A DNA stretch of 64,000 bases from Pseudoalteromonas nigrifaciens (GTDB lineage: Bacteria; Pseudomonadota; Gammaproteobacteria; Enterobacterales; Alteromonadaceae): positions 3,038,001 through 3,102,000 of the forward strand of contig NZ_CP011036.1 of the NCBI RefSeq assembly GCF_002221505.1, read 5' to 3'. This document shows positions 1 through 64,000 of the stretch, in pieces. Position 1 is the stretch's first letter; each line of letters begins with the position of its first letter. Under the pieces are notes generated by a model. That model worked only from the letters and a program-made list of their open reading frames with translations. It searched no databases and was not told the origin of the DNA. Position numbers and translations under genes: made by a program.

Positions 1-543
1 ATAATAAAATAGCTTTCTAACTAGGGTGCTTTTGTATTTACTCGGAAGCTCAAAAATAGTGGTTATTTCACCACTTTCAATATCAAGCTTTGCAAAGTCA
101 CGGCCTCGGCCAATCCAGAGGGTTTTATCATCTATTGCTAACATGCTAAAAACAGATTGATTAATTATCTGCTCTTCGCTTAGCGGCTTTTCTAAAAACT
201 GTTTATAAGAATCGGTAGCTGGATCATAGCGAAATAGCCCTGCCAGCAGTGAGGCAATCCAAATATGCCCTTGGGTGTCTTGATATATGCGGTCAATAAT
301 AGCTTCTTCAAGCTCACCATTAGGCCCGTTAATTGGCATTACTTGGTAGCCATCATAACGGTTAAGGCCACCTTCTGTTGCCAGCCATAAGTAACCGTTA
401 TTATCAATAAGCATAGTATTAACATAGCTTTGAGATAGCCCCTCACTAGGAGATAAACGCTTCACTTGTGCGTTTATTTGGCTGCTCATTATTAGCATAA
501 GTGCGAGCAAGCAACTTATTGTTCTGTTAATAGCTTTACCCAT
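1..543 (-). CDS. Two-component-regulator propeller sensor, N-terminal part (runs off the window)
   Basis: The frame stays open from an ATG at 543 to the window edge (181 codons), so only the N-terminus is seen. It begins with a signal peptide or anchor (hydrophobic core around CLLALMLIMSS, then QINAQ). Next comes the typical opening of a periplasmic regulator propeller: a GLSQSYVNTMLIDNNG stretch, then blades with YLWLATEGGLNRYDG and HIWIASLLAGLFRYDP. In this family such propellers sit in front of a Y_Y_Y domain, a membrane segment and a histidine kinase, GGDEF or DNA-binding output. The output domain lies outside the window, so the effector type cannot be stated. Confident about the propeller, not about the rest. 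Confidence 0.85.
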   Translation of the reverse strand, partial: MGKAINRTISCLLALMLIMSSQINAQVKRLSPSEGLSQSYVNTMLIDNNGYLWLATEGGLNRYDGYQVMPINGPNGELEEAIIDRIYQDTQGHIWIASLLAGLFRYDPATDSYKQFLEKPLSEEQIINQSVFSMLAIDDKTLWIGRGRDFAKLDIESGEITTIFELPSKYKSTLVRKLFYY

Positions 544-763
544 TCTTGATCCCACTTATTATGTTGCTTTTGATAGGTATTTGACAGCGACGATATACGA
601 TATTGGCACACACCAAAAGCACTACTAAGGAATGATTATATGTTAACATCGAGTTAAAACCAATAGTGCGGTATAAATCAGGTCTACTTTTAGAGATGAA
701 TGTATAAATCCTATAAACTAAAGAGGTTTTAAATCAACTCGAGCTGCTCAAGTAAGCACAACA

Positions 764-967
764 TTAGCCTAACATTAGTGCTAAATACCTTTCAAATTGT
801 TGCTTTAAAGAAGCTTGCTCTGCAATAGGGCGGCTATGGAGGGTGTTATATATTTGCTCACGTGTTTTTTTCCCGCGCTTAATTTGATACGCCCAAAAAG
901 AAGCCTCATAATCTAACTGAATTTGATACTTTTGTTCACGAGGTAAATTACATAAATTAAAACTCAC
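764..967 (-). CDS. Small DUF3283-like protein
   Basis: A 67-residue protein with a GTG start at 967, supported by a Shine-Dalgarno AGGAGT about 7 bases upstream on the minus strand. It is charged and probably all-helical, with no signal peptide or membrane segment. The opening (MSFNLCNLP then EQKYQIQLDYEASFWAYQIK) resembles the short DUF3283 family of gammaproteobacteria; this is recalled family resemblance, not a search. No function is known to me. It stands alone between the propeller sensor and the DUF1289 gene. Confidence 0.6.
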   Translation of the reverse strand: MSFNLCNLPREQKYQIQLDYEASFWAYQIKRGKKTREQIYNTLHSRPIAEQASLKQQFERYLALMLG

Positions 968-1148
968 AGTAACTCCTATTACTTACTAAAGATGTTTTAT
1001 TATACTTATAAATAGTTATGAATGCTGCTTTAATAAAGCATCTAGGCCAACAAGCTTAGTCAGCTAAATGCTATATTATGTTTGGGGATTTAATAGCTTA
1101 TTGGCTCAGATAATTACGAATTTAATCAACAAAGGGCACGCCCCCTAA

Positions 1149-1394
1149 CTAAAAGTCAAAACCTTGCTGATTAATTAATTCGCTAGCGGCAGTAACGTCT
1201 AGTTTTTTTTGTATAAAACGCTTGTAGCGCTGCTGGCACAAATTTAATACTTTTTTCTTTTGTGCGTTGGTTAACGAATTCCATAAAAAACGCTCATCGC
1301 GGCTACGATAACAACCTTTACAATATCCCCTATTATTAACCAAACAAATACTCTTGCAAGGGCTTGGAATATCAAATATTTCAATTTGTTGCAT
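1149..1394 (-). CDS. DUF1289 domain protein
   Basis: An 81-residue protein. The ATG at 1394 is preferred over one five codons upstream because a GGAGG ribosome site falls just before it, inside the longer reading. The N-terminal half carries the four-cysteine DUF1289 pattern (SPCKSICLVNNRGYCKGCYR), followed by a short helical region with RDERFLWNSLTNAQKKKVL. The conserved cysteines suggest a small metal-binding module, but the family has no established role. It is cytoplasmic (no signal or membrane segment) and appears monocistronic. Confidence 0.85.
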   Translation of the reverse strand: MQQIEIFDIPSPCKSICLVNNRGYCKGCYRSRDERFLWNSLTNAQKKKVLNLCQQRYKRFIQKKLDVTAASELINQQGFDF

Positions 1395-1614
1395 TGCCCC
1401 TCCCCACACTTATAAAGATACAGGTTAAGTATAGCGTTATTTACTCAAAGAGCAGCTTTGTGAGTAATTAGCTCTGGACGTTTAGTAAATCTCTTAACCA
1501 GATAAAATGTAGGTATCAGCCGGGGCATAAACCACAGCCCAACATGCGCTGAAGCTGTAATACAAATTTACTTCGCTTTAGCTAAAGTGCCGTAACAAAA
1601 AGCAGCTTTAGCTT

Positions 1615-2748
1615 TTAATGCTCACAACTTTTAATATTTACTTCTGCTTTACGATGATATGGCTTTGCATACATAGCTAATACCAAAGGTTTAAGCTCTT
1701 CGGGCACTTTATCCATACGTTTTGCAAACTTTGCAGCGTCGGCTTTATTAATGACTGCTTCTGTACAGCCGCCTGCTATAAAGTTACCTGGGTGCAAATA
1801 AAATGAATCTATTATTTGTTTATCTATTGTTTTAGCCAGCTCATCTGCGCTGTCGCAATGTGACTCTATCGGCTGTCCAAAAGCTAAATGAATATGTCCT
1901 TTAGATGAGCTAAAACCTTCAACAATACTGGCTATGTCTTCACCTACAGATTTTACATATTGACCATGGTGTTGTTTATGATAAAGCTCTTTTGCTTTAG
2001 CAATTGCACAGGGTTCGTATTGATACGATATTGATACCGGCACTATTTTTAGCTCTTTAATATAATCGCCAAATTCTTTTTTTTGCTTACGCCCATTTAG
2101 TTGTAGCATTTTTAGTAGTGCCGGATCGGTTTGATCTACACCGTCTTTTGCTCGCCCTTCTTTTTGCGCTATCCAAATAGAGTTTCCTGCTGTTAGTGAG
2201 TCATAAATATAGGAAGATAACTGCGTTAATGCTTTAAGCATTTCTTTAGGCGCTTTTGCAGATCGCTTTACTATAAAGCTTTTATTTAATCGCATAAGCT
2301 CAGTGATATAGGGTCTTTGCAATAAATTATCTCCTATTGCAATGCGCACTGTTTTCATTTTATGTTGAAACAATCCCCAATTTACTAAAGCCGGATCGAG
2401 CACAATGTCACGATGATTCGATATAAATAAATAGGCCTGATTAGGGTCTAGTTTATCCAACCCTGAAAAAGTGACTTCTGACGTAGTGCGTTTTACTAAC
2501 TTATTTAAATACTTTGCAACTTCATTTTGTACATCTTCAACGCTATTAATTTGGCCCCATTTTTTACGTAGTTGCTGTCTAATTAATGGTCGTGCAACAA
2601 ATGGAATTGCCGATAAAATGCGTGGTAAATTGTACTTTGCAATTACATCAATAAATGCATTATCGTCAATTAAACGCTTCAGCGAAGTGGCAACTTCATC
2701 ATCATTGTAAGGTCTTATGTCAGCGTACTTATCTTCTAATTCAATCAT
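1615..2748 (-). CDS. PlsC-like glycerolipid acyltransferase
   Basis: A 377-residue protein with a PlsC/LPLAT-type acyltransferase core at about residues 90-300. The catalytic block is SNHRDIVLDPA (H112, D118) and a second block reads WIAQKEGRAKDG at about residues 193-204. The His-Asp spacing is H-x5-D, one longer than the textbook H-x4-D, a point to check by alignment. The family transfers fatty acyl groups to glycerol-phosphate or lysophospholipid at the inner membrane; the substrate here is unknown. No strong membrane segment is visible. It is monocistronic, and its start lies about 500 bases from the divergent dehydrogenase gene. Confidence 0.75.
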   Translation of the reverse strand: MIELEDKYADIRPYNDDEVATSLKRLIDDNAFIDVIAKYNLPRILSAIPFVARPLIRQQLRKKWGQINSVEDVQNEVAKYLNKLVKRTTSEVTFSGLDKLDPNQAYLFISNHRDIVLDPALVNWGLFQHKMKTVRIAIGDNLLQRPYITELMRLNKSFIVKRSAKAPKEMLKALTQLSSYIYDSLTAGNSIWIAQKEGRAKDGVDQTDPALLKMLQLNGRKQKKEFGDYIKELKIVPVSISYQYEPCAIAKAKELYHKQHHGQYVKSVGEDIASIVEGFSSSKGHIHLAFGQPIESHCDSADELAKTIDKQIIDSFYLHPGNFIAGGCTEAVINKADAAKFAKRMDKVPEELKPLVLAMYAKPYHRKAEVNIKSCEH

Positions 2749-3250
2749 TTAGCGCATCTACAAAGTTAAAAACGGCACGCCAAAGCGCACCGTCGTGTCT
2801 AATTTTGATTATAACTCAATCAAAAATACGAAACTAGCAATACTAAAGTTCGATTTACCTAGTTCAAATAGAGTTATAGTTTAGTCGGCAAGTTTATAAG
2901 TTCGCACACTTGATGCAACTTACATTGCCCTGTTGTTATTTATAGTGAATATTAGTTAAAGCAAATAGCTTTACTAAAGCTGCATGGCGACGGCAGTACA
3001 ACAAAATAGCCGTAAAGGGTAGCATGTAACAACTAACCTAGTGGGCAGACCACATTTAAGTTGGCCTACGTTTTTACGACTTTAAAATTAACAAAGTGTA
3101 TGCTTTATAGTACTTTAGTGTATTAATCTTGTATACGTATGCTGCGCTGTATTTGCTTTCATTAGTACTGCAAATATTTCCAACCTCAAATCAAGCAATG
3201 CAAGCATTGCAAATAACTCTCTTAAATGGGGTTTAATTTTAGGAAAAAAT
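2749..3250. other. Divergent intergenic region with a palindrome
   Basis: About 500 bases separate the divergent acyltransferase and dehydrogenase genes, with no convincing reading frame. It must hold both promoters. A 7+2+7 inverted repeat (GCAATGC AA GCATTGC, 3195-3210) lies about 40 bases before the dehydrogenase ATG and could be an operator. Nothing else was recognised. Confidence 0.45.
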
Positions 3251-4195
3251 ATGAAAATTACTATTCTCGATAATGCGACTCTTGCTAAAACATCACTTGA
3301 TTGTATTGCTCAATTAGGTGAGCTTACCGTTCATGAATTAACAAGTGCGGAGCAAGTTGTTGCTCATAGTAAAAATGCTGACGTTTTAATTACCAACAAA
3401 GCAGTTGTAAACCGTGAAACTATGAGCCAATTAAAATCACTAAAGCTAATTTGTGTTAGTGCCACTGGTACTAATAATGTAGATTTAGTAGCAGCTAAAG
3501 AGCTTGGTATTGCAGTAACTAACGTTGCCGGCTATTCAACCCCCTCTGTAGTACAACATACCTTTTCTTTAATCACTAATTTATTAGGTAATACACATCG
3601 CTACCAAGCGGACTGCCAACAAGGTGCATGGCAAAAAAGTGAAATGTTTTGCCGTCTAGATTATAGCTTTAACGATTTACAAGACAAAACATTCGCTATT
3701 ATTGGTGGTGGAACACTTGGTAGCGCGGTTGCAACGGTTGCTAGCGCTTTTGGCGCAAATGTAATTACTGCCGAGCGCAAAGGGACACAGTGCCGTGAAG
3801 GTCGTATCCCTTTTGAACAAGCAATTAAAACCGCCGATATAATTAGTGTGCACTGCCCATTAACCGATGAAACTCGCGATCTAATTACACTCAATGAGCT
3901 TAAAATGATGAAGCCAAGTAGCATTATCATTAATACTGCACGTGGCGGCATTATTAACGAAGCAGACTTAGCAACCGCTCTTGAGCAAAACTTAATTGCA
4001 GGTGCCGGGGTTGATGTGCTGACTAAAGAGCCCGCTGAACTAACTAACCCACTGGCTAATTATAAAGGCAATAACTTACTGCTTACGCCACATATTGCTT
4101 GGGCAAGCACAGAGTCAATTGTACGTTTGGTAAATGAGGTAAGTTTAAATATTATGGCGTTTACGCAGCAGCAATCACGTAATCGCTTAGTGTAA
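3251..4195 (+). CDS. hprA: D-2-hydroxyacid dehydrogenase, hydroxypyruvate reductase-like
   Basis: A 314-residue NAD(P)-dependent D-2-hydroxyacid dehydrogenase. The substrate domain contains KLICVSATGTNNVDLVAAKE; the Rossmann domain has the variant glycine motif FAIIGGGTLGSAVA at about residues 146-160. The conserved signature SIIINTARGGIINEADL provides the arginine, and the catalytic histidine is in LLLTPHIAWAS. Family members reduce hydroxypyruvate or glyoxylate, or related 2-keto acids; length and motifs fit the HprA/glycerate dehydrogenase branch, so the symbol is a best guess. A good ribosome site (TAGGAAAAAAT) precedes the ATG. Cytoplasmic, single gene. Confidence 0.85.
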   Translation: MKITILDNATLAKTSLDCIAQLGELTVHELTSAEQVVAHSKNADVLITNKAVVNRETMSQLKSLKLICVSATGTNNVDLVAAKELGIAVTNVAGYSTPSVVQHTFSLITNLLGNTHRYQADCQQGAWQKSEMFCRLDYSFNDLQDKTFAIIGGGTLGSAVATVASAFGANVITAERKGTQCREGRIPFEQAIKTADIISVHCPLTDETRDLITLNELKMMKPSSIIINTARGGIINEADLATALEQNLIAGAGVDVLTKEPAELTNPLANYKGNNLLLTPHIAWASTESIVRLVNEVSLNIMAFTQQQSRNRLV

Positions 4196-4200
4196 TACCT

Positions 4201-4226
4201 TGCTGTAGTGCCCTGCTGTAATGCCC
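4201..4226. repeat. 13-bp tandem repeat, two copies
   Basis: TGCTGTAGTGCCC is followed directly by TGCTGTAATGCCC (one mismatch), with a degenerate third unit beginning AGCTGTGTAG, just after the dehydrogenase stop. Probably a replication-slippage product without function. Confidence 0.6.
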
Positions 4227-4290
4227 AGCTGTGTAGCTCTAAAAAGCGCTACACTTTTTTAAATGTGTTCATTCGGTGAATTAACCATTA

Positions 4291-4318
4291 AACGCCAATA
4301 ACGTTGGCGTTTACTTTA
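4291..4318 (+). terminator. Putative terminator after the dehydrogenase gene
   Basis: Inverted repeat AACGCCA / TGGCGTT with a 7-base loop, followed by a weakly T-rich stretch. It lies between the convergent dehydrogenase and receiver-GGDEF genes. Confidence 0.45.
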
Positions 4319-4333
4319 CAAATAAAAGTTTAA

Positions 4334-5233
4334 TTAGCGGGCAACAACTTGATTACGGCCACCCTCTTTCGCTGCATATAAACCTAAATCAGCTTCTTCT
4401 AAAAGTGCCTGCTCAGTTTCAATACTTGCGTTTTCAGTACTAGCTACACCAATACTAATAGTTACATGCTCAGCATTAAGCGATGCTTTATGCGCTATAT
4501 TTAATGCATTAACAGCATTACGTAGCTTATTTGCAAAGCCTGTCGCTTCAGCTTTATCTACACCGGGTAAAACGGCTGCAAACTCTTCTCCGCCATAGCG
4601 TGCAATAAAGTCACTGCCACGCTCACATTGTGCCGCAAGTGCTTGAGCCACCGCTTTTAAGCAGTCATCGCCAGCTCGGTGCCCATAAGTATCGTTGTAA
4701 CGCTTAAAGTGATCTATATCCATAAGTAGCACTGAAAGTGGTGTGTTGTTGCGCTTACTTTTACGCCATTCACGAGATAGGTTTTCGTCTAGGTTGCGTC
4801 TATTGGGTATTTCGGTTAGGCCATCAATCGAAGCTAACATTTCAAGCAAATCATTTTTTTGCTTAATAAGCAGTTGATTACGTACTCTTACGCGCACAAT
4901 TGATGAACAAAATGGCTTAGTTATATAATCCATTGCACCTAGTTCTAAACCTTTAGACTCGTCATCATGGCTGCTATTTGCCGATATAAAAATAACCGGG
5001 ATCATTTGCGTTGCTGAATCTTCTTTTAATTTAACCAGTACTTCGTAGCCATTCATTCCTGGCATAACAATATCGAGTATAATTAAATCAACTTGTGTTG
5101 TTTTTATAAAAGTAAGCGCTTCGTCACCACTTTTAACTAAAAACACCTCATGCTCATCGCTAAGTGTTTTTTCGAGTACAATTCGATTAAGAGCATCATC
5201 ATCAACAATTAATACTTTAGCTTTTTTTGACAT
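4334..5233 (-). CDS. Response regulator with GGDEF output (diguanylate cyclase)
   Basis: A 299-residue protein. The receiver domain (residues about 5-120) has the acidic pocket D11-D13, phospho-acceptor D54 in LIILDIVMPG and the conserved lysine in YITKPF. The GGDEF domain (about 130-297) has the active site ARYGGEEF and, exactly five residues upstream, RGSD, a canonical RxxD inhibitory I-site. It should therefore make c-di-GMP from two GTP with product inhibition, gated by phosphorylation. Its start overlaps the 3' end of the upstream hybrid kinase gene by 17 bases, so the two are surely co-transcribed and the kinase HPt domain is the likely phosphodonor. PleD-like logic with a single receiver. 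Confidence 0.95.
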   Translation of the reverse strand: MSKKAKVLIVDDDALNRIVLEKTLSDEHEVFLVKSGDEALTFIKTTQVDLIILDIVMPGMNGYEVLVKLKEDSATQMIPVIFISANSSHDDESKGLELGAMDYITKPFCSSIVRVRVRNQLLIKQKNDLLEMLASIDGLTEIPNRRNLDENLSREWRKSKRNNTPLSVLLMDIDHFKRYNDTYGHRAGDDCLKAVAQALAAQCERGSDFIARYGGEEFAAVLPGVDKAEATGFANKLRNAVNALNIAHKASLNAEHVTISIGVASTENASIETEQALLEEADLGLYAAKEGGRNQVVAR

Positions 5234-8200
5234 CCATTGCCCCTAAAACGTTTATAAAAACAACCACCTGTTCTAACTGCATAATAAGCTCTTTCGTTGT
5301 TATTTCAACAGCTTTATCGGTTGTTTTAAGATCTTTTTCAGTTTGCTGTGCACATTGCGACAGTCGACTAAAGCCTAAATTACCCGCTACGCCTTTAATA
5401 CTATGCGCTATACGAATTAAGTCATCTTTATTATTACTTATTTTGAGCTGCGCTAATTGAGTTTTGCACACACTAGCAAATTTACCGATCATAGTGTTAA
5501 GCAGTGTTTCGTTTAAACTAAACTGAGTTAAAGCAAATGAGTACTCAAAAAAGCTCGGCTTATAAGGTGTTAAATCGGTTATTGCACCTATAAGCACTTC
5601 TGCAACCACAGGTTTAGTTAAATGCTTATTCATGCCACACGCTAAAGAGCGTTCAATATCTGCAGGCTCACAATGAGCGGTTAGTGCAAAAATAGGTAAT
5701 TGCTCTGCACTATACTGCTGCCTAATTAAAGTTGTTGCTTGGCAACCATCTAAATGAGGCATTTGCACATCCATTAAAATTAAGTCTGGCATTAAATTCG
5801 GTAATAATGCCATACCATCAATGGCACTGGTGGCTGTAACCACATTAATTTTTGCTTGGCGTAACACGCTGCTAATTATTTCTAAGTTTAATTGATTATC
5901 ATCAATCGCTAACACTAACAGACCCGACACACTTGGGTTTAATTTCGTTGTATTCGTTATTTTTAAAGCTGACTCTAAATTTAAATTAAACAATCGCTGT
6001 GCAAGCGCTGACGTTTTAATATGCTGTACAGTTAAACCCATGCTGATCGGCAAATTTAACCTTGGTTGATTACTTACAACAATAAGCGTAATTGCTTTTG
6101 CAAATAAAATATCTTTAATTACTGCTACAGCTAATAAAGCAGGTAAATCTGCTGCACCTATAATTAATTGCTTGGCTTTTAAATGCTCCCGAGGAGATTT
6201 TAATATTTGCTCTAAATTAGTATAAGTAAGCGTAGGGAATGCATTTATAACCTGAGTTAATTCGTGACTATGCGCTGATAAAATAACTAATGTATTATCA
6301 GGTAGCTGCTTACAAGCAGGTACAACATCTAATAAAACACTAAAGTAAAACTCACACCCTTCGCCTTTTTCACTATTTAGCGCTATTTCGCCACCCATTA
6401 ACAGCACTGCCGACTTTACAATAGCCAGCCCTAAGCCCACGCCATGATGAGTTCGCGTAGATGACTCATCCCCTTGGGTAAAGGCATCGAATAAGCGCCT
6501 TTGATCGGCTTTATCTATGCCAACTCCGGTATCTATTACCTTAAAGCAAATATGTTGTTGCTCTGAGGTATCGCTTGGTAATAAATCCATTTTAAGGGTA
6601 ATACTACCGGTTTTAGTAAATTTAACAGCATTAGTTAATAAGTTACCTAATACTTGCTGTAAGCGAATGCTGTCGCATATAAGGTTGGGGGCAATTAAGG
6701 GATCAATATCAATAATTAATTCAATCCCTTTGTTTTCACATAAAGGTGCCGTTAAACTTTCACAAATATCAACCAACTCAACAATGCTAAATGGCGCGAG
6801 TTTTAACTGCGCTGCCACACTTTCTACCCGTGCAAAATCCAGCATTCTGTTAAGCATTAACAACAAGCTGTGTGCTGCGTGCTTAGCTTGCGCGGTTTGT
6901 TCTAATTGTTTTGGCGTAAGTCCTTGCTCAATAAGCATATCAAGTAAACCAAATACCGCATTTAGCGGTGTGCGGATCTCATGACTTAAATTAGCAATAA
7001 ATCGACTTTTTGCTAATGTGGCGCGCTCTGCATCATGTTTTGCTTTGGTTAATATACTTATATCTTGAATATGAATAACATAATACAGCGGCTCGGCATT
7101 TTCATTCCACACTAACGACACGCTCAGCTGTAACCAATCTGCCAGTTCGCCGTGCGCTAAAGTTAAATGGTATACCCGTTTTTTATTATTTAGTAATTGC
7201 GCTAACGTGGCTTTAATTTCTTGCCATTGGGGGTTACTAAACACCCGATTTAAAGGCGCTCCCGCCAATAAATTTTGTTCAGAAGATAGCTCTCTAGCCG
7301 CTTTATTCGCTTGTAAAATAGTATGATCAAGCGAAAGTAACACCACTCCATTAGCCGCAAACTCTATCGCACTTCTAAATTTAGTTTCTGATTCTTTTAA
7401 TGCATGTAGGGTTTGCTGTTGCTCGGTTATGTCGCGGCCAATCCCCATAACGCCTAACAGTTGTTGCTGTTCATTATAAAATGGCGCTATGGTTAATAAG
7501 TAAGAGCGTTCTGCGCTATCAATACGTTGTTGAATTTGCGTGCGATTGTGTAGTACTTGTTGCTCTAGCTTACTAATTTTTTTACTATCGCTGCTCTCAT
7601 TTTCTATTAATTTACCAACTAGCTCAGCTTGCTTTTTACCAATAAATGTTTCAAAAGCTTTATTACAACCTAAAAATAAGCCATCAATACTTTTAAAATA
7701 AATAAAGTCAGGAACGTTATTAAGTACAGTATTAAGTAAAGCTAAATGACGCTCTTTGGCTTCGTAGCTGCTGGTTAGTTTTTCAGACTGTAGCTGCAAT
7801 TTTTTATCTAAATCTTTATTAACGTTCTGTAGGGATTCGACCAGCTGAGTATTTTTAGCAAATATAGCTTTTACCTTTAAAAACCATGGCTGCCAATTTA
7901 AAGGAATTTTATAGTTTAACTGCTCGCCAGTTACAGTGTCGTTATGCTCTAGATAACGCATTAAAAAGGTCATCGGCTTGATAAAAATACGCTGGCTCAA
8001 CCAAAAAAACACGCTAAACATAATGCTTAAAAACACGGTTAAAAATATAAATTCTATCGCTGTTTCGTAAATAATCGGCGCAGATAACTGCTCTATTGGC
8101 TCATGGTAGGCAGCATGTATAGGGTAGTTACCAATTGGCTGCATTAAAAACTGATTACCTTTAACTTCCTTAGTATTATTGTGCTCTATTAATACTGCCG

Positions 8201-9011
8201 GCCAATATTGATTTAACTTAACAGCTTTGTTTATCAACTTTTGTGAGCTGGCAATAACCTCATGATACTGATTCATAAATATATATTCGCCTTGCTGCGG
8301 CGATACTTTTTTTAGCCAATTAGAAATAGCTTGTAAGTCATAAATAAGAACTATGTAATCTTGGGAGTTAATATCTTGTTGTCGGCCAATGGCAAAGTAG
8401 GCTTTATTAGCAACTTTAATAATTTGGCTAGAGCTGAGTTGCTCGGTTAAAAGTGGTGGTTTAAATTTGCCTTTTAAAATATCAGTTAAAAAGGCACTTT
8501 GGCTACGATCTCGCCTGGCAACGTAAGCAAAACCTTGCTCATCAACATAAGCAACTGCACTTAATGACTGTATTAGCGCTAACGTGGTGTTAAATGAAGG
8601 GGCTAACATAACGACTTTTTGCCAGCGTAATAAGGCACTTTGCGATTGAGAAAATTCGCCAGCACCTACTATTTCGCCATTTAAATTACTTAAATAACGA
8701 TAGTAATAGTCATCATACTGATTAACGTGCAATGGCATTGTGCTATCTGCTAAATGCGGCTTAGGTTGGTGATACAAATTAAACATAGCGGTAAATAAAT
8801 TATTTACCCCAGCCATAGTATGTTCAATTTGCGCCGATACATTAGCAAAATCGCCATGGCGCTTTTCTATCGCACGTTCAACCTTAATATTGTAAAGGTG
8901 CAAACATAATAATAAAGCCACAAACAAAGGCACGGCCAAAGCCACAACTAAAGAGCGGTAATAATCTTTTAAGGGTAAAAACTTCAACTGTTTGCCTGTT
9001 TTATGGCTCAA
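5217..9011 (-). CDS. Membrane hybrid histidine kinase (two PAS, HisKA, HATPase, pseudo-receiver, receiver, HPt)
   Basis: A 1264-residue inner-membrane phosphorelay kinase. Order: membrane helix (about 20-42), periplasmic sensor of about 270 residues, second helix (about 318-340), coiled region, two PAS domains (about 425-530 and 545-655), HisKA with H677 in NLSHEIRTPLN, and a HATPase with GVGLGLAIVKSA. A receiver-sized segment without the acceptor aspartate follows (about 905-1015), then a true receiver with D1081 in LILMDVQMPH and an HPt domain with H1203 in IAHSIKGVAGN. The start is a TTG with no clear ribosome site, so it is uncertain. It overlaps the receiver-GGDEF gene by 17 bases. The ligand is unknown. 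Confidence 0.93.
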   Translation of the reverse strand: MSHKTGKQLKFLPLKDYYRSLVVALAVPLFVALLLCLHLYNIKVERAIEKRHGDFANVSAQIEHTMAGVNNLFTAMFNLYHQPKPHLADSTMPLHVNQYDDYYYRYLSNLNGEIVGAGEFSQSQSALLRWQKVVMLAPSFNTTLALIQSLSAVAYVDEQGFAYVARRDRSQSAFLTDILKGKFKPPLLTEQLSSSQIIKVANKAYFAIGRQQDINSQDYIVLIYDLQAISNWLKKVSPQQGEYIFMNQYHEVIASSQKLINKAVKLNQYWPAVLIEHNNTKEVKGNQFLMQPIGNYPIHAAYHEPIEQLSAPIIYETAIEFIFLTVFLSIMFSVFFWLSQRIFIKPMTFLMRYLEHNDTVTGEQLNYKIPLNWQPWFLKVKAIFAKNTQLVESLQNVNKDLDKKLQLQSEKLTSSYEAKERHLALLNTVLNNVPDFIYFKSIDGLFLGCNKAFETFIGKKQAELVGKLIENESSDSKKISKLEQQVLHNRTQIQQRIDSAERSYLLTIAPFYNEQQQLLGVMGIGRDITEQQQTLHALKESETKFRSAIEFAANGVVLLSLDHTILQANKAARELSSEQNLLAGAPLNRVFSNPQWQEIKATLAQLLNNKKRVYHLTLAHGELADWLQLSVSLVWNENAEPLYYVIHIQDISILTKAKHDAERATLAKSRFIANLSHEIRTPLNAVFGLLDMLIEQGLTPKQLEQTAQAKHAAHSLLLMLNRMLDFARVESVAAQLKLAPFSIVELVDICESLTAPLCENKGIELIIDIDPLIAPNLICDSIRLQQVLGNLLTNAVKFTKTGSITLKMDLLPSDTSEQQHICFKVIDTGVGIDKADQRRLFDAFTQGDESSTRTHHGVGLGLAIVKSAVLLMGGEIALNSEKGEGCEFYFSVLLDVVPACKQLPDNTLVILSAHSHELTQVINAFPTLTYTNLEQILKSPREHLKAKQLIIGAADLPALLAVAVIKDILFAKAITLIVVSNQPRLNLPISMGLTVQHIKTSALAQRLFNLNLESALKITNTTKLNPSVSGLLVLAIDDNQLNLEIISSVLRQAKINVVTATSAIDGMALLPNLMPDLILMDVQMPHLDGCQATTLIRQQYSAEQLPIFALTAHCEPADIERSLACGMNKHLTKPVVAEVLIGAITDLTPYKPSFFEYSFALTQFSLNETLLNTMIGKFASVCKTQLAQLKISNNKDDLIRIAHSIKGVAGNLGFSRLSQCAQQTEKDLKTTDKAVEITTKELIMQLEQVVVFINVLGAMDVKKS

Positions 9012-9053
9012 TAATCAGCTAATAGACTAGCGAGCCATAATGTTAAGCGCAAG

Positions 9054-10451
9054 TTATAAGTTTTCTTCAGCGAATGAAGCTAGGCGACTACGTACCACAC
9101 CATTGAGGTTTATTGTTGCGCTACCTTCAAAGTTTTTAAAGCGCTCCACAATATAAGTTAAGCCCGAAGTAACCGGTGTTAAGTAGTTACTGTCTATTTG
9201 TGCCAAGTTACCGGTACAAATTAGCTTAGTACCTTCGCCGCAACGGGTAATAATGGTTTTTAATTGTGCCGCCGTTAAGTTTTGGCTTTCATCTAAAATA
9301 ACTACTGCATTTTGAATACTGCGACCACGCATAAAATTTACCGACTTAAACTGAATATTGGCTTTTTCCATAATATAATTACGGCTTGAAATTGGATTTT
9401 CGTCGCCCTTATGTAATACCTCTAGGGTGTCGGTAATGGCCGCTAGCCATGGCGCCATTTTTTCTTCCTCAGTGCCGGGTAAAAAGCCAATTGACTCGGC
9501 TATTTCTGGCGTATTACGCGTTACTATTACTTTGTCGTAAATGCCTTTTTCGATCACCATTTCTAGTGCACTAGCAAGCGCCAATAAAGTTTTACCACAC
9601 CCTGCAGGGCCGGTTAAAATAACCAGTTCTATGCTGGTATCTAATAAAGCATCGAGTGCCATACCTTGGTAAATATTTTTTGGTTTAATACCCCATGCAC
9701 CTTGGTTCATTAATCGCTCATAACCTATATCTTTTAAGGTTATATGCTCCTCATCGTACGATTTAACTCGCGCTGCAAACTGATCCCCCTCATCAATTAA
9801 ATACTCATTATAAAATACATCAGGGATTAAGTTTTTAGCCACATGATGCAAGGTCTCACGGCCATATTGCTCAGTATTACATTGGCCAACATGCTGCCAA
9901 AAGTCTCCGGCTATTTTTTTGTAGCCGCTGGTTAGTAAGCTAATGTCGTCTATAAGCTGATCGGTGCGGTAATCCTCAACATAATTAAGCCCTGCACCTT
10001 TGGCTTTTAAGCGCATGTTTATATCTTTAGTGACTAATATTACTTTGCTATTTGTGTGCTGCTTTTGTAAATGCACTGCACAGTTAATAATGCGATGATC
10101 GTTTTCATTGCCTGGCAGGCCAGAAATAGAGTCGGCAAATAAATGATCGTTTACAATAATTAAAGTGCCGTTTGATGCTGTTTTCGCTTTTTTATTGCTA
10201 GGAAGGGCTACGCCTTGGAGCATTTGCTCTGGTGTGGCATTTTTTAATATTTCATCTAAACCACGAATAGCCACGCGAGCATCACGGCTTACATCGTGTT
10301 TTCTATCTTTTATATGATCAAGCTCCTCTAACACTGTCATCGGAATAACTACATGGTGCTCTTGAAACGATAAATACGCGAGGGGTTCGTGAAGCAATAC
10401 ATTGGTATCTAGCACATACATTTTACTTTTAAGGTTCGAAGCATTTTCCAT
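9054..10451 (-). CDS. PIN-PhoH fusion ATPase
   Basis: A 465-residue protein joining an N-terminal PIN nuclease domain (about 10-150; opening MYVLDTNVLLHEP, later TVLEELDHIK and LVTKDINMR) to a C-terminal PhoH ATPase/helicase domain (about 240-460; Walker A GPAGCGKTLLA, Walker B AVVILDESQN). This is the PhoH2/YlaK-type architecture, thought to unwind and cut RNA; the physiological substrate is not settled. The length is normal for the fused family. The gene reads away from rapA, and the region between them must hold its promoter. Cytoplasmic. Confidence 0.92.
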   Translation of the reverse strand: MENASNLKSKMYVLDTNVLLHEPLAYLSFQEHHVVIPMTVLEELDHIKDRKHDVSRDARVAIRGLDEILKNATPEQMLQGVALPSNKKAKTASNGTLIIVNDHLFADSISGLPGNENDHRIINCAVHLQKQHTNSKVILVTKDINMRLKAKGAGLNYVEDYRTDQLIDDISLLTSGYKKIAGDFWQHVGQCNTEQYGRETLHHVAKNLIPDVFYNEYLIDEGDQFAARVKSYDEEHITLKDIGYERLMNQGAWGIKPKNIYQGMALDALLDTSIELVILTGPAGCGKTLLALASALEMVIEKGIYDKVIVTRNTPEIAESIGFLPGTEEEKMAPWLAAITDTLEVLHKGDENPISSRNYIMEKANIQFKSVNFMRGRSIQNAVVILDESQNLTAAQLKTIITRCGEGTKLICTGNLAQIDSNYLTPVTSGLTYIVERFKNFEGSATINLNGVVRSRLASFAEENL

Positions 10452-10689
10452 AGCACTGTCCTTACTTTTTATGATGAGTATGCTATACCAAACTAACTAA
10501 GTGCTTTTGAGTAGTGATGGCTCGTTAGTTACTTAGGTATAATTTTAGTTTAGTCTATTTGTCATAAAAGTCCGTTTTATTACAAACTCGATTTTGTTTT
10601 AATTAAACCTTAAAATCAAAGCAATCGACTGACTAAAATAGTGCATTATAAAAGTTAATTAAGTAGGTTTTGCTAAGGAAATATTTTTA

Positions 10690-10812
10690 ATGCTGCTAAC
10701 GCTCAAAGTAATAGCTGCAGAGCTATTTATTATCTTACTGTGTACTTATTTACCCAAAAAAGATCCAGATGTTAGCCGTTTTGTTAGGAATAATTCACAC
10801 TTACCGAATTAA
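10690..10812 (+). CDS. Possible 40-residue membrane peptide
   Basis: A short frame with an ATG at 10690 and a well-placed AAGGAA ribosome site 9 bases upstream. It encodes 40 residues: one hydrophobic helix (residues about 2-20, LLTLKVIAAELFIILLCTYL) and then a polar, charged tail with PKKDPDVSRFVRNN. The pattern is that of a single-pass small membrane protein. It ends about 80 bases before the rapA start, so the two may share a transcript. No family was recognised. Ribosome site and composition support it, but a 40-codon frame can arise by chance. Confidence 0.45.
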   Translation: MLLTLKVIAAELFIILLCTYLPKKDPDVSRFVRNNSHLPN

Positions 10813-10895
10813 TTAAAAGTGAGGCTAATAGCGCCTTGCAGTGGTGTTGTCTAACAGGTAACATAGCCGCCTTTTTCTTCATAGACGAGACATAT

Positions 10896-13790
10896 ATGAA
10901 TTTTTCCTTAGGTCAGCGTTGGATCAGTGATACAGAGTCAGATTTAGGATTAGGCACAGTTGTTGCCATTGAGGGCCGTCAGGTCAGCATATTATTTCCT
11001 GCTAGTGGCGAAAGCCGCGTTTATTCTTGGGCAGAAGCACCCGTAACCCGTGTGTCATTTAATCCTGGCGATGTGATCAAAAGCGTTGAAGAGTGGGAAT
11101 TAGAAGTTGAGTCTATTGAAGTGCAAGGCGAGCTACTTTGTTATCACGGTACTCGTGTTGATAATGGTGAAGCAGCCAAACTAAAAGAAACCTTTCTAGA
11201 TCATTTTATTAAGTTTAACAAACCTCAAGATCGTTTATTTGCCGGCCAAGTAGATCGTTTTGATCGTTACACGCTGCGCTACCAAACATGGTTACATAAA
11301 TTTGAACGTGAACAGTCGCCTATAAAAGGCTTAATTGGTCAGCGTGCTAATCTTATTCCGCATCAGCTTTATATAGCCCAAGAAGTAGGTAAACGTTTTG
11401 CACCACGCGTACTTTTATCAGATGAAGTAGGCCTTGGTAAAACAATTGAAGCGGGAATGATTTTACATCAGCAAATTATTAGTGGCCGTGCCAGCCGTGT
11501 GCTTATTGTAGTACCCGAAAATCTGCAGCACCAATGGTTAGTAGAAATGCTGCGCCGCTTTAATTTACGTTTCTCTATTTTTGATGAAGATCGTTGCGAT
11601 GAAGCGTTTGCCGACTCGCCAAATGTATTTGATACCGAACAACTGGTACTTACCAGCCTAGAGTTTTTAACCAAGAAAAAACGTTGGTTCGAACAAGCAA
11701 CTTTAGCTGACTGGGATTTACTAGTAATAGATGAAGCGCATCATTTAAGTATTAATAATGGCAAGCCAAGCTCAGAGTACCAACGTATGGCCGAGCTTAG
11801 CCAAGATATTCCGGGCCTTATTTTACTTACCGCCACGCCAGATCAACTTGGTCATAGCAGCCACTTTGCTCGCCTACAGCTACTCGATCCAGACAGGTTT
11901 TACGACTACGACGTATTTAAAGAAGAGGAAGCAAATTACAAAGACGTTGCCGAAGCTGCTAATCAATTACTCCAAGAGCAAGGCTTAGACGAGAGCGCTA
12001 AAGCGACTTTAATTGAGCTATTAAAAGAAACCGACATTACCGATATTCTGGCAAAAGCACAGCAAGGTGATTTACCCGCGCGTAAAGAAATACTTAACAT
12101 GTTACTGGATCGCCACGGCACCGGCCGCATCTTATTTAGAAATAGCCGCAGCGGCATTGACGGCTACCCTAGCCGTATATTACACGCCTACCCTATGCCA
12201 TTGCCAAAGCAATATAAAACAGCAATGACAGTACTGGGCAATATGAGCGGCATTCAAAATCCCGAACTTAGTGCACAGCGCGCACTATTCCCAGAAAAAA
12301 TATTTCAAGAGTTTGAAGGCGAAAGCGCCAGCTGGGGAGCATTTGATCCTCGCGTAGATTGGCTAATCGACACTCTTAAAACCCTTAAGCGTGAAAAAGT
12401 ACTGCTAATATGTGCTAAAGCCGAAACAGCTATCAGCCTTGAGCAAATACTACGTGAACGCGAAGCAATTAAAGCCTCAGTTTTTCACGAAGGTATGTCG
12501 ATTATTGAGCGTGACCGCGCCGCTGCATTTTTTGCAGACGAGTACGACAACGCGCAAATACTGCTGTGTTCTGAAATTGGCTCTGAAGGGCGTAACTTTC
12601 AGTTTTCACATCATTTAGTGTTATTTGATTTACCACTAAACCCAGATTTACTAGAGCAACGTATTGGCCGACTAGACCGCATTGGACAAACTCAAGATGT
12701 GAACATTCACGTGCCATATTTTGAAAACACCGCCCAAGAAGTATTACTACGTTGGTACAACGAAGGCCTAGACGCATTCGAATCTACCTCGTCGACGGGA
12801 CAAATGTTGTATAAAGAATTCCGTGATGACCTACTTGATTACATTGCAGCGCATAACTGCGACGAAGACGAGTTAGATCCATTACTTGAGCAAGTAGCAC
12901 AAAAAAATGCGGTACTGCGCAAGCAAATGGAAAGCGGACGTGACCGTTTACTTGAGCTGCATTCATCGGGCCAAGGCGCAGCCGACTCTTTGGTAGCTGA
13001 TATTGAAAAACTAGACAATCAGTTTGAACTGCCTAGTTACATGATTAACGTATTTGACACCTTTGGCGTAAGCCAAGAAGATAAAGGCGAAAATACCATT
13101 ATCTTAAAGCCAACCGAGCATATGTTAAACGCCTCGTTTCCGGCATTAAGAGAAGATGGCATGACAGTTACATTTGACCGCGATACCGCGCTTTCGCAAG
13201 AAGACGTGCACTTTATTAGTTGGGATCATCCTATGGTGCAAGGCACCCTAGATATGATTTGTGACGACGATTTTGGTAGCGCATCGGTTGCTTTACTTAA
13301 AAACAAAAAACTACCACCAGGCACCTTTTTTGTTGAGCTTATTTTTGTAGCCGAAGCTATGGCACCAAAAGTATTACAAGTAGGACGCTTTTTACCACCT
13401 ACGCCAATTCGTATTTTACTCGATAAAGCAGGTAATAACTTAGGTGAAAACGTCGCGTTTGACGGCTTTAATCAGCAGCTTTCTGCCGTTGGTCGCCAAA
13501 CAGCCAGTAAACTAGCTGGCGCATTGCAAAGTGCTATTCACCCAATGATCAGCACCGCAAAAGACATGGCACAAGAAAAGCTTGAAGTTATTCGTGCTGC
13601 GTCACTGGCTAAAATGCAAACATCACTAAGTGAAGAGCAGCAACGATTAGTTGCTCTTAAGCAAATTAACCCTAATATTCGCCAAGAAGAAATTACCTTC
13701 TACGATAAGCAACGCACAGATTTGACTACCTACATTGAAAAAACCCAGTTAAAACTAGATGCGATACGCTTGATTGTGGTTTCGCACTAA
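10896..13790 (+). CDS. rapA: RNA polymerase-associated ATPase RapA
   Basis: A 964-residue Swi2/Snf2-family ATPase that recycles RNA polymerase. The start at 10896 is chosen over an in-frame one 60 bases earlier because MNFSLGQRWISDTES matches the usual RapA opening. After two N-terminal Tudor-like repeats come Walker A DEVGLGKTIEAGM and the DEAH box VIDEAHHLS, then motif SLLTATP and motif VI in RIGRLDRIGQ. Length agrees with the E. coli protein (968). It is probably preceded on the same strand by the small membrane ORF. A candidate hairpin terminator lies about 110 bases downstream. Confidence 0.97.
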   Translation: MNFSLGQRWISDTESDLGLGTVVAIEGRQVSILFPASGESRVYSWAEAPVTRVSFNPGDVIKSVEEWELEVESIEVQGELLCYHGTRVDNGEAAKLKETFLDHFIKFNKPQDRLFAGQVDRFDRYTLRYQTWLHKFEREQSPIKGLIGQRANLIPHQLYIAQEVGKRFAPRVLLSDEVGLGKTIEAGMILHQQIISGRASRVLIVVPENLQHQWLVEMLRRFNLRFSIFDEDRCDEAFADSPNVFDTEQLVLTSLEFLTKKKRWFEQATLADWDLLVIDEAHHLSINNGKPSSEYQRMAELSQDIPGLILLTATPDQLGHSSHFARLQLLDPDRFYDYDVFKEEEANYKDVAEAANQLLQEQGLDESAKATLIELLKETDITDILAKAQQGDLPARKEILNMLLDRHGTGRILFRNSRSGIDGYPSRILHAYPMPLPKQYKTAMTVLGNMSGIQNPELSAQRALFPEKIFQEFEGESASWGAFDPRVDWLIDTLKTLKREKVLLICAKAETAISLEQILREREAIKASVFHEGMSIIERDRAAAFFADEYDNAQILLCSEIGSEGRNFQFSHHLVLFDLPLNPDLLEQRIGRLDRIGQTQDVNIHVPYFENTAQEVLLRWYNEGLDAFESTSSTGQMLYKEFRDDLLDYIAAHNCDEDELDPLLEQVAQKNAVLRKQMESGRDRLLELHSSGQGAADSLVADIEKLDNQFELPSYMINVFDTFGVSQEDKGENTIILKPTEHMLNASFPALREDGMTVTFDRDTALSQEDVHFISWDHPMVQGTLDMICDDDFGSASVALLKNKKLPPGTFFVELIFVAEAMAPKVLQVGRFLPPTPIRILLDKAGNNLGENVAFDGFNQQLSAVGRQTASKLAGALQSAIHPMISTAKDMAQEKLEVIRAASLAKMQTSLSEEQQRLVALKQINPNIRQEEITFYDKQRTDLTTYIEKTQLKLDAIRLIVVSH

Positions 13791-13860
13791 CGCTTTGGCG
13801 ATAAGCTGACAGCCGTTAGTAAAAAATTGCTAATGTGCGAATGAAGAAAGCGCGGTATTT

Positions 13861-13900
13861 TGAAGTGACCCCATAAAGTTGGATTCATTTCTAAGCAGCT
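13861..13900. mobile_element. Possible end of an IS3-family (IS150-like) element, solo remnant
   Basis: The stretch TGAAGTGACCCCATAAAGTT followed by GGA resembles the terminal repeats of IS150-group IS3 elements (TG..GACCCC..AAAGTTGGA). No transposase is present and no partner end was found, so this would be a scar. The match is from memory. Confidence 0.35.
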
Positions 13901-13903
13901 AAT

Positions 13904-13948
13904 AAAGCCTGATTTCGGTAGTGTGTCGAACTCAGGCTTTTTATTTTC
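13904..13948 (+). terminator. Hairpin terminator downstream of rapA
   Basis: Arms AAAGCCTGA (13904-13912) and TCAGGCTTT (13932-13940) with a 19-base loop, followed by a T-rich tail. It may be part of the IS scar and now serve as a rapA terminator. Confidence 0.5.
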
Positions 13949-14069
13949 AACTTAATGCATGCGTTGTTGTAATAAAAAATTTATTACTGAGCTCACCTTA
14001 AAACTTGATAAAAACCCTATAAAACGATTAGTTAAGTGCTATTCAACTCTTTCTAAAATCACTTGTAAA

Positions 14070-14357
14070 TCACAACCACTCTTCTATATCTTGCCCACCC
14101 AAAACAGCCATTATTTCAACATCAGTTTCATAAACTCTGTAATAAATACTATCTGAGCCACAAACGGCGCGTCGATAACCTTTACGAATATGATCAACTG
14201 ATTGGTAGGAATAAGGATTTGCAGCTAGCTTTTCAAACAGAGTAAAAAAAGCATAAAAATAAGTATCTGCTTGCTGCTGTGAATACTCCTTACAGCCATA
14301 CTGATAAATACGACGTAAGTCTTCTTTAGCATCATTTGAGAGTTTAAACTTTCGCAT
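14070..14357 (-). CDS. parE: RelE/ParE-family toxin
   Basis: A 95-residue protein of the ParE type: helical start KLSNDAKEDLRRIYQYG, a middle segment with FEKLAANPYSY, and the strand block GYRRAVCGSDSIYYRVYE followed by VEIMAVLGGQDIEEWL. Members block gyrase (ParE) or cut mRNA on the ribosome (RelE); the sequence alone fits ParE better. It follows the antitoxin gene with a one-base stop/start overlap (TAATG), so translation is coupled. The pair lies in an AT-rich insertion-prone gap after rapA, typical for horizontally acquired modules. Confidence 0.88.
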   Translation of the reverse strand: MRKFKLSNDAKEDLRRIYQYGCKEYSQQQADTYFYAFFTLFEKLAANPYSYQSVDHIRKGYRRAVCGSDSIYYRVYETDVEIMAVLGGQDIEEWL

Positions 14358-14584
14358 TACTTAACATTTAGTTTAAATTCAGTCAGGATTTCATCAGCAG
14401 ATTGATTAGTAAAGCCACTTTTTTCAGATTTAAGCAGTTTACTATTGATAGCTTCAGCCCTTCTTGCACGTCGAATTAAGTCATTCACTAATTCGCTTTT
14501 ATTCGCGTAATCACCTACATTTTCAATGTGATTACGCAGCCATAAATCATTTTTCTCAGTGAGCGAAATGCTTTGCCTTGCCAT
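14357..14584 (-). CDS. parD: ParD-type antitoxin (ribbon-helix-helix)
   Basis: A 75-residue protein. Residues 1-45 form a ribbon-helix-helix fold (MARQSISLTEKNDLWLRNHI, then YANKSELVNDLIRRAR); the C-terminal tail (TNQSADEILTEFKLNV) is the flexible toxin-wrapping part expected of ParD antitoxins. It should bind and neutralise the downstream toxin and repress its own operon. A GAGG ribosome site precedes the ATG at 14584, and a perfect palindrome lies just upstream of that. Confidence 0.88.
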   Translation of the reverse strand: MARQSISLTEKNDLWLRNHIENVGDYANKSELVNDLIRRARRAEAINSKLLKSEKSGFTNQSADEILTEFKLNVK

Positions 14585-14603
14585 AATATATACCTCAAAA
14601 AAT

Positions 14604-14631
14604 CATACTGGTGTAATTTTACACCAGTATG
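14604..14631. promoter_or_regulatory. 28-bp perfect palindrome, operator of the toxin-antitoxin operon
   Basis: Arms of 13 bases (CATACTGGTGTAA and its exact complement TTACACCAGTATG) around a 2-base centre. It lies 19 bases upstream of the antitoxin ATG and overlaps a plausible -10 (TATGAT on the minus strand). Symmetry and position fit the operator for ribbon-helix-helix autorepression. Confidence 0.75.
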
Positions 14632-14721
14632 AAAAACATGCAATTAAACTTTAATCTTTTTCCTTGAGCCTTAGTGCTCGCTCCACTAAAATGGCGCCCT
14701 TGAAAATCACTGAGGTCGGCC

Positions 14722-15375
14722 GTGTTAATTAACTACAATCCCCCAACAGATCCGTATTTAACTATTCTGTATCAGGATGAGGATTTACTCATCGTTAATA
14801 AGCCTAGCGAGTTGTTAACCGTGCCAGGTAAAGACCCTAAACATGCCGATTGCTTAATAAGCCGTGTTAACCGAGTTTTTCCTACTGCTAAAATAGTGCA
14901 CCGTTTAGATATGGCAACGTCGGGCATACTTTGCTTGGCAATGAATAAAGCCGCACACCGCCATGTAAGTATGCAGTTTCAGGAGCGCGAAACCGCCAAG
15001 CGCTATATTGCCCGGATATATGGGCAACTTGAGGCGCAAACCGGCTCGGTTGATTTACCGCTTATTTGCGATTGGCCTAATCGCCCCAAGCAAATGGTTG
15101 ATCACGAAAACGGTAAGCCGTCGCTTACGCATTTTAAAATACTTGAACGTGAACCACATGCAACCCGTGTAGAACTAACTCCTATTACAGGGCGCTCGCA
15201 CCAGTTGCGTGTACATATGCTAAGCCTAGGCCATCCTATTTTAGGTGATAGGCTTTACGCGCACAAAGAGGCACTCGCTGCGGCGCCGCGCTTGCAATTA
15301 CACGCACAAATGCTCAGCTTAAAACATCCCACTACTGAGCAAATACTTACATTTGAAGCTGCTCCTGATTTTTAG
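14722..15375 (+). CDS. rluA: Dual-specificity rRNA/tRNA pseudouridine synthase RluA
   Basis: A 217-residue RluA-family pseudouridine synthase. Motif I VNKPSELLTVPG and the catalytic motif HRLDMATSGIL (aspartate after RL) are followed by RYIARIYG and the C-terminal motif TGRSHQLRVHM with GDRLY. The short length without an S4 domain matches RluA (E. coli 219 residues), which modifies 23S rRNA U746 and tRNA U32, rather than RluC or RluD. Translation starts at a GTG with GAGG 6 bases upstream. Monocistronic, reading towards the DUF3530 gene. Confidence 0.93.
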   Translation: MLINYNPPTDPYLTILYQDEDLLIVNKPSELLTVPGKDPKHADCLISRVNRVFPTAKIVHRLDMATSGILCLAMNKAAHRHVSMQFQERETAKRYIARIYGQLEAQTGSVDLPLICDWPNRPKQMVDHENGKPSLTHFKILEREPHATRVELTPITGRSHQLRVHMLSLGHPILGDRLYAHKEALAAAPRLQLHAQMLSLKHPTTEQILTFEAAPDF

Positions 15376-15467
15376 CGCTAACACTTAATATTAAAGTTTA
15401 GCCTGTTACGCTAAACTTTTTTGCTGCTGCGCCGATATCTAAATAATGTTTTTTATTTGAGTTGATT

Positions 15468-16478
15468 ATGGTATTGGCGCAGTATTTAAAGGTAATTAAA
15501 CTAAACGTACTGCTAAGCTGTGCGCTACTTTTGACTGTGCAAGTAACTGCAGCAGAGCATATTGCCCCCCCCTCGTATGCAAGTATTGAAAATAATGATA
15601 TTCAACACTTACTTCCCAATGATGAAATAAAGCCTATATTAGCTGGCGATACTGAATTTTTAACCTTATACAGCGAGTATATGAGTGCTGATTTTAGAGG
15701 CACTGTACTGCTTATACCTGATTGGCAATCAAGCGCGACCAATAATGCCGGAATGAGCTTTTTACGCAAAGAACTGAATAATTTAGGCTACACTACCTAC
15801 GCAATGACAGTACCTGATATTAACTGGCAGGCCAGTGAAATAGCCACTGCTGCAACTAACGAAAACACTGCAACTGAAAGCACCTCAGCTGAAAATATTC
15901 TTGCCCAAAGCTCTGACAATGCAAATACAGCTAATCAAAGCACTGATAATGAAAGTGCTGCTGTTGAAAGTGCTACTATTGAGGATACTGGTGTAAACAA
16001 AAGTGCTGAGCCACACCATGTTAATGCCATTGAAAAAGTGAGTGACGCGGTACTCGATAACTATAAAGTAAATTTAATCGCCCGCTATGAAGCACTGTAT
16101 AATACAGCAATGGCAGAGCCGAATAATATTGTAGTAATTGCCCAGGGGATCAGTGCTGGCGTGCTACTTGAACATTATGCGCAATTTCCCGACTCAAGAC
16201 TTAATGCATTTATAAGTTTAAGCAGTTATTTACCTAACAGTAAACGTAATCAAGACTTAAGCCAAACTTCGTCTTTAATTGCCCCACCATTACTGGATAT
16301 TTACTACGCTAACGATAACAACGAGATTTTAATGAACCTTAAAAATCGTCAGCGCTGGGTTAACCGCAACGCAAAATTTGATTATCGCCAACGCCAGTTA
16401 TTTGGTTTGCGCAATCAGCCCGATCAACATGCACGCCTAAGTAAAGAAATAGACGGCTTTTTACGCCGACTTTTTTAA
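15468..16478 (+). CDS. DUF3530 family exported alpha/beta-hydrolase-like protein
   Basis: About 336 residues from the ATG at 15468; a TTG two codons earlier is less likely. A signal peptide (hydrophobic LNVLLSCALLLTVQVTAA) leads to a DUF3530 domain: FRGTVLLIPDWQSS, then FLRKELNNLGYTTYAMTVPD, and later NIVVIAQGISAGVLLEHY. The normal nucleophile elbow reads GISAG. Residues about 125-190 are a low-complexity insertion rich in Ala, Asn, Glu, Ser and Thr. The substrate is unknown. Its 3' end overlaps that of the convergent djlA by 18 bases. Confidence 0.85.
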   Translation: MVLAQYLKVIKLNVLLSCALLLTVQVTAAEHIAPPSYASIENNDIQHLLPNDEIKPILAGDTEFLTLYSEYMSADFRGTVLLIPDWQSSATNNAGMSFLRKELNNLGYTTYAMTVPDINWQASEIATAATNENTATESTSAENILAQSSDNANTANQSTDNESAAVESATIEDTGVNKSAEPHHVNAIEKVSDAVLDNYKVNLIARYEALYNTAMAEPNNIVVIAQGISAGVLLEHYAQFPDSRLNAFISLSSYLPNSKRNQDLSQTSSLIAPPLLDIYYANDNNEILMNLKNRQRWVNRNAKFDYRQRQLFGLRNQPDQHARLSKEIDGFLRRLF

Positions 16479-17321
16479 ATACTCGTAAGCAGCTTGAATA
16501 TCTTGGCTTTTTTTGACCGCTAATTCCATCATATGTTTTGGTAAACCTTGCGATACCAATTTATCAGGGTGATGCTGCGCCATCAGTTTTCGATACGCGA
16601 GCTTTATTTCTCGCGCTGTTGCCGAGTCATTAAGCCCTAATAATGCCAACGCTTGTGCGCGGTTTATATTATTATTAGGTGGTACATGATGGCCTGAACC
16701 TTCACGGTAACTGCTACTTTGCCCTTGTTGCTGTTGTTTATAGCGCTGTTGCTGCTGCCTAAAGCTAAACTCTGCTTGGTAACGCTTTAATACAAAAGCA
16801 AAGTGCGCTCTAGATACGCCTAACTGTTTACTCACTTCTTGTAAAAGTAGTTTTTCTTGCTCAGCGAGTACACCATCTGAAAATGCCATTTGAATTTGAA
16901 TTTCTAAAAATAGCTGTAATAAATCATAACGCTTAGCAAAACGTTCTTTAAAGTCTTGTACTGTTTCTTTTAATGAAAAATCATTTTCTTTACCCGACTG
17001 AAATGCATGTTGTGCTTCGCGGCGCTCTTCGCCTTGTAGGCCCATTTCGTCCATAAATAACGTTGCCGCTTTAATATGTACTTCGCTAATGCGCCCATTT
17101 GATTTAGCAATATGCCCCATAACTGCAAAACAGCTAGAAAAAAACAGCGCTTGACGCTCGTTGACGTCGTCACCTTTAAATAAGTTTGAAAAGCCACCGG
17201 CTTTATCAAAATCTTTTTTTAAGCTTTTATCAAACATATGGCCAAGATATAGGCCAAAAATAGCACCAAATATTTTGCCAAACATAAAACCGAAAATAAA
17301 CCCGAGTATTTTTCCCCACAT
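16461..17321 (-). CDS. djlA: DnaJ-like membrane co-chaperone DjlA
   Basis: A 286-residue protein with the DjlA layout. An N-terminal glycine-rich membrane helix (ILGFIFGFMFGKIFGAIFGL) is followed by a TerB-like helical domain (about 55-180), a Gln-rich linker (RQQQQRYKQQQQGQ) and a C-terminal J domain (about 218-286) with the HPD motif in MAQHHPDKL. It recruits DnaK to the inner membrane. It is the last gene of the minus-strand run amgK-murU-djlA, 17 bases after murU, and overlaps the DUF3530 gene tail to tail. Confidence 0.95.
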   Translation of the reverse strand: MWGKILGFIFGFMFGKIFGAIFGLYLGHMFDKSLKKDFDKAGGFSNLFKGDDVNERQALFFSSCFAVMGHIAKSNGRISEVHIKAATLFMDEMGLQGEERREAQHAFQSGKENDFSLKETVQDFKERFAKRYDLLQLFLEIQIQMAFSDGVLAEQEKLLLQEVSKQLGVSRAHFAFVLKRYQAEFSFRQQQQRYKQQQQGQSSSYREGSGHHVPPNNNINRAQALALLGLNDSATAREIKLAYRKLMAQHHPDKLVSQGLPKHMMELAVKKSQDIQAAYEYLKKSA

Positions 17322-17338
17322 CTAAATTATTACCTCTA

Positions 17339-17992
17339 TTAAATTTGTCGTTGATTAAGTGCTGATAATCGCTCAGGAGTACCTACATCATCCCATTGGC
17401 CTATGTAGAGTTCGGTAGAGACTAAATGTTCAGTTAATTTTTTAGCTAAAATAGGCCCAAGCGGACGAACACCTTGCTCAAAATCGTTAAAAAAATCGGC
17501 TTGATATCGGCCAATTCCAGAAAATGTATATTTTTGACTATCACTCGACAAATGACTGAGTGCAAAATCACCGTTAGGATTATGCGGTGGGTTTTCTATC
17601 AGCACTATGTGCGCCTCACCCGCTTGTAAATGCAGTTGAGTTAACGCGCTTACGTCGTAATCGGTATATATGTCGCCATTTATAACAATAAAGGTATCGC
17701 CTAATAGGGGCAGCGCAGCAATAATGCCACCGGCCGTTTCAAGGCCACCTGCCACTTCTTGGCTATAACGTATATTTACGCCCCACTTGCTGCCATTGGC
17801 AAAATAATCTTTAATTTTATCACCTTGCCACGCAAGGTTTATTACTATTTCGGTAATACCCGCCGCTTTAAGATTAACAATATGATGCTCAATTAATGGC
17901 TTACCCGCTACTGCCAACATAGGTTTAGGCATATTTTGCGTTAGTGGCATCATACGTTGTCCGCGCCCGGCCGCTAAAATCATCGCCTTCAT
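17339..17992 (-). CDS. murU: N-acetylmuramate 1-phosphate uridylyltransferase MurU
   Basis: A 217-residue sugar-nucleotidyltransferase: signature MILAAGRGQRMMPLT, then PKPMLAVAGKPLIEH, and the metal site INGDIYTDYD. In pseudomonads MurU makes UDP-MurNAc from MurNAc 1-phosphate, bypassing de novo (fosfomycin-sensitive) MurA synthesis. The assignment rests on its 4-base overlap with a sugar kinase of the AmgK type and the position next to lptD, the same order as in Pseudomonas. Cytoplasmic. Confidence 0.9.
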   Translation of the reverse strand: MKAMILAAGRGQRMMPLTQNMPKPMLAVAGKPLIEHHIVNLKAAGITEIVINLAWQGDKIKDYFANGSKWGVNIRYSQEVAGGLETAGGIIAALPLLGDTFIVINGDIYTDYDVSALTQLHLQAGEAHIVLIENPPHNPNGDFALSHLSSDSQKYTFSGIGRYQADFFNDFEQGVRPLGPILAKKLTEHLVSTELYIGQWDDVGTPERLSALNQRQI

Positions 17993-18990
17993 GTGCGCTC
18001 CTTAGCCAAGCGCTCAACCACTTTAGGAGCAATGGTATTTTGTATAAATAAGCCAAGGGCCTGTAGCTCTGAATAATTAGCAGCTACCTCTACAATGTAT
18101 GCAAGTGTAGGAAGTATATTAGCCAAATAACCTTTTTTACCATCACGTAAATACAAACGACAAAAAATACCTGCCGCTTTTAAATGGCGCTGTAAACCGG
18201 TTAAATCAAACCAATATTTAAATTCATTAAAGGTAACATTAGCAATTAAACCTTGGCGATTAAATTCATCGTATCCGTATTTAACTAAATGAGTTAATTC
18301 GCTCTCTGGCAGTTTAAAATAGCAATCGCGTAACAAAGATACCAAGTCGTAACACAACGGCCCGCGTACAGCATCTTGATAATCTATGATCGCCCATTGC
18401 TGGTTGCAGCGCATAATATTACGACTATGGTAATCGCGGTGCATGGTAACGCTAGGCTGAGCAAGCATGGTATTACTAAGCAGATCACAGCTTGTTTGCC
18501 ACAGCATTTGTTGCTCTGCTGTTAGTTCACAATCAATGAAGTCATGCATTAACCACTGGCTGAATATGCCAAGCTCAACAGCTATAAACTTTTTATCATA
18601 AGCTTGCATAGCAGCGGCTGCAGGTGTTTTTGCCCACTGTACGCTCAGCTTAATTAATTGCTGGTAATACTCGGTGCGGTGCTCATCATCAAGCATGTCT
18701 GCTAGGTGCGTGCTGCCTAAGTCACTTAAAATAAAAAAACCTTGCTGCTCGTCACTGGCAATAATAGCGGGCAATAAAAATCCTTGCTGCGTAAATACGC
18801 TATTAAGCGAGATATACGGCGCATTATTTACTTTAAGCGGATCGGAATCCATCACTATAAAGCTGTTATTAGCACAATTTAAGCGATAATAACGACGAAA
18901 ACTCGCATCGGCAGTAATTGCCGCTAACGTGCATTGTTGCTCACTAAAGTGAGTATTTATAAAGAGTTGTAAGCGTTCAAAACGTGTCAT
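17989..18990 (-). CDS. amgK: Anomeric MurNAc/GlcNAc kinase AmgK
   Basis: A 333-residue aminoglycoside-phosphotransferase-fold kinase. The catalytic loop is TMHRDYHSRNIM and the metal-binding motif AIIDYQDAVRGP. AmgK phosphorylates the anomeric carbon of MurNAc (and GlcNAc), feeding MurU, so recycled cell-wall sugar re-enters peptidoglycan synthesis. It overlaps murU by 4 bases (ATGA-type coupling) and diverges from lptD with about 90 bases between, which must contain both promoters. Confidence 0.9.
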   Translation of the reverse strand: MTRFERLQLFINTHFSEQQCTLAAITADASFRRYYRLNCANNSFIVMDSDPLKVNNAPYISLNSVFTQQGFLLPAIIASDEQQGFFILSDLGSTHLADMLDDEHRTEYYQQLIKLSVQWAKTPAAAAMQAYDKKFIAVELGIFSQWLMHDFIDCELTAEQQMLWQTSCDLLSNTMLAQPSVTMHRDYHSRNIMRCNQQWAIIDYQDAVRGPLCYDLVSLLRDCYFKLPESELTHLVKYGYDEFNRQGLIANVTFNEFKYWFDLTGLQRHLKAAGIFCRLYLRDGKKGYLANILPTLAYIVEVAANYSELQALGLFIQNTIAPKVVERLAKERT

Positions 18991-19083
18991 TTTATAAGCT
19001 ATCTATTTTTCACTAATTACTTTGCCATTGTTTTCCTTTATTATGTCTACTTGAAATTAATCACAGCGTATAAAGGTCGATAA

Positions 19084-21330
19084 ATGAGCAAAACCTGGGG
19101 CATATTGATGCTAAGCGTACTGAGCGCACCATCGCTTGCCGAAACTGAACTGACACACAAGTTTTGTGGCACTTCAATGCAAACCAGAGCTTGGCAACCG
19201 CTTCCTGGCTTAAAGCTAGGTATGGTTGATATTCGCGCTAACGACGTAGAGCTTTTAGGCACACAAAGCGCTGAATTTACTGGTAATGTTGATATTAACA
19301 CCGTTAATATGAGTTTGTCCGCACAAACTGCACTAATCGATAAACAACGCGGTTTACTCAATGCTACTGGGCCAATTACTTATCGCGACAAAATAAGCGA
19401 AGTTAACAGCACTGGCCTCAACGCCGATTTAAATAATTCAGCAATCAGCTTACTTGGTGCACAATATAGCCTAACACAACAGCTAGGCAAAGGTGGCGCT
19501 GAAAAACTCACCGTTGATGAGTCTGGCTTAATGCTAATGAATGCAAGCTTTACTGCTTGCCCTGGCGAAGTACCTGTGTGGGCCATTGAAGCCGACGAAA
19601 TTAACCTTTCTCGCGAAGAAGGCTGGGGCGAAACCTATAATGCGGTTTTACGCATCCTAGATACGCCGGTTTTATATTTACCTTATTTTACCTTTCCGCT
19701 TGATGAGCGCCGTAAATCTGGGTTACTTACGCCTAGTTTTTCAAGCTCAGATCGCTATGGTTTAGAAACTATTACGCCTTACTACTGGAATATCGCTCCC
19801 AATTTAGATGCCACCATTACCCCGCGTTATATGTCGCGTAAAGGTTTACAACTGCAAACTGAATTTAGATATTTAACCCAAGAGCATGAAGGCTTAGTGG
19901 GTATTGAATATTTAAATAAAGATGATTCAGACCCCGATCTTGGCGATCGTTATATGTTTCATTGGCAACAAAAAAGCTATTTAGGTGAAAACTGGCGCGC
20001 TAATGTTGATATAACAAACGTGAGTGACGACAACTACTTAACTGATTTAGACTCTAATTATGCCAGTAAAACCGATACTCAATTGTACAGAACAGGCTCG
20101 CTTACTCATATGGGCGACACTTGGCGTACCGATATTACAGTACAAAACTTTGAAGTACTGGGAGATCACTTAGAGTCTTATACCGCTTTGCCACAAATTA
20201 GTTTTACCCAAACCGCACCTTGGCAATACGACAACTTTGATTTTAGTGTATCGGGAGAAGTGAGCCACTTTACTAATAGCTCAGCTATTATTGATCAAGC
20301 TACTCGAATACATATTGAGCCAAAAGCTCGCTTTGATTATAAAGAACATGCATGGTCGTTTTTATCAGAAGTAAGCATATTACAAACAAACTACAAACAG
20401 CATGGTGATTTAGAAGGTACTCAATACAGCGAAAGCGTATCGCGTACACTGCCAAAAGTACGTTTGTATACACAACTTAATTTTGAGCGCGAAACCTCCT
20501 ACTTTATTGATGACGGTATTCAAACTTTAGAGCCACAGCTACAATATTTATATACCCCTAATGAAGATCAATCTGATATTGGCTTATTTGATACTGCCAA
20601 ACTACAAGATGATTTTTTTGGTTTATTTAGAGACACACGCTTTTCAGGTGTTGATAGAATAGCTGCTGCTAACCAATTTACCTTAGGTGCAACGACTCGG
20701 TTATTTGACAAAAAACACCAAGAAGTATTTAATTTTAGCGCCGGACAAATATTTTATTTAAGCGATTCAGCCAAACCTACAGAGCAAGGATTAAACTCAG
20801 ACACCAACTACAATGCCTTGTTTGCAGCACAAACCATGGTACATTGGCATCGTCGCTGGTATTTATCTGCGGGTATTCAGTATGATACTGACGGTAAACA
20901 AATTATTCAGTCTAACGTAACGCTCGACTATAAAGGCGACGATAATGAGCTAGTTCAATTGAACCATCGGTATTCAGATGATGTCTCAGGTAATGCAATT
21001 GAACAAACAGGCTTATTTACAAGCATTCCAGTGAGCGACGAATGGCAGTTTATTGCAAGCTATCACCGCGACCTTGAAAATAACCGCAGTATCGAAGTGT
21101 TAAGCGGACTACAGTATGAATCGTGCTGTTGGGCATTTCAAATTACTGGCCATCGCCAAATTGTTACCGACTTAAATCAGTCTATAGGGCAACAACAGGC
21201 GACTTTTGATTCAAGCATTCGTTTGAATTTTGTTTTAAAAGGGTTAGGTAGTAAAAGCCGTTATGATGCTAAAAAATTATTACAACAAGGTATTTTTGGT
21301 TATCGTAGACCGTATTTTCTTAATGACTAG
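19084..21330 (+). CDS. lptD: LPS-assembly outer-membrane protein LptD
   Basis: A 748-residue beta-barrel protein that inserts lipopolysaccharide into the outer leaflet together with LptE. A 19-residue signal peptide ends at PSLA. The N-terminal periplasmic jellyroll (about 45-170) is followed by the barrel with RRKSGLLTPSFSSSDRYG and many alternating strands. The four disulfide cysteines of the family are present: C28, C159, C681 and C682 (ESCCWAF). It heads the set lptD-surA-pdxA-rsmA-apaG-apaH; SurA chaperones its own neighbour's assembly. Length is close to the family norm. Confidence 0.97.
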   Translation: MSKTWGILMLSVLSAPSLAETELTHKFCGTSMQTRAWQPLPGLKLGMVDIRANDVELLGTQSAEFTGNVDINTVNMSLSAQTALIDKQRGLLNATGPITYRDKISEVNSTGLNADLNNSAISLLGAQYSLTQQLGKGGAEKLTVDESGLMLMNASFTACPGEVPVWAIEADEINLSREEGWGETYNAVLRILDTPVLYLPYFTFPLDERRKSGLLTPSFSSSDRYGLETITPYYWNIAPNLDATITPRYMSRKGLQLQTEFRYLTQEHEGLVGIEYLNKDDSDPDLGDRYMFHWQQKSYLGENWRANVDITNVSDDNYLTDLDSNYASKTDTQLYRTGSLTHMGDTWRTDITVQNFEVLGDHLESYTALPQISFTQTAPWQYDNFDFSVSGEVSHFTNSSAIIDQATRIHIEPKARFDYKEHAWSFLSEVSILQTNYKQHGDLEGTQYSESVSRTLPKVRLYTQLNFERETSYFIDDGIQTLEPQLQYLYTPNEDQSDIGLFDTAKLQDDFFGLFRDTRFSGVDRIAAANQFTLGATTRLFDKKHQEVFNFSAGQIFYLSDSAKPTEQGLNSDTNYNALFAAQTMVHWHRRWYLSAGIQYDTDGKQIIQSNVTLDYKGDDNELVQLNHRYSDDVSGNAIEQTGLFTSIPVSDEWQFIASYHRDLENNRSIEVLSGLQYESCCWAFQITGHRQIVTDLNQSIGQQQATFDSSIRLNFVLKGLGSKSRYDAKKLLQQGIFGYRRPYFLND

Positions 21331-21428
21331 GACACTATTTTTAAAGTTAAAGTAGTATTAATTAACGCTAAAAATTGAGTATTCCCTAGGATCACAACAG
21401 TACTATTAGCAAGAGTAGTAAAAAGAAT

Positions 21429-22724
21429 ATGAATTTAAAAAAATTATTAACATCAGCAGTTTTAAGTATTAGCTTATGCCAAAGCGCATTTGCAGCTCCG
21501 GTTGAAATCGACAAAGTTATTGGCATAGTCAACCAAGGAGTTATTTTAAAAAGTGAAGTGGACACCATAGTTAACCGTGTTAAAAAGCAAGCTGAAGAAC
21601 AGAGTCAGGAGCTTCCTAAAGACGAAACATTACGTGTCCAGGCCGTAGAGCGATTAGTTAACCAAACACTCATGATGCAAATGGCTGAGCGTATGGGGTT
21701 AGAGATTTCAGACAGCCAACTAGATCAAACACTTGCAAGTATGGCTAAAGAGCAAGGCGGTAGCATTGCAGATTTACGTCGTACTATTGAGGGCTCGGGA
21801 GAAAGCTTTCAAGCATACCGTGAAGAAATTCGTAAAGAGATCACTACGCAACAAGTTATGCGCGCCAATGTTGATCGCCGTGTTTATGTAAGCGAGCAAG
21901 AAGTAGATAACTTACTAAAAATTATGGAAAGCCAAGGTCAAAACGCAGAAGAGTATGACATTGGCCATATTTTAATTGATATTCCTAGTGATGCTAGCGC
22001 CGATGAAATTGCGTCAGCTAAAACGCGCGCAGACAAAGTAATTGAATTACTTAATGACGAGCAAGAATTTAAACGCATTGCTATTTCATCATCAAGCGGC
22101 TCTCAAGCACTTGAAGGTGGACAACTAGGTTGGATGGGCATTAACGAAATGCCGTCGTTATTTGCTGAAGCCGTAAAAGGTAAAAAGCAAGGCGCTATTA
22201 TTGGTCCGCTGCGCTCTGGTGCTGGTTTTCATATTATAAAAGTCCAAGATGTTCGTGGTCGTCAAGTTGTAGAAACAACTGAAACTCGCTCACGTCATAT
22301 TTTAATAAAACCATCTATTATTTTAAGTGAAGAAAAAGCACGTAGTATGCTTGCCGGTTTTGTAAAAGACTTACGCGCTGATAAAGCCGACTTTGCAAAA
22401 CTTGCTAAAGAATACTCAGAAGATCCAGGCTCAGCCCTTAAAGGTGGTGAGTACGATTGGGCTGATCCAACTAGCTATGTTCCTGCCTTTAGAGATACTT
22501 TATTATCACTTAAGCAAAATGAAATTAGCGAACCATTTAGAAGCCAATTCGGTTGGCATATTGTGCAGTTACTCGATACCCGTGTAGCTGATAAAACCGA
22601 GCAAGCTAAACGCAACCGCGCCCATGGCATGCTATTTAATCGTAAATTTAAAGAAGAAAGCTTTAACTGGCAGCAAGAAATGCGCGAACAAGCCCATGTT
22701 GAAATTTTCCCAATAGACGAATAA
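21429..22724 (+). CDS. surA: Periplasmic chaperone and peptidyl-prolyl isomerase SurA
   Basis: A 431-residue protein with a 22-residue signal peptide ending QSAFA. The SurA N-terminal domain starts [20 protein letters not shown]; two parvulin domains follow (about 175-275, with [16 protein letters not shown], and about 285-385, with SRHILIKPS and GGEYDWADP). It carries unfolded outer-membrane proteins, including LptD, across the periplasm. Same strand as lptD with about 100 bases between, and only two bases separate it from pdxA. Confidence 0.97.
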
Positions 22725-22726
22725 CT

Positions 22727-23719
22727 ATGACATTACGTATCGCAATTACCCCTGGTGAGCCTGCGGGCATTGGTCCAGATTTACTGTTAAAACTTGCCCA
22801 ACAAACTTGGGACGCACAGCTTGTTGCCATTGCCGACGCGAATATGCTTAAGCAACGTGCTAAACATTTAGGCTTAAGTATAAAGCTAATAGAGTTTGAT
22901 CAGCACGCTGCAGCAACGCCTGCACCAGCAGGAAGCCTTTACCTACATCAAGTAGATGTAGCTGAGCCTGTAGAGCTAGGTGTGCTTAACGATGCTAATG
23001 GCCAATACGTATTAGACACTTTGCGTATTGCCAGTGAAAAAAACATGGATGGCACTTTTGCAGCAGTTGTTACCGGCCCTGTACATAAAGGTATTATTAA
23101 TAAAGCCGGTATTTCGTTTAGTGGCCACACCGAGTATTTTGCACAACAGTCGAATACCGCAGATGTAGTAATGATGCTTGCTACGCAAGGCCTAAGAGTA
23201 GCGCTGGTAACGACGCATATTCCACTTGCCTATGTATCGCGTGCTATTACAGAGGATCGGCTAATCAAAGTAGCGAGTATTTTAAACCACGACTTACAAA
23301 CTAAGTTTGGTATAGAAAAGCCGCGTATTTTAGTCTGTGGTTTAAATCCTCATGCTGGTGAAGATGGCCATTTAGGCCGTGAAGAAATAGATACCATTAT
23401 TCCAACACTTGAAATACTTAACAACCAAGGTATGAACCTGATTGGTCCACTCCCTGCCGACACTTTATTTCAAGATAAATACCTAAATGAAGCCGATGCC
23501 GTATTAGCTATGTATCACGATCAGGGGCTACCTGTGCTAAAATACAAGGGATTTGGTAACTCGGTAAATATTACCTTAGGTTTACCATTTATTCGCACCT
23601 CAGTAGATCATGGTACTGCTCTGGATTTGGCAGGCAAAGGTACTGCTGATGTTGGCAGTTTTGAATTAGCGATCCGCGAAGCAATTAAGCTCGCCCAAGA
23701 GAAAGCACAAAATCAATGA
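22727..23719 (+). CDS. pdxA: 4-hydroxythreonine-4-phosphate dehydrogenase PdxA
   Basis: A 330-residue enzyme of pyridoxal phosphate synthesis, oxidising 4-phosphohydroxy-threonine with NAD. Motifs: [13 protein letters not shown] at the start, [19 protein letters not shown] (metal histidine), [13 protein letters not shown] and [13 protein letters not shown]. Length matches the family (about 329). The stop overlaps the rsmA start (ATGA), showing operon coupling. Confidence 0.97.
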
Positions 23720-24522
23720 CCGATAAAGTACATTTAGGACACCGCGCCCGTAAACGTTTTGGACAAAACTTTTTATTTGATGACATGATCATCGGTAAAA
23801 TAGTGAGCGCAATCGATCCTAAACCAGAAGATAACCTAGTAGAGATTGGTCCAGGCCTTGGCGCAATTACTGAACCGGTAGCCGAATTAAGCGGCCATTT
23901 AACGGTTGTAGAATTAGATAAAGATTTGGCACAGCGTTTAATTGAACACCCATTTTTGGGACCTAAATTAACCGTAAACCAAGGCGATGCAATGACCTTT
24001 GATTTTGCAAGCTTGGTGAGAGATGACAAAAAACTAAAAGTGTTTGGTAACTTACCGTATAACATTTCGACTCCGTTATTATTTCATCTTTTTGAATTTG
24101 CAGACAATATTGAGCACATGCACTTTATGCTGCAAAAAGAAGTAGTAAAACGCATGGTTGCAGGCCCGGGGAGCAAAACCTTTGGTCGTTTAAGCGTAAT
24201 GACTCAGTACTACTGTAATGCAATGCCGGTTATAGAAGTACCGCCTGAGTGCTTTAAACCTGCGCCTAAAGTAGATTCGGCGGTTATTCGCTTAATCCCT
24301 AAAAAGCCTGAACAACGCACTGCAAAAAGCGTGAAAATTTTAAATAACGTTTGCCTAGAAGCTTTTAACCAGCGTCGTAAAACACTACGCAATAGTTTAA
24401 GCAACTTACTAACTGCGGATGAGCTAACCAGCATTGGCATAGATGTTACTTTGCGTGCTGAGCGCTTATCGTTACAACAATTTATTGACATAGCAAATTG
24501 GATTTATGACAACAAGCAGTAA
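23716..24522 (+). CDS. rsmA: 16S rRNA dimethyladenosine transferase RsmA (KsgA)
   Basis: A 268-residue SAM-dependent methyltransferase that dimethylates A1518 and A1519 of 16S rRNA. Motifs: RKRFGQNFL at the N-terminus, SAM-binding [12 protein letters not shown] and the catalytic NLPYNIS. The C-terminal helical domain contains [12 protein letters not shown]. Overlaps pdxA by 4 bases and apaG by 17. Confidence 0.97.
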
Positions 24523-24895
24523 TATTGGATCGCCTGTAAAGGTATCTGTTGAAACATTTTATGTAGAAGAGCAGTCGCAACCTGAACTCGAAAAGTTTGT
24601 ATTTGCTTATTCTGTAACCATTAAAAACCACAGTTTGTGTAGCGCTAAATTACTGAGCCGTTATTGGTTAATTACCGATGCAAATGGCAAAGAAATTGAA
24701 GTGCAAGGCGAAGGTGTGGTCGGCGAAAACCCAGTTATAGCACCCGGCGAAAGTTATAAATATACCAGTGGGGCAATACTAGATACCCCGGTAGGTACTA
24801 TGCAAGGGCACTATACGTTACGTAACGAGTTTGGCACTGAGTTTAAAGCGCCTATTAACGTGTTTCGTTTAGCCTGCCCTAACATACTGCACTAG
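24506..24895 (+). CDS. apaG: ApaG protein
   Basis: A 129-residue ApaG-fold (fibronectin III-like) protein: [55 protein letters not shown]. Cobalt and magnesium resistance and a nucleotide-binding role have been proposed, but its molecular role is not clear. The start lies inside the 3' end of rsmA (17-base overlap), and apaH follows after 12 bases. Confidence 0.96.
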
Positions 24896-24907
24896 TACAC
24901 TATACAC

Positions 24908-25726
24908 ATGGCTGACTACGCAATAGGTGATTTGCAAGGCTGCTTTAACGAGTTTAACGCGTTACTCCAACGCGTTAACTTTAATCCAAGTAAAGATCAT
25001 CTCTACTTGGTGGGCGATATAGTCGCTCGAGGCCCTGACTCACTAGCCTGTTTAGAGTACTTATACAAACACCAAAATAGCATTACAGTTACGCTAGGCA
25101 ATCATGACTTACACCTGATTGCCTGCTATCTACTTAATAAACCACCCAACCCTAATGATAAATTAGCAGCTGTATTCAATAGCACTAAACTCCCCCACTA
25201 TATTGCATTTTTACAAACTCAGCCTTTGGCACTTTACCTTAAGCAGTACAATAGCTTTATATCCCATGCTGGGCTCAACCCTGACTGGTCGATAGCACAA
25301 GCCTTACAACATGCTCAGTTTGCTCAGCATTGTTACAGCTCGCCTAAAGCGCATGACTTTTTTGCAAACATGTACCAACCTCACCCCATTAATAACCCTA
25401 ATGAACTTAATAACTATGAAAAGTTTAGATACATAGTTAACTACTTTACCCGTATGCGATTTTTAACTGCCGATAACCAACTCGACTTAAGTGCAAAAGG
25501 AGAAGTAACAAGTGGCAATAACTTAACCCCTTGGTTTATGCATCCAGCAATAACAACGGCTAAACAAACGCTTATTTTTGGCCACTGGGCAGCATTAAAT
25601 GGTAAAACACCTCATAATCATTTATTAGCCTTAGACACCGGATGTGTTTGGGGAGGCGCCATGACCTTAATAGAATTAAAAAGCAAACAAAAAACTGTAG
25701 AAAAATCACAACTTTCGTCTAAATAA
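24908..25726 (+). CDS. apaH: Symmetrical diadenosine tetraphosphatase ApaH
   Basis: A 272-residue metallophosphoesterase cutting Ap4A to two ADP. Motifs: GDLQGCFNEF, LVGDIVARGPDS, TLGNHDLHLI, SHAGLNPDW and FGHWAALNG. Length matches E. coli (280). Last gene of the lptD set; no clear terminator was found after it. Confidence 0.96.
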   Translation: MADYAIGDLQGCFNEFNALLQRVNFNPSKDHLYLVGDIVARGPDSLACLEYLYKHQNSITVTLGNHDLHLIACYLLNKPPNPNDKLAAVFNSTKLPHYIAFLQTQPLALYLKQYNSFISHAGLNPDWSIAQALQHAQFAQHCYSSPKAHDFFANMYQPHPINNPNELNNYEKFRYIVNYFTRMRFLTADNQLDLSAKGEVTSGNNLTPWFMHPAITTAKQTLIFGHWAALNGKTPHNHLLALDTGCVWGGAMTLIELKSKQKTVEKSQLSSK

Positions 25727-25978
25727 ACTGAAATAAAGTAATACATCTGTTAAGTTTAATGTCGCATGTTGAAACTTTGTAACTACAACCTGTTCACATT
25801 AAGTTGGCATTATATTTAGTAGCAAAAATAGCACTCCTATAATTAGAGCTACGCATGGCCATTGCTTAATTAAAAATAATCAACACAGATTAAACAATTA
25901 AAATTAACTTTAATTACTTAACTTATTGCAATACAAGCCGATAAGTTTTAACTGATATACTTTAGAATGGAAATCCGT

Positions 25979-27994
25979 ATGAATTTAACAGTGAGCCAGC
26001 GTATTTGGGGTGGATTTATTTTCATCACTCTACTGCTTTTAATAATTGGCGGTAACTCTTTAATAAAAATAGCAAATATTGATCGCTCCACCCAAAAAGT
26101 AAATCAGTTGTCGCTGCCCGCTTTAAATAAAAGCGCTGAATTACAAGCCGAGTTTATTTTAATGAGCAAAGCTGCTCAAGCTAGTTTTTATACCTCTTCT
26201 GCAGAGCAACTAGAACCAATAAAAAACCAAGTGCTCGAACAAAAGCAGTTATTCAATACGCTGCATAGTGAATTACAAGAAGTGGTTAAAAACGATCCAC
26301 TATTGAGTAAAAGTAGCCAACAAGTTGAAACAACCTATTTAAGTTTTTTAAGCACGGTAGAGGGCTTACTTGCCGACAAAGCTAAACAGCTAGCACTGAA
26401 TAAAATGTTAAAAGCGCAACTAGAAAGCATAGAGCTTGCCGCCGAAGATGCAAACTCAATTGTACTCGATATTATTGATATAAACGGCTTAGAGCAAAGT
26501 AACCCACGCGCTTACCAGGCTGCTAATAATCTTGAAAACAATTTTATGTCTGTAGTAAGCAACAGTACCGACATGCTAACGGTTAAAACGCTTAATACCT
26601 TAGATATTGTAAAAAATGAACAAGTATACTACTTCGAAGAAGTGACCCGCACCATAGCGCTAATTAAACCAGCCATAGAGCAAAGCCATAGTGGTTTATA
26701 CAATAGTCTAAAAGAATACGTAGACACGCTAGAGAGCAACATTGTAGGTAACAATAGCCTTGCTGCGAATAAAAAACGCTTAATCGATGCAATTAGCCTT
26801 ACTGAACGTGAACTTGCAGAGTCTGAGCAAGCAACTAAAACAGCGCTAAATCAAATTGACGTACTTGTAAAACAAGCCAGCGATGTTGCTTTTTCATTGC
26901 AAAAAGGGGTGCGCAGCGACGTAGATTCTGCAAACTTGTGGACTTGGATAGGCATGATAATAGCCACCATAATTGCAATTATCGTGGCAGTCGTTACAGT
27001 TAATCGTATTACTAAACCACTGGCTGAAGTTAACCGCATTTTAGATATTGTAGCAAGTGGCGATATGACACAGCGCTTAGATGACAGTGCCAAAGATGAG
27101 TTTGGTGAGCTATCTAAAAGCTGTAACACCTTAATTGATAGCCTTCGCAGTTTAATTAAAGGCATTATTTCACGCTCAACTCAGCTTGCAGCTGCATCAG
27201 AGCAAACCTCAACAATTACTGGCGAATCAAGTAAAGCAATTCGTAATCAGCAAGCACAAGTTGAACAGGCAGCTACAGCAACAACAGAAATGAGTAGTAC
27301 ATCACAAACGGTAAGTAATAGCGCTCAACAGGCGTTACATGAGATTAAAAATGCCGATAAAGAAGCCGAGCGCGTTAAAGACATTTCAAATCAAAATAAA
27401 GCCACTATCGAGCAACTAGCTTACGAAGTTGATGAAGCGTCGAATGTTATTAATAAGCTCCACAAAGACAGCGCATCGATTGGCAGTATATTAGATGTGA
27501 TTCGCGGTATTGCTGATCAAACAAACTTATTGGCATTAAATGCCGCGATTGAAGCAGCGCGTGCAGGTGAGTATGGGCGAGGCTTTGCTGTAGTAGCAGA
27601 TGAAGTACGCTCTCTGGCAAGTAAAACACAAGAATCAACCCAAGAGATTCAATCTATGATTGAGTCACTACAAAGCGGTGCAGAAGCCGCTGTATCGGCT
27701 ATGGAAAAAGGTAAACAACAAGCCGTGTCGTGTGTTAAGCAAAGCGATTTAGCAAGCAGCGCTCTCGACTCGATTACTTTAGCCGTATCGCAAGCGCATA
27801 ACGTGAGTGAAGAAATATCAACGGCAGCGCAAGAGCAACAACAAGTATCACAAGAAATAAGTGAGCGCTTAGAGTCCATTGTTGCTATAGCCGAGCAAAC
27901 CGCTGAGGGCGCAATACAAACGACCATATCAAGTTCAGAAGTAGCAAAACTAGCAGAAGAACTTAGGTTATCAGTAGAGAACTTTAAGGTTTAA
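25979..27994 (+). CDS. Methyl-accepting chemotaxis protein
   Basis: About 671 residues from the ATG at 25979, preferred over one four codons upstream because a GGAAA ribosome site precedes it. Membrane helix 1 (about 12-30), a long helical periplasmic domain of about 290 residues (helical-bundle type, possibly HBM), helix 2 ([18 protein letters not shown]), a HAMP domain ([20 protein letters not shown]) and a signalling coiled coil. The receptor tip [20 protein letters not shown] is intact. It senses an unknown ligand and controls CheA. Single gene with a strong terminator shared with rfaH. Confidence 0.93.
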
Positions 27995-28014
27995 TTACTG
28001 CTATAAACATTTAT

Positions 28015-28049
28015 AAAAAGGGGAAGTAATTTATTACTTCCCCTTTTTT
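28015..28049. terminator. Bidirectional terminator between the chemoreceptor gene and rfaH
   Basis: A perfect 15-base stem (arm AAAAAGGGGAAGTAA) with a 4-base loop and A/T tracts on both sides, so it can stop transcription from either of the two convergent genes. Confidence 0.9.
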
Positions 28050-28050
28050 A

Positions 28051-28536
28051 TTAAATTTTGCTTATTGCTTGATTACTCACGCTAATTTCTATTTGTTTGT
28101 TAAGCAAATTAATGAACAAAATACTGCGCATATCGCCATCAGGCTCTTTATAAATAGCGTCAATATTTTTAAATGACTCATTGTTTACACTCACCAAGTC
28201 ACCGCTTTTAGGAACTTGCGATTCATGTGAGTGCGAACACTCTGCTTTAAGCTGATTAATTAACTCAACGGGCACACGCTGATATGCAGCACCATAAGTT
28301 ACAAAGCCACTTACTCCGCGGGTATTTTTTACCGCAAAAAAGTTACCATTCTCAGCTTCTAAACACACAAATACATAACCAGGAAATAAAGCAGACTGCT
28401 TAACAGTGCGGCGTCCTTTAACTAACTTTTCAGTAGTTAACTTTGGAAAAAATGACGCTATTCCTTGGTTTTTTAAATTAACCTGCGCACGCTCTTCTTG
28501 GCGAGGTTTACATACAACTAAATACCAACTTTCCAT
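28051..28536 (-). CDS. rfaH: Transcription antiterminator RfaH
   Basis: A 161-residue NusG paralogue. The start at 28536 gives MESWYLVVCKPRQEERAQ, the usual RfaH opening; an upstream in-frame start would add 13 unlikely residues. The NGN domain has FFPKLTTEKLVKGRR and LFPGYVFVCLE; the C-terminal domain ends in VSNQAISKI. RfaH is recruited to RNA polymerase at ops sites and prevents Rho termination in long surface-polysaccharide or virulence operons; no such target operon is in the window. Monocistronic. Confidence 0.93.
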   Translation of the reverse strand: MESWYLVVCKPRQEERAQVNLKNQGIASFFPKLTTEKLVKGRRTVKQSALFPGYVFVCLEAENGNFFAVKNTRGVSGFVTYGAAYQRVPVELINQLKAECSHSHESQVPKSGDLVSVNNESFKNIDAIYKEPDGDMRSILFINLLNKQIEISVSNQAISKI

Positions 28537-28803
28537 GGCAATTCCTACAGCCTGAGTTGAAGATAAGACAACCATAAACTAAATGAGCGCAGCATTATAC
28601 TCCTATGCAAACCTTTATGTAAAATAGCCCCACAGTAAATAAGTACTCACTTAGAAAAAGTGATTTAATACGCTGATAATCAAACGAGTAGGTTTTAATT
28701 GAGGGGTAAGCGCTGATATATTACAGCTATTAGAAGCAAGCTCTAAGCGAAAGCCAAGGGCAATATTAAACAATTAAGCTATTATTTTACGTAAATCAAA
28801 AAC

Positions 28804-28830
28804 AAAAAACCCAGCATAAGCTGGGTTTTT
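28804..28830 (-). terminator. Terminator after rpmG
   Basis: Stem CCCAGC / GCTGGG with loop ATAA, flanked by A and T runs; on the minus strand it follows rpmG by about 25 bases. Confidence 0.9.
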
Positions 28831-28852
28831 ACATTCTAATAGAAAACTAAAA

Positions 28853-29008
28853 TTACTTAATTTTAGCTTCTTTAAAAAGAACATGTTTACGAATCTTTGG
28901 ATCAAACTTTTTGATTTCCATCTTCTCAGGCATGTTACGTTTGTTCTTGTCGGTAGTGTAGAAAAAACCAGTACCGGCAGTTGAAACTAAACGGATTTTA
29001 TCGCGCAT
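28853..29008 (-). CDS. rpmG: 50S ribosomal protein L33
   Basis: A 51-residue ribosomal protein read directly from the sequence: start [19 protein letters not shown], then [18 protein letters not shown] and the tail [12 protein letters not shown]. It has no zinc-binding cysteines, so it is the zinc-independent L33 type. It follows rpmB by 11 bases and is co-transcribed with it, ending at a strong terminator. Confidence 0.97.
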
Positions 29009-29019
29009 GATTCAGATCC

Positions 29020-29256
29020 TTAAACTTTTACGCCGCGAGCACGGATTTCTGTAAGAACCGTGTCGATGCCTTTTTTATCGATAATACGCATACCTTTAGT
29101 AGTAGTGCGTAATGTTACAAAACGTTTTTCACTTTCAACCCAAAAACGGTGTGTTTGTAGGTTAGGTAGGAAACGACGTTTAGTCGCGTTTCTCGCGTGT
29201 GAACGGTGATTACCAACCGCAGGACGCTTACCTGTAACTTGACATACTTTAGCCAT
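29020..29256 (-). CDS. rpmB: 50S ribosomal protein L28
   Basis: A 78-residue protein starting [19 protein letters not shown] at 29256; an in-frame start 17 codons upstream would add a non-homologous leader. Conserved RNA-binding segments [18 protein letters not shown] and [12 protein letters not shown] are present. First gene of rpmB-rpmG, preceded by a strong promoter about 80 bases upstream. Confidence 0.97.
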
Positions 29257-29335
29257 GTCTATATATCTCCAATAACTTAGCTCGAGCTTAATTTTCCCTA
29301 AGGCCATGTAGTTGTGCCCTAGAGATAAATCGAAG

Positions 29336-29371
29336 GGCGCTCTTTATACAGCTTTTACAGGCGAAGATCAA
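29336..29371 (-). promoter_or_regulatory. Sigma70-type promoter of rpmB-rpmG with a GC-rich discriminator
   Basis: On the minus strand: -35 TTGATC (29366-29371), 17-base spacer, -10 TATAAA (29343-29348), then the discriminator GAGCGCCC. The early transcript can fold with GCGCCCT pairing to AGGGCAC (29314-29340). GC-rich discriminators are a known mark of ppGpp/DksA-repressed ribosomal promoters; that regulation is inferred here. Confidence 0.75.
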
Positions 29372-29529
29372 ATAACTGATCTCATCCAATCAGCTCATGT
29401 GCAAATTTGATAGCGGCTAATTATAAAGATCGAAAGCCCATAGGGAAAGTAAAAACTGCATTTAAATTAAACTAATTTGCCAAAACACACTAAACTGCTC
29501 GTTTTTAGTACTCTTCTGTAAAAGTAAAG

Positions 29530-30204
29530 CTAAATAAGACCTCGTTCAGCAAAAGAAACACAGGTTTCTCCTCCAACAATAATATGATCCAGCACATTTA
29601 TATCTACCAATTGCAGTGCTTGTTGCAATTTATTAGTAATAAGTTTGTCGGCCTGACTCGGTTCGGCAATCCCGCTTGGGTGATTATGCGCAAAAATAAC
29701 CGCTGCTGCATTATTTTTAAGTGCCGCTTTTACCACTTCTCGTGGATATACACTGGCAGAATTAATGGTGCCATAAAAAAGTATTTCATCTTTAATTAAG
29801 CGATTTTGACTATCAAGATACAGCACCATAAATACCTCCTGCTGCAAACCTCGCATTTGCAAGGTTAAATAATCATATACAGCGTTTGGCGAGTTAAATA
29901 TAGCATCGCGCTGGCAACGCTCCTGCATATAACGCTGGCTGAGCTCAAGCACCGCTTGCAACTGCACATACTTAGCTGTACCTAACCCTTTTTGCGCACA
30001 AAACTCTTCCATACTGGCATTAAATAAATTGTGTAGCGTTTTGTTTTCATTAAGTAAATGTTGGGCAAGCTCAATCACATTCATACCCGGCAAACCGGTG
30101 CGTAAAAATATGGCAAGCAATTCAGCATCACTGAGCGCTTTTGCGCCTTTTTCGATTAGCTTTTCGCGGGGACGCTGCGAATTAGGAAGTGAGGTTAGTT
30201 GCAT
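29530..30204 (-). CDS. radC: RadC family protein
   Basis: A 224-residue protein with an N-terminal helix-hairpin-helix region ([11 protein letters not shown], then [16 protein letters not shown]) and a C-terminal JAMM/MPN domain with the metal motif [14 protein letters not shown]. Despite its name, a direct DNA-repair role is not established. It lies upstream of rpmB on the same strand but is separated by the rpmB promoter, and diverges from coaBC. Confidence 0.95.
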
Positions 30205-30347
30205 TATTCATCCTTGATAAATCGGCTTATATATTAACTGTAATGCAAATTTGAAAATTAGCCTGTTATTTTCATCTTAAAAGCTTAGCTGTACGGGTCA
30301 AGATTTGTTATTTTAGCCCTAATATTAAATAAGGCTGATGGACAACC

Positions 30348-31541
30348 ATGATTAATTTAACTAATAAAAAAATAGTGCTGGGAATTAGCGGCGGTATAGC
30401 GGCCTATAAATGCGCAGAACTGGTTAGACGCTTAAAAGAGCATGGTTGTAGTGTTAAAGTAGTTATGACTGAATCAGCAAAACATTTTATAACCCCCTTA
30501 ACTATGCAAGCTGTGAGCGGTGAAATGGTTGCAGACTCCTTACTCGACCCTTCAGCAGAAGCTGCTATGGGCCATATTGAGTTTGCCAAGTGGGCCGATT
30601 TAATTTTAGTTGCCCCAGCCACCAGCAACATTATTGCTAAAATGGCGGCGGGCATTGCTGATGACTTACTCACTACCTTATTACTTGCAACTCCGGCTAA
30701 AGTCGCTATCGCACCGGCTATGAATCAGCAAATGTATGCTCACCCTGCTACACAAGCTAATTTAGCCACACTTAAAGCACGTAACGTGCTTATTTGGGGC
30801 CCAGGAAAGGGTGAGCAAGCTTGTGGCGATGTAGGCGCTGGGCGCATGCTAGAGCCTCATGAGCTAGTTGCTTTATGTATTGCAAAAGAGCAACCTCAGT
30901 TACTTGCAGGTAAAACCATTACCATAACTGCAGGCCCGACCCGAGAAGCCATTGACCCGGTACGTTTTATATCTAATCACAGCTCAGGAAAAATGGGCTA
31001 CGCACTTGCTGAGGCCGCTTTATTACTTGGCGCTAAAGTTAATTTAATTTCAGGCCCGGTGACTATAAAAGCCCCTACTGGCGTAAATTTGATCAACATA
31101 GAAAGCGCCGAGCAGCTATTAAACGAATCACTCAACTACGCACCGCGCTCAGATGCGTTTATTGGCTGCGCAGCTGTTGCCGACTACCGCGCAGCAACCG
31201 TTGCAGCACAAAAAATGAAAAAGCAAGGCGACGAGCTTACCCTTACTTTAGTTAAAAACCCGGATGTAATTGCACACGTAGCTAATTTACAGCAAAACCG
31301 CCCTTACACTGTTGGTTTTGCCGCAGAAACACAAAATGTAGCAAACTACGCAAAAGGCAAACTAAAAAATAAAAACCTGGATATGATTTGCGCTAACGAT
31401 GTATCACAAAGTGATCTTGGGTTTAACGCTGACAATAATGCGCTAACCCTGTACTGGCATAATGAACAGCTTGAATTACCAACAAATAGCAAAACAGCAA
31501 TTGCGCTAACAGTGATCCAACAGCTCGCTCAGAGAATATAA
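30348..31541 (+). CDS. coaBC: Bifunctional phosphopantothenoylcysteine synthetase/decarboxylase CoaBC
   Basis: A 397-residue fusion. CoaC (about 1-185) is the FMN decarboxylase: [36 protein letters not shown] and the PAMNQQMY clamp motif. CoaB (about 190-397) ligates cysteine to phosphopantothenate using [29 protein letters not shown] and [10 protein letters not shown]. Two central steps of coenzyme A synthesis. It diverges from radC. In E. coli dut lies between coaBC and slmA; here only about 150 non-coding bases do. Confidence 0.97.
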
Positions 31542-31699
31542 AAGAGCTGGAAACAAACTGAATAAAACATTAACATGCTAAACACGCGTTTACTTTTAAG
31601 AGTTTAAATTTGTTTAATTCTAAATATAAACGCGCCTTAAACATTTGAATCAAAATGACTAGCTCCTGCTAAAAGATAACTAATAAAAAAGGAATGTTC

Positions 31700-32287
31700 A
31701 TGCCTGCGACAAAAAGAAGTAATCGCAAAGAGCAAATACTGCAAGCACTTGCACAAATGTTAGAAACCAGTCCCGGCCAGCGTATTACCACAGCAAAGCT
31801 AGCCGCTGAGGTTGGTGTATCGGAAGCAGCGTTGTATCGTCATTTTCCTAGTAAAGCACGTATGTTTGAGGGCTTAATAGAATTTATTGAAGACACGCTT
31901 TTATCTCGTATAAATCTTATTTTAGAAAACGAAAAAGAAAGCCAAGCCCGCGTTTATAATATTTTGCATTTACTACTAACGTTTGCTGAAAAGAACCCTG
32001 GTATTACCCGTATTTTAACCGGCGACGCATTGCAAGGTGAGCAAGAGCGGTTACGTGAACGAGTGCAAAGTTTCTTTGAAAAACTTGAGACCCAATTTAA
32101 ACAAGTACTGCGCGAGAGAAAACTGCGTGAAGGTAAAAACTTTCAAAGTGACGAGCTAACCCTAGCCAACTTTTTACTTGCCTATGTTGAAGGTAAAATG
32201 AATCAGTTTGTACGCAGTAATTTTAGTACTAAGCCAAGCGCACAATTTGAAAAACAATGGCCGGAGCTACAAAAAATCTGGTTATAA
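31700..32287 (+). CDS. slmA: Nucleoid occlusion factor SlmA
   Basis: About 195 residues, TetR fold. The ATG at 31700 is chosen because the AAAAGGA ribosome site is 6-7 bases upstream; the ATG two codons earlier would almost touch that site. Helix-turn-helix: [20 protein letters not shown]. The protein binds SBS sites on the chromosome and blocks FtsZ polymerisation over the nucleoid. Length matches E. coli (198). A hairpin terminator follows. Confidence 0.95.
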
Positions 32288-32308
32288 ACTCCAAATTCAA
32301 CACACGTA

Positions 32309-32337
32309 ACCTTGTGAGCCACGCTTGCAAGGTTTTT
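32309..32337 (+). terminator. Terminator after slmA
   Basis: Stem ACCTTG / CAAGGT with a 13-base loop, then five T residues; about 20 bases after the slmA stop. Confidence 0.6.
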
Positions 32338-32448
32338 AAATTTTCACCTTCAGCCTTTCAACTCTGCTTTGCTACCACTTGTCGTATATACTCGAATTAT
32401 AGACAAAACTCGTTACAATAAAATAACGCTAAAAAACGAGAACCTATA

Positions 32449-35229
32449 ATGAAAACAAAGCTCACCCTTTTAAGCTCTGCGCTTATTGTCAGCGTAGCTA
32501 GCACCACAGTTTACGCTAAAGAGTCGCTACAATTTAACGATGTGTTTGATTTTAAATCAGCCAAAGCAACGCAGCTATCTGAAGATGGCCGTATTTTATC
32601 GCTCAGTGCAACCCCGTATCGTGGTGATGCCACTGGCCAAGTTTACTCGCTAAGCGGTAATAGCTTAATTGCAGAAGTACCGCGTGGTACTAAACCAGTT
32701 ATTAATCAAGCTGCTAACTGGGTTGCATTTACCCAAGTACCCACGCTACTAGAACAAGAAACCACGAAGAAAAAAGATGCTCTAAAAAACAACCTGGTAC
32801 TAGTAAATACCCAAACAGGCGAGCAACAAAGTTTTAGTAATGTGAAAGACTATAAGTTATCAAACGATGGAACTTGGCTTGCCTATCGCTTAAATCAAAA
32901 AGCAGCTAAAGGCGATGATGAAAAAGCCGAGGATGAAAGTGCCAGCACTCATGCTAATAAAAACGATAGCGCCATCACACCAGACAAAGATGATAAAACC
33001 TATCCACTGGTTATTGTAAATTTAAGCAATAAACGCAGCCACACAATTACAGATGTATTTAACTACAGTATTAGCGCAACTAACCAGCAACTATTAGTTA
33101 GCCAGAGTTACAGCGATGGTAACAACAATCAAATAGCACTGCTTAATTTAAATGACTTTGTAAGCAGCATACTCATAGATGAGCCTGGTGTTGTGGCCAG
33201 TAAAATAGCCTGGCACCCAACTGAGGCAAGCGTAGCATTTACGTTAGGTAACTATGTTAACGACGACATGCGCCGTCGTAACTACAGCTTACAACTTTGG
33301 CAAAATGAGCAGCTAACAACGATTAACTCCCCCAACAAAGATTGGGGAATAGGTAAAACCGCCGCGTTAATATGGTCTAAAAATGGCGAGCGTTTATATT
33401 TTGAAAATCGCCCTAAACTAGCCGCTAAAGTAAAAGCTAAAGAGTATAGCGACGAAGCCTCACTATACGACTTTGACACTATACGAGAGCATAAAGGCTT
33501 AAAAGTATGGCATAACAACGACGCGCAAATAAAACCGCGTGAACAGCAGCAGTGGAACGAAAAAAACAAAAACCGCCATTACAGCGCGGTGTACCACATA
33601 AATTCGCAAAAAGTTATCCAGCTAAGTACTGTGAGCATGCCAGAGGTTGCGCTTAATCCGCAGCGCGATACATCACTGCTTGGTTATACTGATATCCCAT
33701 ACCTTGAGAAAATAATGTATGGCGGCTTTTTTGCTGACTACTTTGCTGTAAATATTAATACAGGTAAACACACTCCCATTGTTAGTAACTACCCGTTTAA
33801 ACCAAGTTTGGCACCTAATGGCGAGTTTGCCGCCTACTTTAGCGATAACCATATACAGCTAAAAGATTTAAAAAATAATAAAGTCACTACGCTTACACGT
33901 GCAATTCAAGCTACTTTTGCTGATGACAAGCACGACTACCCTTCAGCCCAACCAGGTTATGGTTTTGCCGGTTGGAATCAAGATAGCAGCCAACTACTTG
34001 CTTACAGTAAGTACGATATTTGGGCGTTTGATGTAAATAGCCAGCAGGCAAAACGTTTAACTAATGGTAAACAAACCAATACTCAATATCGCGTTATTAA
34101 ACTTGATAAAAGCCAAGTTGGCTTTAAAAAAGACGAAACATTGCTTATATCGGCTATTAACTTACAAACTAAGCAAAGTGAAATAGCCAAGCTTGATTTA
34201 ACCACCAACACAGTAACTAAAGTGCTCAGTGGTAATAAACGTTTTGATTTAGTTAAAAAAGCAAAAAATGCCGATAAATACCTATTTACTGAGCAAGCGT
34301 ACCATCAGTTTCCAGACTTTTATCAAACTGACTTTAGTTTCAGTGCTCCGCAACAAGTGACTACACTTAACCCACAAATAAGTAACTTTGCCTGGGGCGA
34401 AAAGCCAGAACTCATAAGCTACAAAGGCTTTGATGGCGAAGACTTACAAGGCGTACTAATTAAACCTGCGAGTTACAAAAAAGGCGAAAAAGTACCAGTA
34501 ATGGTGTATTTTTACCGTTATATGAGCCAACGCATGTACGACTTTCCTAAAATGGAATTAAACCACCGCCCTAATTTTCCTATGTTTACCTCAAACGGTT
34601 ACGCGGTATTTTTACCCGACATTCGTTTTGAAATAGGCCACCCAGGTAAATCATCAACGCAAACCATGATCAACGCCACGCAAAAGCTCATTGATTTAGG
34701 CATTGCTGATAAAAATAAAATTGGTTTACAAGGTCATTCGTGGGCAGGCTACCAAAGTGCCTTTATGATCACTCAAACCGATATGTTTAAAGCGGTTGTA
34801 TCGGGTGCTCCCGTGTCTAACATGACCAGCGCCTATAGTGGCATTCGTTTAAAATCGGGCTTAGCGCGTCAGTTTCAGTACGAAACAGGACAAAGCCGCA
34901 TTGGTAAAAACCTTTTTGAAGCGCCAGAATTATACATAGAAAACTCACCGGTATTTTTTGCCGATAAAGTAAACACTCCTATTTTAATTATGTTTGGCGA
35001 TAAAGACGACGCTGTACCTTGGCACGAAGGGGTACAGTATTACTTAGCCCTGCGCCGTGCGGGTAAAGATGCCACTTTTTTACAGTATGAAGGCGAACCT
35101 CATCACTTGAAAAAGTTTCCTAATCAAGTCGATTTTTCAATTCGTATGATGCAGTACTTTGATCATTACTTAAAAGGCAAACCCGCCGCAAAGTGGATGA
35201 AAGAAGGCGAAGCATTTATACAAGAGTAA
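32449..35229 (+). CDS. Exported S9 family (prolyl oligopeptidase-type) serine peptidase
   Basis: A 926-residue periplasmic or secreted peptidase. A signal peptide ends at TTVYA; a beta-propeller of about 600 residues (with a charged low-complexity insert near 155-180) precedes the alpha/beta-hydrolase domain from about 660. The catalytic triad is readable: S764 in GLQGHSWAGYQS, D853 in GDKDDAVPW and H885 in GEPHHLKKF. It probably trims oligopeptides from extracellular protein, a usual trait of marine Pseudoalteromonas. Single gene with a strong terminator downstream. Confidence 0.92.
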   Translation: MKTKLTLLSSALIVSVASTTVYAKESLQFNDVFDFKSAKATQLSEDGRILSLSATPYRGDATGQVYSLSGNSLIAEVPRGTKPVINQAANWVAFTQVPTLLEQETTKKKDALKNNLVLVNTQTGEQQSFSNVKDYKLSNDGTWLAYRLNQKAAKGDDEKAEDESASTHANKNDSAITPDKDDKTYPLVIVNLSNKRSHTITDVFNYSISATNQQLLVSQSYSDGNNNQIALLNLNDFVSSILIDEPGVVASKIAWHPTEASVAFTLGNYVNDDMRRRNYSLQLWQNEQLTTINSPNKDWGIGKTAALIWSKNGERLYFENRPKLAAKVKAKEYSDEASLYDFDTIREHKGLKVWHNNDAQIKPREQQQWNEKNKNRHYSAVYHINSQKVIQLSTVSMPEVALNPQRDTSLLGYTDIPYLEKIMYGGFFADYFAVNINTGKHTPIVSNYPFKPSLAPNGEFAAYFSDNHIQLKDLKNNKVTTLTRAIQATFADDKHDYPSAQPGYGFAGWNQDSSQLLAYSKYDIWAFDVNSQQAKRLTNGKQTNTQYRVIKLDKSQVGFKKDETLLISAINLQTKQSEIAKLDLTTNTVTKVLSGNKRFDLVKKAKNADKYLFTEQAYHQFPDFYQTDFSFSAPQQVTTLNPQISNFAWGEKPELISYKGFDGEDLQGVLIKPASYKKGEKVPVMVYFYRYMSQRMYDFPKMELNHRPNFPMFTSNGYAVFLPDIRFEIGHPGKSSTQTMINATQKLIDLGIADKNKIGLQGHSWAGYQSAFMITQTDMFKAVVSGAPVSNMTSAYSGIRLKSGLARQFQYETGQSRIGKNLFEAPELYIENSPVFFADKVNTPILIMFGDKDDAVPWHEGVQYYLALRRAGKDATFLQYEGEPHHLKKFPNQVDFSIRMMQYFDHYLKGKPAAKWMKEGEAFIQE

Positions 35230-35240
35230 AAATAAATGAT

Positions 35241-35275
35241 AAAAACCCCGATAGATTTAAGTCTATCGGGGTTTT
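35241..35275 (+). terminator. Terminator after the S9 peptidase gene
   Basis: Stem CCCCGATAGA / TCTATCGGGG with a 6-base loop, preceded by five A and followed by four T; a strong intrinsic terminator. Confidence 0.92.
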
Positions 35276-35348
35276 ATAATTTATTACTACCCACTTTATA
35301 ATAAATAGACAATACTGAATTAATTAATAATTATTAAGTCGTTATTTG

Positions 35349-36455
35349 ATGCTACATTTTTGGTATAAAGAATTTCCGCAATACCCTAGAGATCATAAGG
35401 ATTACTGGCGAACAGGCTTAATTGCACATTCTTTATTAATCTGCTGCTGCTACTTTTTAATTTTAACCTTACTAAATGTTTTTTATTTTTCGAGTTACGA
35501 TATTGCACTTATTGATGCCTTAGGACTTATAGCGTCATTAAGTATTTGTATATGGTTTAATAAAACAGCTCAGGTTAGTAAAGCTGCTTGGGTTGTTGCA
35601 TTAATGATAGTTGGCTTAATAATGCTCTTTATAGTATCGGCAAAGGGTCATGCTCATTCATTATTTTGGGCAACACTTATTCCGCCTTTTACCTTTTTTT
35701 TAGTTGGGCGGAATTGGGGAAGTATATTAAGTAGCATTGCTTTTGGTATTTGTGCCTATCTAGTTTACTTACAGCAACAACTATCAATTACCATAGGTTT
35801 ATCTGCATTATTTAATTTTATTGAAGTGTCTATTGCGCATGTTTTATTATTTAGGTTTTATGAAAAAACGCGTTTTTCGGCTTACTCTCATCTTTCGAAG
35901 CGCAATGCCGAAATAAAACAGCTAGCCGAAACCGATAAGCTCACCGGGCTATATAACAGGCAAAAATTTGATTTTGAATTGTCGCAATTACTGAGTGAAA
36001 ATAATAATGAGCGAAAATCAAATATAGTGATGATTTGCGACATAGATCACTTTAAAAAAGTAAACGATACTTATGGCCATTTAGCGGGTGATAACGTGCT
36101 TAGTGAGTTTGCCAATATTTTACAAAACAAGCTTACAAATAGTGCATTAATTGCACGCTGGGGCGGAGAAGAGTTTACTATTATTCTTCGAGATAGCAGC
36201 CTAGATAACGCAATTAACGAAGCTGAAGAGCTCAGAGCGTTTATTGCCACTCATTTAATCGATAATAGAGCGTTAACTATCAGTATTGGTATAGCTAAAG
36301 CGCATGTTGACGACACTGCTTTGCATCTTTTAGAGCGCGCCGATAAAGCGCTTTATAAAGCAAAATTACAAGGGCGAGATCAGGTCTGTGTTGCTAGCGA
36401 CAACTTAACCAAAACTCACTATGAAAACACATTAAGTAAATCCGCTGCTATTTAA
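35349..36455 (+). CDS. Membrane-bound diguanylate cyclase
   Basis: About 368 residues from the ATG at 35349 (a TTG one codon earlier is possible). The N-terminal 190 residues hold about six membrane helices in a 7TM/MASE-like sensor, followed by a GGDEF domain (about 200-360): TDKLTGLYNRQKFD, DIDHFKKVNDTYGH and the active site ARWGGEEF. The residues five upstream of GGEEF read TNSA, so the RxxD inhibitory site is absent, unlike the other diguanylate cyclase in the window. It produces c-di-GMP in response to an unknown membrane signal. The Tn7-like element begins about 80 bases downstream. Confidence 0.93.
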   Translation: MLHFWYKEFPQYPRDHKDYWRTGLIAHSLLICCCYFLILTLLNVFYFSSYDIALIDALGLIASLSICIWFNKTAQVSKAAWVVALMIVGLIMLFIVSAKGHAHSLFWATLIPPFTFFLVGRNWGSILSSIAFGICAYLVYLQQQLSITIGLSALFNFIEVSIAHVLLFRFYEKTRFSAYSHLSKRNAEIKQLAETDKLTGLYNRQKFDFELSQLLSENNNERKSNIVMICDIDHFKKVNDTYGHLAGDNVLSEFANILQNKLTNSALIARWGGEEFTIILRDSSLDNAINEAEELRAFIATHLIDNRALTISIGIAKAHVDDTALHLLERADKALYKAKLQGRDQVCVASDNLTKTHYENTLSKSAAI

Positions 36456-36532
36456 AAGTTAGCTCTAAAGTATCAGCGGTTAAACCCAATAAACTAAATT
36501 AACCTTGTAACTGCTAACTTATTGTTCCTAAA

Positions 36533-36537
36533 ATATT
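36533..36537. repeat. 5-bp target-site duplication, left copy (ATATT)
   Basis: ATATT directly precedes the TGTG terminus and matches the five bases following the right terminus. Five-base duplications are the rule for Tn7-type transposition. Confidence 0.92.
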
Positions 36538-36597
36538 TGTGCAGCGACAATAAAGTTTGCCCGTAACAGAAAAAATGACAATAAAGTTTGCCCGTAA
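36538..36597. repeat. Left end of the Tn7-like element with two TnsB-type sites
   Basis: Terminal TGTGCAGC, then GACAATAAAGTTTGCCCGTAA at 36546-36566 and again at 36577-36597 with 10 bases between. The same 21-mer occurs inverted at the right end. Confidence 0.93.
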
Positions 36598-36955
36598 GAG
36601 AAGGTGAGGCTTTAGTTTCTGCAAGCAAAAAACAAGTTAACAACGCTAATAGCTGGCGTAAGAATGAGTAATTTTTTCAACATCAGAATGTCGAAAAGCC
36701 AGCGGCCACAAAAGTGACGGCTGGCTTTCCTACCCACCCTATCCCGTAATCACATGGTATGTTTCGGCTAATCAGCAGTACCTTTGACCTAGCTTAATAA
36801 AAGCAATAACAATGTGCTCCTAAAAATGTTTGAATAGCGCTGCGGTAGCAAACTGGCTAGTCACAGGGCTTACCAATACAGGTGCTTCAAACTGATGTGG
36901 TTTATCCACATATTTTGGCGTTAAGGTGCCAGTTTCCTATGGGGGTCTCACTAAT
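36598..36955. other. Sub-terminal region of the left end
   Basis: No intact gene. It contains a hairpin with arms AAAGCCAGC (36695-36703) and GCTGGCTTT (36720-36728), terminator-like, and a decayed minus-strand reading frame at 36820-36936 listed separately. Nothing else was recognised. Confidence 0.5.
36820..36936 (-). pseudogene. Remnant C-terminal reading frame, unknown family
   Basis: A 38-codon open stretch between two stops on the minus strand without a start codon. It includes LTPKYVDKPHQFEAPVLVSP and ends TAALFKHF. Composition looks protein-like, so it is probably the tail of a gene truncated during turnover of the element. I do not recognise it. Confidence 0.35.
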
Positions 36956-37463
36956 TTACCAAATAGCAGGGTATTCAACAACTCCGTCAATACCAAACCC
37001 ATGATTTAACAAAGCTTGCCTTACTATAAATGGCAATGTATTCGCATCGCTAGGGTACTTAGCTAGAGTAGTTTCTGAAAATGTATCAATAGCATCTAGC
37101 AGCTCTGATAGGCTAAATTGCTCAGAAACAACCGAGCCCCAAATAGCGTCTTCAACTGTTGATTCTAATTCGGCATTTGTATTTTGAAACATTAGGCTAC
37201 TTTGATACACAACTCTGAACTTGTTGTTACCCTGATGATGGATAACAATCTTAAGCTGAGGAATCTTTTTTAGTAACTGAGATTTAACTCGTCTAGCATC
37301 AAAAAATGCTTGGCTTAATATCACCTTCCCTTCAACTTTATAGAAATTTTTTGAATTTTTCTCTGGAACGATATTCCAATAAACACGAAAAGAGTTTCTT
37401 CTTAATTTATGACCATAAATTTCAAGCAAGGGTTTTAGCTGCTGTTCAGTGCCTTGTTTAGAG
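36956..37463 (-). pseudogene. Unknown gene, 5' end removed by an IS3-family element
   Basis: The frame is open from the IS boundary (37463) to a stop at 36956, about 168 codons, and has no convincing start of its own; a TTG at 37429 would be internal. The tail is intact: KLRRNSFRVYWNIVPEKN, then KVILSQAFFDARRVKSQLLK and a C-terminus NHGFGIDGVVEYPAIW. No membrane segment. Family not recognised. Its place on the tns strand near the left end is compatible with an accessory transposition or cargo gene, but that is inference only. Confidence 0.55.
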
Positions 37464-37471
37464 TGTAGTGG

Positions 37472-38652
<1,181 letters not shown>

Positions 38653-38729
38653 TTTTACACCCAAATTTGTATGCTTATTAGCATAACATTTCTTTCTTAA
38701 TGGGTGGCCAAATTAACTATGCCACTACA

Positions 38730-39655
38730 TACCCAAAGATAAATTGTGACAACAAAGATTGAAACTCACTTTTGGACAGAAACGTGTCAGGGACTTTTCT
38801 AAATTAGCAACGCACAGATAGCAATACGTACGGCTGTGTTTATCAGACCTGTTTATTCAATAACTTTATCGAGTCCGTTCAAAAGTACCGTTCACATCAC
38901 GCGTGTAACTTTCCCGTGTGCAATTCGTTATTAGCGCTTACATGGCAAGGCCTCTAGGTTAATACGACAGTGTAACCTAGAGTGCCGCCGCACCTGTTTT
39001 TAATGTGAAATGGTAGATACACCGGCAATTATTTTAATAAATACTCACCTTTTGCTTATTCGTAAAAGTGCTATGCGTTAAATTATGATTAAGCGGAACT
39101 AAGGCGACAGGTTAATTTTTTCAGCGCCGCAGATAGTTAAAAAATTTTGTTAGTATCAAAGAAACATAAAAAATGAAGGTAACCAGGCACGAGGCCTGGT
39201 TGAAAATCAACGATAGTAAAATGGCATGGATGCCACGTTCTAACCGCCAATCTTTTACGGCAATTTAAGATTACACTGCGGTTGGGGCACTATCAATATT
39301 AATGAGCACGCGAATGAAAATAGATATTCATTATAAAGTGAAAGTAGAAGGAAGGTTTTCTATTAATTTAATTTCCCTAATTTCTGTAGCCCAATTGGTT
39401 ATAAGTTTAATAGGTTAATTGTTAGGTAGGGGGTATTGCAGGTCAAAGTGTGATACCCCATTATTTTAGCCGCTAAAATTAAAGTTTCACCGGTGAAACT
39501 CAGTTGTTGGATGAAGGTCTTGTGTTTGATTTTCTGCTATCAGTTAACAAATATAAAAATTAATTATTTATCATTATGTTTTCATTTTTTGACAATGCTA
39601 AAGGCGTGAACTATAAATACCTTTCAATTGATATTAAAAGGGAAATTCAAGGACT
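38730..39655. other. Non-coding stretch with hairpins and an 18-bp palindrome
   Basis: No convincing gene in about 930 bases. Structures seen: CTCTAGGTTA / TAACCTAGAG hairpin (38952-38982), AACCAGGC / GCCTGGTT hairpin (39181-39201), a GGGGTAT / ATACCCC pair near 39430-39463, and the perfect palindrome AGTTTCACCGGTGAAACT (39483-39500), about 155 bases before the next gene. A 31-codon frame at 39173-39268 (MKVTRHEAWLKIN...) spans the second hairpin but has no good ribosome site. Confidence 0.5.
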
Positions 39656-40228
39656 ATGAAAATAAATTTAATTAATTGCCTGCTATCTGTAGTCATAGCA
39701 ACTGGTGTAAGTAATATGAGTTATGCTGAGGAAGTTCCGCGCAGTCAACAAGTAATTACCTCCCTTCCTGTACTCACTAGTCAGAATGCTCCAGCTCCTG
39801 CCGAAATCAAAAACATCCGCATGGAGTCTGAATTAATGGCTCGAGCATCAGCTCCGCCGCTATCTTCAATGTGGGTATATGCTGTTGGTTCAACTGATTG
39901 TGGGTGGGAGTCCACTGTTGGTATGACAACAACTGCATGTGATCATGGGGGAGAGCAGCTGCGTACTGCTGTTTTAGAAATTGGTTATGGTTATAATCAT
40001 ATTGCTTGGATGAACGGTGGGTTACTTCCGAGTTCCACAATGTACTCAAGTACGCCTGTTTGTGTGACTGGTAGTAATTACACATGGCCTTGTACCGCTG
40101 GGCAAACTGTCGTGGGTTTCCTCAATGAATACAATGTCGATGGTCATCAAAACGGATTATTCAAATACCAAAATACTTCGACTAATTCGCCATGGAATAC
40201 TATGTCAGTCCAGATCAGTATTCTTTGA
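39656..40228 (+). CDS. Small exported protein, DUF4879-like
   Basis: 190 residues: signal peptide ending NMSYA, a proline-rich linker (about 25-65), and a globular domain with VYAVGSTDCGWES, CDHGGEQL, LEIGYGYNHIAWMNGG, CTAGQTVVGFLNEYNVDG and a tail NSPWNTMSVQISIL. Four cysteines suggest disulfides. I associate the pattern with the YolA/DUF4879 family of secreted proteins, tentatively. A diverged, truncated relative lies at 45015-45330 in the same element. It is followed by a terminator and a convergent gene of unknown function. The role is unknown; a secreted effector, bacteriocin-like or adhesion role are all possible. Confidence 0.7.
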   Translation: MKINLINCLLSVVIATGVSNMSYAEEVPRSQQVITSLPVLTSQNAPAPAEIKNIRMESELMARASAPPLSSMWVYAVGSTDCGWESTVGMTTTACDHGGEQLRTAVLEIGYGYNHIAWMNGGLLPSSTMYSSTPVCVTGSNYTWPCTAGQTVVGFLNEYNVDGHQNGLFKYQNTSTNSPWNTMSVQISIL

Positions 40229-40242
40229 TTTATTAATGATGT

Positions 40243-40266
40243 AGGCCAGACATTCTGGCCTTTTTA
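40243..40266. terminator. Terminator between the convergent exported and MRVDAN genes
   Basis: Stem AGGCCAGA / TCTGGCCT with a 3-base loop and a T run on the plus side. Confidence 0.85.
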
Positions 40267-40271
40267 TATTT

Positions 40272-40709
40272 CTAAATACGAATGTTAACACCAGTACTTT
40301 TGTCTTGCATGATAGACATAGCTGATTCTAACATCTTCAAAGTAGTCTCGTCATTGCGTGACAGTGCGCCTTGGATGCCATCACGCGTTTTTTGAATGAA
40401 GTTATATCGTGTTTCATCACTGTGTGCACCTGCCAGTTCGCCTCCATTTACGGGTATTTTCATAGTCATAGCCATGAAAGGCCTGCCGTCATCGAGAGAC
40501 ATTTCTCCATTGCGGATTTGAGTGTTGGCCCAGTCCCGCATTTCTTGCCGGGTCATACTAGTGAAATCCGCCTGTTTTGTGCTGCTGTCAGTCTTATCAT
40601 TGTCTGTTTGTGCTGCTGTTAATGCAGCCGAAAATGACGTTGAGGCCTCTGTTGAAGGCTTGGTACGCTGGTTCCCATTAAAATAATGTACGTTTGCATC
40701 AACTCGCAT
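40272..40709 (-). CDS. Non-exported cargo protein of unknown function (MRVDAN type)
   Basis: 145 residues. The N-terminus (MRVDANVHYFNGNQ) is followed by a disordered Ser/Thr-rich stretch to about residue 48, then a conserved-looking block FTSMTRQEMRDWANTQIRNG and MSLDDGRPFMAMTMKIPVNG, then a helical tail. No signal peptide or membrane segment. I have seen similar MT..E...W....I..G.MSLD blocks in uncharacterised pseudomonad proteins, from memory only. It is convergent with the exported DUF4879-like gene across a shared terminator, the same arrangement as the pair at 45.0-45.8 kb. Confidence 0.65.
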   Translation of the reverse strand: MRVDANVHYFNGNQRTKPSTEASTSFSAALTAAQTDNDKTDSSTKQADFTSMTRQEMRDWANTQIRNGEMSLDDGRPFMAMTMKIPVNGGELAGAHSDETRYNFIQKTRDGIQGALSRNDETTLKMLESAMSIMQDKSTGVNIRI

Positions 40710-40949
40710 AGGTTCTTTTCCTTAGTATGATCGTATGAGTGATATTAACTGCAAAACCTGCGCCATAATTATACACTTATAGTCTTTTGAAAACGCCTTT
40801 AAAAAGTTTATTTAAATTAAGTTGTTGAAGGTAATTCATCGTAAAGTGAAAAGCTTAATACAGAGGTGTTGGACGGCAAAGGCTTTCCGGTAACTGGAAT
40901 ATTTACTAATAGGCTTGGCTCATAGGCCTTAAATTATTCAGGATAAAGC

Positions 40950-41330
40950 CTAATAAAAGAAGGTTTTGAAATAAGCAATATTAAAGTGAAATATTGGGAT
41001 CGAGATTGATACAAAGATGAGGGATATAGAAATCAATATCCATTTCAATTTTTTGATTTCTTTTAAGTGATTTGCATTTTTAAGCGATTCATTTAGCCGC
41101 TGAATATTTAGTTCAACTTCGTGTACAGTCTCCTGAGAGACGAGCGCTAAATCTTTAATACTATCAACAGAGCTTTTTAAGTTTTTCTCTGTTGCTAGTA
41201 TATGAGTATCAACGCTCTTAATTTCCAGTGATTTCTTCACATATTCAGATAAAGAAATACCTTCCTTTTGCGCCTCACTACTTAAAGACTCTTTTAATTT
41301 ATCGTCAATTCGGATGCTTAGAATAGCCAT
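40950..41330 (-). CDS. Ribbon-helix-helix / coiled-coil / membrane-anchor protein
   Basis: 126 residues from the ATG at 41330; an upstream frame extension is poor in character, and a CAGAGG ribosome site favours this start. Residues 1-40 form a CopG/Arc-like ribbon-helix-helix (AILSIRIDDKLKESLSSEAQ, GISLSEYVKKSLEI). Residues about 45-95 are predicted coiled coil, and 98-118 a membrane helix (WILISISLIFVSISIPIFHF). A DNA-binding domain tethered to the membrane is unusual. The upstream region has two GTATAC-containing sites (near 41350 and 41368) and was cut by an IS at 41464. Function unknown; partition- or mobilisation-related roles are possible. Confidence 0.65.
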   Translation of the reverse strand: MAILSIRIDDKLKESLSSEAQKEGISLSEYVKKSLEIKSVDTHILATEKNLKSSVDSIKDLALVSQETVHEVELNIQRLNESLKNANHLKEIKKLKWILISISLIFVSISIPIFHFNIAYFKTFFY

Positions 41331-41502
41331 TCTAAAATACCTCTGATGTATACGGGTGTAAACAAAGCGTATACGCCTATTTTTAAAGGCGCAACAGGTT
41401 ATTTTAGATGAAAACTGTGTATGACAAAATGAGATAATAGGCACGCTGTCGAATGTATACAAATGAATCGCCCCGAGTTCATCGGAGACCAGTTTGTTTA
41501 AG

Positions 41503-42722
<1,220 letters not shown>

Positions 42723-42932
42723 AGTTCCAGTTTCTCAAGTTATTGAGTCTCTGGCAAACACGGGGCGATTCAAAACTACGCCCACATTACCTCTACAAAG
42801 ATATGCCGAGTCTAAGATTTAAGTAATGCTTATTATCTATGTATATTAAGTTAATTTTTCTTATTAGAAACAACTAAAGTAAGATAATAACCTGCCGATA
42901 ACTAGTAATAAATAACGAACAAGGAAAATGAT

Positions 42933-43652
42933 ATGAAAGTTAATTCAAATGATACTAATCTAGCATCGCAGTTTATATCGAACGGTTCAGAAGTGAAAAT
43001 TAATAAACCTGTAAATGGTAAAGAACAAATAAATAGTGAAATGGAGCGACTAGCTAAGGACATATATCATAATGATCAGCCTAAAGAGCCTAAAGCGACC
43101 TATGATAAGCCAATGAATATATCAACAAATAATGTTGTATCAACAAGGGAAGCAGAAGAAAAAGCGTTAAATAATATTCGAATCGCTACTGTGAATCTTT
43201 ATATGCCGGGTGGTGAAGTTTCCAACTCTGTTGAAAAAATGTTTACTCAGTATGACAATATTGTGGCTGAAATAGCGGCCGAACAACCATCATTAGCGAA
43301 TAAAGACTGGGGGATATCAATCAGTCAATCAGGTGAGCTAGAAGTTACAGGTTCTATTAATGATAAAGAGAAAAGTCTGATATCTGAAAAATTAAATGAC
43401 AACGGGGATTTTGTGGCCGCAGCTAACGAGTTTAAATCGAGCTTTCTAGAGCACATTGACTTGGGAGTTAGGGGGTGGTCAAGTTACGACGTAAACGAAG
43501 ATAATTTCTCAAAAATATTTGATTTAAAAGAAATTCTGGATAATTCACAAGGAGGAGAAAGCTTTAAACAGGCTTGGAATAAGGACTTTAGTTGGCTTGA
43601 GTTAAACGATAATATCTCATCTCAACTTAGAAGAAATGCAGAACGAGAGTAA
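42933..43652 (+). CDS. Non-exported cargo protein of unknown function (MKVNSN type)
   Basis: 239 residues: N-terminus MKVNSNDTNLASQFI, a low-complexity, hydrophilic region to about 100, then a mixed alpha/beta segment with NIRIATVNLYMPGGEV, WGISISQSGELEVTGSIND and a C-terminal helical part. No signal peptide, membrane helix or cysteine pattern. AAGGAAAA precedes the ATG, and an intrinsic terminator follows. Its N-terminus resembles those of three other cargo proteins. Whatever lay directly downstream was replaced by the IS256 element. Function unknown. Confidence 0.65.
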   Translation: MKVNSNDTNLASQFISNGSEVKINKPVNGKEQINSEMERLAKDIYHNDQPKEPKATYDKPMNISTNNVVSTREAEEKALNNIRIATVNLYMPGGEVSNSVEKMFTQYDNIVAEIAAEQPSLANKDWGISISQSGELEVTGSINDKEKSLISEKLNDNGDFVAAANEFKSSFLEHIDLGVRGWSSYDVNEDNFSKIFDLKEILDNSQGGESFKQAWNKDFSWLELNDNISSQLRRNAERE

Positions 43653-43661
43653 TTTATTGCG

Positions 43662-43687
43662 AAAGGGCCTCATTTAGAGGCCCTTTT
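43662..43687 (+). terminator. Terminator after the MKVNSN gene
   Basis: Stem AAAGGGCCTC / GAGGCCCTTT with a 5-base loop and a short T/A tail, 10 bases after the stop. Confidence 0.88.
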
Positions 43688-43719
43688 AAATTATGAAGGT
43701 TCGCTAGAAATTAAATCCT

Positions 43720-45014
43720 GAGGTAGTGTTTAGAAATCTGTGTCATTTCAGTATTATTAAGAAAACAGGAGTGACACATGACTCAATCTTTCGACTTCAA
43801 CAAAGCATTAGCTGAACTTCAAGCTGGTAAAGGCCTTACTGGCGAAGACGGTGTTCTAACACCATTAATTAAACAACTCACCGAAGCGGCTCTTAAAGCT
43901 GAATTAGAGCAGCATTTAGAATCTGAGACCCAAGTTAACCGTAAAAATGGTTCAACCAAAAAAACAGTTAAGTCATCCATAGGTCAATTTGAACTTGAAA
44001 CGCCCAGAGACCGTTCAGGTTCGTTTGAACCTCAGCTTGTTAAAAAGAACCAAACCAAGTTAACGCCTGAAATTGATGAGAAAATCCTATCTATGTTTGC
44101 TTTAGGTATGAGCTATCGAGATATTCGAGGCCACATACAGGATATGTATGGCGTTGAGGTATCAGAGGCCACCATCACTGCCGTAACAGACCAACTGATA
44201 CCAGAGCTTAAAGCATGGCAAGCGCGCAGCTTAGACACGCTTTACCCGTTTATCTGGCTTGATGCCATTCATTATAAGATTAAAGAAAATGGGCGCTACG
44301 TGAGTAAGGCTATTTATACCGTACTAGGTGTCAATATCGAGGGCCGCAAAGAGTTACTTGGTTTATATATCTCTGAAAGTGAAGGGGCTAACTATTGGTT
44401 ATCAGTATTAACAGATTTACATAATCGTGGTGTATCCGATATTTTAATTGCCTGTGTTGATGGACTAAAAGGCTTCCCTGAAGCAATAGCAACAATCTAT
44501 CCTGACGCCGAAGTGCAGGAGTGCGTTATTCATCAAATTCGTAATTCGATGAAGTATGTTGCTTCAAAGCACCAAAAAGAGTTTATGGCTGACTTGAAAC
44601 CCGTTTATAAGGCAGCCACTAAAGATGCAGCAGAAGCCGCTCTCGCCGAATTAGATGCCAAATGGGGCAAGTTATACCCTATCGTTATCGAGTCTTGGCG
44701 TCGTAAGTGGGGCAATCTGTCGGTTTACTTCAAGTATCCAGATTACGTGCGAAAAGCTATTTATACCACAAATGCAATTGAAGCTGTACATCGTCAGTTT
44801 AGGCGACTCACCAAGACTAAGGGAGCATTCCCTAATGAAAACAGCTTGATGAAATTATTGTATGCAGGCATATTGAATGCCTCGAAGAAATGGACAATGC
44901 CAATCCATAATTGGAATCTGACATTGTCGCAATTGGCCATCCACTTCGAAGGTAGGTTAGATGGTGTGCTAGATATTTAGCAACTTAGGCTGACACAGAA
45001 TTCTGAACGCCCTC
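43720..45014 (+). mobile_element. IS256-family insertion sequence (1,295 bp)
   Basis: Imperfect terminal repeats beginning GAGG and ending TCTGTGTCA enclose one transposase gene. Flanks (left AAATCCT, right TATAGAC) do not form the expected 8-9-bp duplication, and the right flank starts inside a truncated gene, so a deletion ended at this element. Confidence 0.88.
43778..44980 (+). CDS. IS256-family (mutator-type) transposase
   Basis: A 400-residue DDE transposase. N-terminal region with LTEAALKAELEQHL and the ELETPRDRSGSFEP block; catalytic motifs WLDAIHYKIKENG, ACVDGLKGFPEAI with VQECVIHQIRNS, and TTNAIEAVHRQFRRLTKTKG (glutamate in NAIE). Full length for the family, so probably functional. 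Starts 58 bases inside the left terminus. Confidence 0.95.
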   Translation: MTQSFDFNKALAELQAGKGLTGEDGVLTPLIKQLTEAALKAELEQHLESETQVNRKNGSTKKTVKSSIGQFELETPRDRSGSFEPQLVKKNQTKLTPEIDEKILSMFALGMSYRDIRGHIQDMYGVEVSEATITAVTDQLIPELKAWQARSLDTLYPFIWLDAIHYKIKENGRYVSKAIYTVLGVNIEGRKELLGLYISESEGANYWLSVLTDLHNRGVSDILIACVDGLKGFPEAIATIYPDAEVQECVIHQIRNSMKYVASKHQKEFMADLKPVYKAATKDAAEAALAELDAKWGKLYPIVIESWRRKWGNLSVYFKYPDYVRKAIYTTNAIEAVHRQFRRLTKTKGAFPNENSLMKLLYAGILNASKKWTMPIHNWNLTLSQLAIHFEGRLDGVLDI

Positions 45015-45330
45015 TATAGACCCTGTATCAGCTAATCAGTTCTCAACCACTCAAAATCATGGCGGTGGCCAAGTTAGAGTTTATGTATTTCAGTTCGGTT
45101 ACGGTAATACAAACAACGCAACGTTTGCAGGTTCTAGTGTATCTGCCACATCTAGCACTCCTAGATGTGGAGCAAACCTAAGTACTTGTAGTGCAGGCCA
45201 AACAGTTACTGGATTCCTCCATCAATTCGATTTTTTTGGCGCATCAAATATAAGTGGTACTGTTAATGTTTCAGCAAATTCGATAGCATCACCATTTGGT
45301 TTTTGGAGTGATTCTGTTTTCGTTCAATAA
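45015..45330 (+). pseudogene. Truncated DUF4879-like exported protein (5' end lost)
   Basis: From the IS256 edge the frame is open for about 104 codons to the stop at 45328-45330. It matches the C-terminal half of the protein at 39656-40228 in order: HGGGQVRVYVFQFGYG (versus HGGEQLRTAVLEIGYG), then CSAGQTVTGFLHQFDFFG (versus CTAGQTVVGFLNEYNVDG), and the same length to the end. The start, signal peptide and first half were removed by a deletion that ended at the IS. It is again convergent with a non-exported gene. Confidence 0.8.
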
Positions 45331-45354
45331 TTAACACACAAGAATTAGAGCACA

Positions 45355-45386
45355 ACCCATGTTCACAATGACACACGAACATGGGT
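45355..45386. terminator. Hairpin between convergent genes
   Basis: Perfect 10-base stem ACCCATGTTC / GAACATGGGT, 12-base loop, only a weak T tail. Placed just as the terminator in the homologous pair at 40.2 kb. Confidence 0.6.
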
Positions 45387-45388
45387 AT

Positions 45389-45832
45389 TTAACCAATAAG
45401 TTTTACAATATCAAACACTCTAGACTTAGCTTCAATTGCATTTCTCATTTGAGCTGACCCGTCACTATGTAATTTTAGGCTTTCCAATTCCTTAGTCACG
45501 TGAGCTACATAATTAACTTTTTCATCTAAATTAAAATCAATACTTGGTGGTGTATACATATCAAGCATTTGACCGCTAGAAATTAACTTATTGTCATAAA
45601 GCTCTTTAGCCATTCCCATTACTTCATTTCCAGAAATATTGGTCATATCGTATTTATTTGCAATTTCTTGCCATTTAGCTTCAGCATTGCGACCGGCAGA
45701 GCTGATTGAAACGGTGTCTGTTTCGGTTTTCTTGGTTGTGTTAGTAGCCTGTCCATCATTTATTCTTGTGCTTAACGCGCTATGTTGGGCTGACTCAGCA
45801 TGATTAACATACGGTGTATTAGTAATTTGCAT
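45389..45832 (-). CDS. Non-exported cargo protein of unknown function (MQITNT type)
   Basis: 147 residues: N-terminus MQITNTPYVNHAES, a disordered Thr/Asn-rich segment ending TDTVSISSAGRNAEAKW, then a helical domain with IANKYDMTNISGNEVMGMAK and ELYDNKLISSGQMLDM. The TDTVSIS and YD.TNIS blocks recall uncharacterised families found in Pseudomonas and Vibrio (from memory). No signal peptide or membrane helix. Convergent with the truncated DUF4879-like gene. Function unknown; a partner, immunity or export-substrate role would be speculation. Confidence 0.65.
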   Translation of the reverse strand: MQITNTPYVNHAESAQHSALSTRINDGQATNTTKKTETDTVSISSAGRNAEAKWQEIANKYDMTNISGNEVMGMAKELYDNKLISSGQMLDMYTPPSIDFNLDEKVNYVAHVTKELESLKLHSDGSAQMRNAIEAKSRVFDIVKLIG

Positions 45833-46247
45833 ATTTGCTCCCTTATTAAATATTGCAACGACAATGCTTATATCAGAGCAAGTAGCAGGCCAACAAATCG
45901 AAACCTGTTATTTGCAACAGGTTTTTTAGAAGTATTAATACTAATCTCACAAACTAAGTGATCATTTATATGGGTTAAAACCACTAACTACTGCGTTATT
46001 TATTTAATTATTAGAACAGCTAGTTATGTAAAAAAGCCTTGTGTTTAATGATTTTCCTCCGCCTAAAATAGATCACTTAATTAATGAAAGTGGTATAAGC
46101 ACGAAAGTACACATCGAGGTAGAAATGTCAGTGATTTTAGCCAACAGAAGCGGCAAATGGGAAATAGTATGGTTTAATAACGGCAAACTATTGCCGATTA
46201 AATAAGGGGATAATTAAGTATTCATTTAAATCTCGAATGAATGAGAT
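45833..46247. other. Intergenic region with an orphan terminator and a short open frame
   Basis: Contains a terminator-like hairpin AACCTGTT / AACAGGTT plus T tail (45902-45927, plus direction), although no plus-strand gene lies upstream. A 54-codon open frame at 46041-46205 (GTG start, no ribosome site) encodes FNDFPPPKIDHLINESG then GKWEIVWFNNGKLLPIK; it may be the tail of a lost gene. Confidence 0.4.
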
Positions 46248-46841
46248 CTAGCCTAGCGATAATTTTGTTGCTTCAGTTGATACTTTTTCAAATACATCAT
46301 TCAATATTCTATAAATCGTAGCCGAACCCAAGTCATAATCTTTTGCCAATTGACCAATGGGTACACCTTCTTTCCTTTTATTATAAATTTCTAAATCTAT
46401 TTCATCGGTTCTTTTTGTTGGTCGACCAAATTTAACGCCGTGCTCTTTAGCTTTAGCAATACCCTCTAGTTGCCGCTCAGAGCGTAAATCAGTTTCAAAT
46501 TCGGCAATGGCTGCTAACATGTTAAACATTAACCTTCCAGTGGGAGTAGATGTATCAATTGCTTGGTCAATTACTACTAGATCAATATTTTCTGCCTGAA
46601 AGCGCTCCGCAACTTGTGATAAGTGAATAACGGAACGCGCAAGACGGTCTAATCTGGTGATAACAAAAGTGTCCCCTTCCCGAAGATAATTCATGCACTT
46701 TTGAAACTCTGGTCGAGCCGCTGTTTTACCACTTTGCTTTTCATGATAAATTTTATCGCAGCCAACTTGATTTAACTTATCAAGTTGCACTTCTAAACTT
46801 TGACCTGTTGAGCTTACTCTCGCGTATCCAATTTTTGACAT
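46248..46841 (-). CDS. Serine recombinase (resolvase/invertase family)
   Basis: 197 residues from the ATG at 46841; the longer frame adds an unlikely leader. The catalytic serine is S10 in KIGYARVSSTGQSLEVQLDK. Also present are GDTFVITRLDRLARS (active-site arginines), the E-helix MFNMLAAIAEFETDL, and a C-terminal helix-turn-helix GQLAKDYDLGSATIYRIL. The length and single HTH fit Tn3-type resolvases and invertases. It diverges from the exported 170-residue gene with a res-like repeat region between. It probably resolves cointegrates or dimers or inverts DNA; the substrate is not obvious here. Confidence 0.9.
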   Translation of the reverse strand: MSKIGYARVSSTGQSLEVQLDKLNQVGCDKIYHEKQSGKTAARPEFQKCMNYLREGDTFVITRLDRLARSVIHLSQVAERFQAENIDLVVIDQAIDTSTPTGRLMFNMLAAIAEFETDLRSERQLEGIAKAKEHGVKFGRPTKRTDEIDLEIYNKRKEGVPIGQLAKDYDLGSATIYRILNDVFEKVSTEATKLSLG

Positions 46842-46849
46842 TTTTTTAT

Positions 46850-46928
46850 CGTATACTTTAAGATGTTTTGATAAAAACATTATGAGAGTACTTTTGATAA
46901 TAGTCAAATATAGTTATCATAAAGTATA
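46850..46928. promoter_or_regulatory. Candidate res site upstream of the resolvase
   Basis: Inverted repeats TATACTTTA and TAAAGTATA bracket an AT-rich 80-bp segment with further partial repeats (TTTTGATAA, TTATCATAA). Position between the resolvase start and the divergent gene is typical for a res site that doubles as an operator. Confidence 0.5.
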
Positions 46929-46965
46929 GCTTTTTGTAAACTAACTCAATAAAGGATTTTAAGTT

Positions 46966-47478
46966 ATGAAATATTCACATTTACTCCCTGCAACAATGTT
47001 TGTTGTTGCTGCTGCAAGTTTTTCTTTCAATGCAATCAGTGCTGATACTTCGGTTACAGAGTCATCTTCGATTCAAGTACAAGAGCAACATGATCAAGTT
47101 GCATCATTGAATTCTATTCTTGATTTTGAAGAAGCAGCTAAAAATGAGCAAACAACCAGTGAATATGAACGTTGTAGCCCTACAATTTACACTAGATACA
47201 CTAGTCTTAAATTGGAGCAGACTCGAACTATTGCAAGCTTTACTTATGATGGTGGTAATTGCCGTAGATACGGTTTTGCAATTTTAAGAAACTATGACGG
47301 ACATGATTTCAAAGTGACTTTGGTTGATAGCAATGGAGATAGAGTTGCTGGCGGATATAGCGTAGCAGTTTCCACTTCTATCTTTAATGCAGGCACTTAT
47401 TATTGGGAAGTTGAAAATAAAACAACAACTGGATCTACTTATGGTGGAATTACTTATGAAGTAAGATCTGGTGGCTAG
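46966..47478 (+). CDS. Small exported protein of unknown family
   Basis: 170 residues. The signal peptide has a hydrophobic core MFVVAAASFSFNAIS, with cleavage likely after SFNAISA. An acidic linker (about 25-65) precedes a C-terminal beta-rich domain with RTIASFTYDGGNCRRYGF, HDFKVTLVDSNGDRVAGG and FNAGTYYWEVENKTT, suggesting a small beta-sandwich resembling the bacterial PPC-like fold. Two cysteines may pair. It lies 120 bases ahead of the MKISTN gene on the same strand with a large hairpin between. Function unknown. Confidence 0.65.
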   Translation: MKYSHLLPATMFVVAAASFSFNAISADTSVTESSSIQVQEQHDQVASLNSILDFEEAAKNEQTTSEYERCSPTIYTRYTSLKLEQTRTIASFTYDGGNCRRYGFAILRNYDGHDFKVTLVDSNGDRVAGGYSVAVSTSIFNAGTYYWEVENKTTTGSTYGGITYEVRSGG

Positions 47479-47484
47479 TTAAAC

Positions 47485-47524
47485 TTTCTATTAACGACTC
47501 AGCCCTATGAGTCGTTAATAGAAA
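47485..47524. terminator. Perfect 17-bp inverted repeat after the exported protein gene
   Basis: Arms TTTCTATTAACGACTCA and its exact complement around GCCCTA. It starts 7 bases after the stop. There is no clear T tract, so it may be an RNA-stabilising hairpin as much as a terminator. Confidence 0.65.
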
Positions 47525-47598
47525 ACAATCTAAAATAAAAGCTTAAGTTTTATAAAATTATGTCGATAAAAGAAAACGACATATGAAAAAGGATTTTT

Positions 47599-48273
47599 AT
47601 GAAAATCAGCACCAATCTACTACCTACTCTATTTGAAAGTAAAATATCTATTTTTACAAACAGTGATGATGAAAAAATAAAAAGCTTTTCTACTAAAACA
47701 AGCGAAAGTGGCTTAAAAATTAATATAAACACAACTCACCTTGATCCTAAAGTTAAAGAAAAAAAAGACAATAATGCTTTTGATTCATCATTAATTGAGG
47801 GAAGTGCATATGAAAAAGTATTTAAAAAAGAAGAGCTCAACTTTTCTAATATGAGTATAAAAGAACTTCATAGTATTGTTAAAAATGTGAATGAAATGGA
47901 ACGAGAATACACACAAAAATACGATAGTGATGAACCAGTTAGATTAGGTAAGTCAGGAAACCCCATAATATCCAAAAAAAGAGAAGATATGAATAGTTTA
48001 GAGTCTAAACTTAGGATCCTTTCTTATGGTGGAGGGGATGTAGATCCTGATAAAAAAATTAATGTTATGGAGTATTTTTCTAATAGTTCAGAGAAATTAG
48101 ATGGACTTGCTAAAGAATATCCTGAACGTCAGACTTATCAAGTAAGAGCCTCTTACATGAAAGAAATAATTAATACGTTTGATAAATTTATATCAGACGA
48201 TACTTTTGATTTATATCAAGAAAAGGCTGCTTTATTGTTAACCGACAAAAAGAAAGTCGATGTTTTTATTTGA
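47599..48273 (+). CDS. Non-exported cargo protein of unknown function (MKISTN type)
   Basis: 224 residues, lysine-rich and very AT-rich in codon choice. N-terminus MKISTNLLPTLFESK, a hydrophilic region to about 75, then a helical domain with NMSIKELHSIVKNVNEMERE, SLESKLRILSYGGGDVDPD and a helical C-terminus. No signal peptide or membrane helix. AAAAGGA precedes the ATG. It follows an exported-protein gene in the same direction. Its first residues fit the M-(R/K/Q)-(I/V)-polar pattern of the other three cargo proteins. Function unknown. Confidence 0.62.
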   Translation: MKISTNLLPTLFESKISIFTNSDDEKIKSFSTKTSESGLKININTTHLDPKVKEKKDNNAFDSSLIEGSAYEKVFKKEELNFSNMSIKELHSIVKNVNEMEREYTQKYDSDEPVRLGKSGNPIISKKREDMNSLESKLRILSYGGGDVDPDKKINVMEYFSNSSEKLDGLAKEYPERQTYQVRASYMKEIINTFDKFISDDTFDLYQEKAALLLTDKKKVDVFI

Positions 48274-48431
48274 AAAAAGCCTAGAACATAGCAAAACAGC
48301 TAACAGCTTATTGAACACCATTTTGGTGGTTTATAACACACCGAAACGGCGTATATTACATACCCTGATAATTTCACCAATAATTACCTTTGTAAACAAG
48401 TAATTAAAACAGCTAGGAATTAAGCATGTTA

Positions 48432-48578
48432 TTTTGCCCCAAAACGGCGTTTAATAATGTTATTGGACAAAATTAGATTTCTACTTAAAACACAGGAATA
48501 AATTTAACTTTTTCAGTGTCCGGTTATCGCTCAAAGCCGACCTATAGAATAATTGCTTTAACACGTTTTGGGGCAAAA
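48432..48578. repeat. Perfect 15-bp inverted repeat, 117 bases apart
   Basis: TTTTGCCCCAAAACG (48432-48446) and CGTTTTGGGGCAAAA (48564-48578). The 147-bp unit could be a small non-autonomous element or a structured RNA; no known family was recognised. Confidence 0.55.
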
Positions 48579-48618
48579 GCTTGTTAGAACAAAAGGCAGA
48601 CTGCGATAAATAGCATCG

Positions 48619-48689
48619 AAAAGTTTCAAACTTTATTGCCATGGTTTCGGTATTTATTGTCGAGTTTCATACTTTAATGTCCTCCGACA
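48619..48689. mobile_element. End of a second Tn7-like transposon (remnant)
   Basis: Read on the minus strand from 48689 it starts TGTCGGAGGACATTAAAG, then TATGAAACTC, a second unit GACAATAAATACCGAAACC and a third GGCAATAAAGTTTGAAACTT. From memory the Tn7 right end is built the same way (TGTGGGCGGACAATAAAG, then repeated GACAATAAAG...AAACT). The three units differ from the sites at 36.5 and 54.2 kb after the shared AATAAAGTTTG core, so they belong to a different element. The element body would lie at lower coordinates and seems lost. Confidence 0.6.
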
Positions 48690-48800
48690 ATAGGTGCCGT
48701 TGGCATGGTCATTCTCATCATCAAAAATGAAAAGAATAACGGTTAAAAACACCTACTGGCTAGACAAAAACGTGTACAAATTGAACGATTGCCATTCAAG

Positions 48801-48907
48801 CCGATCACTCAATACCATTTTGACCGAAAAGTGATCGGCATCGATGGTATTGAGTGATCTTGATGGATGGTATTAGGTGATCGGCTTAGATAGTATTAGG
48901 TGATCGC
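48801..48907. repeat. Repeat array resembling an IS21-family end
   Basis: GGTATTGAGTGATC (48846-48859), GGTATTAGGTGATCGG (48869-48884) and AGTATTAGGTGATCGC (48892-48907) in direct order, plus an inverted copy CCGATCACTCAATACC (48801-48816). Multiple terminal repeats of this kind are typical of IS21 elements. No istA or istB gene is present, so this is a solo end. Confidence 0.5.
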
Positions 48908-49229
48908 GATGCATGAAGTCAATAGACTTAATAGAAGAAGCTGCTAGGGGTTTACATCCCGAAGCTTTATTTGAATACAGCCGTATTATACTGAACCAGA
49001 TACATCGCGACACATAGGCTTTTCAACCTTATTCTGACCCGTTGTTTAAAACCTAGCTATTAAAAGTTTATTGACCTGCTCAATTTTCGTTTCCAATCTT
49101 TTTTCCCCTATCTATACTGATAACTAATACTCTTGCTATAAAGCCAGCTCTGGTTATAAGCTAAAATGAGCTGCCTGTATGAATCGCCCCGTGTTTGCCA
49201 GAGACTCAATAACTTGAGAAACTGGAACT

Positions 49230-50449
<1,220 letters not shown>

Positions 50450-50488
50450 CTTAAACAAACTGGTCTCCGATGAACTCGGGGCGATTCA

Positions 50489-51171
50489 ATAATTAGCATG
50501 CCGAGAAAGCTAGATTTAATACACTGCTCTAATTGACGAACAAGTGCACCTATTGTTCCTGCTGGCTTAGTTTTTTCTTTATCTAATGAAAGATCTAATA
50601 CTGATAAAATTTCTTCACATAAATCTCTTACACTAGAATTACTTGGGCAATCAACTTTTATCCAAACAACCTGTTTTAATGCTGTTAATGAACAACCTTT
50701 GTATGAATCATGCTCTATAACATTAGGGAAATAATTAAGAACTTGCTCAAGCATTGACGATTTACCTACACCCCTTTCACCAATTAGCGTTAAACCCTCA
50801 CCTTTAGGCTGGAAAAATCCAGTTCTAGGTTCAATTTCAGGCCTTTCATCAACTAAATAATGTAAATATTGTGCGGTAGTAGGGCTAAGTGGATTTTTTG
50901 CTGAGTATCCTTTTTTAATAGCTCTTTCTATTGCTCTGAAGCAAGATTCATAGTCAGTCAAAGGTTGTCTGAGTTCTTCTATTCTATTTAGGTATTCTTC
51001 TCTTACTAATGGGTTTGGGTGTTCAGAAACTTCTTCAGCATAATCTGGATAATTACAAAATACAGTCATAACAACTTGCCAAGCAATTTTAGGAGGAAGG
51101 GCTTCAATTAAGGGATTACCTTTGTGTTCAGGTAATATTGCATCATGGTATATAGCTTGAGTTATTGTCAT
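50489..51171 (-). pseudogene. tnsC: Transposition regulator TnsC, truncated by the IS
   Basis: The first 227 codons of an AAA+ ATPase. The start overlaps the tnsB stop (ATGA). Walker A is GERGVGKSSM at residues 131-140; the reading frame runs into the IS right after LGMLII, that is at the start of Walker B, so the acidic Walker B residues, sensor regions and the contacts with TnsA/TnsB are missing. TnsC normally links target selection (TnsD/TniQ) to the TnsAB transposase, so loss should stop transposition unless an intact copy exists elsewhere. Confidence 0.93.
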
Positions 51172-53306
51172 GATGACTCTCCTTTTGTTCTTCTTTTTCT
51201 ACCAACCGGTAAAGAAACGATCTTATCAGATCTGTTTTCTGATGGTGTAATATCGATATTTTTATTGCTCTGTATTTTTGGCTGGAGTATGTTCGTTGTT
51301 GCTTGCAACTCATCCTCACGTCTTTGGCGGACATTCTTCGTTTTTTCGGAGAACGTTATCTTTTCAGCATTGTAGCTTCTTTTTTTAGCGTTTTTGGTCA
51401 CATGATGACGATTTTGGTGATCATCTATAGATGTAACACTTATAGGGGTCAATTCTTTTTTTGAGTCTAACCAGTCTTGTATAAATTCAGACTCATACAT
51501 CGATTTATCTTTAAACATGCGACTACGTGGCGATAGATAACAGAGCTCAAAACTTTTATTTTTATCTAGTTTTACATAAATGTGATTAGTTGTATTTTCA
51601 TCAATTCGCGCTTCTAATTTCCACTGACCTGATGATCTAGCAATAGATGCTAAATTTCGTTCTTCAATTTCTTTGTTCGAATAATACAAACCATTAAAGT
51701 GTATTCCATTGCGCGTCATACTGACTTGTGCAGGGGGAAGTAAGCGAGATATAACATCTTGAGGTAGAGCGGCTTGAAGTTCATGTTTATGCCTCGCGAG
51801 ATGTATCTTCCAATAATTGATGGGATTTGGAGATAAGTCACTTTCAACTAGTAACGGACTAGAAAAAGCTAAGTCAGCAAATATGGATTTATTATGCTCT
51901 AAAACAGCTTTAATGATTTGAACAGTCACTTCTTTTAAAGTGTAAATAGCATCCTTTCGAGGATCTCTACTCCCCCTGATAACGTTAGCACCTCGAGTGG
52001 TACCTAAAAATTCATGAATAACTTCTTTATTTAAAATATCAAAGCGTTTTTCAACCACCCCCTTACAGTCAGGTCTATAAGGGGGGGTGAAAGAAAGCTT
52101 AGTCATCGGGTTTAACGCTTTTTTAGGCTGTAGGCCAATCATTTCACCATTATCACAAACAAGTTCCTTTGGGATATGCGAGCAAGGCCACTCTGAATCA
52201 TCTATATCAATACCAAACTCTTCGCAGTAACGAGATTTAGGCATAAAACAGTTTGATAATGCTTGCCTAGCTGCACGCCATGAAGCATGGAAGAGTGAAA
52301 CATGCATGCCAACTATCATTCGACTGGCTCTGTCAACGACAATGTAAATTATTGGTCGGCCTAATACATATTGAGAGCCAAGCTCAGAAACGATATGAAC
52401 ATCAGCAACTGTTGCATCGATTTCAAAGTGAGCACCGGGCAAATAACTATCCTGAATAACGCTACCTAATAAGCCTCTTTTATTCCTTAGGTGATCATTT
52501 TCCGAGGTTCTACTTTTAATAAACTCATCTTTCGAAAATATTTTCTTTGACCAGTAGCTAAACTGTTTAAGAGTAGGAACTACTGGCGGTTTACCATATG
52601 CATTAGCAAGACGTACTTCATCAGCATAACTATCTATTAGCATATTTTTATAAGTTTTTGACAACGTCAAGCCTGTTTGCTTTAGATAGTATTTTTTAAG
52701 TGCTTTCCTAAATTTATTTTTATCTATATCAGTGACTATAAATTTAACTGATCTTTCCACAGCGACGGTTCTTGGCTGTTTAGGTGATCCCAATGGTTTA
52801 TCTGTTGGTTTCTTATCTGTCCCAAAACCACCACTATTATTATATGCTGGTAAAAGAGCCATTTTATCTTGGCCGTAACGCCAATATTGCATTAAAAGTC
52901 GAGATAATGCCTTTCGATCTACTCCTACTTTTTTCGCGTGTTTAGCAAGGTGTGAAACACGTTTTTTAGTTGCATAATCAAAAATAAAACCTCGGTCAGA
53001 AATAATTCCTTCAATTAGAGAATAGTTTTTATCTCTACGAGTAATATGTTCTTTTGCGATATTTTCTTCTGCAACTAAAAGAAAACTGGGAAGATTAAAA
53101 CCTGCTTTACTAGCATTTCGACTTTTTACATTTTCAGTAAATGCTTCAATTGAGACAGCAAAAGGGCGAGTGGTGACCGATTTAGTATTCAAAGGAAATA
53201 GAATGATCGATGTAACATCAAGCATAATTTCTAAAATTCGGTACAGACCATCTTCGGCTAAGTCGGAGCCTTTCAGCCCCCATACACTATTTCTAGGAAG
53301 TTCCAT
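51168..53306 (-). CDS. tnsB: Tn7-like transposase TnsB (DDE)
   Basis: 712 residues (Tn7 TnsB has 702). N-terminal DNA-binding helices (about 100-260, for example KKVGVDRKALSRLLMQYW), then an rve core with D297 in HFEIDATVAD, D385 in LVCDNGEMIG and E419 in KGVVEKRFDI. The D-D spacing of 88 is the same as in Tn7 (273 and 361, from memory). The C-terminal tail is basic and presumably contacts TnsC. It binds the repeated 20-21-bp sites and joins the 3' ends to target DNA. Overlaps tnsA by 14 bases and tnsC by 4. Confidence 0.96.
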   Translation of the reverse strand: MELPRNSVWGLKGSDLAEDGLYRILEIMLDVTSIILFPLNTKSVTTRPFAVSIEAFTENVKSRNASKAGFNLPSFLLVAEENIAKEHITRRDKNYSLIEGIISDRGFIFDYATKKRVSHLAKHAKKVGVDRKALSRLLMQYWRYGQDKMALLPAYNNSGGFGTDKKPTDKPLGSPKQPRTVAVERSVKFIVTDIDKNKFRKALKKYYLKQTGLTLSKTYKNMLIDSYADEVRLANAYGKPPVVPTLKQFSYWSKKIFSKDEFIKSRTSENDHLRNKRGLLGSVIQDSYLPGAHFEIDATVADVHIVSELGSQYVLGRPIIYIVVDRASRMIVGMHVSLFHASWRAARQALSNCFMPKSRYCEEFGIDIDDSEWPCSHIPKELVCDNGEMIGLQPKKALNPMTKLSFTPPYRPDCKGVVEKRFDILNKEVIHEFLGTTRGANVIRGSRDPRKDAIYTLKEVTVQIIKAVLEHNKSIFADLAFSSPLLVESDLSPNPINYWKIHLARHKHELQAALPQDVISRLLPPAQVSMTRNGIHFNGLYYSNKEIEERNLASIARSSGQWKLEARIDENTTNHIYVKLDKNKSFELCYLSPRSRMFKDKSMYESEFIQDWLDSKKELTPISVTSIDDHQNRHHVTKNAKKRSYNAEKITFSEKTKNVRQRREDELQATTNILQPKIQSNKNIDITPSENRSDKIVSLPVGRKRRTKGESS

Positions 53307-54120
53307 TCATGACCCCTTTTTGCATAGAAGCGATAGATTTGACATCTAAAATTCCAACTTCAGGAATATTAGATGATAAATCTACATCAATGTATTTATC
53401 TGCAATTAAATAACGAATAAGTAACTGTGAATCATCATATTTAACTATATTCATGGAAATAAGTTTATTACAAAGATCTTCAAAAAAAACCTGCCCTACA
53501 TTTATAATATTTAAAGCACGACTTATTTGTTCGTCAGAAAAACGTGTTGGATTTTCACGAAAAGGAGCTGATACCCATTCAAGATTACGACTTTGAGTTT
53601 TGGTCAATTCGTTACCAGTGAAGTAGCTAAACTTAACTCCAAGCAGTTCCCAACAAACTCGTTCAATATCAATTTTTTCAAGTACTCGTTGCTTATTCGA
53701 TTCACTTTCTGGCTTAACTGAAATGGCGTGATATGAAATACCTTGAGTAGAATCAATAGTGAGTAATTGATCCGTAGTCATAATTATAGGTTCTTTGGTA
53801 TTAGGGTGGGTCGGATGCTCAACACCCAGCATATTTGCCACTTTTTGCGTATAATTGAGTGGTAAGATAGGAAATTGCTCTCTTATATCAACAACGCTGT
53901 CAGAAAACTCTGCCAAATAGAAGAGCTCAGCCTCAATTGAGGACATCATATGATGTTCACGCTGAGACTTTCGTCCAAAAATTAATGATCTTATGCCGTG
54001 AGATTTAACATCCTGAATTCGCAGCCATGGCTTATAATTAAAACCTTCTCCTATCCCATACTTATTCTTAAGGGCTCGCTGAAAATCTTGTACAGATTCT
54101 AACTTTCTTCCACGTGACAT
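53293..54120 (-). CDS. tnsA: Tn7-like endonuclease TnsA
   Basis: 275 residues from the ATG at 54120 (MSRGRKLESVQDF); a frame extension of 14 codons runs towards the transposon end and is less likely. The length matches Tn7 TnsA (273). The nuclease residues are in place: E63 in SSIEAELFYL, D117 in MTTDQLLTID and K136 in HAISVKPESE. TnsA cuts the 5' ends so that the element moves by cut-and-paste. First gene of the tns operon, starting about 50 bases from the nearest TnsB-type site, so TnsB binding may repress it. Confidence 0.95.
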   Translation of the reverse strand: MSRGRKLESVQDFQRALKNKYGIGEGFNYKPWLRIQDVKSHGIRSLIFGRKSQREHHMMSSIEAELFYLAEFSDSVVDIREQFPILPLNYTQKVANMLGVEHPTHPNTKEPIIMTTDQLLTIDSTQGISYHAISVKPESESNKQRVLEKIDIERVCWELLGVKFSYFTGNELTKTQSRNLEWVSAPFRENPTRFSDEQISRALNIINVGQVFFEDLCNKLISMNIVKYDDSQLLIRYLIADKYIDVDLSSNIPEVGILDVKSIASMQKGVMNGTS

Positions 54121-54170
54121 GAGTATTACCAATACCTTTACATAGATAAAGCATAGTGGCAAACCTCACT

Positions 54171-54249
54171 ACGGGCAAACTTTATTGTCTGAAAACCCCC
54201 TTACGGGCAAACTTTATTGCTTACGGGCAAACTTTATTGTCTCTACACA
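54171..54249. repeat. Right end of the Tn7-like element with three TnsB-type sites
   Basis: Sites at 54171-54189, 54201-54220 and 54221-54241 (plus strand TTACGGGCAAACTTTATTGTC); the outer two are directly abutted. The terminus reads CTCTACACA up to 54249. Closely packed sites at the tns end and spaced ones at the other end follow the Tn7 plan. Confidence 0.93.
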
Positions 54250-54254
54250 ATATT
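54250..54254. repeat. 5-bp target-site duplication, right copy (ATATT)
   Basis: ATATT directly follows the right terminus and matches 36533-36537. Its last two bases belong to the stop codon of the neighbouring flavoprotein gene. Confidence 0.92.
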
Positions 54255-55437
54255 AAGCATACTGCCCAGCAGCAAAACCGCAGCTCCACGCATACTGAAA
54301 ATTATAGCCCCCTAGCCAACCGGTTACATCGGTTACTTCGCCAATAAAATATAAGCCTTGTACTTTTTTTGCTTCGAAGGTTTTTGAGCTAAGTTCATCG
54401 GTATCTACACCGCCTAGCGTTACTTCCGCTGTTCTGTAACCTTCTGTGCCATTTGGTTTAATTTGCCATGCATGTATATAGTTAACTAACTCGTCAATTT
54501 GGCTATGTGTTAGCTGGTTAATATTACAATCAGGAATTGCTTTCCCCTCATGAAGAACTTCAATAAAACGTTTAGGTAAAATAGTGGCTAAGCTATTTTT
54601 TAACGACTTTTGAGATTGCGTTTCACGCCAATCGGCTAGCTGTTGTCTTAAATCTGTTTCGGGTAATAAATTAATAGTTACCGCCTGTCCGGCGCGCCAA
54701 AATGAGCTTATTTGTAATATAGCAGGGCCCGATAACCCTCTATGGGTAAATAAAATATTTTCTTTAAATGCAGTGCCATCTTCACTAGTAACATCGCATA
54801 AAATACTTATACCTGAAAGCGCTTCAAAACGTTCTTTATCGTGCTGATGCAAAGTAAATGGTACAAGTGCCGCCATGGTCGGTAATACTTTTAAGCCAAA
54901 CTGCTCAGCAATTTTATAGCCAATGGGTGTTGCGCCAAGCTTAGGCATAGTTAACCCACCGGAGGCAATCACTAACGACTCACAATAAAATGTTTCATGC
55001 TCGGTTACTACGCTATAACCAGTTTCAGTTTTTGAAACGCTGATTACTTCGTTACGCAACTTTATAGATACACCCGCCCACTCACACTCAGTAAGTAAAA
55101 TATCAACAATGTCTTGAGCGTTATTATCACAAAAAAGCTGACCTAGTGTTTTGTGGTGATAGGCTAAACCATGACGATCTACCAGTTCAATAAAGTCATG
55201 TTGGGTATAACGACTTAAACATGATTTAACAAAATGAGGGTTGCCACACAAATAATTACTAGGGCTGGCATTTTCGTTGGTGAAGTTACAGCGCCCACCG
55301 CCACTAATGAGTATTTTTCGACCTGGCTTTTTGCCCATATCAAGTACTGTAACACTACGGCCACGATATCCTGCTTGCGCTGCACACATTAAGCCTGCTG
55401 CTCCCGCACCTATTACTATCACATCTACTTGGGTCAT
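54253..55437 (-). CDS. yhiN: YhiN/HI0933-family NAD(P)/FAD-dependent oxidoreductase
   Basis: A 394-residue flavoprotein. FAD-binding start DVIVIGAGAAGLMCAAQAG, then KKPGRKILISGGGRCNFTN (family signature), SLVIASGGLTMPKLGATPIG and a C-terminal FAD contact FIGEVTDVTGWLGGYNFQ. The reaction is not established for this family. The stop codon sits at the edge of the Tn7-like element, which left the protein intact (ends CGFAAGQYA). The 3' end of this conserved gene is the probable attachment site recognised by the lost targeting protein. Confidence 0.93.
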   Translation of the reverse strand: MTQVDVIVIGAGAAGLMCAAQAGYRGRSVTVLDMGKKPGRKILISGGGRCNFTNENASPSNYLCGNPHFVKSCLSRYTQHDFIELVDRHGLAYHHKTLGQLFCDNNAQDIVDILLTECEWAGVSIKLRNEVISVSKTETGYSVVTEHETFYCESLVIASGGLTMPKLGATPIGYKIAEQFGLKVLPTMAALVPFTLHQHDKERFEALSGISILCDVTSEDGTAFKENILFTHRGLSGPAILQISSFWRAGQAVTINLLPETDLRQQLADWRETQSQKSLKNSLATILPKRFIEVLHEGKAIPDCNINQLTHSQIDELVNYIHAWQIKPNGTEGYRTAEVTLGGVDTDELSSKTFEAKKVQGLYFIGEVTDVTGWLGGYNFQYAWSCGFAAGQYA

Positions 55438-55749
55438 TTATTTATCTCATTAATTTTTTTTGATTATAACAAAATTTATGCACCGGCTGGACATCGAATT
55501 GATTATTTTCAATTGCACAACAAATAAAAATAAAAGTATTAATACTCAAATTTAAAACTAGTTACTTATGCTTATATTTATAAATATAAAAAGTACAAAG
55601 TAACTACAAACCCGCTAATAACAAGGTTATAACCAAATGAAAGAAGCTAATAAGTAATTAATCTTTCAATTAATTTAACAGATCATTTACCTTTGTACCC
55701 ACTTCGTGGATTTGTGCTACGAAATAACAAATAAAAACTAAGGATAATC
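55438..55749. other. Intergenic region between yhiN and the subtilisin gene
   Basis: About 310 AT-rich bases holding the promoters of both divergent genes. A hairpin CCACTTCGTGG (55699-55709) lies in the presumed leader of the protease gene. Nothing else was recognised. Confidence 0.4.
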
Positions 55750-57885
55750 ATGACAACAGGTAAATCATTTAAAAAGTGTGCAATAGCCTTTACTATCAGC
55801 TCACTATTTGCTGCAACATCGAGTATTGCAACTCCTGCACAAGCAATTGCACCATCAATGGCAGAAACAACAGCTAAATTACAAAATCAAACTGGTTTTG
55901 AAACACAATTCATTATTAAATATAAAAATAACACTAATGATTTAGCTAGCTTTGCAGCTACAGACACAGATGTAAGCCAATCAAATATGCAAAATAAAGC
56001 GCAGAGCTTTGTTAAAAATTACACCTCTAAAAAAGGCAAAGTAAAAGCGAAGTATATTCGTGCCATGGCACTTAATAATCACCATGTAATGCGTGCAAGT
56101 AAAAAGCTAAATGCACAAGAAGCACAGCAATTTATGCAAGAAATGCTTGAATCTGGCAACGTTGAGTACATTGAAGTCGATCAAATGCTGCAACCGTTTG
56201 CAACGCCTAATGATCCACGATTTGACGACCAATGGCATTATTATGAACAAGCTGGCGGCTTAAACTTACCTACCGCATGGGATACAGCCACTGGTAGCGG
56301 TGTTGTTGTTGCAGTACTCGATACAGGCTATCGCCCTCATGTTGATTTAAACGCTAATATTTTACCCGGTTACGATATGATCTCGAATTTATCGGTGGCT
56401 AATGATGGCAATGGTCGCGATAGCGATGCCCGCGATCCGGGCGATGCGGTTGCTGCCAATGAATGTGGTACTAACGGTGCACAAAACTCTAGCTGGCACG
56501 GTACACATGTAGCGGGTACTGTTGCTGCAGTTACTAATAATGGTGAGGGTGTTGCTGGGGTTGCTTACGGCGCCAAAGTAGTGCCTGTACGTGTACTAGG
56601 TAAGTGCGGCGGTTTAACCTCTGATATTGCTGATGGTATTATTTGGGCTTCTGGTGGCAATGTATCTGGGCTACCGGCAAATGCCAATCCTGCAGATGTA
56701 ATAAATATGAGCTTAGGGGGCAGTGGCTCATGTAGCTCTACAACACAAAGTGCTATTAACACCGCACGTAATAACGGCACAGTAGTGGTAATTGCTGCCG
56801 GTAACGATAACGATAACTCAGCAAACTATAACCCAGGCAACTGTAATGGCGTGGTAAATGTAGCCTCGGTTGGCCGTAATGGCGGTCGTGCTTATTACTC
56901 TAATTACGGTAGTAATATTGATGTTGCCGCACCGGGTGGTGCGCAAAGTTTTGCTAACGATTCTGAAGGTGTTTTATCCACTTATAACGCCGGTTCGTCA
57001 ACCCCTTCTAGTGATAGCTACGGTTTTTCGCAGGGTACATCAATGGCAGCCCCCCATGTTGCTGGCGTAGCGGCACTGATAAAACAAGCAAAGCCGAATG
57101 CTACTCCCGATGAAATCGAAAATATTTTAAAAACAACCACCCGCTCGTTCCCAGCCACATGTACTAGCTGTGGTACCGGTATTGTTGATGCAGCAGCTGC
57201 CGTAGCTGCTGCAAGTGGTGGCACTGCACCACCACCAAGTGGTAATGAACTTCTTGATGGCGAAACTCAAACCGGTTTAAGCGGCGCAACTAACTCAGAA
57301 ACATTTTATACAATGACAGTGCCCAGTGGCGCAACTAATGTCACTTTCACTATGAGTGGAGGCACTGGTGATGCCGATTTATACGTGCGCTCTGGCAGTA
57401 AGCCAACAACCTCTACATACGATTGCCGCCCTTACAAAAGTGGTAACAACGAAGAGTGCTCAATCGATAACCCTACATCAGGTACGTATCATGTGATGCT
57501 ACGAGGTTATTCTGCCTATTCTGGGATCAGCTTAACTGGTAATATTACAGCAGCTTCGGGCGGGGGCTCAGGCACACCTCAAGCTGGTGGTGGCACTGTA
57601 AGCGATGTGAGTGCTAATGCAGGTCAATGGAAGCATTACACACTAGACGTGCCAGCAGGTATGGCTACATTTACAGTAACAACAAGCGGTGGCACAGGCG
57701 ATGCTGATTTGTTTGTTAAGTTTGGCAGTCAGCCCACGACATCGAGTTACGATTGTCGTCCATATAAAAATGGTAATGCCGAAACCTGTACTTTCTCAAG
57801 CCCACAAGCGGGTACGTGGCACTTAAGTGTTAACGCGTATAAAACCTTCTCGGGCTTAACAATTAGCGGGCAATATCAGCCTTAA
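55750..57885 (+). CDS. Secreted subtilisin-like S8 serine peptidase with two PPC domains
   Basis: 711 residues: signal peptide (to about PAQA), an I9-type propeptide (about 50-150, FETQFIIKYKNNTN), and a catalytic domain with D191 (VVAVLDTGYRPHVDL), H250 (SSWHGTHVAGT), oxyanion N352 and S431 (FSQGTSMAAPHVAG). Two C-terminal PPC domains follow (about 500-600 and 615-711), each with GGTGDADLYVR or GGTGDADLFVK. PPC domains are usually removed during maturation or bind substrate. It resembles extracellular alkaline or collagen-degrading proteases of Pseudoalteromonas. Single gene ending at a strong terminator. Confidence 0.95.
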   Translation: MTTGKSFKKCAIAFTISSLFAATSSIATPAQAIAPSMAETTAKLQNQTGFETQFIIKYKNNTNDLASFAATDTDVSQSNMQNKAQSFVKNYTSKKGKVKAKYIRAMALNNHHVMRASKKLNAQEAQQFMQEMLESGNVEYIEVDQMLQPFATPNDPRFDDQWHYYEQAGGLNLPTAWDTATGSGVVVAVLDTGYRPHVDLNANILPGYDMISNLSVANDGNGRDSDARDPGDAVAANECGTNGAQNSSWHGTHVAGTVAAVTNNGEGVAGVAYGAKVVPVRVLGKCGGLTSDIADGIIWASGGNVSGLPANANPADVINMSLGGSGSCSSTTQSAINTARNNGTVVVIAAGNDNDNSANYNPGNCNGVVNVASVGRNGGRAYYSNYGSNIDVAAPGGAQSFANDSEGVLSTYNAGSSTPSSDSYGFSQGTSMAAPHVAGVAALIKQAKPNATPDEIENILKTTTRSFPATCTSCGTGIVDAAAAVAAASGGTAPPPSGNELLDGETQTGLSGATNSETFYTMTVPSGATNVTFTMSGGTGDADLYVRSGSKPTTSTYDCRPYKSGNNEECSIDNPTSGTYHVMLRGYSAYSGISLTGNITAASGGGSGTPQAGGGTVSDVSANAGQWKHYTLDVPAGMATFTVTTSGGTGDADLFVKFGSQPTTSSYDCRPYKNGNAETCTFSSPQAGTWHLSVNAYKTFSGLTISGQYQP

Positions 57886-57900
57886 TAAGCAATAATTGCA

Positions 57901-57931
57901 AAAAGCCGATGTTGCATCAACATCGGCTTTT
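57901..57931. terminator. Bidirectional terminator between the protease and peroxiredoxin genes
   Basis: Perfect 13-base stem AAAAGCCGATGTT / AACATCGGCTTTT with a 5-base loop. Confidence 0.92.
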
Positions 57932-57955
57932 GTATTTTCAAATCGCTAATTTATT

Positions 57956-58429
57956 CTATAGCTTTTCTAAAACAGCAGCAGCACGACTAACCACAAATTC
58001 TTTTTCTTGCTCTACAAATAAACCGGTTACTACACTATTTTCCACGATCATTGCGTAACGCTTTGAACGCACACCGCCAAACCCTGCCGTATTCATATCA
58101 AGGCCTAATGCTTTGGTAAAGCTCGCATCGCCGTCTGCCAGCATGGCTATTTCTTGTGCATTTTGTGATGCCCCCCATGCTTTCATAACAAACGCATCGT
58201 TTACCGATACACAATAAATTGCATCAACGCCCTTTGCTTTTATTTTATCTGCCAGAGTAATAAACTCAGGTAAGTGTGCATTTGAACAGGTAGGTGTAAA
58301 CGCACCGGGGACTGCAAACAATACAACTTTTTTATCTGCAAATAATTCACTGTTAGTCAGTGTTTGCATACCATCGTCGGTTAACTGGCTTAGCGTAACC
58401 GAGGGAATAGTTTGACCTTGTACAATCAT
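57956..58429 (-). CDS. Peroxiredoxin, Prx5 type
   Basis: 157 residues, thioredoxin fold. The peroxidatic cysteine lies in FAVPGAFTPTCSNAHLPEF, the Prx5 signature; later KAWGASQNAQEI and FGGVRSKRYAMIVEN. It has no second conserved cysteine near the C-terminus, so it likely uses glutathione or glutaredoxin as reductant. Cytoplasmic hydroperoxide removal. Monocistronic. Confidence 0.92.
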   Translation of the reverse strand: MIVQGQTIPSVTLSQLTDDGMQTLTNSELFADKKVVLFAVPGAFTPTCSNAHLPEFITLADKIKAKGVDAIYCVSVNDAFVMKAWGASQNAQEIAMLADGDASFTKALGLDMNTAGFGGVRSKRYAMIVENSVVTGLFVEQEKEFVVSRAAAVLEKL

Positions 58430-58521
58430 TATAAATCCTTCATTTTATAAAATAAAACCAGCATACAGCTTAGCACATAGAATTTAGAGCATGATATAAG
58501 ATGAGCGCTAAAGCTAATTTA

Positions 58522-60447
58522 TTACAACCCCAGGCCCCCTTTAATCGAATGAATTTGTTGTTGTAGCTGATGTCGTATATCATCCACCAACGAGCTCGAC
58601 TCACTTACTTGCCCCTTCATTTCAGCCATTGACTGACTAAAGTTATCTAATAAATTGCTTTGCTGCTTAGCAAGCTTCATCGCCTCAAACGCTACTTTAT
58701 TAGCATTTTTTGCATTACTTGCCACCGCTTCCGAATTTAACTTAAGTTCTTGGGCATTTTGCGTTTGCGATTGAGCACCTTGGGTTAATGCTGTTATTTG
58801 CGTAGCAACTAGCCGTGAGTTTTCACTCAGTATGGTGAGCTGCCCATTTATCTCGCTCAGCGAGCCTTGCGTTTGCAGTGCCAATTGCCTAACTTCATCT
58901 GCCACTACTGCAAAGCCGCGACCATGCTCACCTGCCCTAGCTGATTCTATTGCTGCATTTAGCGCAAGTAAGTTGGTTTGATCTGCAATATTACGTATTA
59001 CTTCTATAATTTTACTTACGCCTTCAACACCATTAAGTAGCTCTTGTAAGCTTTGTATACTGCGTTCAACCCGTGCCTGTGTATCGGCACTCGCACTTAA
59101 CATACTTTGCGCAAATCCTAAGCTTTGTTCCATGGCACTAAAGGTACTTTGTGCGTTATCAGCTACTTGTGTATTAATATCATTAACTTGCTCTCCAATC
59201 TGCTGAATATCGGTTAGTAAATACTGATTTTGTTCCACTTGCCCATAACTCGTAGTAGTTTGTTGCTCAATCGTCTGTAAGTGTTTACTCATTTGCTGCA
59301 TAAAAGCATTCACTACTTTTAGCATTTGCGCTCGCTCTTGTGCTTCTATGCGCTGGCGTTCAATTAGCTGATTAAAGTATTGGGCTATTTCCCCAACTTC
59401 AGTTTTTGGGTTATTACTGACAATATTTTTAAACTCATTCGTTTCAATTAAAAATGCAAACCCGTCGCGCAACCGTCGAAGAGGATTAAGTACCAGATTA
59501 CGCTGAACAATATAAACACCGCCAGCAAGTATAACGAGTCCACTAATAGCAACACAAAACACCCAAAATACTTGCTGCTTTAAATTATCTTGTTGTGTTT
59601 TTAGTGCTTGCTCTGCATTTATCACTGTTTTAGATAAATTACTAAGCTGCGTGCGCAATTCATCGGCCCCCGTCTGTCGTTGTTGTGCCTGAGTTAATGT
59701 ACTGGTTAAATCCCGAGGATAGCGATTTGGCCAACTACTTAATTCTGATTTAATATCAGTGGCTAAATCTTCACTTTGCTCGTCAATAAATAAACTATAC
59801 TCATCTACTTTATCCATCACACCTAAGTTTGGTAGCTGCTCTATTTTTGCTGCTAATACATTTAAATTTTTCACGCTTTGTTGCAAGCTCTGCTCTACAC
59901 TCTGCTGATAATCTAGCACCAGTTGATAACTAAATAATGATAAGTTAATCACTTCACTATAATACTCATTGGCCAATTTATAATAACTAAGCGTGTTGTT
60001 ACTATTATCCGAAGCTGAGCGCGCATAATTAATTAACGAGGATGCCGAACCAGCCATTTGCCTTAGCGCATTATCAAGTAAAGCCGTTTCGTTACCAGAG
60101 AGCTTACCCAAGGCTCTATATTTACCGTTTATATCATTATTTAGAGTAATTAACTGCTCAGTAAGTTGTGATTTAAGAGCTGCTGGTAATAGCGTTAACT
60201 GTTTTTGCTCTACTTGCGAGATTAAACTTGAGGCTTGTGTTAAGTATTGGCTATCGCCTTGTGCTAAGTAATTACTTAGATAGCTCGCTAGATCAACCAT
60301 AATCGTATTTTTAAGCTGTCTATATGCACTGTCTTGCTGCTCTAGTTTTAGTAAAGTTTGACTGGCCCAAAGTAGAGTCATAGCTAATAAAACACTCGCG
60401 AGAGTTAACAAAACAGCCAGTAAGCGGGTAAATGTAGAGGCGCGCAT
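58522..60447 (-). CDS. Methyl-accepting chemotaxis protein
   Basis: 641 residues: membrane helix 1 (about 10-30, [19 protein letters not shown]), an all-helical periplasmic domain of about 260 residues, helix 2 ([19 protein letters not shown]), a HAMP-like segment ([14 protein letters not shown]) and a signalling domain with the tip [20 protein letters not shown]. Ligand unknown. It shares only the cytoplasmic domain with the receptor at 26 kb. Single gene. Confidence 0.92.
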
Positions 60448-60783
60448 AAATAAATCCCTAAAATCATATGCGCGTAGAATATTGACTATTTATGACAGTT
60501 TAATGGCAAATACGACTAATCGTATTAAATTCATGAGCTGTCAAAGCAACAACAAGAATGTTAACCCAAATAAAAACAATGAGTTATTTTTTGTGGCTAT
60601 TCCTAGATTCCTTTAACTTCAGCACCTATAGAGTCGGCTATAAGTTCATTTCAACACAATAAGTAAGTTAATAAGTAAAAAGGGTTATGTTTTTAATAAG
60701 GTTGGCGTTTGTGTTAAAAGGGGGGGATTACAATACTAAAATAGTGCTGTGTTATTTAAAATTATTTATAAAAATATAGGCAT
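60448..60783. other. Intergenic region upstream of the second chemoreceptor gene
   Basis: About 340 bases with no gene recognised; it must contain the chemoreceptor promoter. A run of seven G at about 60721-60727 is notable in this AT-rich context but was not linked to any feature. Confidence 0.4.
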
Positions 60784-60810
60784 AAAAAAACCACGTATAA
60801 AACGTGGTTT
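60784..60810 (-). terminator. Terminator after the DUF3718 gene
   Basis: Stem CCACGT / ACGTGG with a 5-base loop; on the minus strand it is followed by a run of T. Confidence 0.85.
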
Positions 60811-60829
60811 AATCGTATTTATTGTAAAA

Positions 60830-61207
60830 TTAAAGACCTGCGCGCTCTTTAATTATAGTAATTAAGGGCGATCCTGAATGACCGTTCGATTCAGCCCATG
60901 ATATATCAGCACCATCTTCTAGCGAGCTTTTAGATAAGTTTTTTACTATATATTCACCGCTGTCTAATGCATTACTTGCCACTGCATGACGCAATAAATT
61001 ATTGCCGTTACAAAATACTGCGTCGTATATATTACGAACTTTCACTCGTGAGCTTTTAAGCTTACTACGTAAACGATTTTTATCATCCGCTGCAATATAC
61101 TCACAGATAGAAATCGCTAACTGATCATCTGCTTGTGCAGGGGCAGTATATACAAACGAACCGGCTGCAAGCGCAGTAATAACAACTAGCTTTGATAACT
61201 TAATCAT
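60830..61207 (-). CDS. DUF3718 exported protein
   Basis: 125 residues with a signal peptide ending APAQA. The mature part has ISICEYIAADDKNRLRSKLK, VRNIYDAVFCNGNNLLRHA and a GEYIVKNLSKSSLED tail, the DUF3718 pattern of Pseudoalteromonas and Shewanella. Two cysteines probably pair. Periplasmic, function unknown. It is monocistronic with its own terminator. Confidence 0.85.
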   Translation of the reverse strand: MIKLSKLVVITALAAGSFVYTAPAQADDQLAISICEYIAADDKNRLRSKLKSSRVKVRNIYDAVFCNGNNLLRHAVASNALDSGEYIVKNLSKSSLEDGADISWAESNGHSGSPLITIIKERAGL

Positions 61208-61286
61208 GGAAAACCCTTTTTATAATACTTTATTCCTATTGGATTAGTTAATATTGTACCAATATGCTCAGTATTTCGCAATAATG

Positions 61287-61766
61287 TTAAGGGTTTTTAT
61301 ATAAAGTTACAAACTTATGACTATATTGATTTTTTTCATCCGCAGCCATTTGTATTTCATCTTTAACCTGCCAGGTTGCCACTTTTTCGTAATCAGGAAA
61401 CTGAGTGTCACCTTCAACATCTAAGTCTATAAAGGTTAAATAAAGTCTTTGTGCACTTTCTAAAAATTGTTGATAAATATTTCCACCACCAATGATCATC
61501 ACCTCTTCCACATCAGCAACTAAATTTAACGCGGCCTCTGGCGTTGTAACAATTTCTATTCCAGTTGCTTGATACTGGCTATTACGGGTAATAATAATAT
61601 TACGACGCCCAGGTAAAGGCCGTCCAATAGACTCAAATGTTTTGCGCCCCATAATCACAGGTTTACCTGTGGTTACTTTTTTAAAATGCTGTAAGTCTCC
61701 AGGTAAATGCCAAGGCATTGTATTATTAAGGCCAATTACACGGTTATTTGCCATTGCAGCAATCAT
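61287..61766 (-). CDS. folA: Dihydrofolate reductase
   Basis: 159 residues from the ATG at 61766 (MIAAMANNRVIGLNNTMPWH), the same length as the E. coli enzyme; an upstream in-frame start would add 14 unlikely residues. Key residues: W and H in MPWHLPGDLQHFK, GKPVIMGRKTFESIGRPLPG and the NADPH motif IGGGNIYQQFL. It reduces dihydrofolate with NADPH and is the trimethoprim target. It follows obgE on the same strand with a terminator between. Confidence 0.96.
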   Translation of the reverse strand: MIAAMANNRVIGLNNTMPWHLPGDLQHFKKVTTGKPVIMGRKTFESIGRPLPGRRNIIITRNSQYQATGIEIVTTPEAALNLVADVEEVMIIGGGNIYQQFLESAQRLYLTFIDLDVEGDTQFPDYEKVATWQVKDEIQMAADEKNQYSHKFVTLYKNP

Positions 61767-61810
61767 TGAAATTATCACACTAATTATCCAGTATTTATTA
61801 TTAAACAAAG

Positions 61811-61833
61811 AAAAAGGAGCATAAGCTCCTTTT
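61811..61833 (-). terminator. Terminator after obgE
   Basis: Stem AAAGGAGC / GCTCCTTT with loop ATAA; on the minus strand a T run follows. About 20 bases after the obgE stop. Confidence 0.8.
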
Positions 61834-61851
61834 ATATGTAATTAATTATAA

Positions 61852-63015
<1,164 letters not shown>

Positions 63016-63048
63016 TCACTTTAGGGATTGGCTTGTTAATAACACTAT

Positions 63049-63179
63049 TATATACCCAAGCCAACTTAATACCAATTGGCATAAATATTTGAACCATTTT
63101 ACGAATTAGATCGCTCTATAACTTCGTTAAAGAGCCCGCTACTTAAACCCATAGGTATAATTGCAGGCTTGGGTATATA
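63049..63179. mobile_element. MITE-like element (131 bp) upstream of obgE
   Basis: Perfect 14-bp terminal repeats TATATACCCAAGCC and GGCTTGGGTATATA enclose about 100 bases without a gene. An inner ACCAATTGG palindrome lies near 63072. The TA-rich termini suggest a TA target. It sits between the rpmA terminator and obgE, in the probable obgE promoter region. Confidence 0.65.
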
Positions 63180-63194
63180 TTGTAAAATAATGAA

Positions 63195-63225
63195 AACAAA
63201 AAACCCCGCAAAGGCGGGGTTTTTT
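63195..63225 (-). terminator. Terminator after rpmA
   Basis: Stem CCCCGC / GCGGGG with a 4-base loop, A and T runs on both sides; 15 bases after the rpmA stop on the minus strand. Confidence 0.92.
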
Positions 63226-63239
63226 AACTATCTTACTGA

Positions 63240-63497
63240 TTACTCAGTTACGATAGTTACGTATTTACGGTTTAAAGGACCTTTTTGTTCAAACTGAACT
63301 TTACCATCTGCTTTTGCGAAGATAGTGTGGTCTTTACCGATACCTACGTTTGTACCAGGGTGGAAACGAGTTCCACGCTGACGAACAATGATGCTACCCG
63401 CTAGAACTGATTCGCCACCAAAACGCTTAACACCTAGGCGTTTGCTTTCTGAATCGCGACCGTTACGAGTACTACCAGCTGCTTTTTTATGTGCCAT
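63240..63497 (-). CDS. rpmA: 50S ribosomal protein L27
   Basis: 85 residues: [54 protein letters not shown]. The N-terminus reaches the peptidyl-transferase centre; no cleaved leader is present, as in E. coli. Second gene of rplU-rpmA, 16 bases after rplU. Confidence 0.98.
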
Positions 63498-63513
63498 TTC
63501 TAAGTACCTCTAA

Positions 63514-63825
63514 TTAAGCGCTAATGCCAGTGATTTTAACTTCTGTGAACCATTGACGATGGCCCATTTGCTTACGAGAATGCTTACGGCGTCTAAATTT
63601 AACAACCTTAATCTTCTCACCGCGACCATGTGAAACAACCTCAGCTGTTATCTTACCACCGTTTACGAACGGTACACCAATCTCGATTTTCTCACCATCA
63701 GCAACTAAAAGTACTGAATCAAATTCTACTGCTGCACCAGTTTCAACGTCTAATTTTTCAAGACGAATCGTTTGACCTTCAGTCACACGATGCTGTTTAC
63801 CACCACTTTGGAAAACCGCGTACAT
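63514..63825 (-). CDS. rplU: 50S ribosomal protein L21
   Basis: 103 residues from the ATG at 63825 ([20 protein letters not shown]), same length as in E. coli; the longer in-frame reading would start inside the leader hairpin. Conserved C-terminal [16 protein letters not shown]. First gene of the rplU-rpmA operon behind a strong promoter. Confidence 0.98.
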
Positions 63826-63878
63826 AATTAACTCCGTCTGTGCGCCCTCAAATCGACGCAACTAAAATATTCTTCGAT

Positions 63879-63916
63879 AGGGCGCGAAGTTTACGCTACG
63901 GCGTAATAACTAGCAA
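63879..63916 (-). promoter_or_regulatory. Sigma70-type promoter of rplU-rpmA with a GC-rich discriminator
   Basis: On the minus strand: -35 TTGCTA (63911-63916), 17-base spacer, -10 TAAACT (63888-63893), then TCGCGCCC. The leader can fold by GCGCCCT (minus strand) pairing to AGGGCGC (63842-63885 overall) with an inner ATCGA/TCGAT stem. The same architecture as the rpmB promoter suggests shared stringent control. Confidence 0.7.
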
Positions 63917-64000
63917 GCCTATTTTGTAATTAAAATGAATAAAAAGTAGCTGCATTGAGAGCAATTCAATATTTCCCCTATTTTATATTAAATAGCCCTT

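Follow-up and report, generated by a model that had tools for sequence, protein, structure and literature searches.

What placed a transposon exactly at the 3' end of yhiN in Pseudoalteromonas nigrifaciens, and is the copy that lies there still able to move? The locus belongs to a stretch of 64,000 nucleotides of contig NZ_CP011036.1 (positions 3,038,001 to 3,102,000; hereafter the window), in which a sequence-only reading had described a Tn7-like transposon inserted at the stop codon of yhiN. The best explanation overall is very probably that of an immobilised Tn7-like copy from the yhiN-targeting (Tn6230-type) clade, directed to its site by a motif read by TnsD and damaged later by insertion sequences (IS).

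Boundaries of the element and its empty site

The element, its ends and its neighbours are located as follows.

35346..36455, + strand: diguanylate cyclase gene, next to the left end; neighbour of yhiN in the empty site
36533..36537, + strand: target-site duplication ATATT, left copy, 5 bp; empty site in G101
36538..54249, no strand: Tn7-like transposon, 17,712 bp from the left end at 36538 to the right (tns) end at 54249
36546..36565, + strand: TnsB-type site, left end 1 (site search)
36577..36596, + strand: TnsB-type site, left end 2 (site search)
54170..54189, - strand: TnsB-type site, right end 3 (site search)
54202..54221, - strand: TnsB-type site, right end 2 (site search; 2 mismatches)
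54222..54241, - strand: TnsB-type site, right end 1 (site search)
54250..54254, + strand: target-site duplication ATATT, right copy, 5 bp; shares 2 bases with the yhiN stop codon
54253..55437, - strand: yhiN (HI0933-like flavoprotein; PF03486, 1.6e-92)

The element had been delimited to the base, and the interval originally given, 36533-54254, corresponds to the transposon at 36538-54249 plus both duplications. The inverted TGTG termini, the five TnsB-type sites (two left, three right) and the perfect ATATT were likewise reproduced. The termini agree at 27 of their 30 outer bases, the left one reading TGTGCAGCGACAATAAAGTTTGCCCGTAA at 36538 and the right one TGTGTAGAGACAATAAAGTTTGCCCGTAA inward from 54249, or, in longer readings, TGTGCAGCGACAATAAAG at 36538 and TGTGTAGAGACAATAAAG inward from 54249. 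With up to three mismatches allowed, the window holds five copies of the 20-bp site GACAATAAAGTTTGCCCGTA, two of them at the left and three at the right, against a mean of 0.01 expected by chance; none of 100 shuffles reached five. These five are also the only matches at up to two mismatches in the whole 4.27-Mb genome. Two further matches in this genome (G000), with three mismatches each, were rejected as ends, as the reversed control pattern also gave one. In its arrays of TnsB sites at both ends, its TGT termini and its 5-bp duplication, the element is Tn7-like. Its tns end abuts the 3' end of yhiN, as first described, to the point that the right duplication overlaps the stop codon (54253-54255) by two bases; in Tn7, too, the tns end adjoins the target gene.

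The empty site that the sequence-only reading proposed to look for is present in a close relative. In G101, the genome with the closest yhiN (99%), the same diguanylate cyclase gene (94%) comes next after yhiN, and no element end was found there. When the flanks of the window are joined with one copy of ATATT, 248 of 276 positions are identical to G101; of the 3 gaps in this alignment, one falls at the junction.

The tns genes and the decay of the window copy

Inside the element, the tns genes lie at the right end and several mobile genes elsewhere.

53293..54120, - strand: tnsA (ORF opens at 54162, ATG at 54120; PF08722, 4e-16)
51168..53306, - strand: tnsB (712 aa; D297, D385, E419; 80% identical to Shewanella holmiensis L199)
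50489..51171, - strand: tnsC remnant (first ~228 codons; cut in the apparent Walker B motif; Walker A kept)
49180..50488, + strand: IS3-type insertion sequence, copy 2 (no target duplication; directly beside the tnsC remnant; transposase from the Pfam match of its twin copy)
46248..46907, - strand: serine recombinase (resolvase domain; PF00239, 4.1e-44)
43778..44980, + strand: Mutator-family transposase (PF00872, 1.8e-103)
41464..42772, - strand: IS3-type insertion sequence, copy 1 (inverted relative to copy 2; 99.85% identical)
37462..38729, - strand: other IS, rve transposase (94.9% identical to an IS in the yhiN island of G044)

The window copy encodes both a TnsA endonuclease and a TnsB DDE transposase. 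The catalytic residues attributed to them were found as E63, D117 and K136 in TnsA (numbered from the ATG at 54120), which is recognised by its Pfam match, and as D297, D385 and E419 in TnsB; all are presumed catalytic by resemblance to Tn7, and we take the D-D-E spacings of 88 and 34 to resemble those of Tn7 TnsB. The name TnsB is given by likeness to its clade, the Pfam match to Mu-transpos_C being below the cut-off.

The regulator and selector genes are in a different state. The tnsC remnant is 88% identical to the TnsC of L199 over residues 1-229, and beyond residue 229 only short, chance-level matches were found in the window at E up to 10. At the break, L199 reads LGMLVIDEMQN, while the window reads LGMLIIES followed by IS sequence. 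Searches of the window for tnsD and for a second tniQ, also at E up to 10, gave short chance-level matches only, and Pfam TniQ matches the genome once, inside another element. The earlier description was silent on the truncated tnsC and on the absence of TnsD and of a second TniQ. Since tnsC is complete and a TniQ/TnsD selector is present in relatives, the incomplete TnsC is taken as decay of the window copy and not as absence from the lineage. The closest of these relatives, L199 (Shewanella holmiensis SP1S2-7), shares 82% identity in TnsA, 80% in TnsB and 88% in the N-terminal part of TnsC and lies at yhiN at a distance of 57 nt (measured as described below), but it has an open tnsC of 468 codons and a TnsD of 523 aa.

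IS copy 2 lacks a target duplication and the cut tnsC lies beside it; a deletion at this IS is therefore proposed, and it is the simplest reading of the lost end of tnsC, of tnsD and of the second tniQ. With these lost, the window copy should not move by itself. The window would show one way in which such elements become fixed, namely through IS damage to regulator and selector genes while ends and transposase genes stay. IS copy 1 has AAA on both sides, weak as a duplication in A-rich surroundings. No CRISPR-like repeat array was found in 36538-54249 and no Cas-like ORF was recognised among the ORFs of at least 80 aa, part of which were scanned with Pfam or PADLOC; the element thus shows neither the Cas effectors nor the guide array of a CRISPR-associated transposon. 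PADLOC and Pfam searches of the small cargo ORFs, and NCBIfam searches of TnsA and TnsB, added nothing useful.

Relatives of the element and the genes they sit beside

The proposal that the 3' end of yhiN is the attachment site holds, although it is not new: in Table 1 of a 2024 review, yhiN is entered as the att site of Tn6230, with molecular details given as unknown and Peters et al. 2014 among the sources cited for it (PMC11406308). Tn6230 is reported to carry tnsABCD (PMC8865565), the yhiN-yhiM interval is described as a hotspot of E. coli (PMC10121019), and in E. coli J53 a pco/sil element is reported to have moved from a plasmid to between yhiN and yhiM (PMC8417528). A sil-bearing member of the clade was also found at yhiN, and the J53 element is presumably of the same kind. 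The sections of this literature on yhiN and Tn7-like elements drawn on here mention neither a motif spacing nor several families at one yhiN.

The window element resembles the Tn6230 subfamily in its separate TnsA and TnsB, in its insertion at the yhiN 3' end and in the TnsD-type selector of intact members. A clade member in E. albertii and E. coli has the same spacing as the window element, and 674 of 5426 E. coli genomes match its 7.0-kb segment from yhiN to tns over at least 80% of the length. In comparison with the enterobacterial Tn6230-type member, the window TnsB is only 40% identical, and the window copy lacks the 3' half of tnsC, tnsD and tniQ2. Kinship with the named Tn6230 prototype is suggested by the reported place of the latter. 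The element is thus of an ordinary, known kind, in a decayed state and at a site already known.

Among 108 Pseudoalteromonas genomes searched with TnsB, 55 gave any match, and a TnsB at least 44% identical over more than 250 residues was found in six: G000, G021, G018, G034, G012 and, as a partial copy, G088. Fragments were also seen beside yhiN in G020 (50 residues of TnsB) and in G044 (TnsA). In five of the six genomes the element lies at the yhiN 3' end, 3-6 bp past the stop. In G088 the two ends are on different contigs, the right one next to the neighbouring subtilisin gene and the left one upstream of yhiN; AAAAA adjoins both, and the two are read as one insertion between yhiN and the subtilisin gene. 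The duplicated bases vary from locus to locus, being GCCTA in G018 and, with one extra T at the right end, CCTAG in G034.

A scan of GTDB genomes gave 55 TnsB loci, 32 of them at 38% identity or more (L184-L215) and the other 23 at 33% or less. The other TnsAB elements at yhiN that the sequence-only reading suggested seeking were abundant, with yhiN directly upstream of tnsA in 27 of the 32 closer loci, while none of the 23 distant ones had a yhiN match (E up to 1e-4, within the retrieved DNA). The use of yhiN as a peculiarity of the window genome was accordingly rejected. In the TnsB tree, a branch with support of 100/100 contains the window and 31 other rows, and 28 of these 32 rows, which differ from the 32 GTDB loci, are labelled yhiN; both by its insertion at the yhiN 3' end and by the place of its TnsB, the window element belongs to this mostly yhiN-bound clade.

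Similar ends at unrelated targets had been named as an observation that would speak against the attachment site, and some do occur. L205 (Buttiauxella), L207 (Serratia) and L215 (Pantoea) lie beside other genes, L210 (Shewanella sairae) has an eroded right end without yhiN, and G088 is inserted upstream; L212 starts inside tnsB, so that its placement cannot be judged. L207 lies next to parA/parB, and the full length of its 3.4 kb is found at 100% identity on a 340-kb Citrobacter freundii plasmid, which identifies an insertion on a plasmid. These loci are a minority and the attachment site stands. With TnsB as query, PLSDB yielded matches in 461 plasmid records at E up to 1e-30, of which 343 are predicted conjugative, a count that mixes families, the listed rows running from about 51% to 28% identity.

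Intact members of the clade show what the window copy would have lost. G018 and G034 carry a TnsD of 518 and 527 aa, respectively, with TniQ and TnsD Pfam domains and a helix-turn-helix (in G018, PF15978 at 9e-27 and TniQ at 1.6e-12), as well as another, shorter protein of 329 and 377 aa with a match to TniQ, which in G034 is below the cut-off. This second tniQ, together with the plasmid-borne relatives, suggests that intact members have a second, plasmid-directed pathway. The closest relatives of the window TnsB are found in Shewanella (80%) and Psychromonas (78%) and not in Pseudoalteromonas (only 46-53%), which suggests transfer between genera. A swap of target selector between families was also considered and set aside: the TnsB tree and a quick TnsD tree each divide into this clade, type B or B/C, and the others, and unrooted trees of three groups cannot conflict.

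A coding motif as the probable landmark of the landing position

If yhiN is the target gene, the question is which part of it sets the landing position. The distance was taken from the first base of the codons for G-Y/F-N-F-Q-Y/W-A-W in yhiN to the TGT of the element, with offsets 24-83 searched. The stretch GYNFQYAW near the end of YhiN is, we assume, an FAD-binding motif.

54286..54309, - strand: codons for G-Y-N-F-Q-Y-A-W of yhiN, the landmark; starts 60 nt from the element end
54275..54310, - strand: predicted TnsD-binding stretch, +23 to +58 from the duplication centre as in Tn7

Of 42 distinct loci whose ends score at least 15/22, 41 have a spacing of 57-63 nt (median 60), and L211, at 49 nt, is the sole exception; some of these ends are degenerate, with an unsure first base. 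This count leaves out L193, L200 and L201, which are the same genomes as G021, G034 and G012, and rows below 15/22. L184, L185, L197, L204 and L206, whose codons depart from the motif pattern, were unscored, and L205, L207, L210, L212 and L215 have no motif.

The geometry resembles that of Tn7, which also makes a 5-bp duplication and whose site is read from a conserved C-terminal coding stretch: its TnsD is reported to protect +23 to +58 on glmS, counted from the centre of the duplication (PMC2918618). The yhiN motif of the window is at +34 to +57 from the duplication centre and so appears to lie within the stretch that matches the cover of Tn7 TnsD on glmS; by analogy, the TnsD of the yhiN clade would bind at the motif. 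Tn7 differs in that its target is glmS, with insertion ~20 bp beyond the stop, whereas the window element lies beside the stop codon of yhiN. What results is a concrete, testable proposal, a nearly fixed distance from one short coding motif, with a geometry like that of Tn7 TnsD on glmS.

Alternative explanations and the proposed route

The description of an insertion at the stop codon is literally right, in view of the two-base overlap of the duplication, and it raises the alternative that the stop codon or the yhiN terminator is itself the recognised site. The Pseudoalteromonas loci agree with this, as the ends of this clade that keep TGTG there begin 1-6 bp past the yhiN stop. An in-frame stop lies 54 nt from the motif in all 107 scored loci of the genus, out of 109 in the 108 genomes (G064 has two; G061 and one G064 locus lacked the motif pattern). 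With the stop so fixed, stop and motif are separable only in enterobacterial loci, and there the distance follows the motif. Where yhiN is empty, in E. coli AVS0068, the native stop is at 63 nt; in E. coli YSP8-1 the element begins at 59 nt, inside yhiN and 4 nt short of where the native stop would be, and the frame ends at 72 on a stop provided by the element. The yhiN frame also runs into the element in two Yersinia, two Citrobacter and one E. albertii loci, yet their motif distance is still 58-61 nt, with enterobacterial right ends placed by likeness to the consensus. The duplicated bases, moreover, differ among loci. Recognition of the stop is thus very unlikely, and the landmark probably consists of the GYNFQ(Y/W)AW codons rather than the stop codon.

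Intact-looking ends, TnsA and TnsB would also suit a window copy that is still mobile, with TnsC and TnsD supplied by another element, and the genome does have one other TniQ-bearing element. However, this has the appearance of a type I-F3 CRISPR-associated transposon whose guide resembles rsmJ, and its own tnsB appears interrupted. Over 148 residues its TnsC-like protein is only 23% identical to the TnsC of G021 (E 0.008). When its TniQ was compared with yhiN-type TnsD and TniQ proteins, none of those tried was matched at E up to 10; we regard such help as very unlikely. An interior heavily rearranged by IS elements could moreover suggest that duplication and ends arose by chance or form a composite, such as two remnants of different insertions, but the ends match, the duplication is exact and the empty site of G101 joins the same two flanks without the element, which leaves this idea a next to negligible place.

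The immobilised yhiN-targeting copy can be given the following history. A TnsD with a TniQ domain, a helix-turn-helix and the TnsD C-terminal region would have bound the DNA coding for GYNFQYAW near the end of YhiN and, once bound, recruited TnsC; TnsAB would then have joined the element ~60 nt from the motif start, with the tns end towards yhiN. Afterwards an IS may have entered tnsC, and a deletion at that IS would have removed tnsD, the second tniQ and what remained of tnsC, which would have ended self-movement. The statement in the sequence-only reading that such elements use a TniQ/TnsD protein to read a conserved gene end agrees with the TnsD of intact relatives, while the window copy is without TniQ/TnsD and half of TnsC; for this copy, site choice by TnsD is suggested by its intact relatives and by Tn7.

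yhiN as a site shared by several families

Ends of the clade are frequent behind yhiN even where its genes are not seen. Of 107 Pseudoalteromonas loci, 23 have the clade end sequence there at a score of at least 15/22, a level reached by 0.31% of 3,584 control places and by 0.23% of shuffles. Lowering the score to 14/22 gives 26 of 107 loci, 1.8% of control places and 2.4% of shuffles; the end placing in G013 and G048 looks like chance. No TnsA or TnsB match was found in 16 of the 23 end-bearing loci within the stretch read.

Other ends occur at the same place. Of the type B and type C end patterns, which were chosen after the sequences had been viewed, TGTATTCTG (the type B end) lies behind yhiN in five genomes and at none of 16,743 control places, and the GAAGACA-type end in twelve genomes and at 4 of 6,636. 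A complete type B element of 16.3 kb with matching inverted ends is present in G040, where tnsA, tnsB, tnsC and genes for a short TniQ and a TnsD-like protein lie at the end far from yhiN; the bases that flank the element, TTAAA and TAAAA, are identical at four of five positions. In G009 the type C locus carries a different kind of tnsA, tnsB and tnsC at 13.6-18.2 kb from yhiN; we infer that these genes belong to the end at yhiN, the far end lying beyond the 18.6 kb read. In both types the names TnsA, TnsB, TnsC and TniQ rest on BLAST likeness, not on Pfam, and the main matches to the yhiN (Tn6230-type) clade are 22-30% identical.

The type B TGT stands 58-59 nt from the motif in all five loci. 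Among the other twelve, ten have TGT or TGA at 57-59 nt (four start with TGA), a short word that is easily met by chance, and G062 and G045 are off this pattern. Types B (G040, G095) and C (G009) share the landing place of the window clade at yhiN but differ from it in a TnsB 23-25% identical to that of G018, in other end sequences and in tns genes that lie far from yhiN. Within the genus, a minimum of one and probably two additional, deeply diverged Tn7-like families use the same yhiN spot. More tentatively, as an idea a little short of evenly balanced, the motif stretch may be a landing ruler common to at least three anciently separate Tn7-like families, each with its own TnsD and landing at 57-63 nt with different ends and opposite gene orientation, whose elements pile up, decay and leave end remnants behind many yhiN genes; it is held lower because the type C element was seen incomplete and its spacing test is weak. 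The gain from this locus is a spacing rule for the yhiN site and a site common to more than one family.

One end together with a hairpin was observed behind yhiN in G086, G014, G032, G033, G104, G026, G031 and G005, and G099 has two copies of a similar hairpin unit at places other than yhiN. The hairpin by itself was not found in G000 at up to two mismatches. These short units of end and hairpin may be mini-elements, or decayed ends fused to the terminator.

A probable CRISPR-associated transposon in the P. nigrifaciens genome

The genome that carries the Tn7-like transposon at yhiN also contains, adjoining rsmJ, an element with the appearance of a CRISPR-associated transposon of type I-F3. 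The stretches concerned (L numbers denote DNA stretches read, each with internal coordinates) are:

L041:5484-11590 and L009:12822-18193 (about C1:410-440 kb): type I-F3-like element
L009:3121-10073 and L009:4-2763: anti-phage cargo of this element

Its transposition genes comprise a TnsA-like protein with a match below the cut-off, a tnsB apparently split by IS genes, an AAA protein with a weak likeness to TnsC, and a TniQ. With regard to the CRISPR components, Csy3 and Csy4 are both above the cut-off, and a 710-aa protein has a Csy2 match below it. The element also has a short array whose last repeat is atypical, and the spacer after this repeat agrees with the 3' end of rsmJ at 24 out of 32 bases, whereas 200 shuffles gave no more than 22.

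Cargo genes

The cargo of the type I-F3-like element includes Avs1a and Avs1b, above the NCBIfam cut-offs, and the first part of a gene resembling Avs2; IS21-like ORFs lie nearby. In another Pseudoalteromonas genome (G012), two ORFs of the yhiN element, 392 and 1921 aa long, are candidates for an Avs1 pair, judging by length and first residues. Five small cargo proteins of the window's transposon had no Pfam family above the cut-off and no PADLOC match at E 0.01:

window 36956-37429: small cargo protein
window 40272-40709: small cargo protein
window 42933-43652: small cargo protein
window 45389-45832: small cargo protein
window 47599-48273: small cargo protein

Insertions and end units at yhiN and elsewhere

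Members and ends of the window's family, and other insertions at yhiN, were found in further arrangements:

L040:1-2200 and L072:1380-1680: Pseudoalteromonas member of the window element's clade (G088)
L205:13469-15669: TniQ-type region of a Buttiauxella member of that clade, away from yhiN
L254:12106-12180: insertion in E. coli YSP8-1
L044, L158, L162, L163, L174: compact end and hairpin units immediately behind yhiN

The G088 member is apparently inserted upstream of yhiN rather than downstream, between yhiN and a subtilisin gene; tnsD was not seen in the pieces of this genome read. In Buttiauxella, the first TniQ-type frame spans 330 codons from stop to stop, shorter than the TnsD of two yhiN members (518 and 527 aa), and an altered selector would fit the non-yhiN site. 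In E. coli YSP8-1, the insertion replaces the final yhiN codons, the stop codon coming from the element end.

In several Pseudoalteromonas species, one transposon end and a GGGGTGATCGCTTCACCCC-type hairpin form a compact unit abutting yhiN; such units are possibly end remnants now serving as terminator. Downstream of yhiN in G107, another Pseudoalteromonas genome (L242), an end resembling that of type C, another Tn7-like family, lies at yhiN, and about 8.5 kb from it is a left end belonging to the family of the window's transposon, possibly reflecting elements stacked at a single site.
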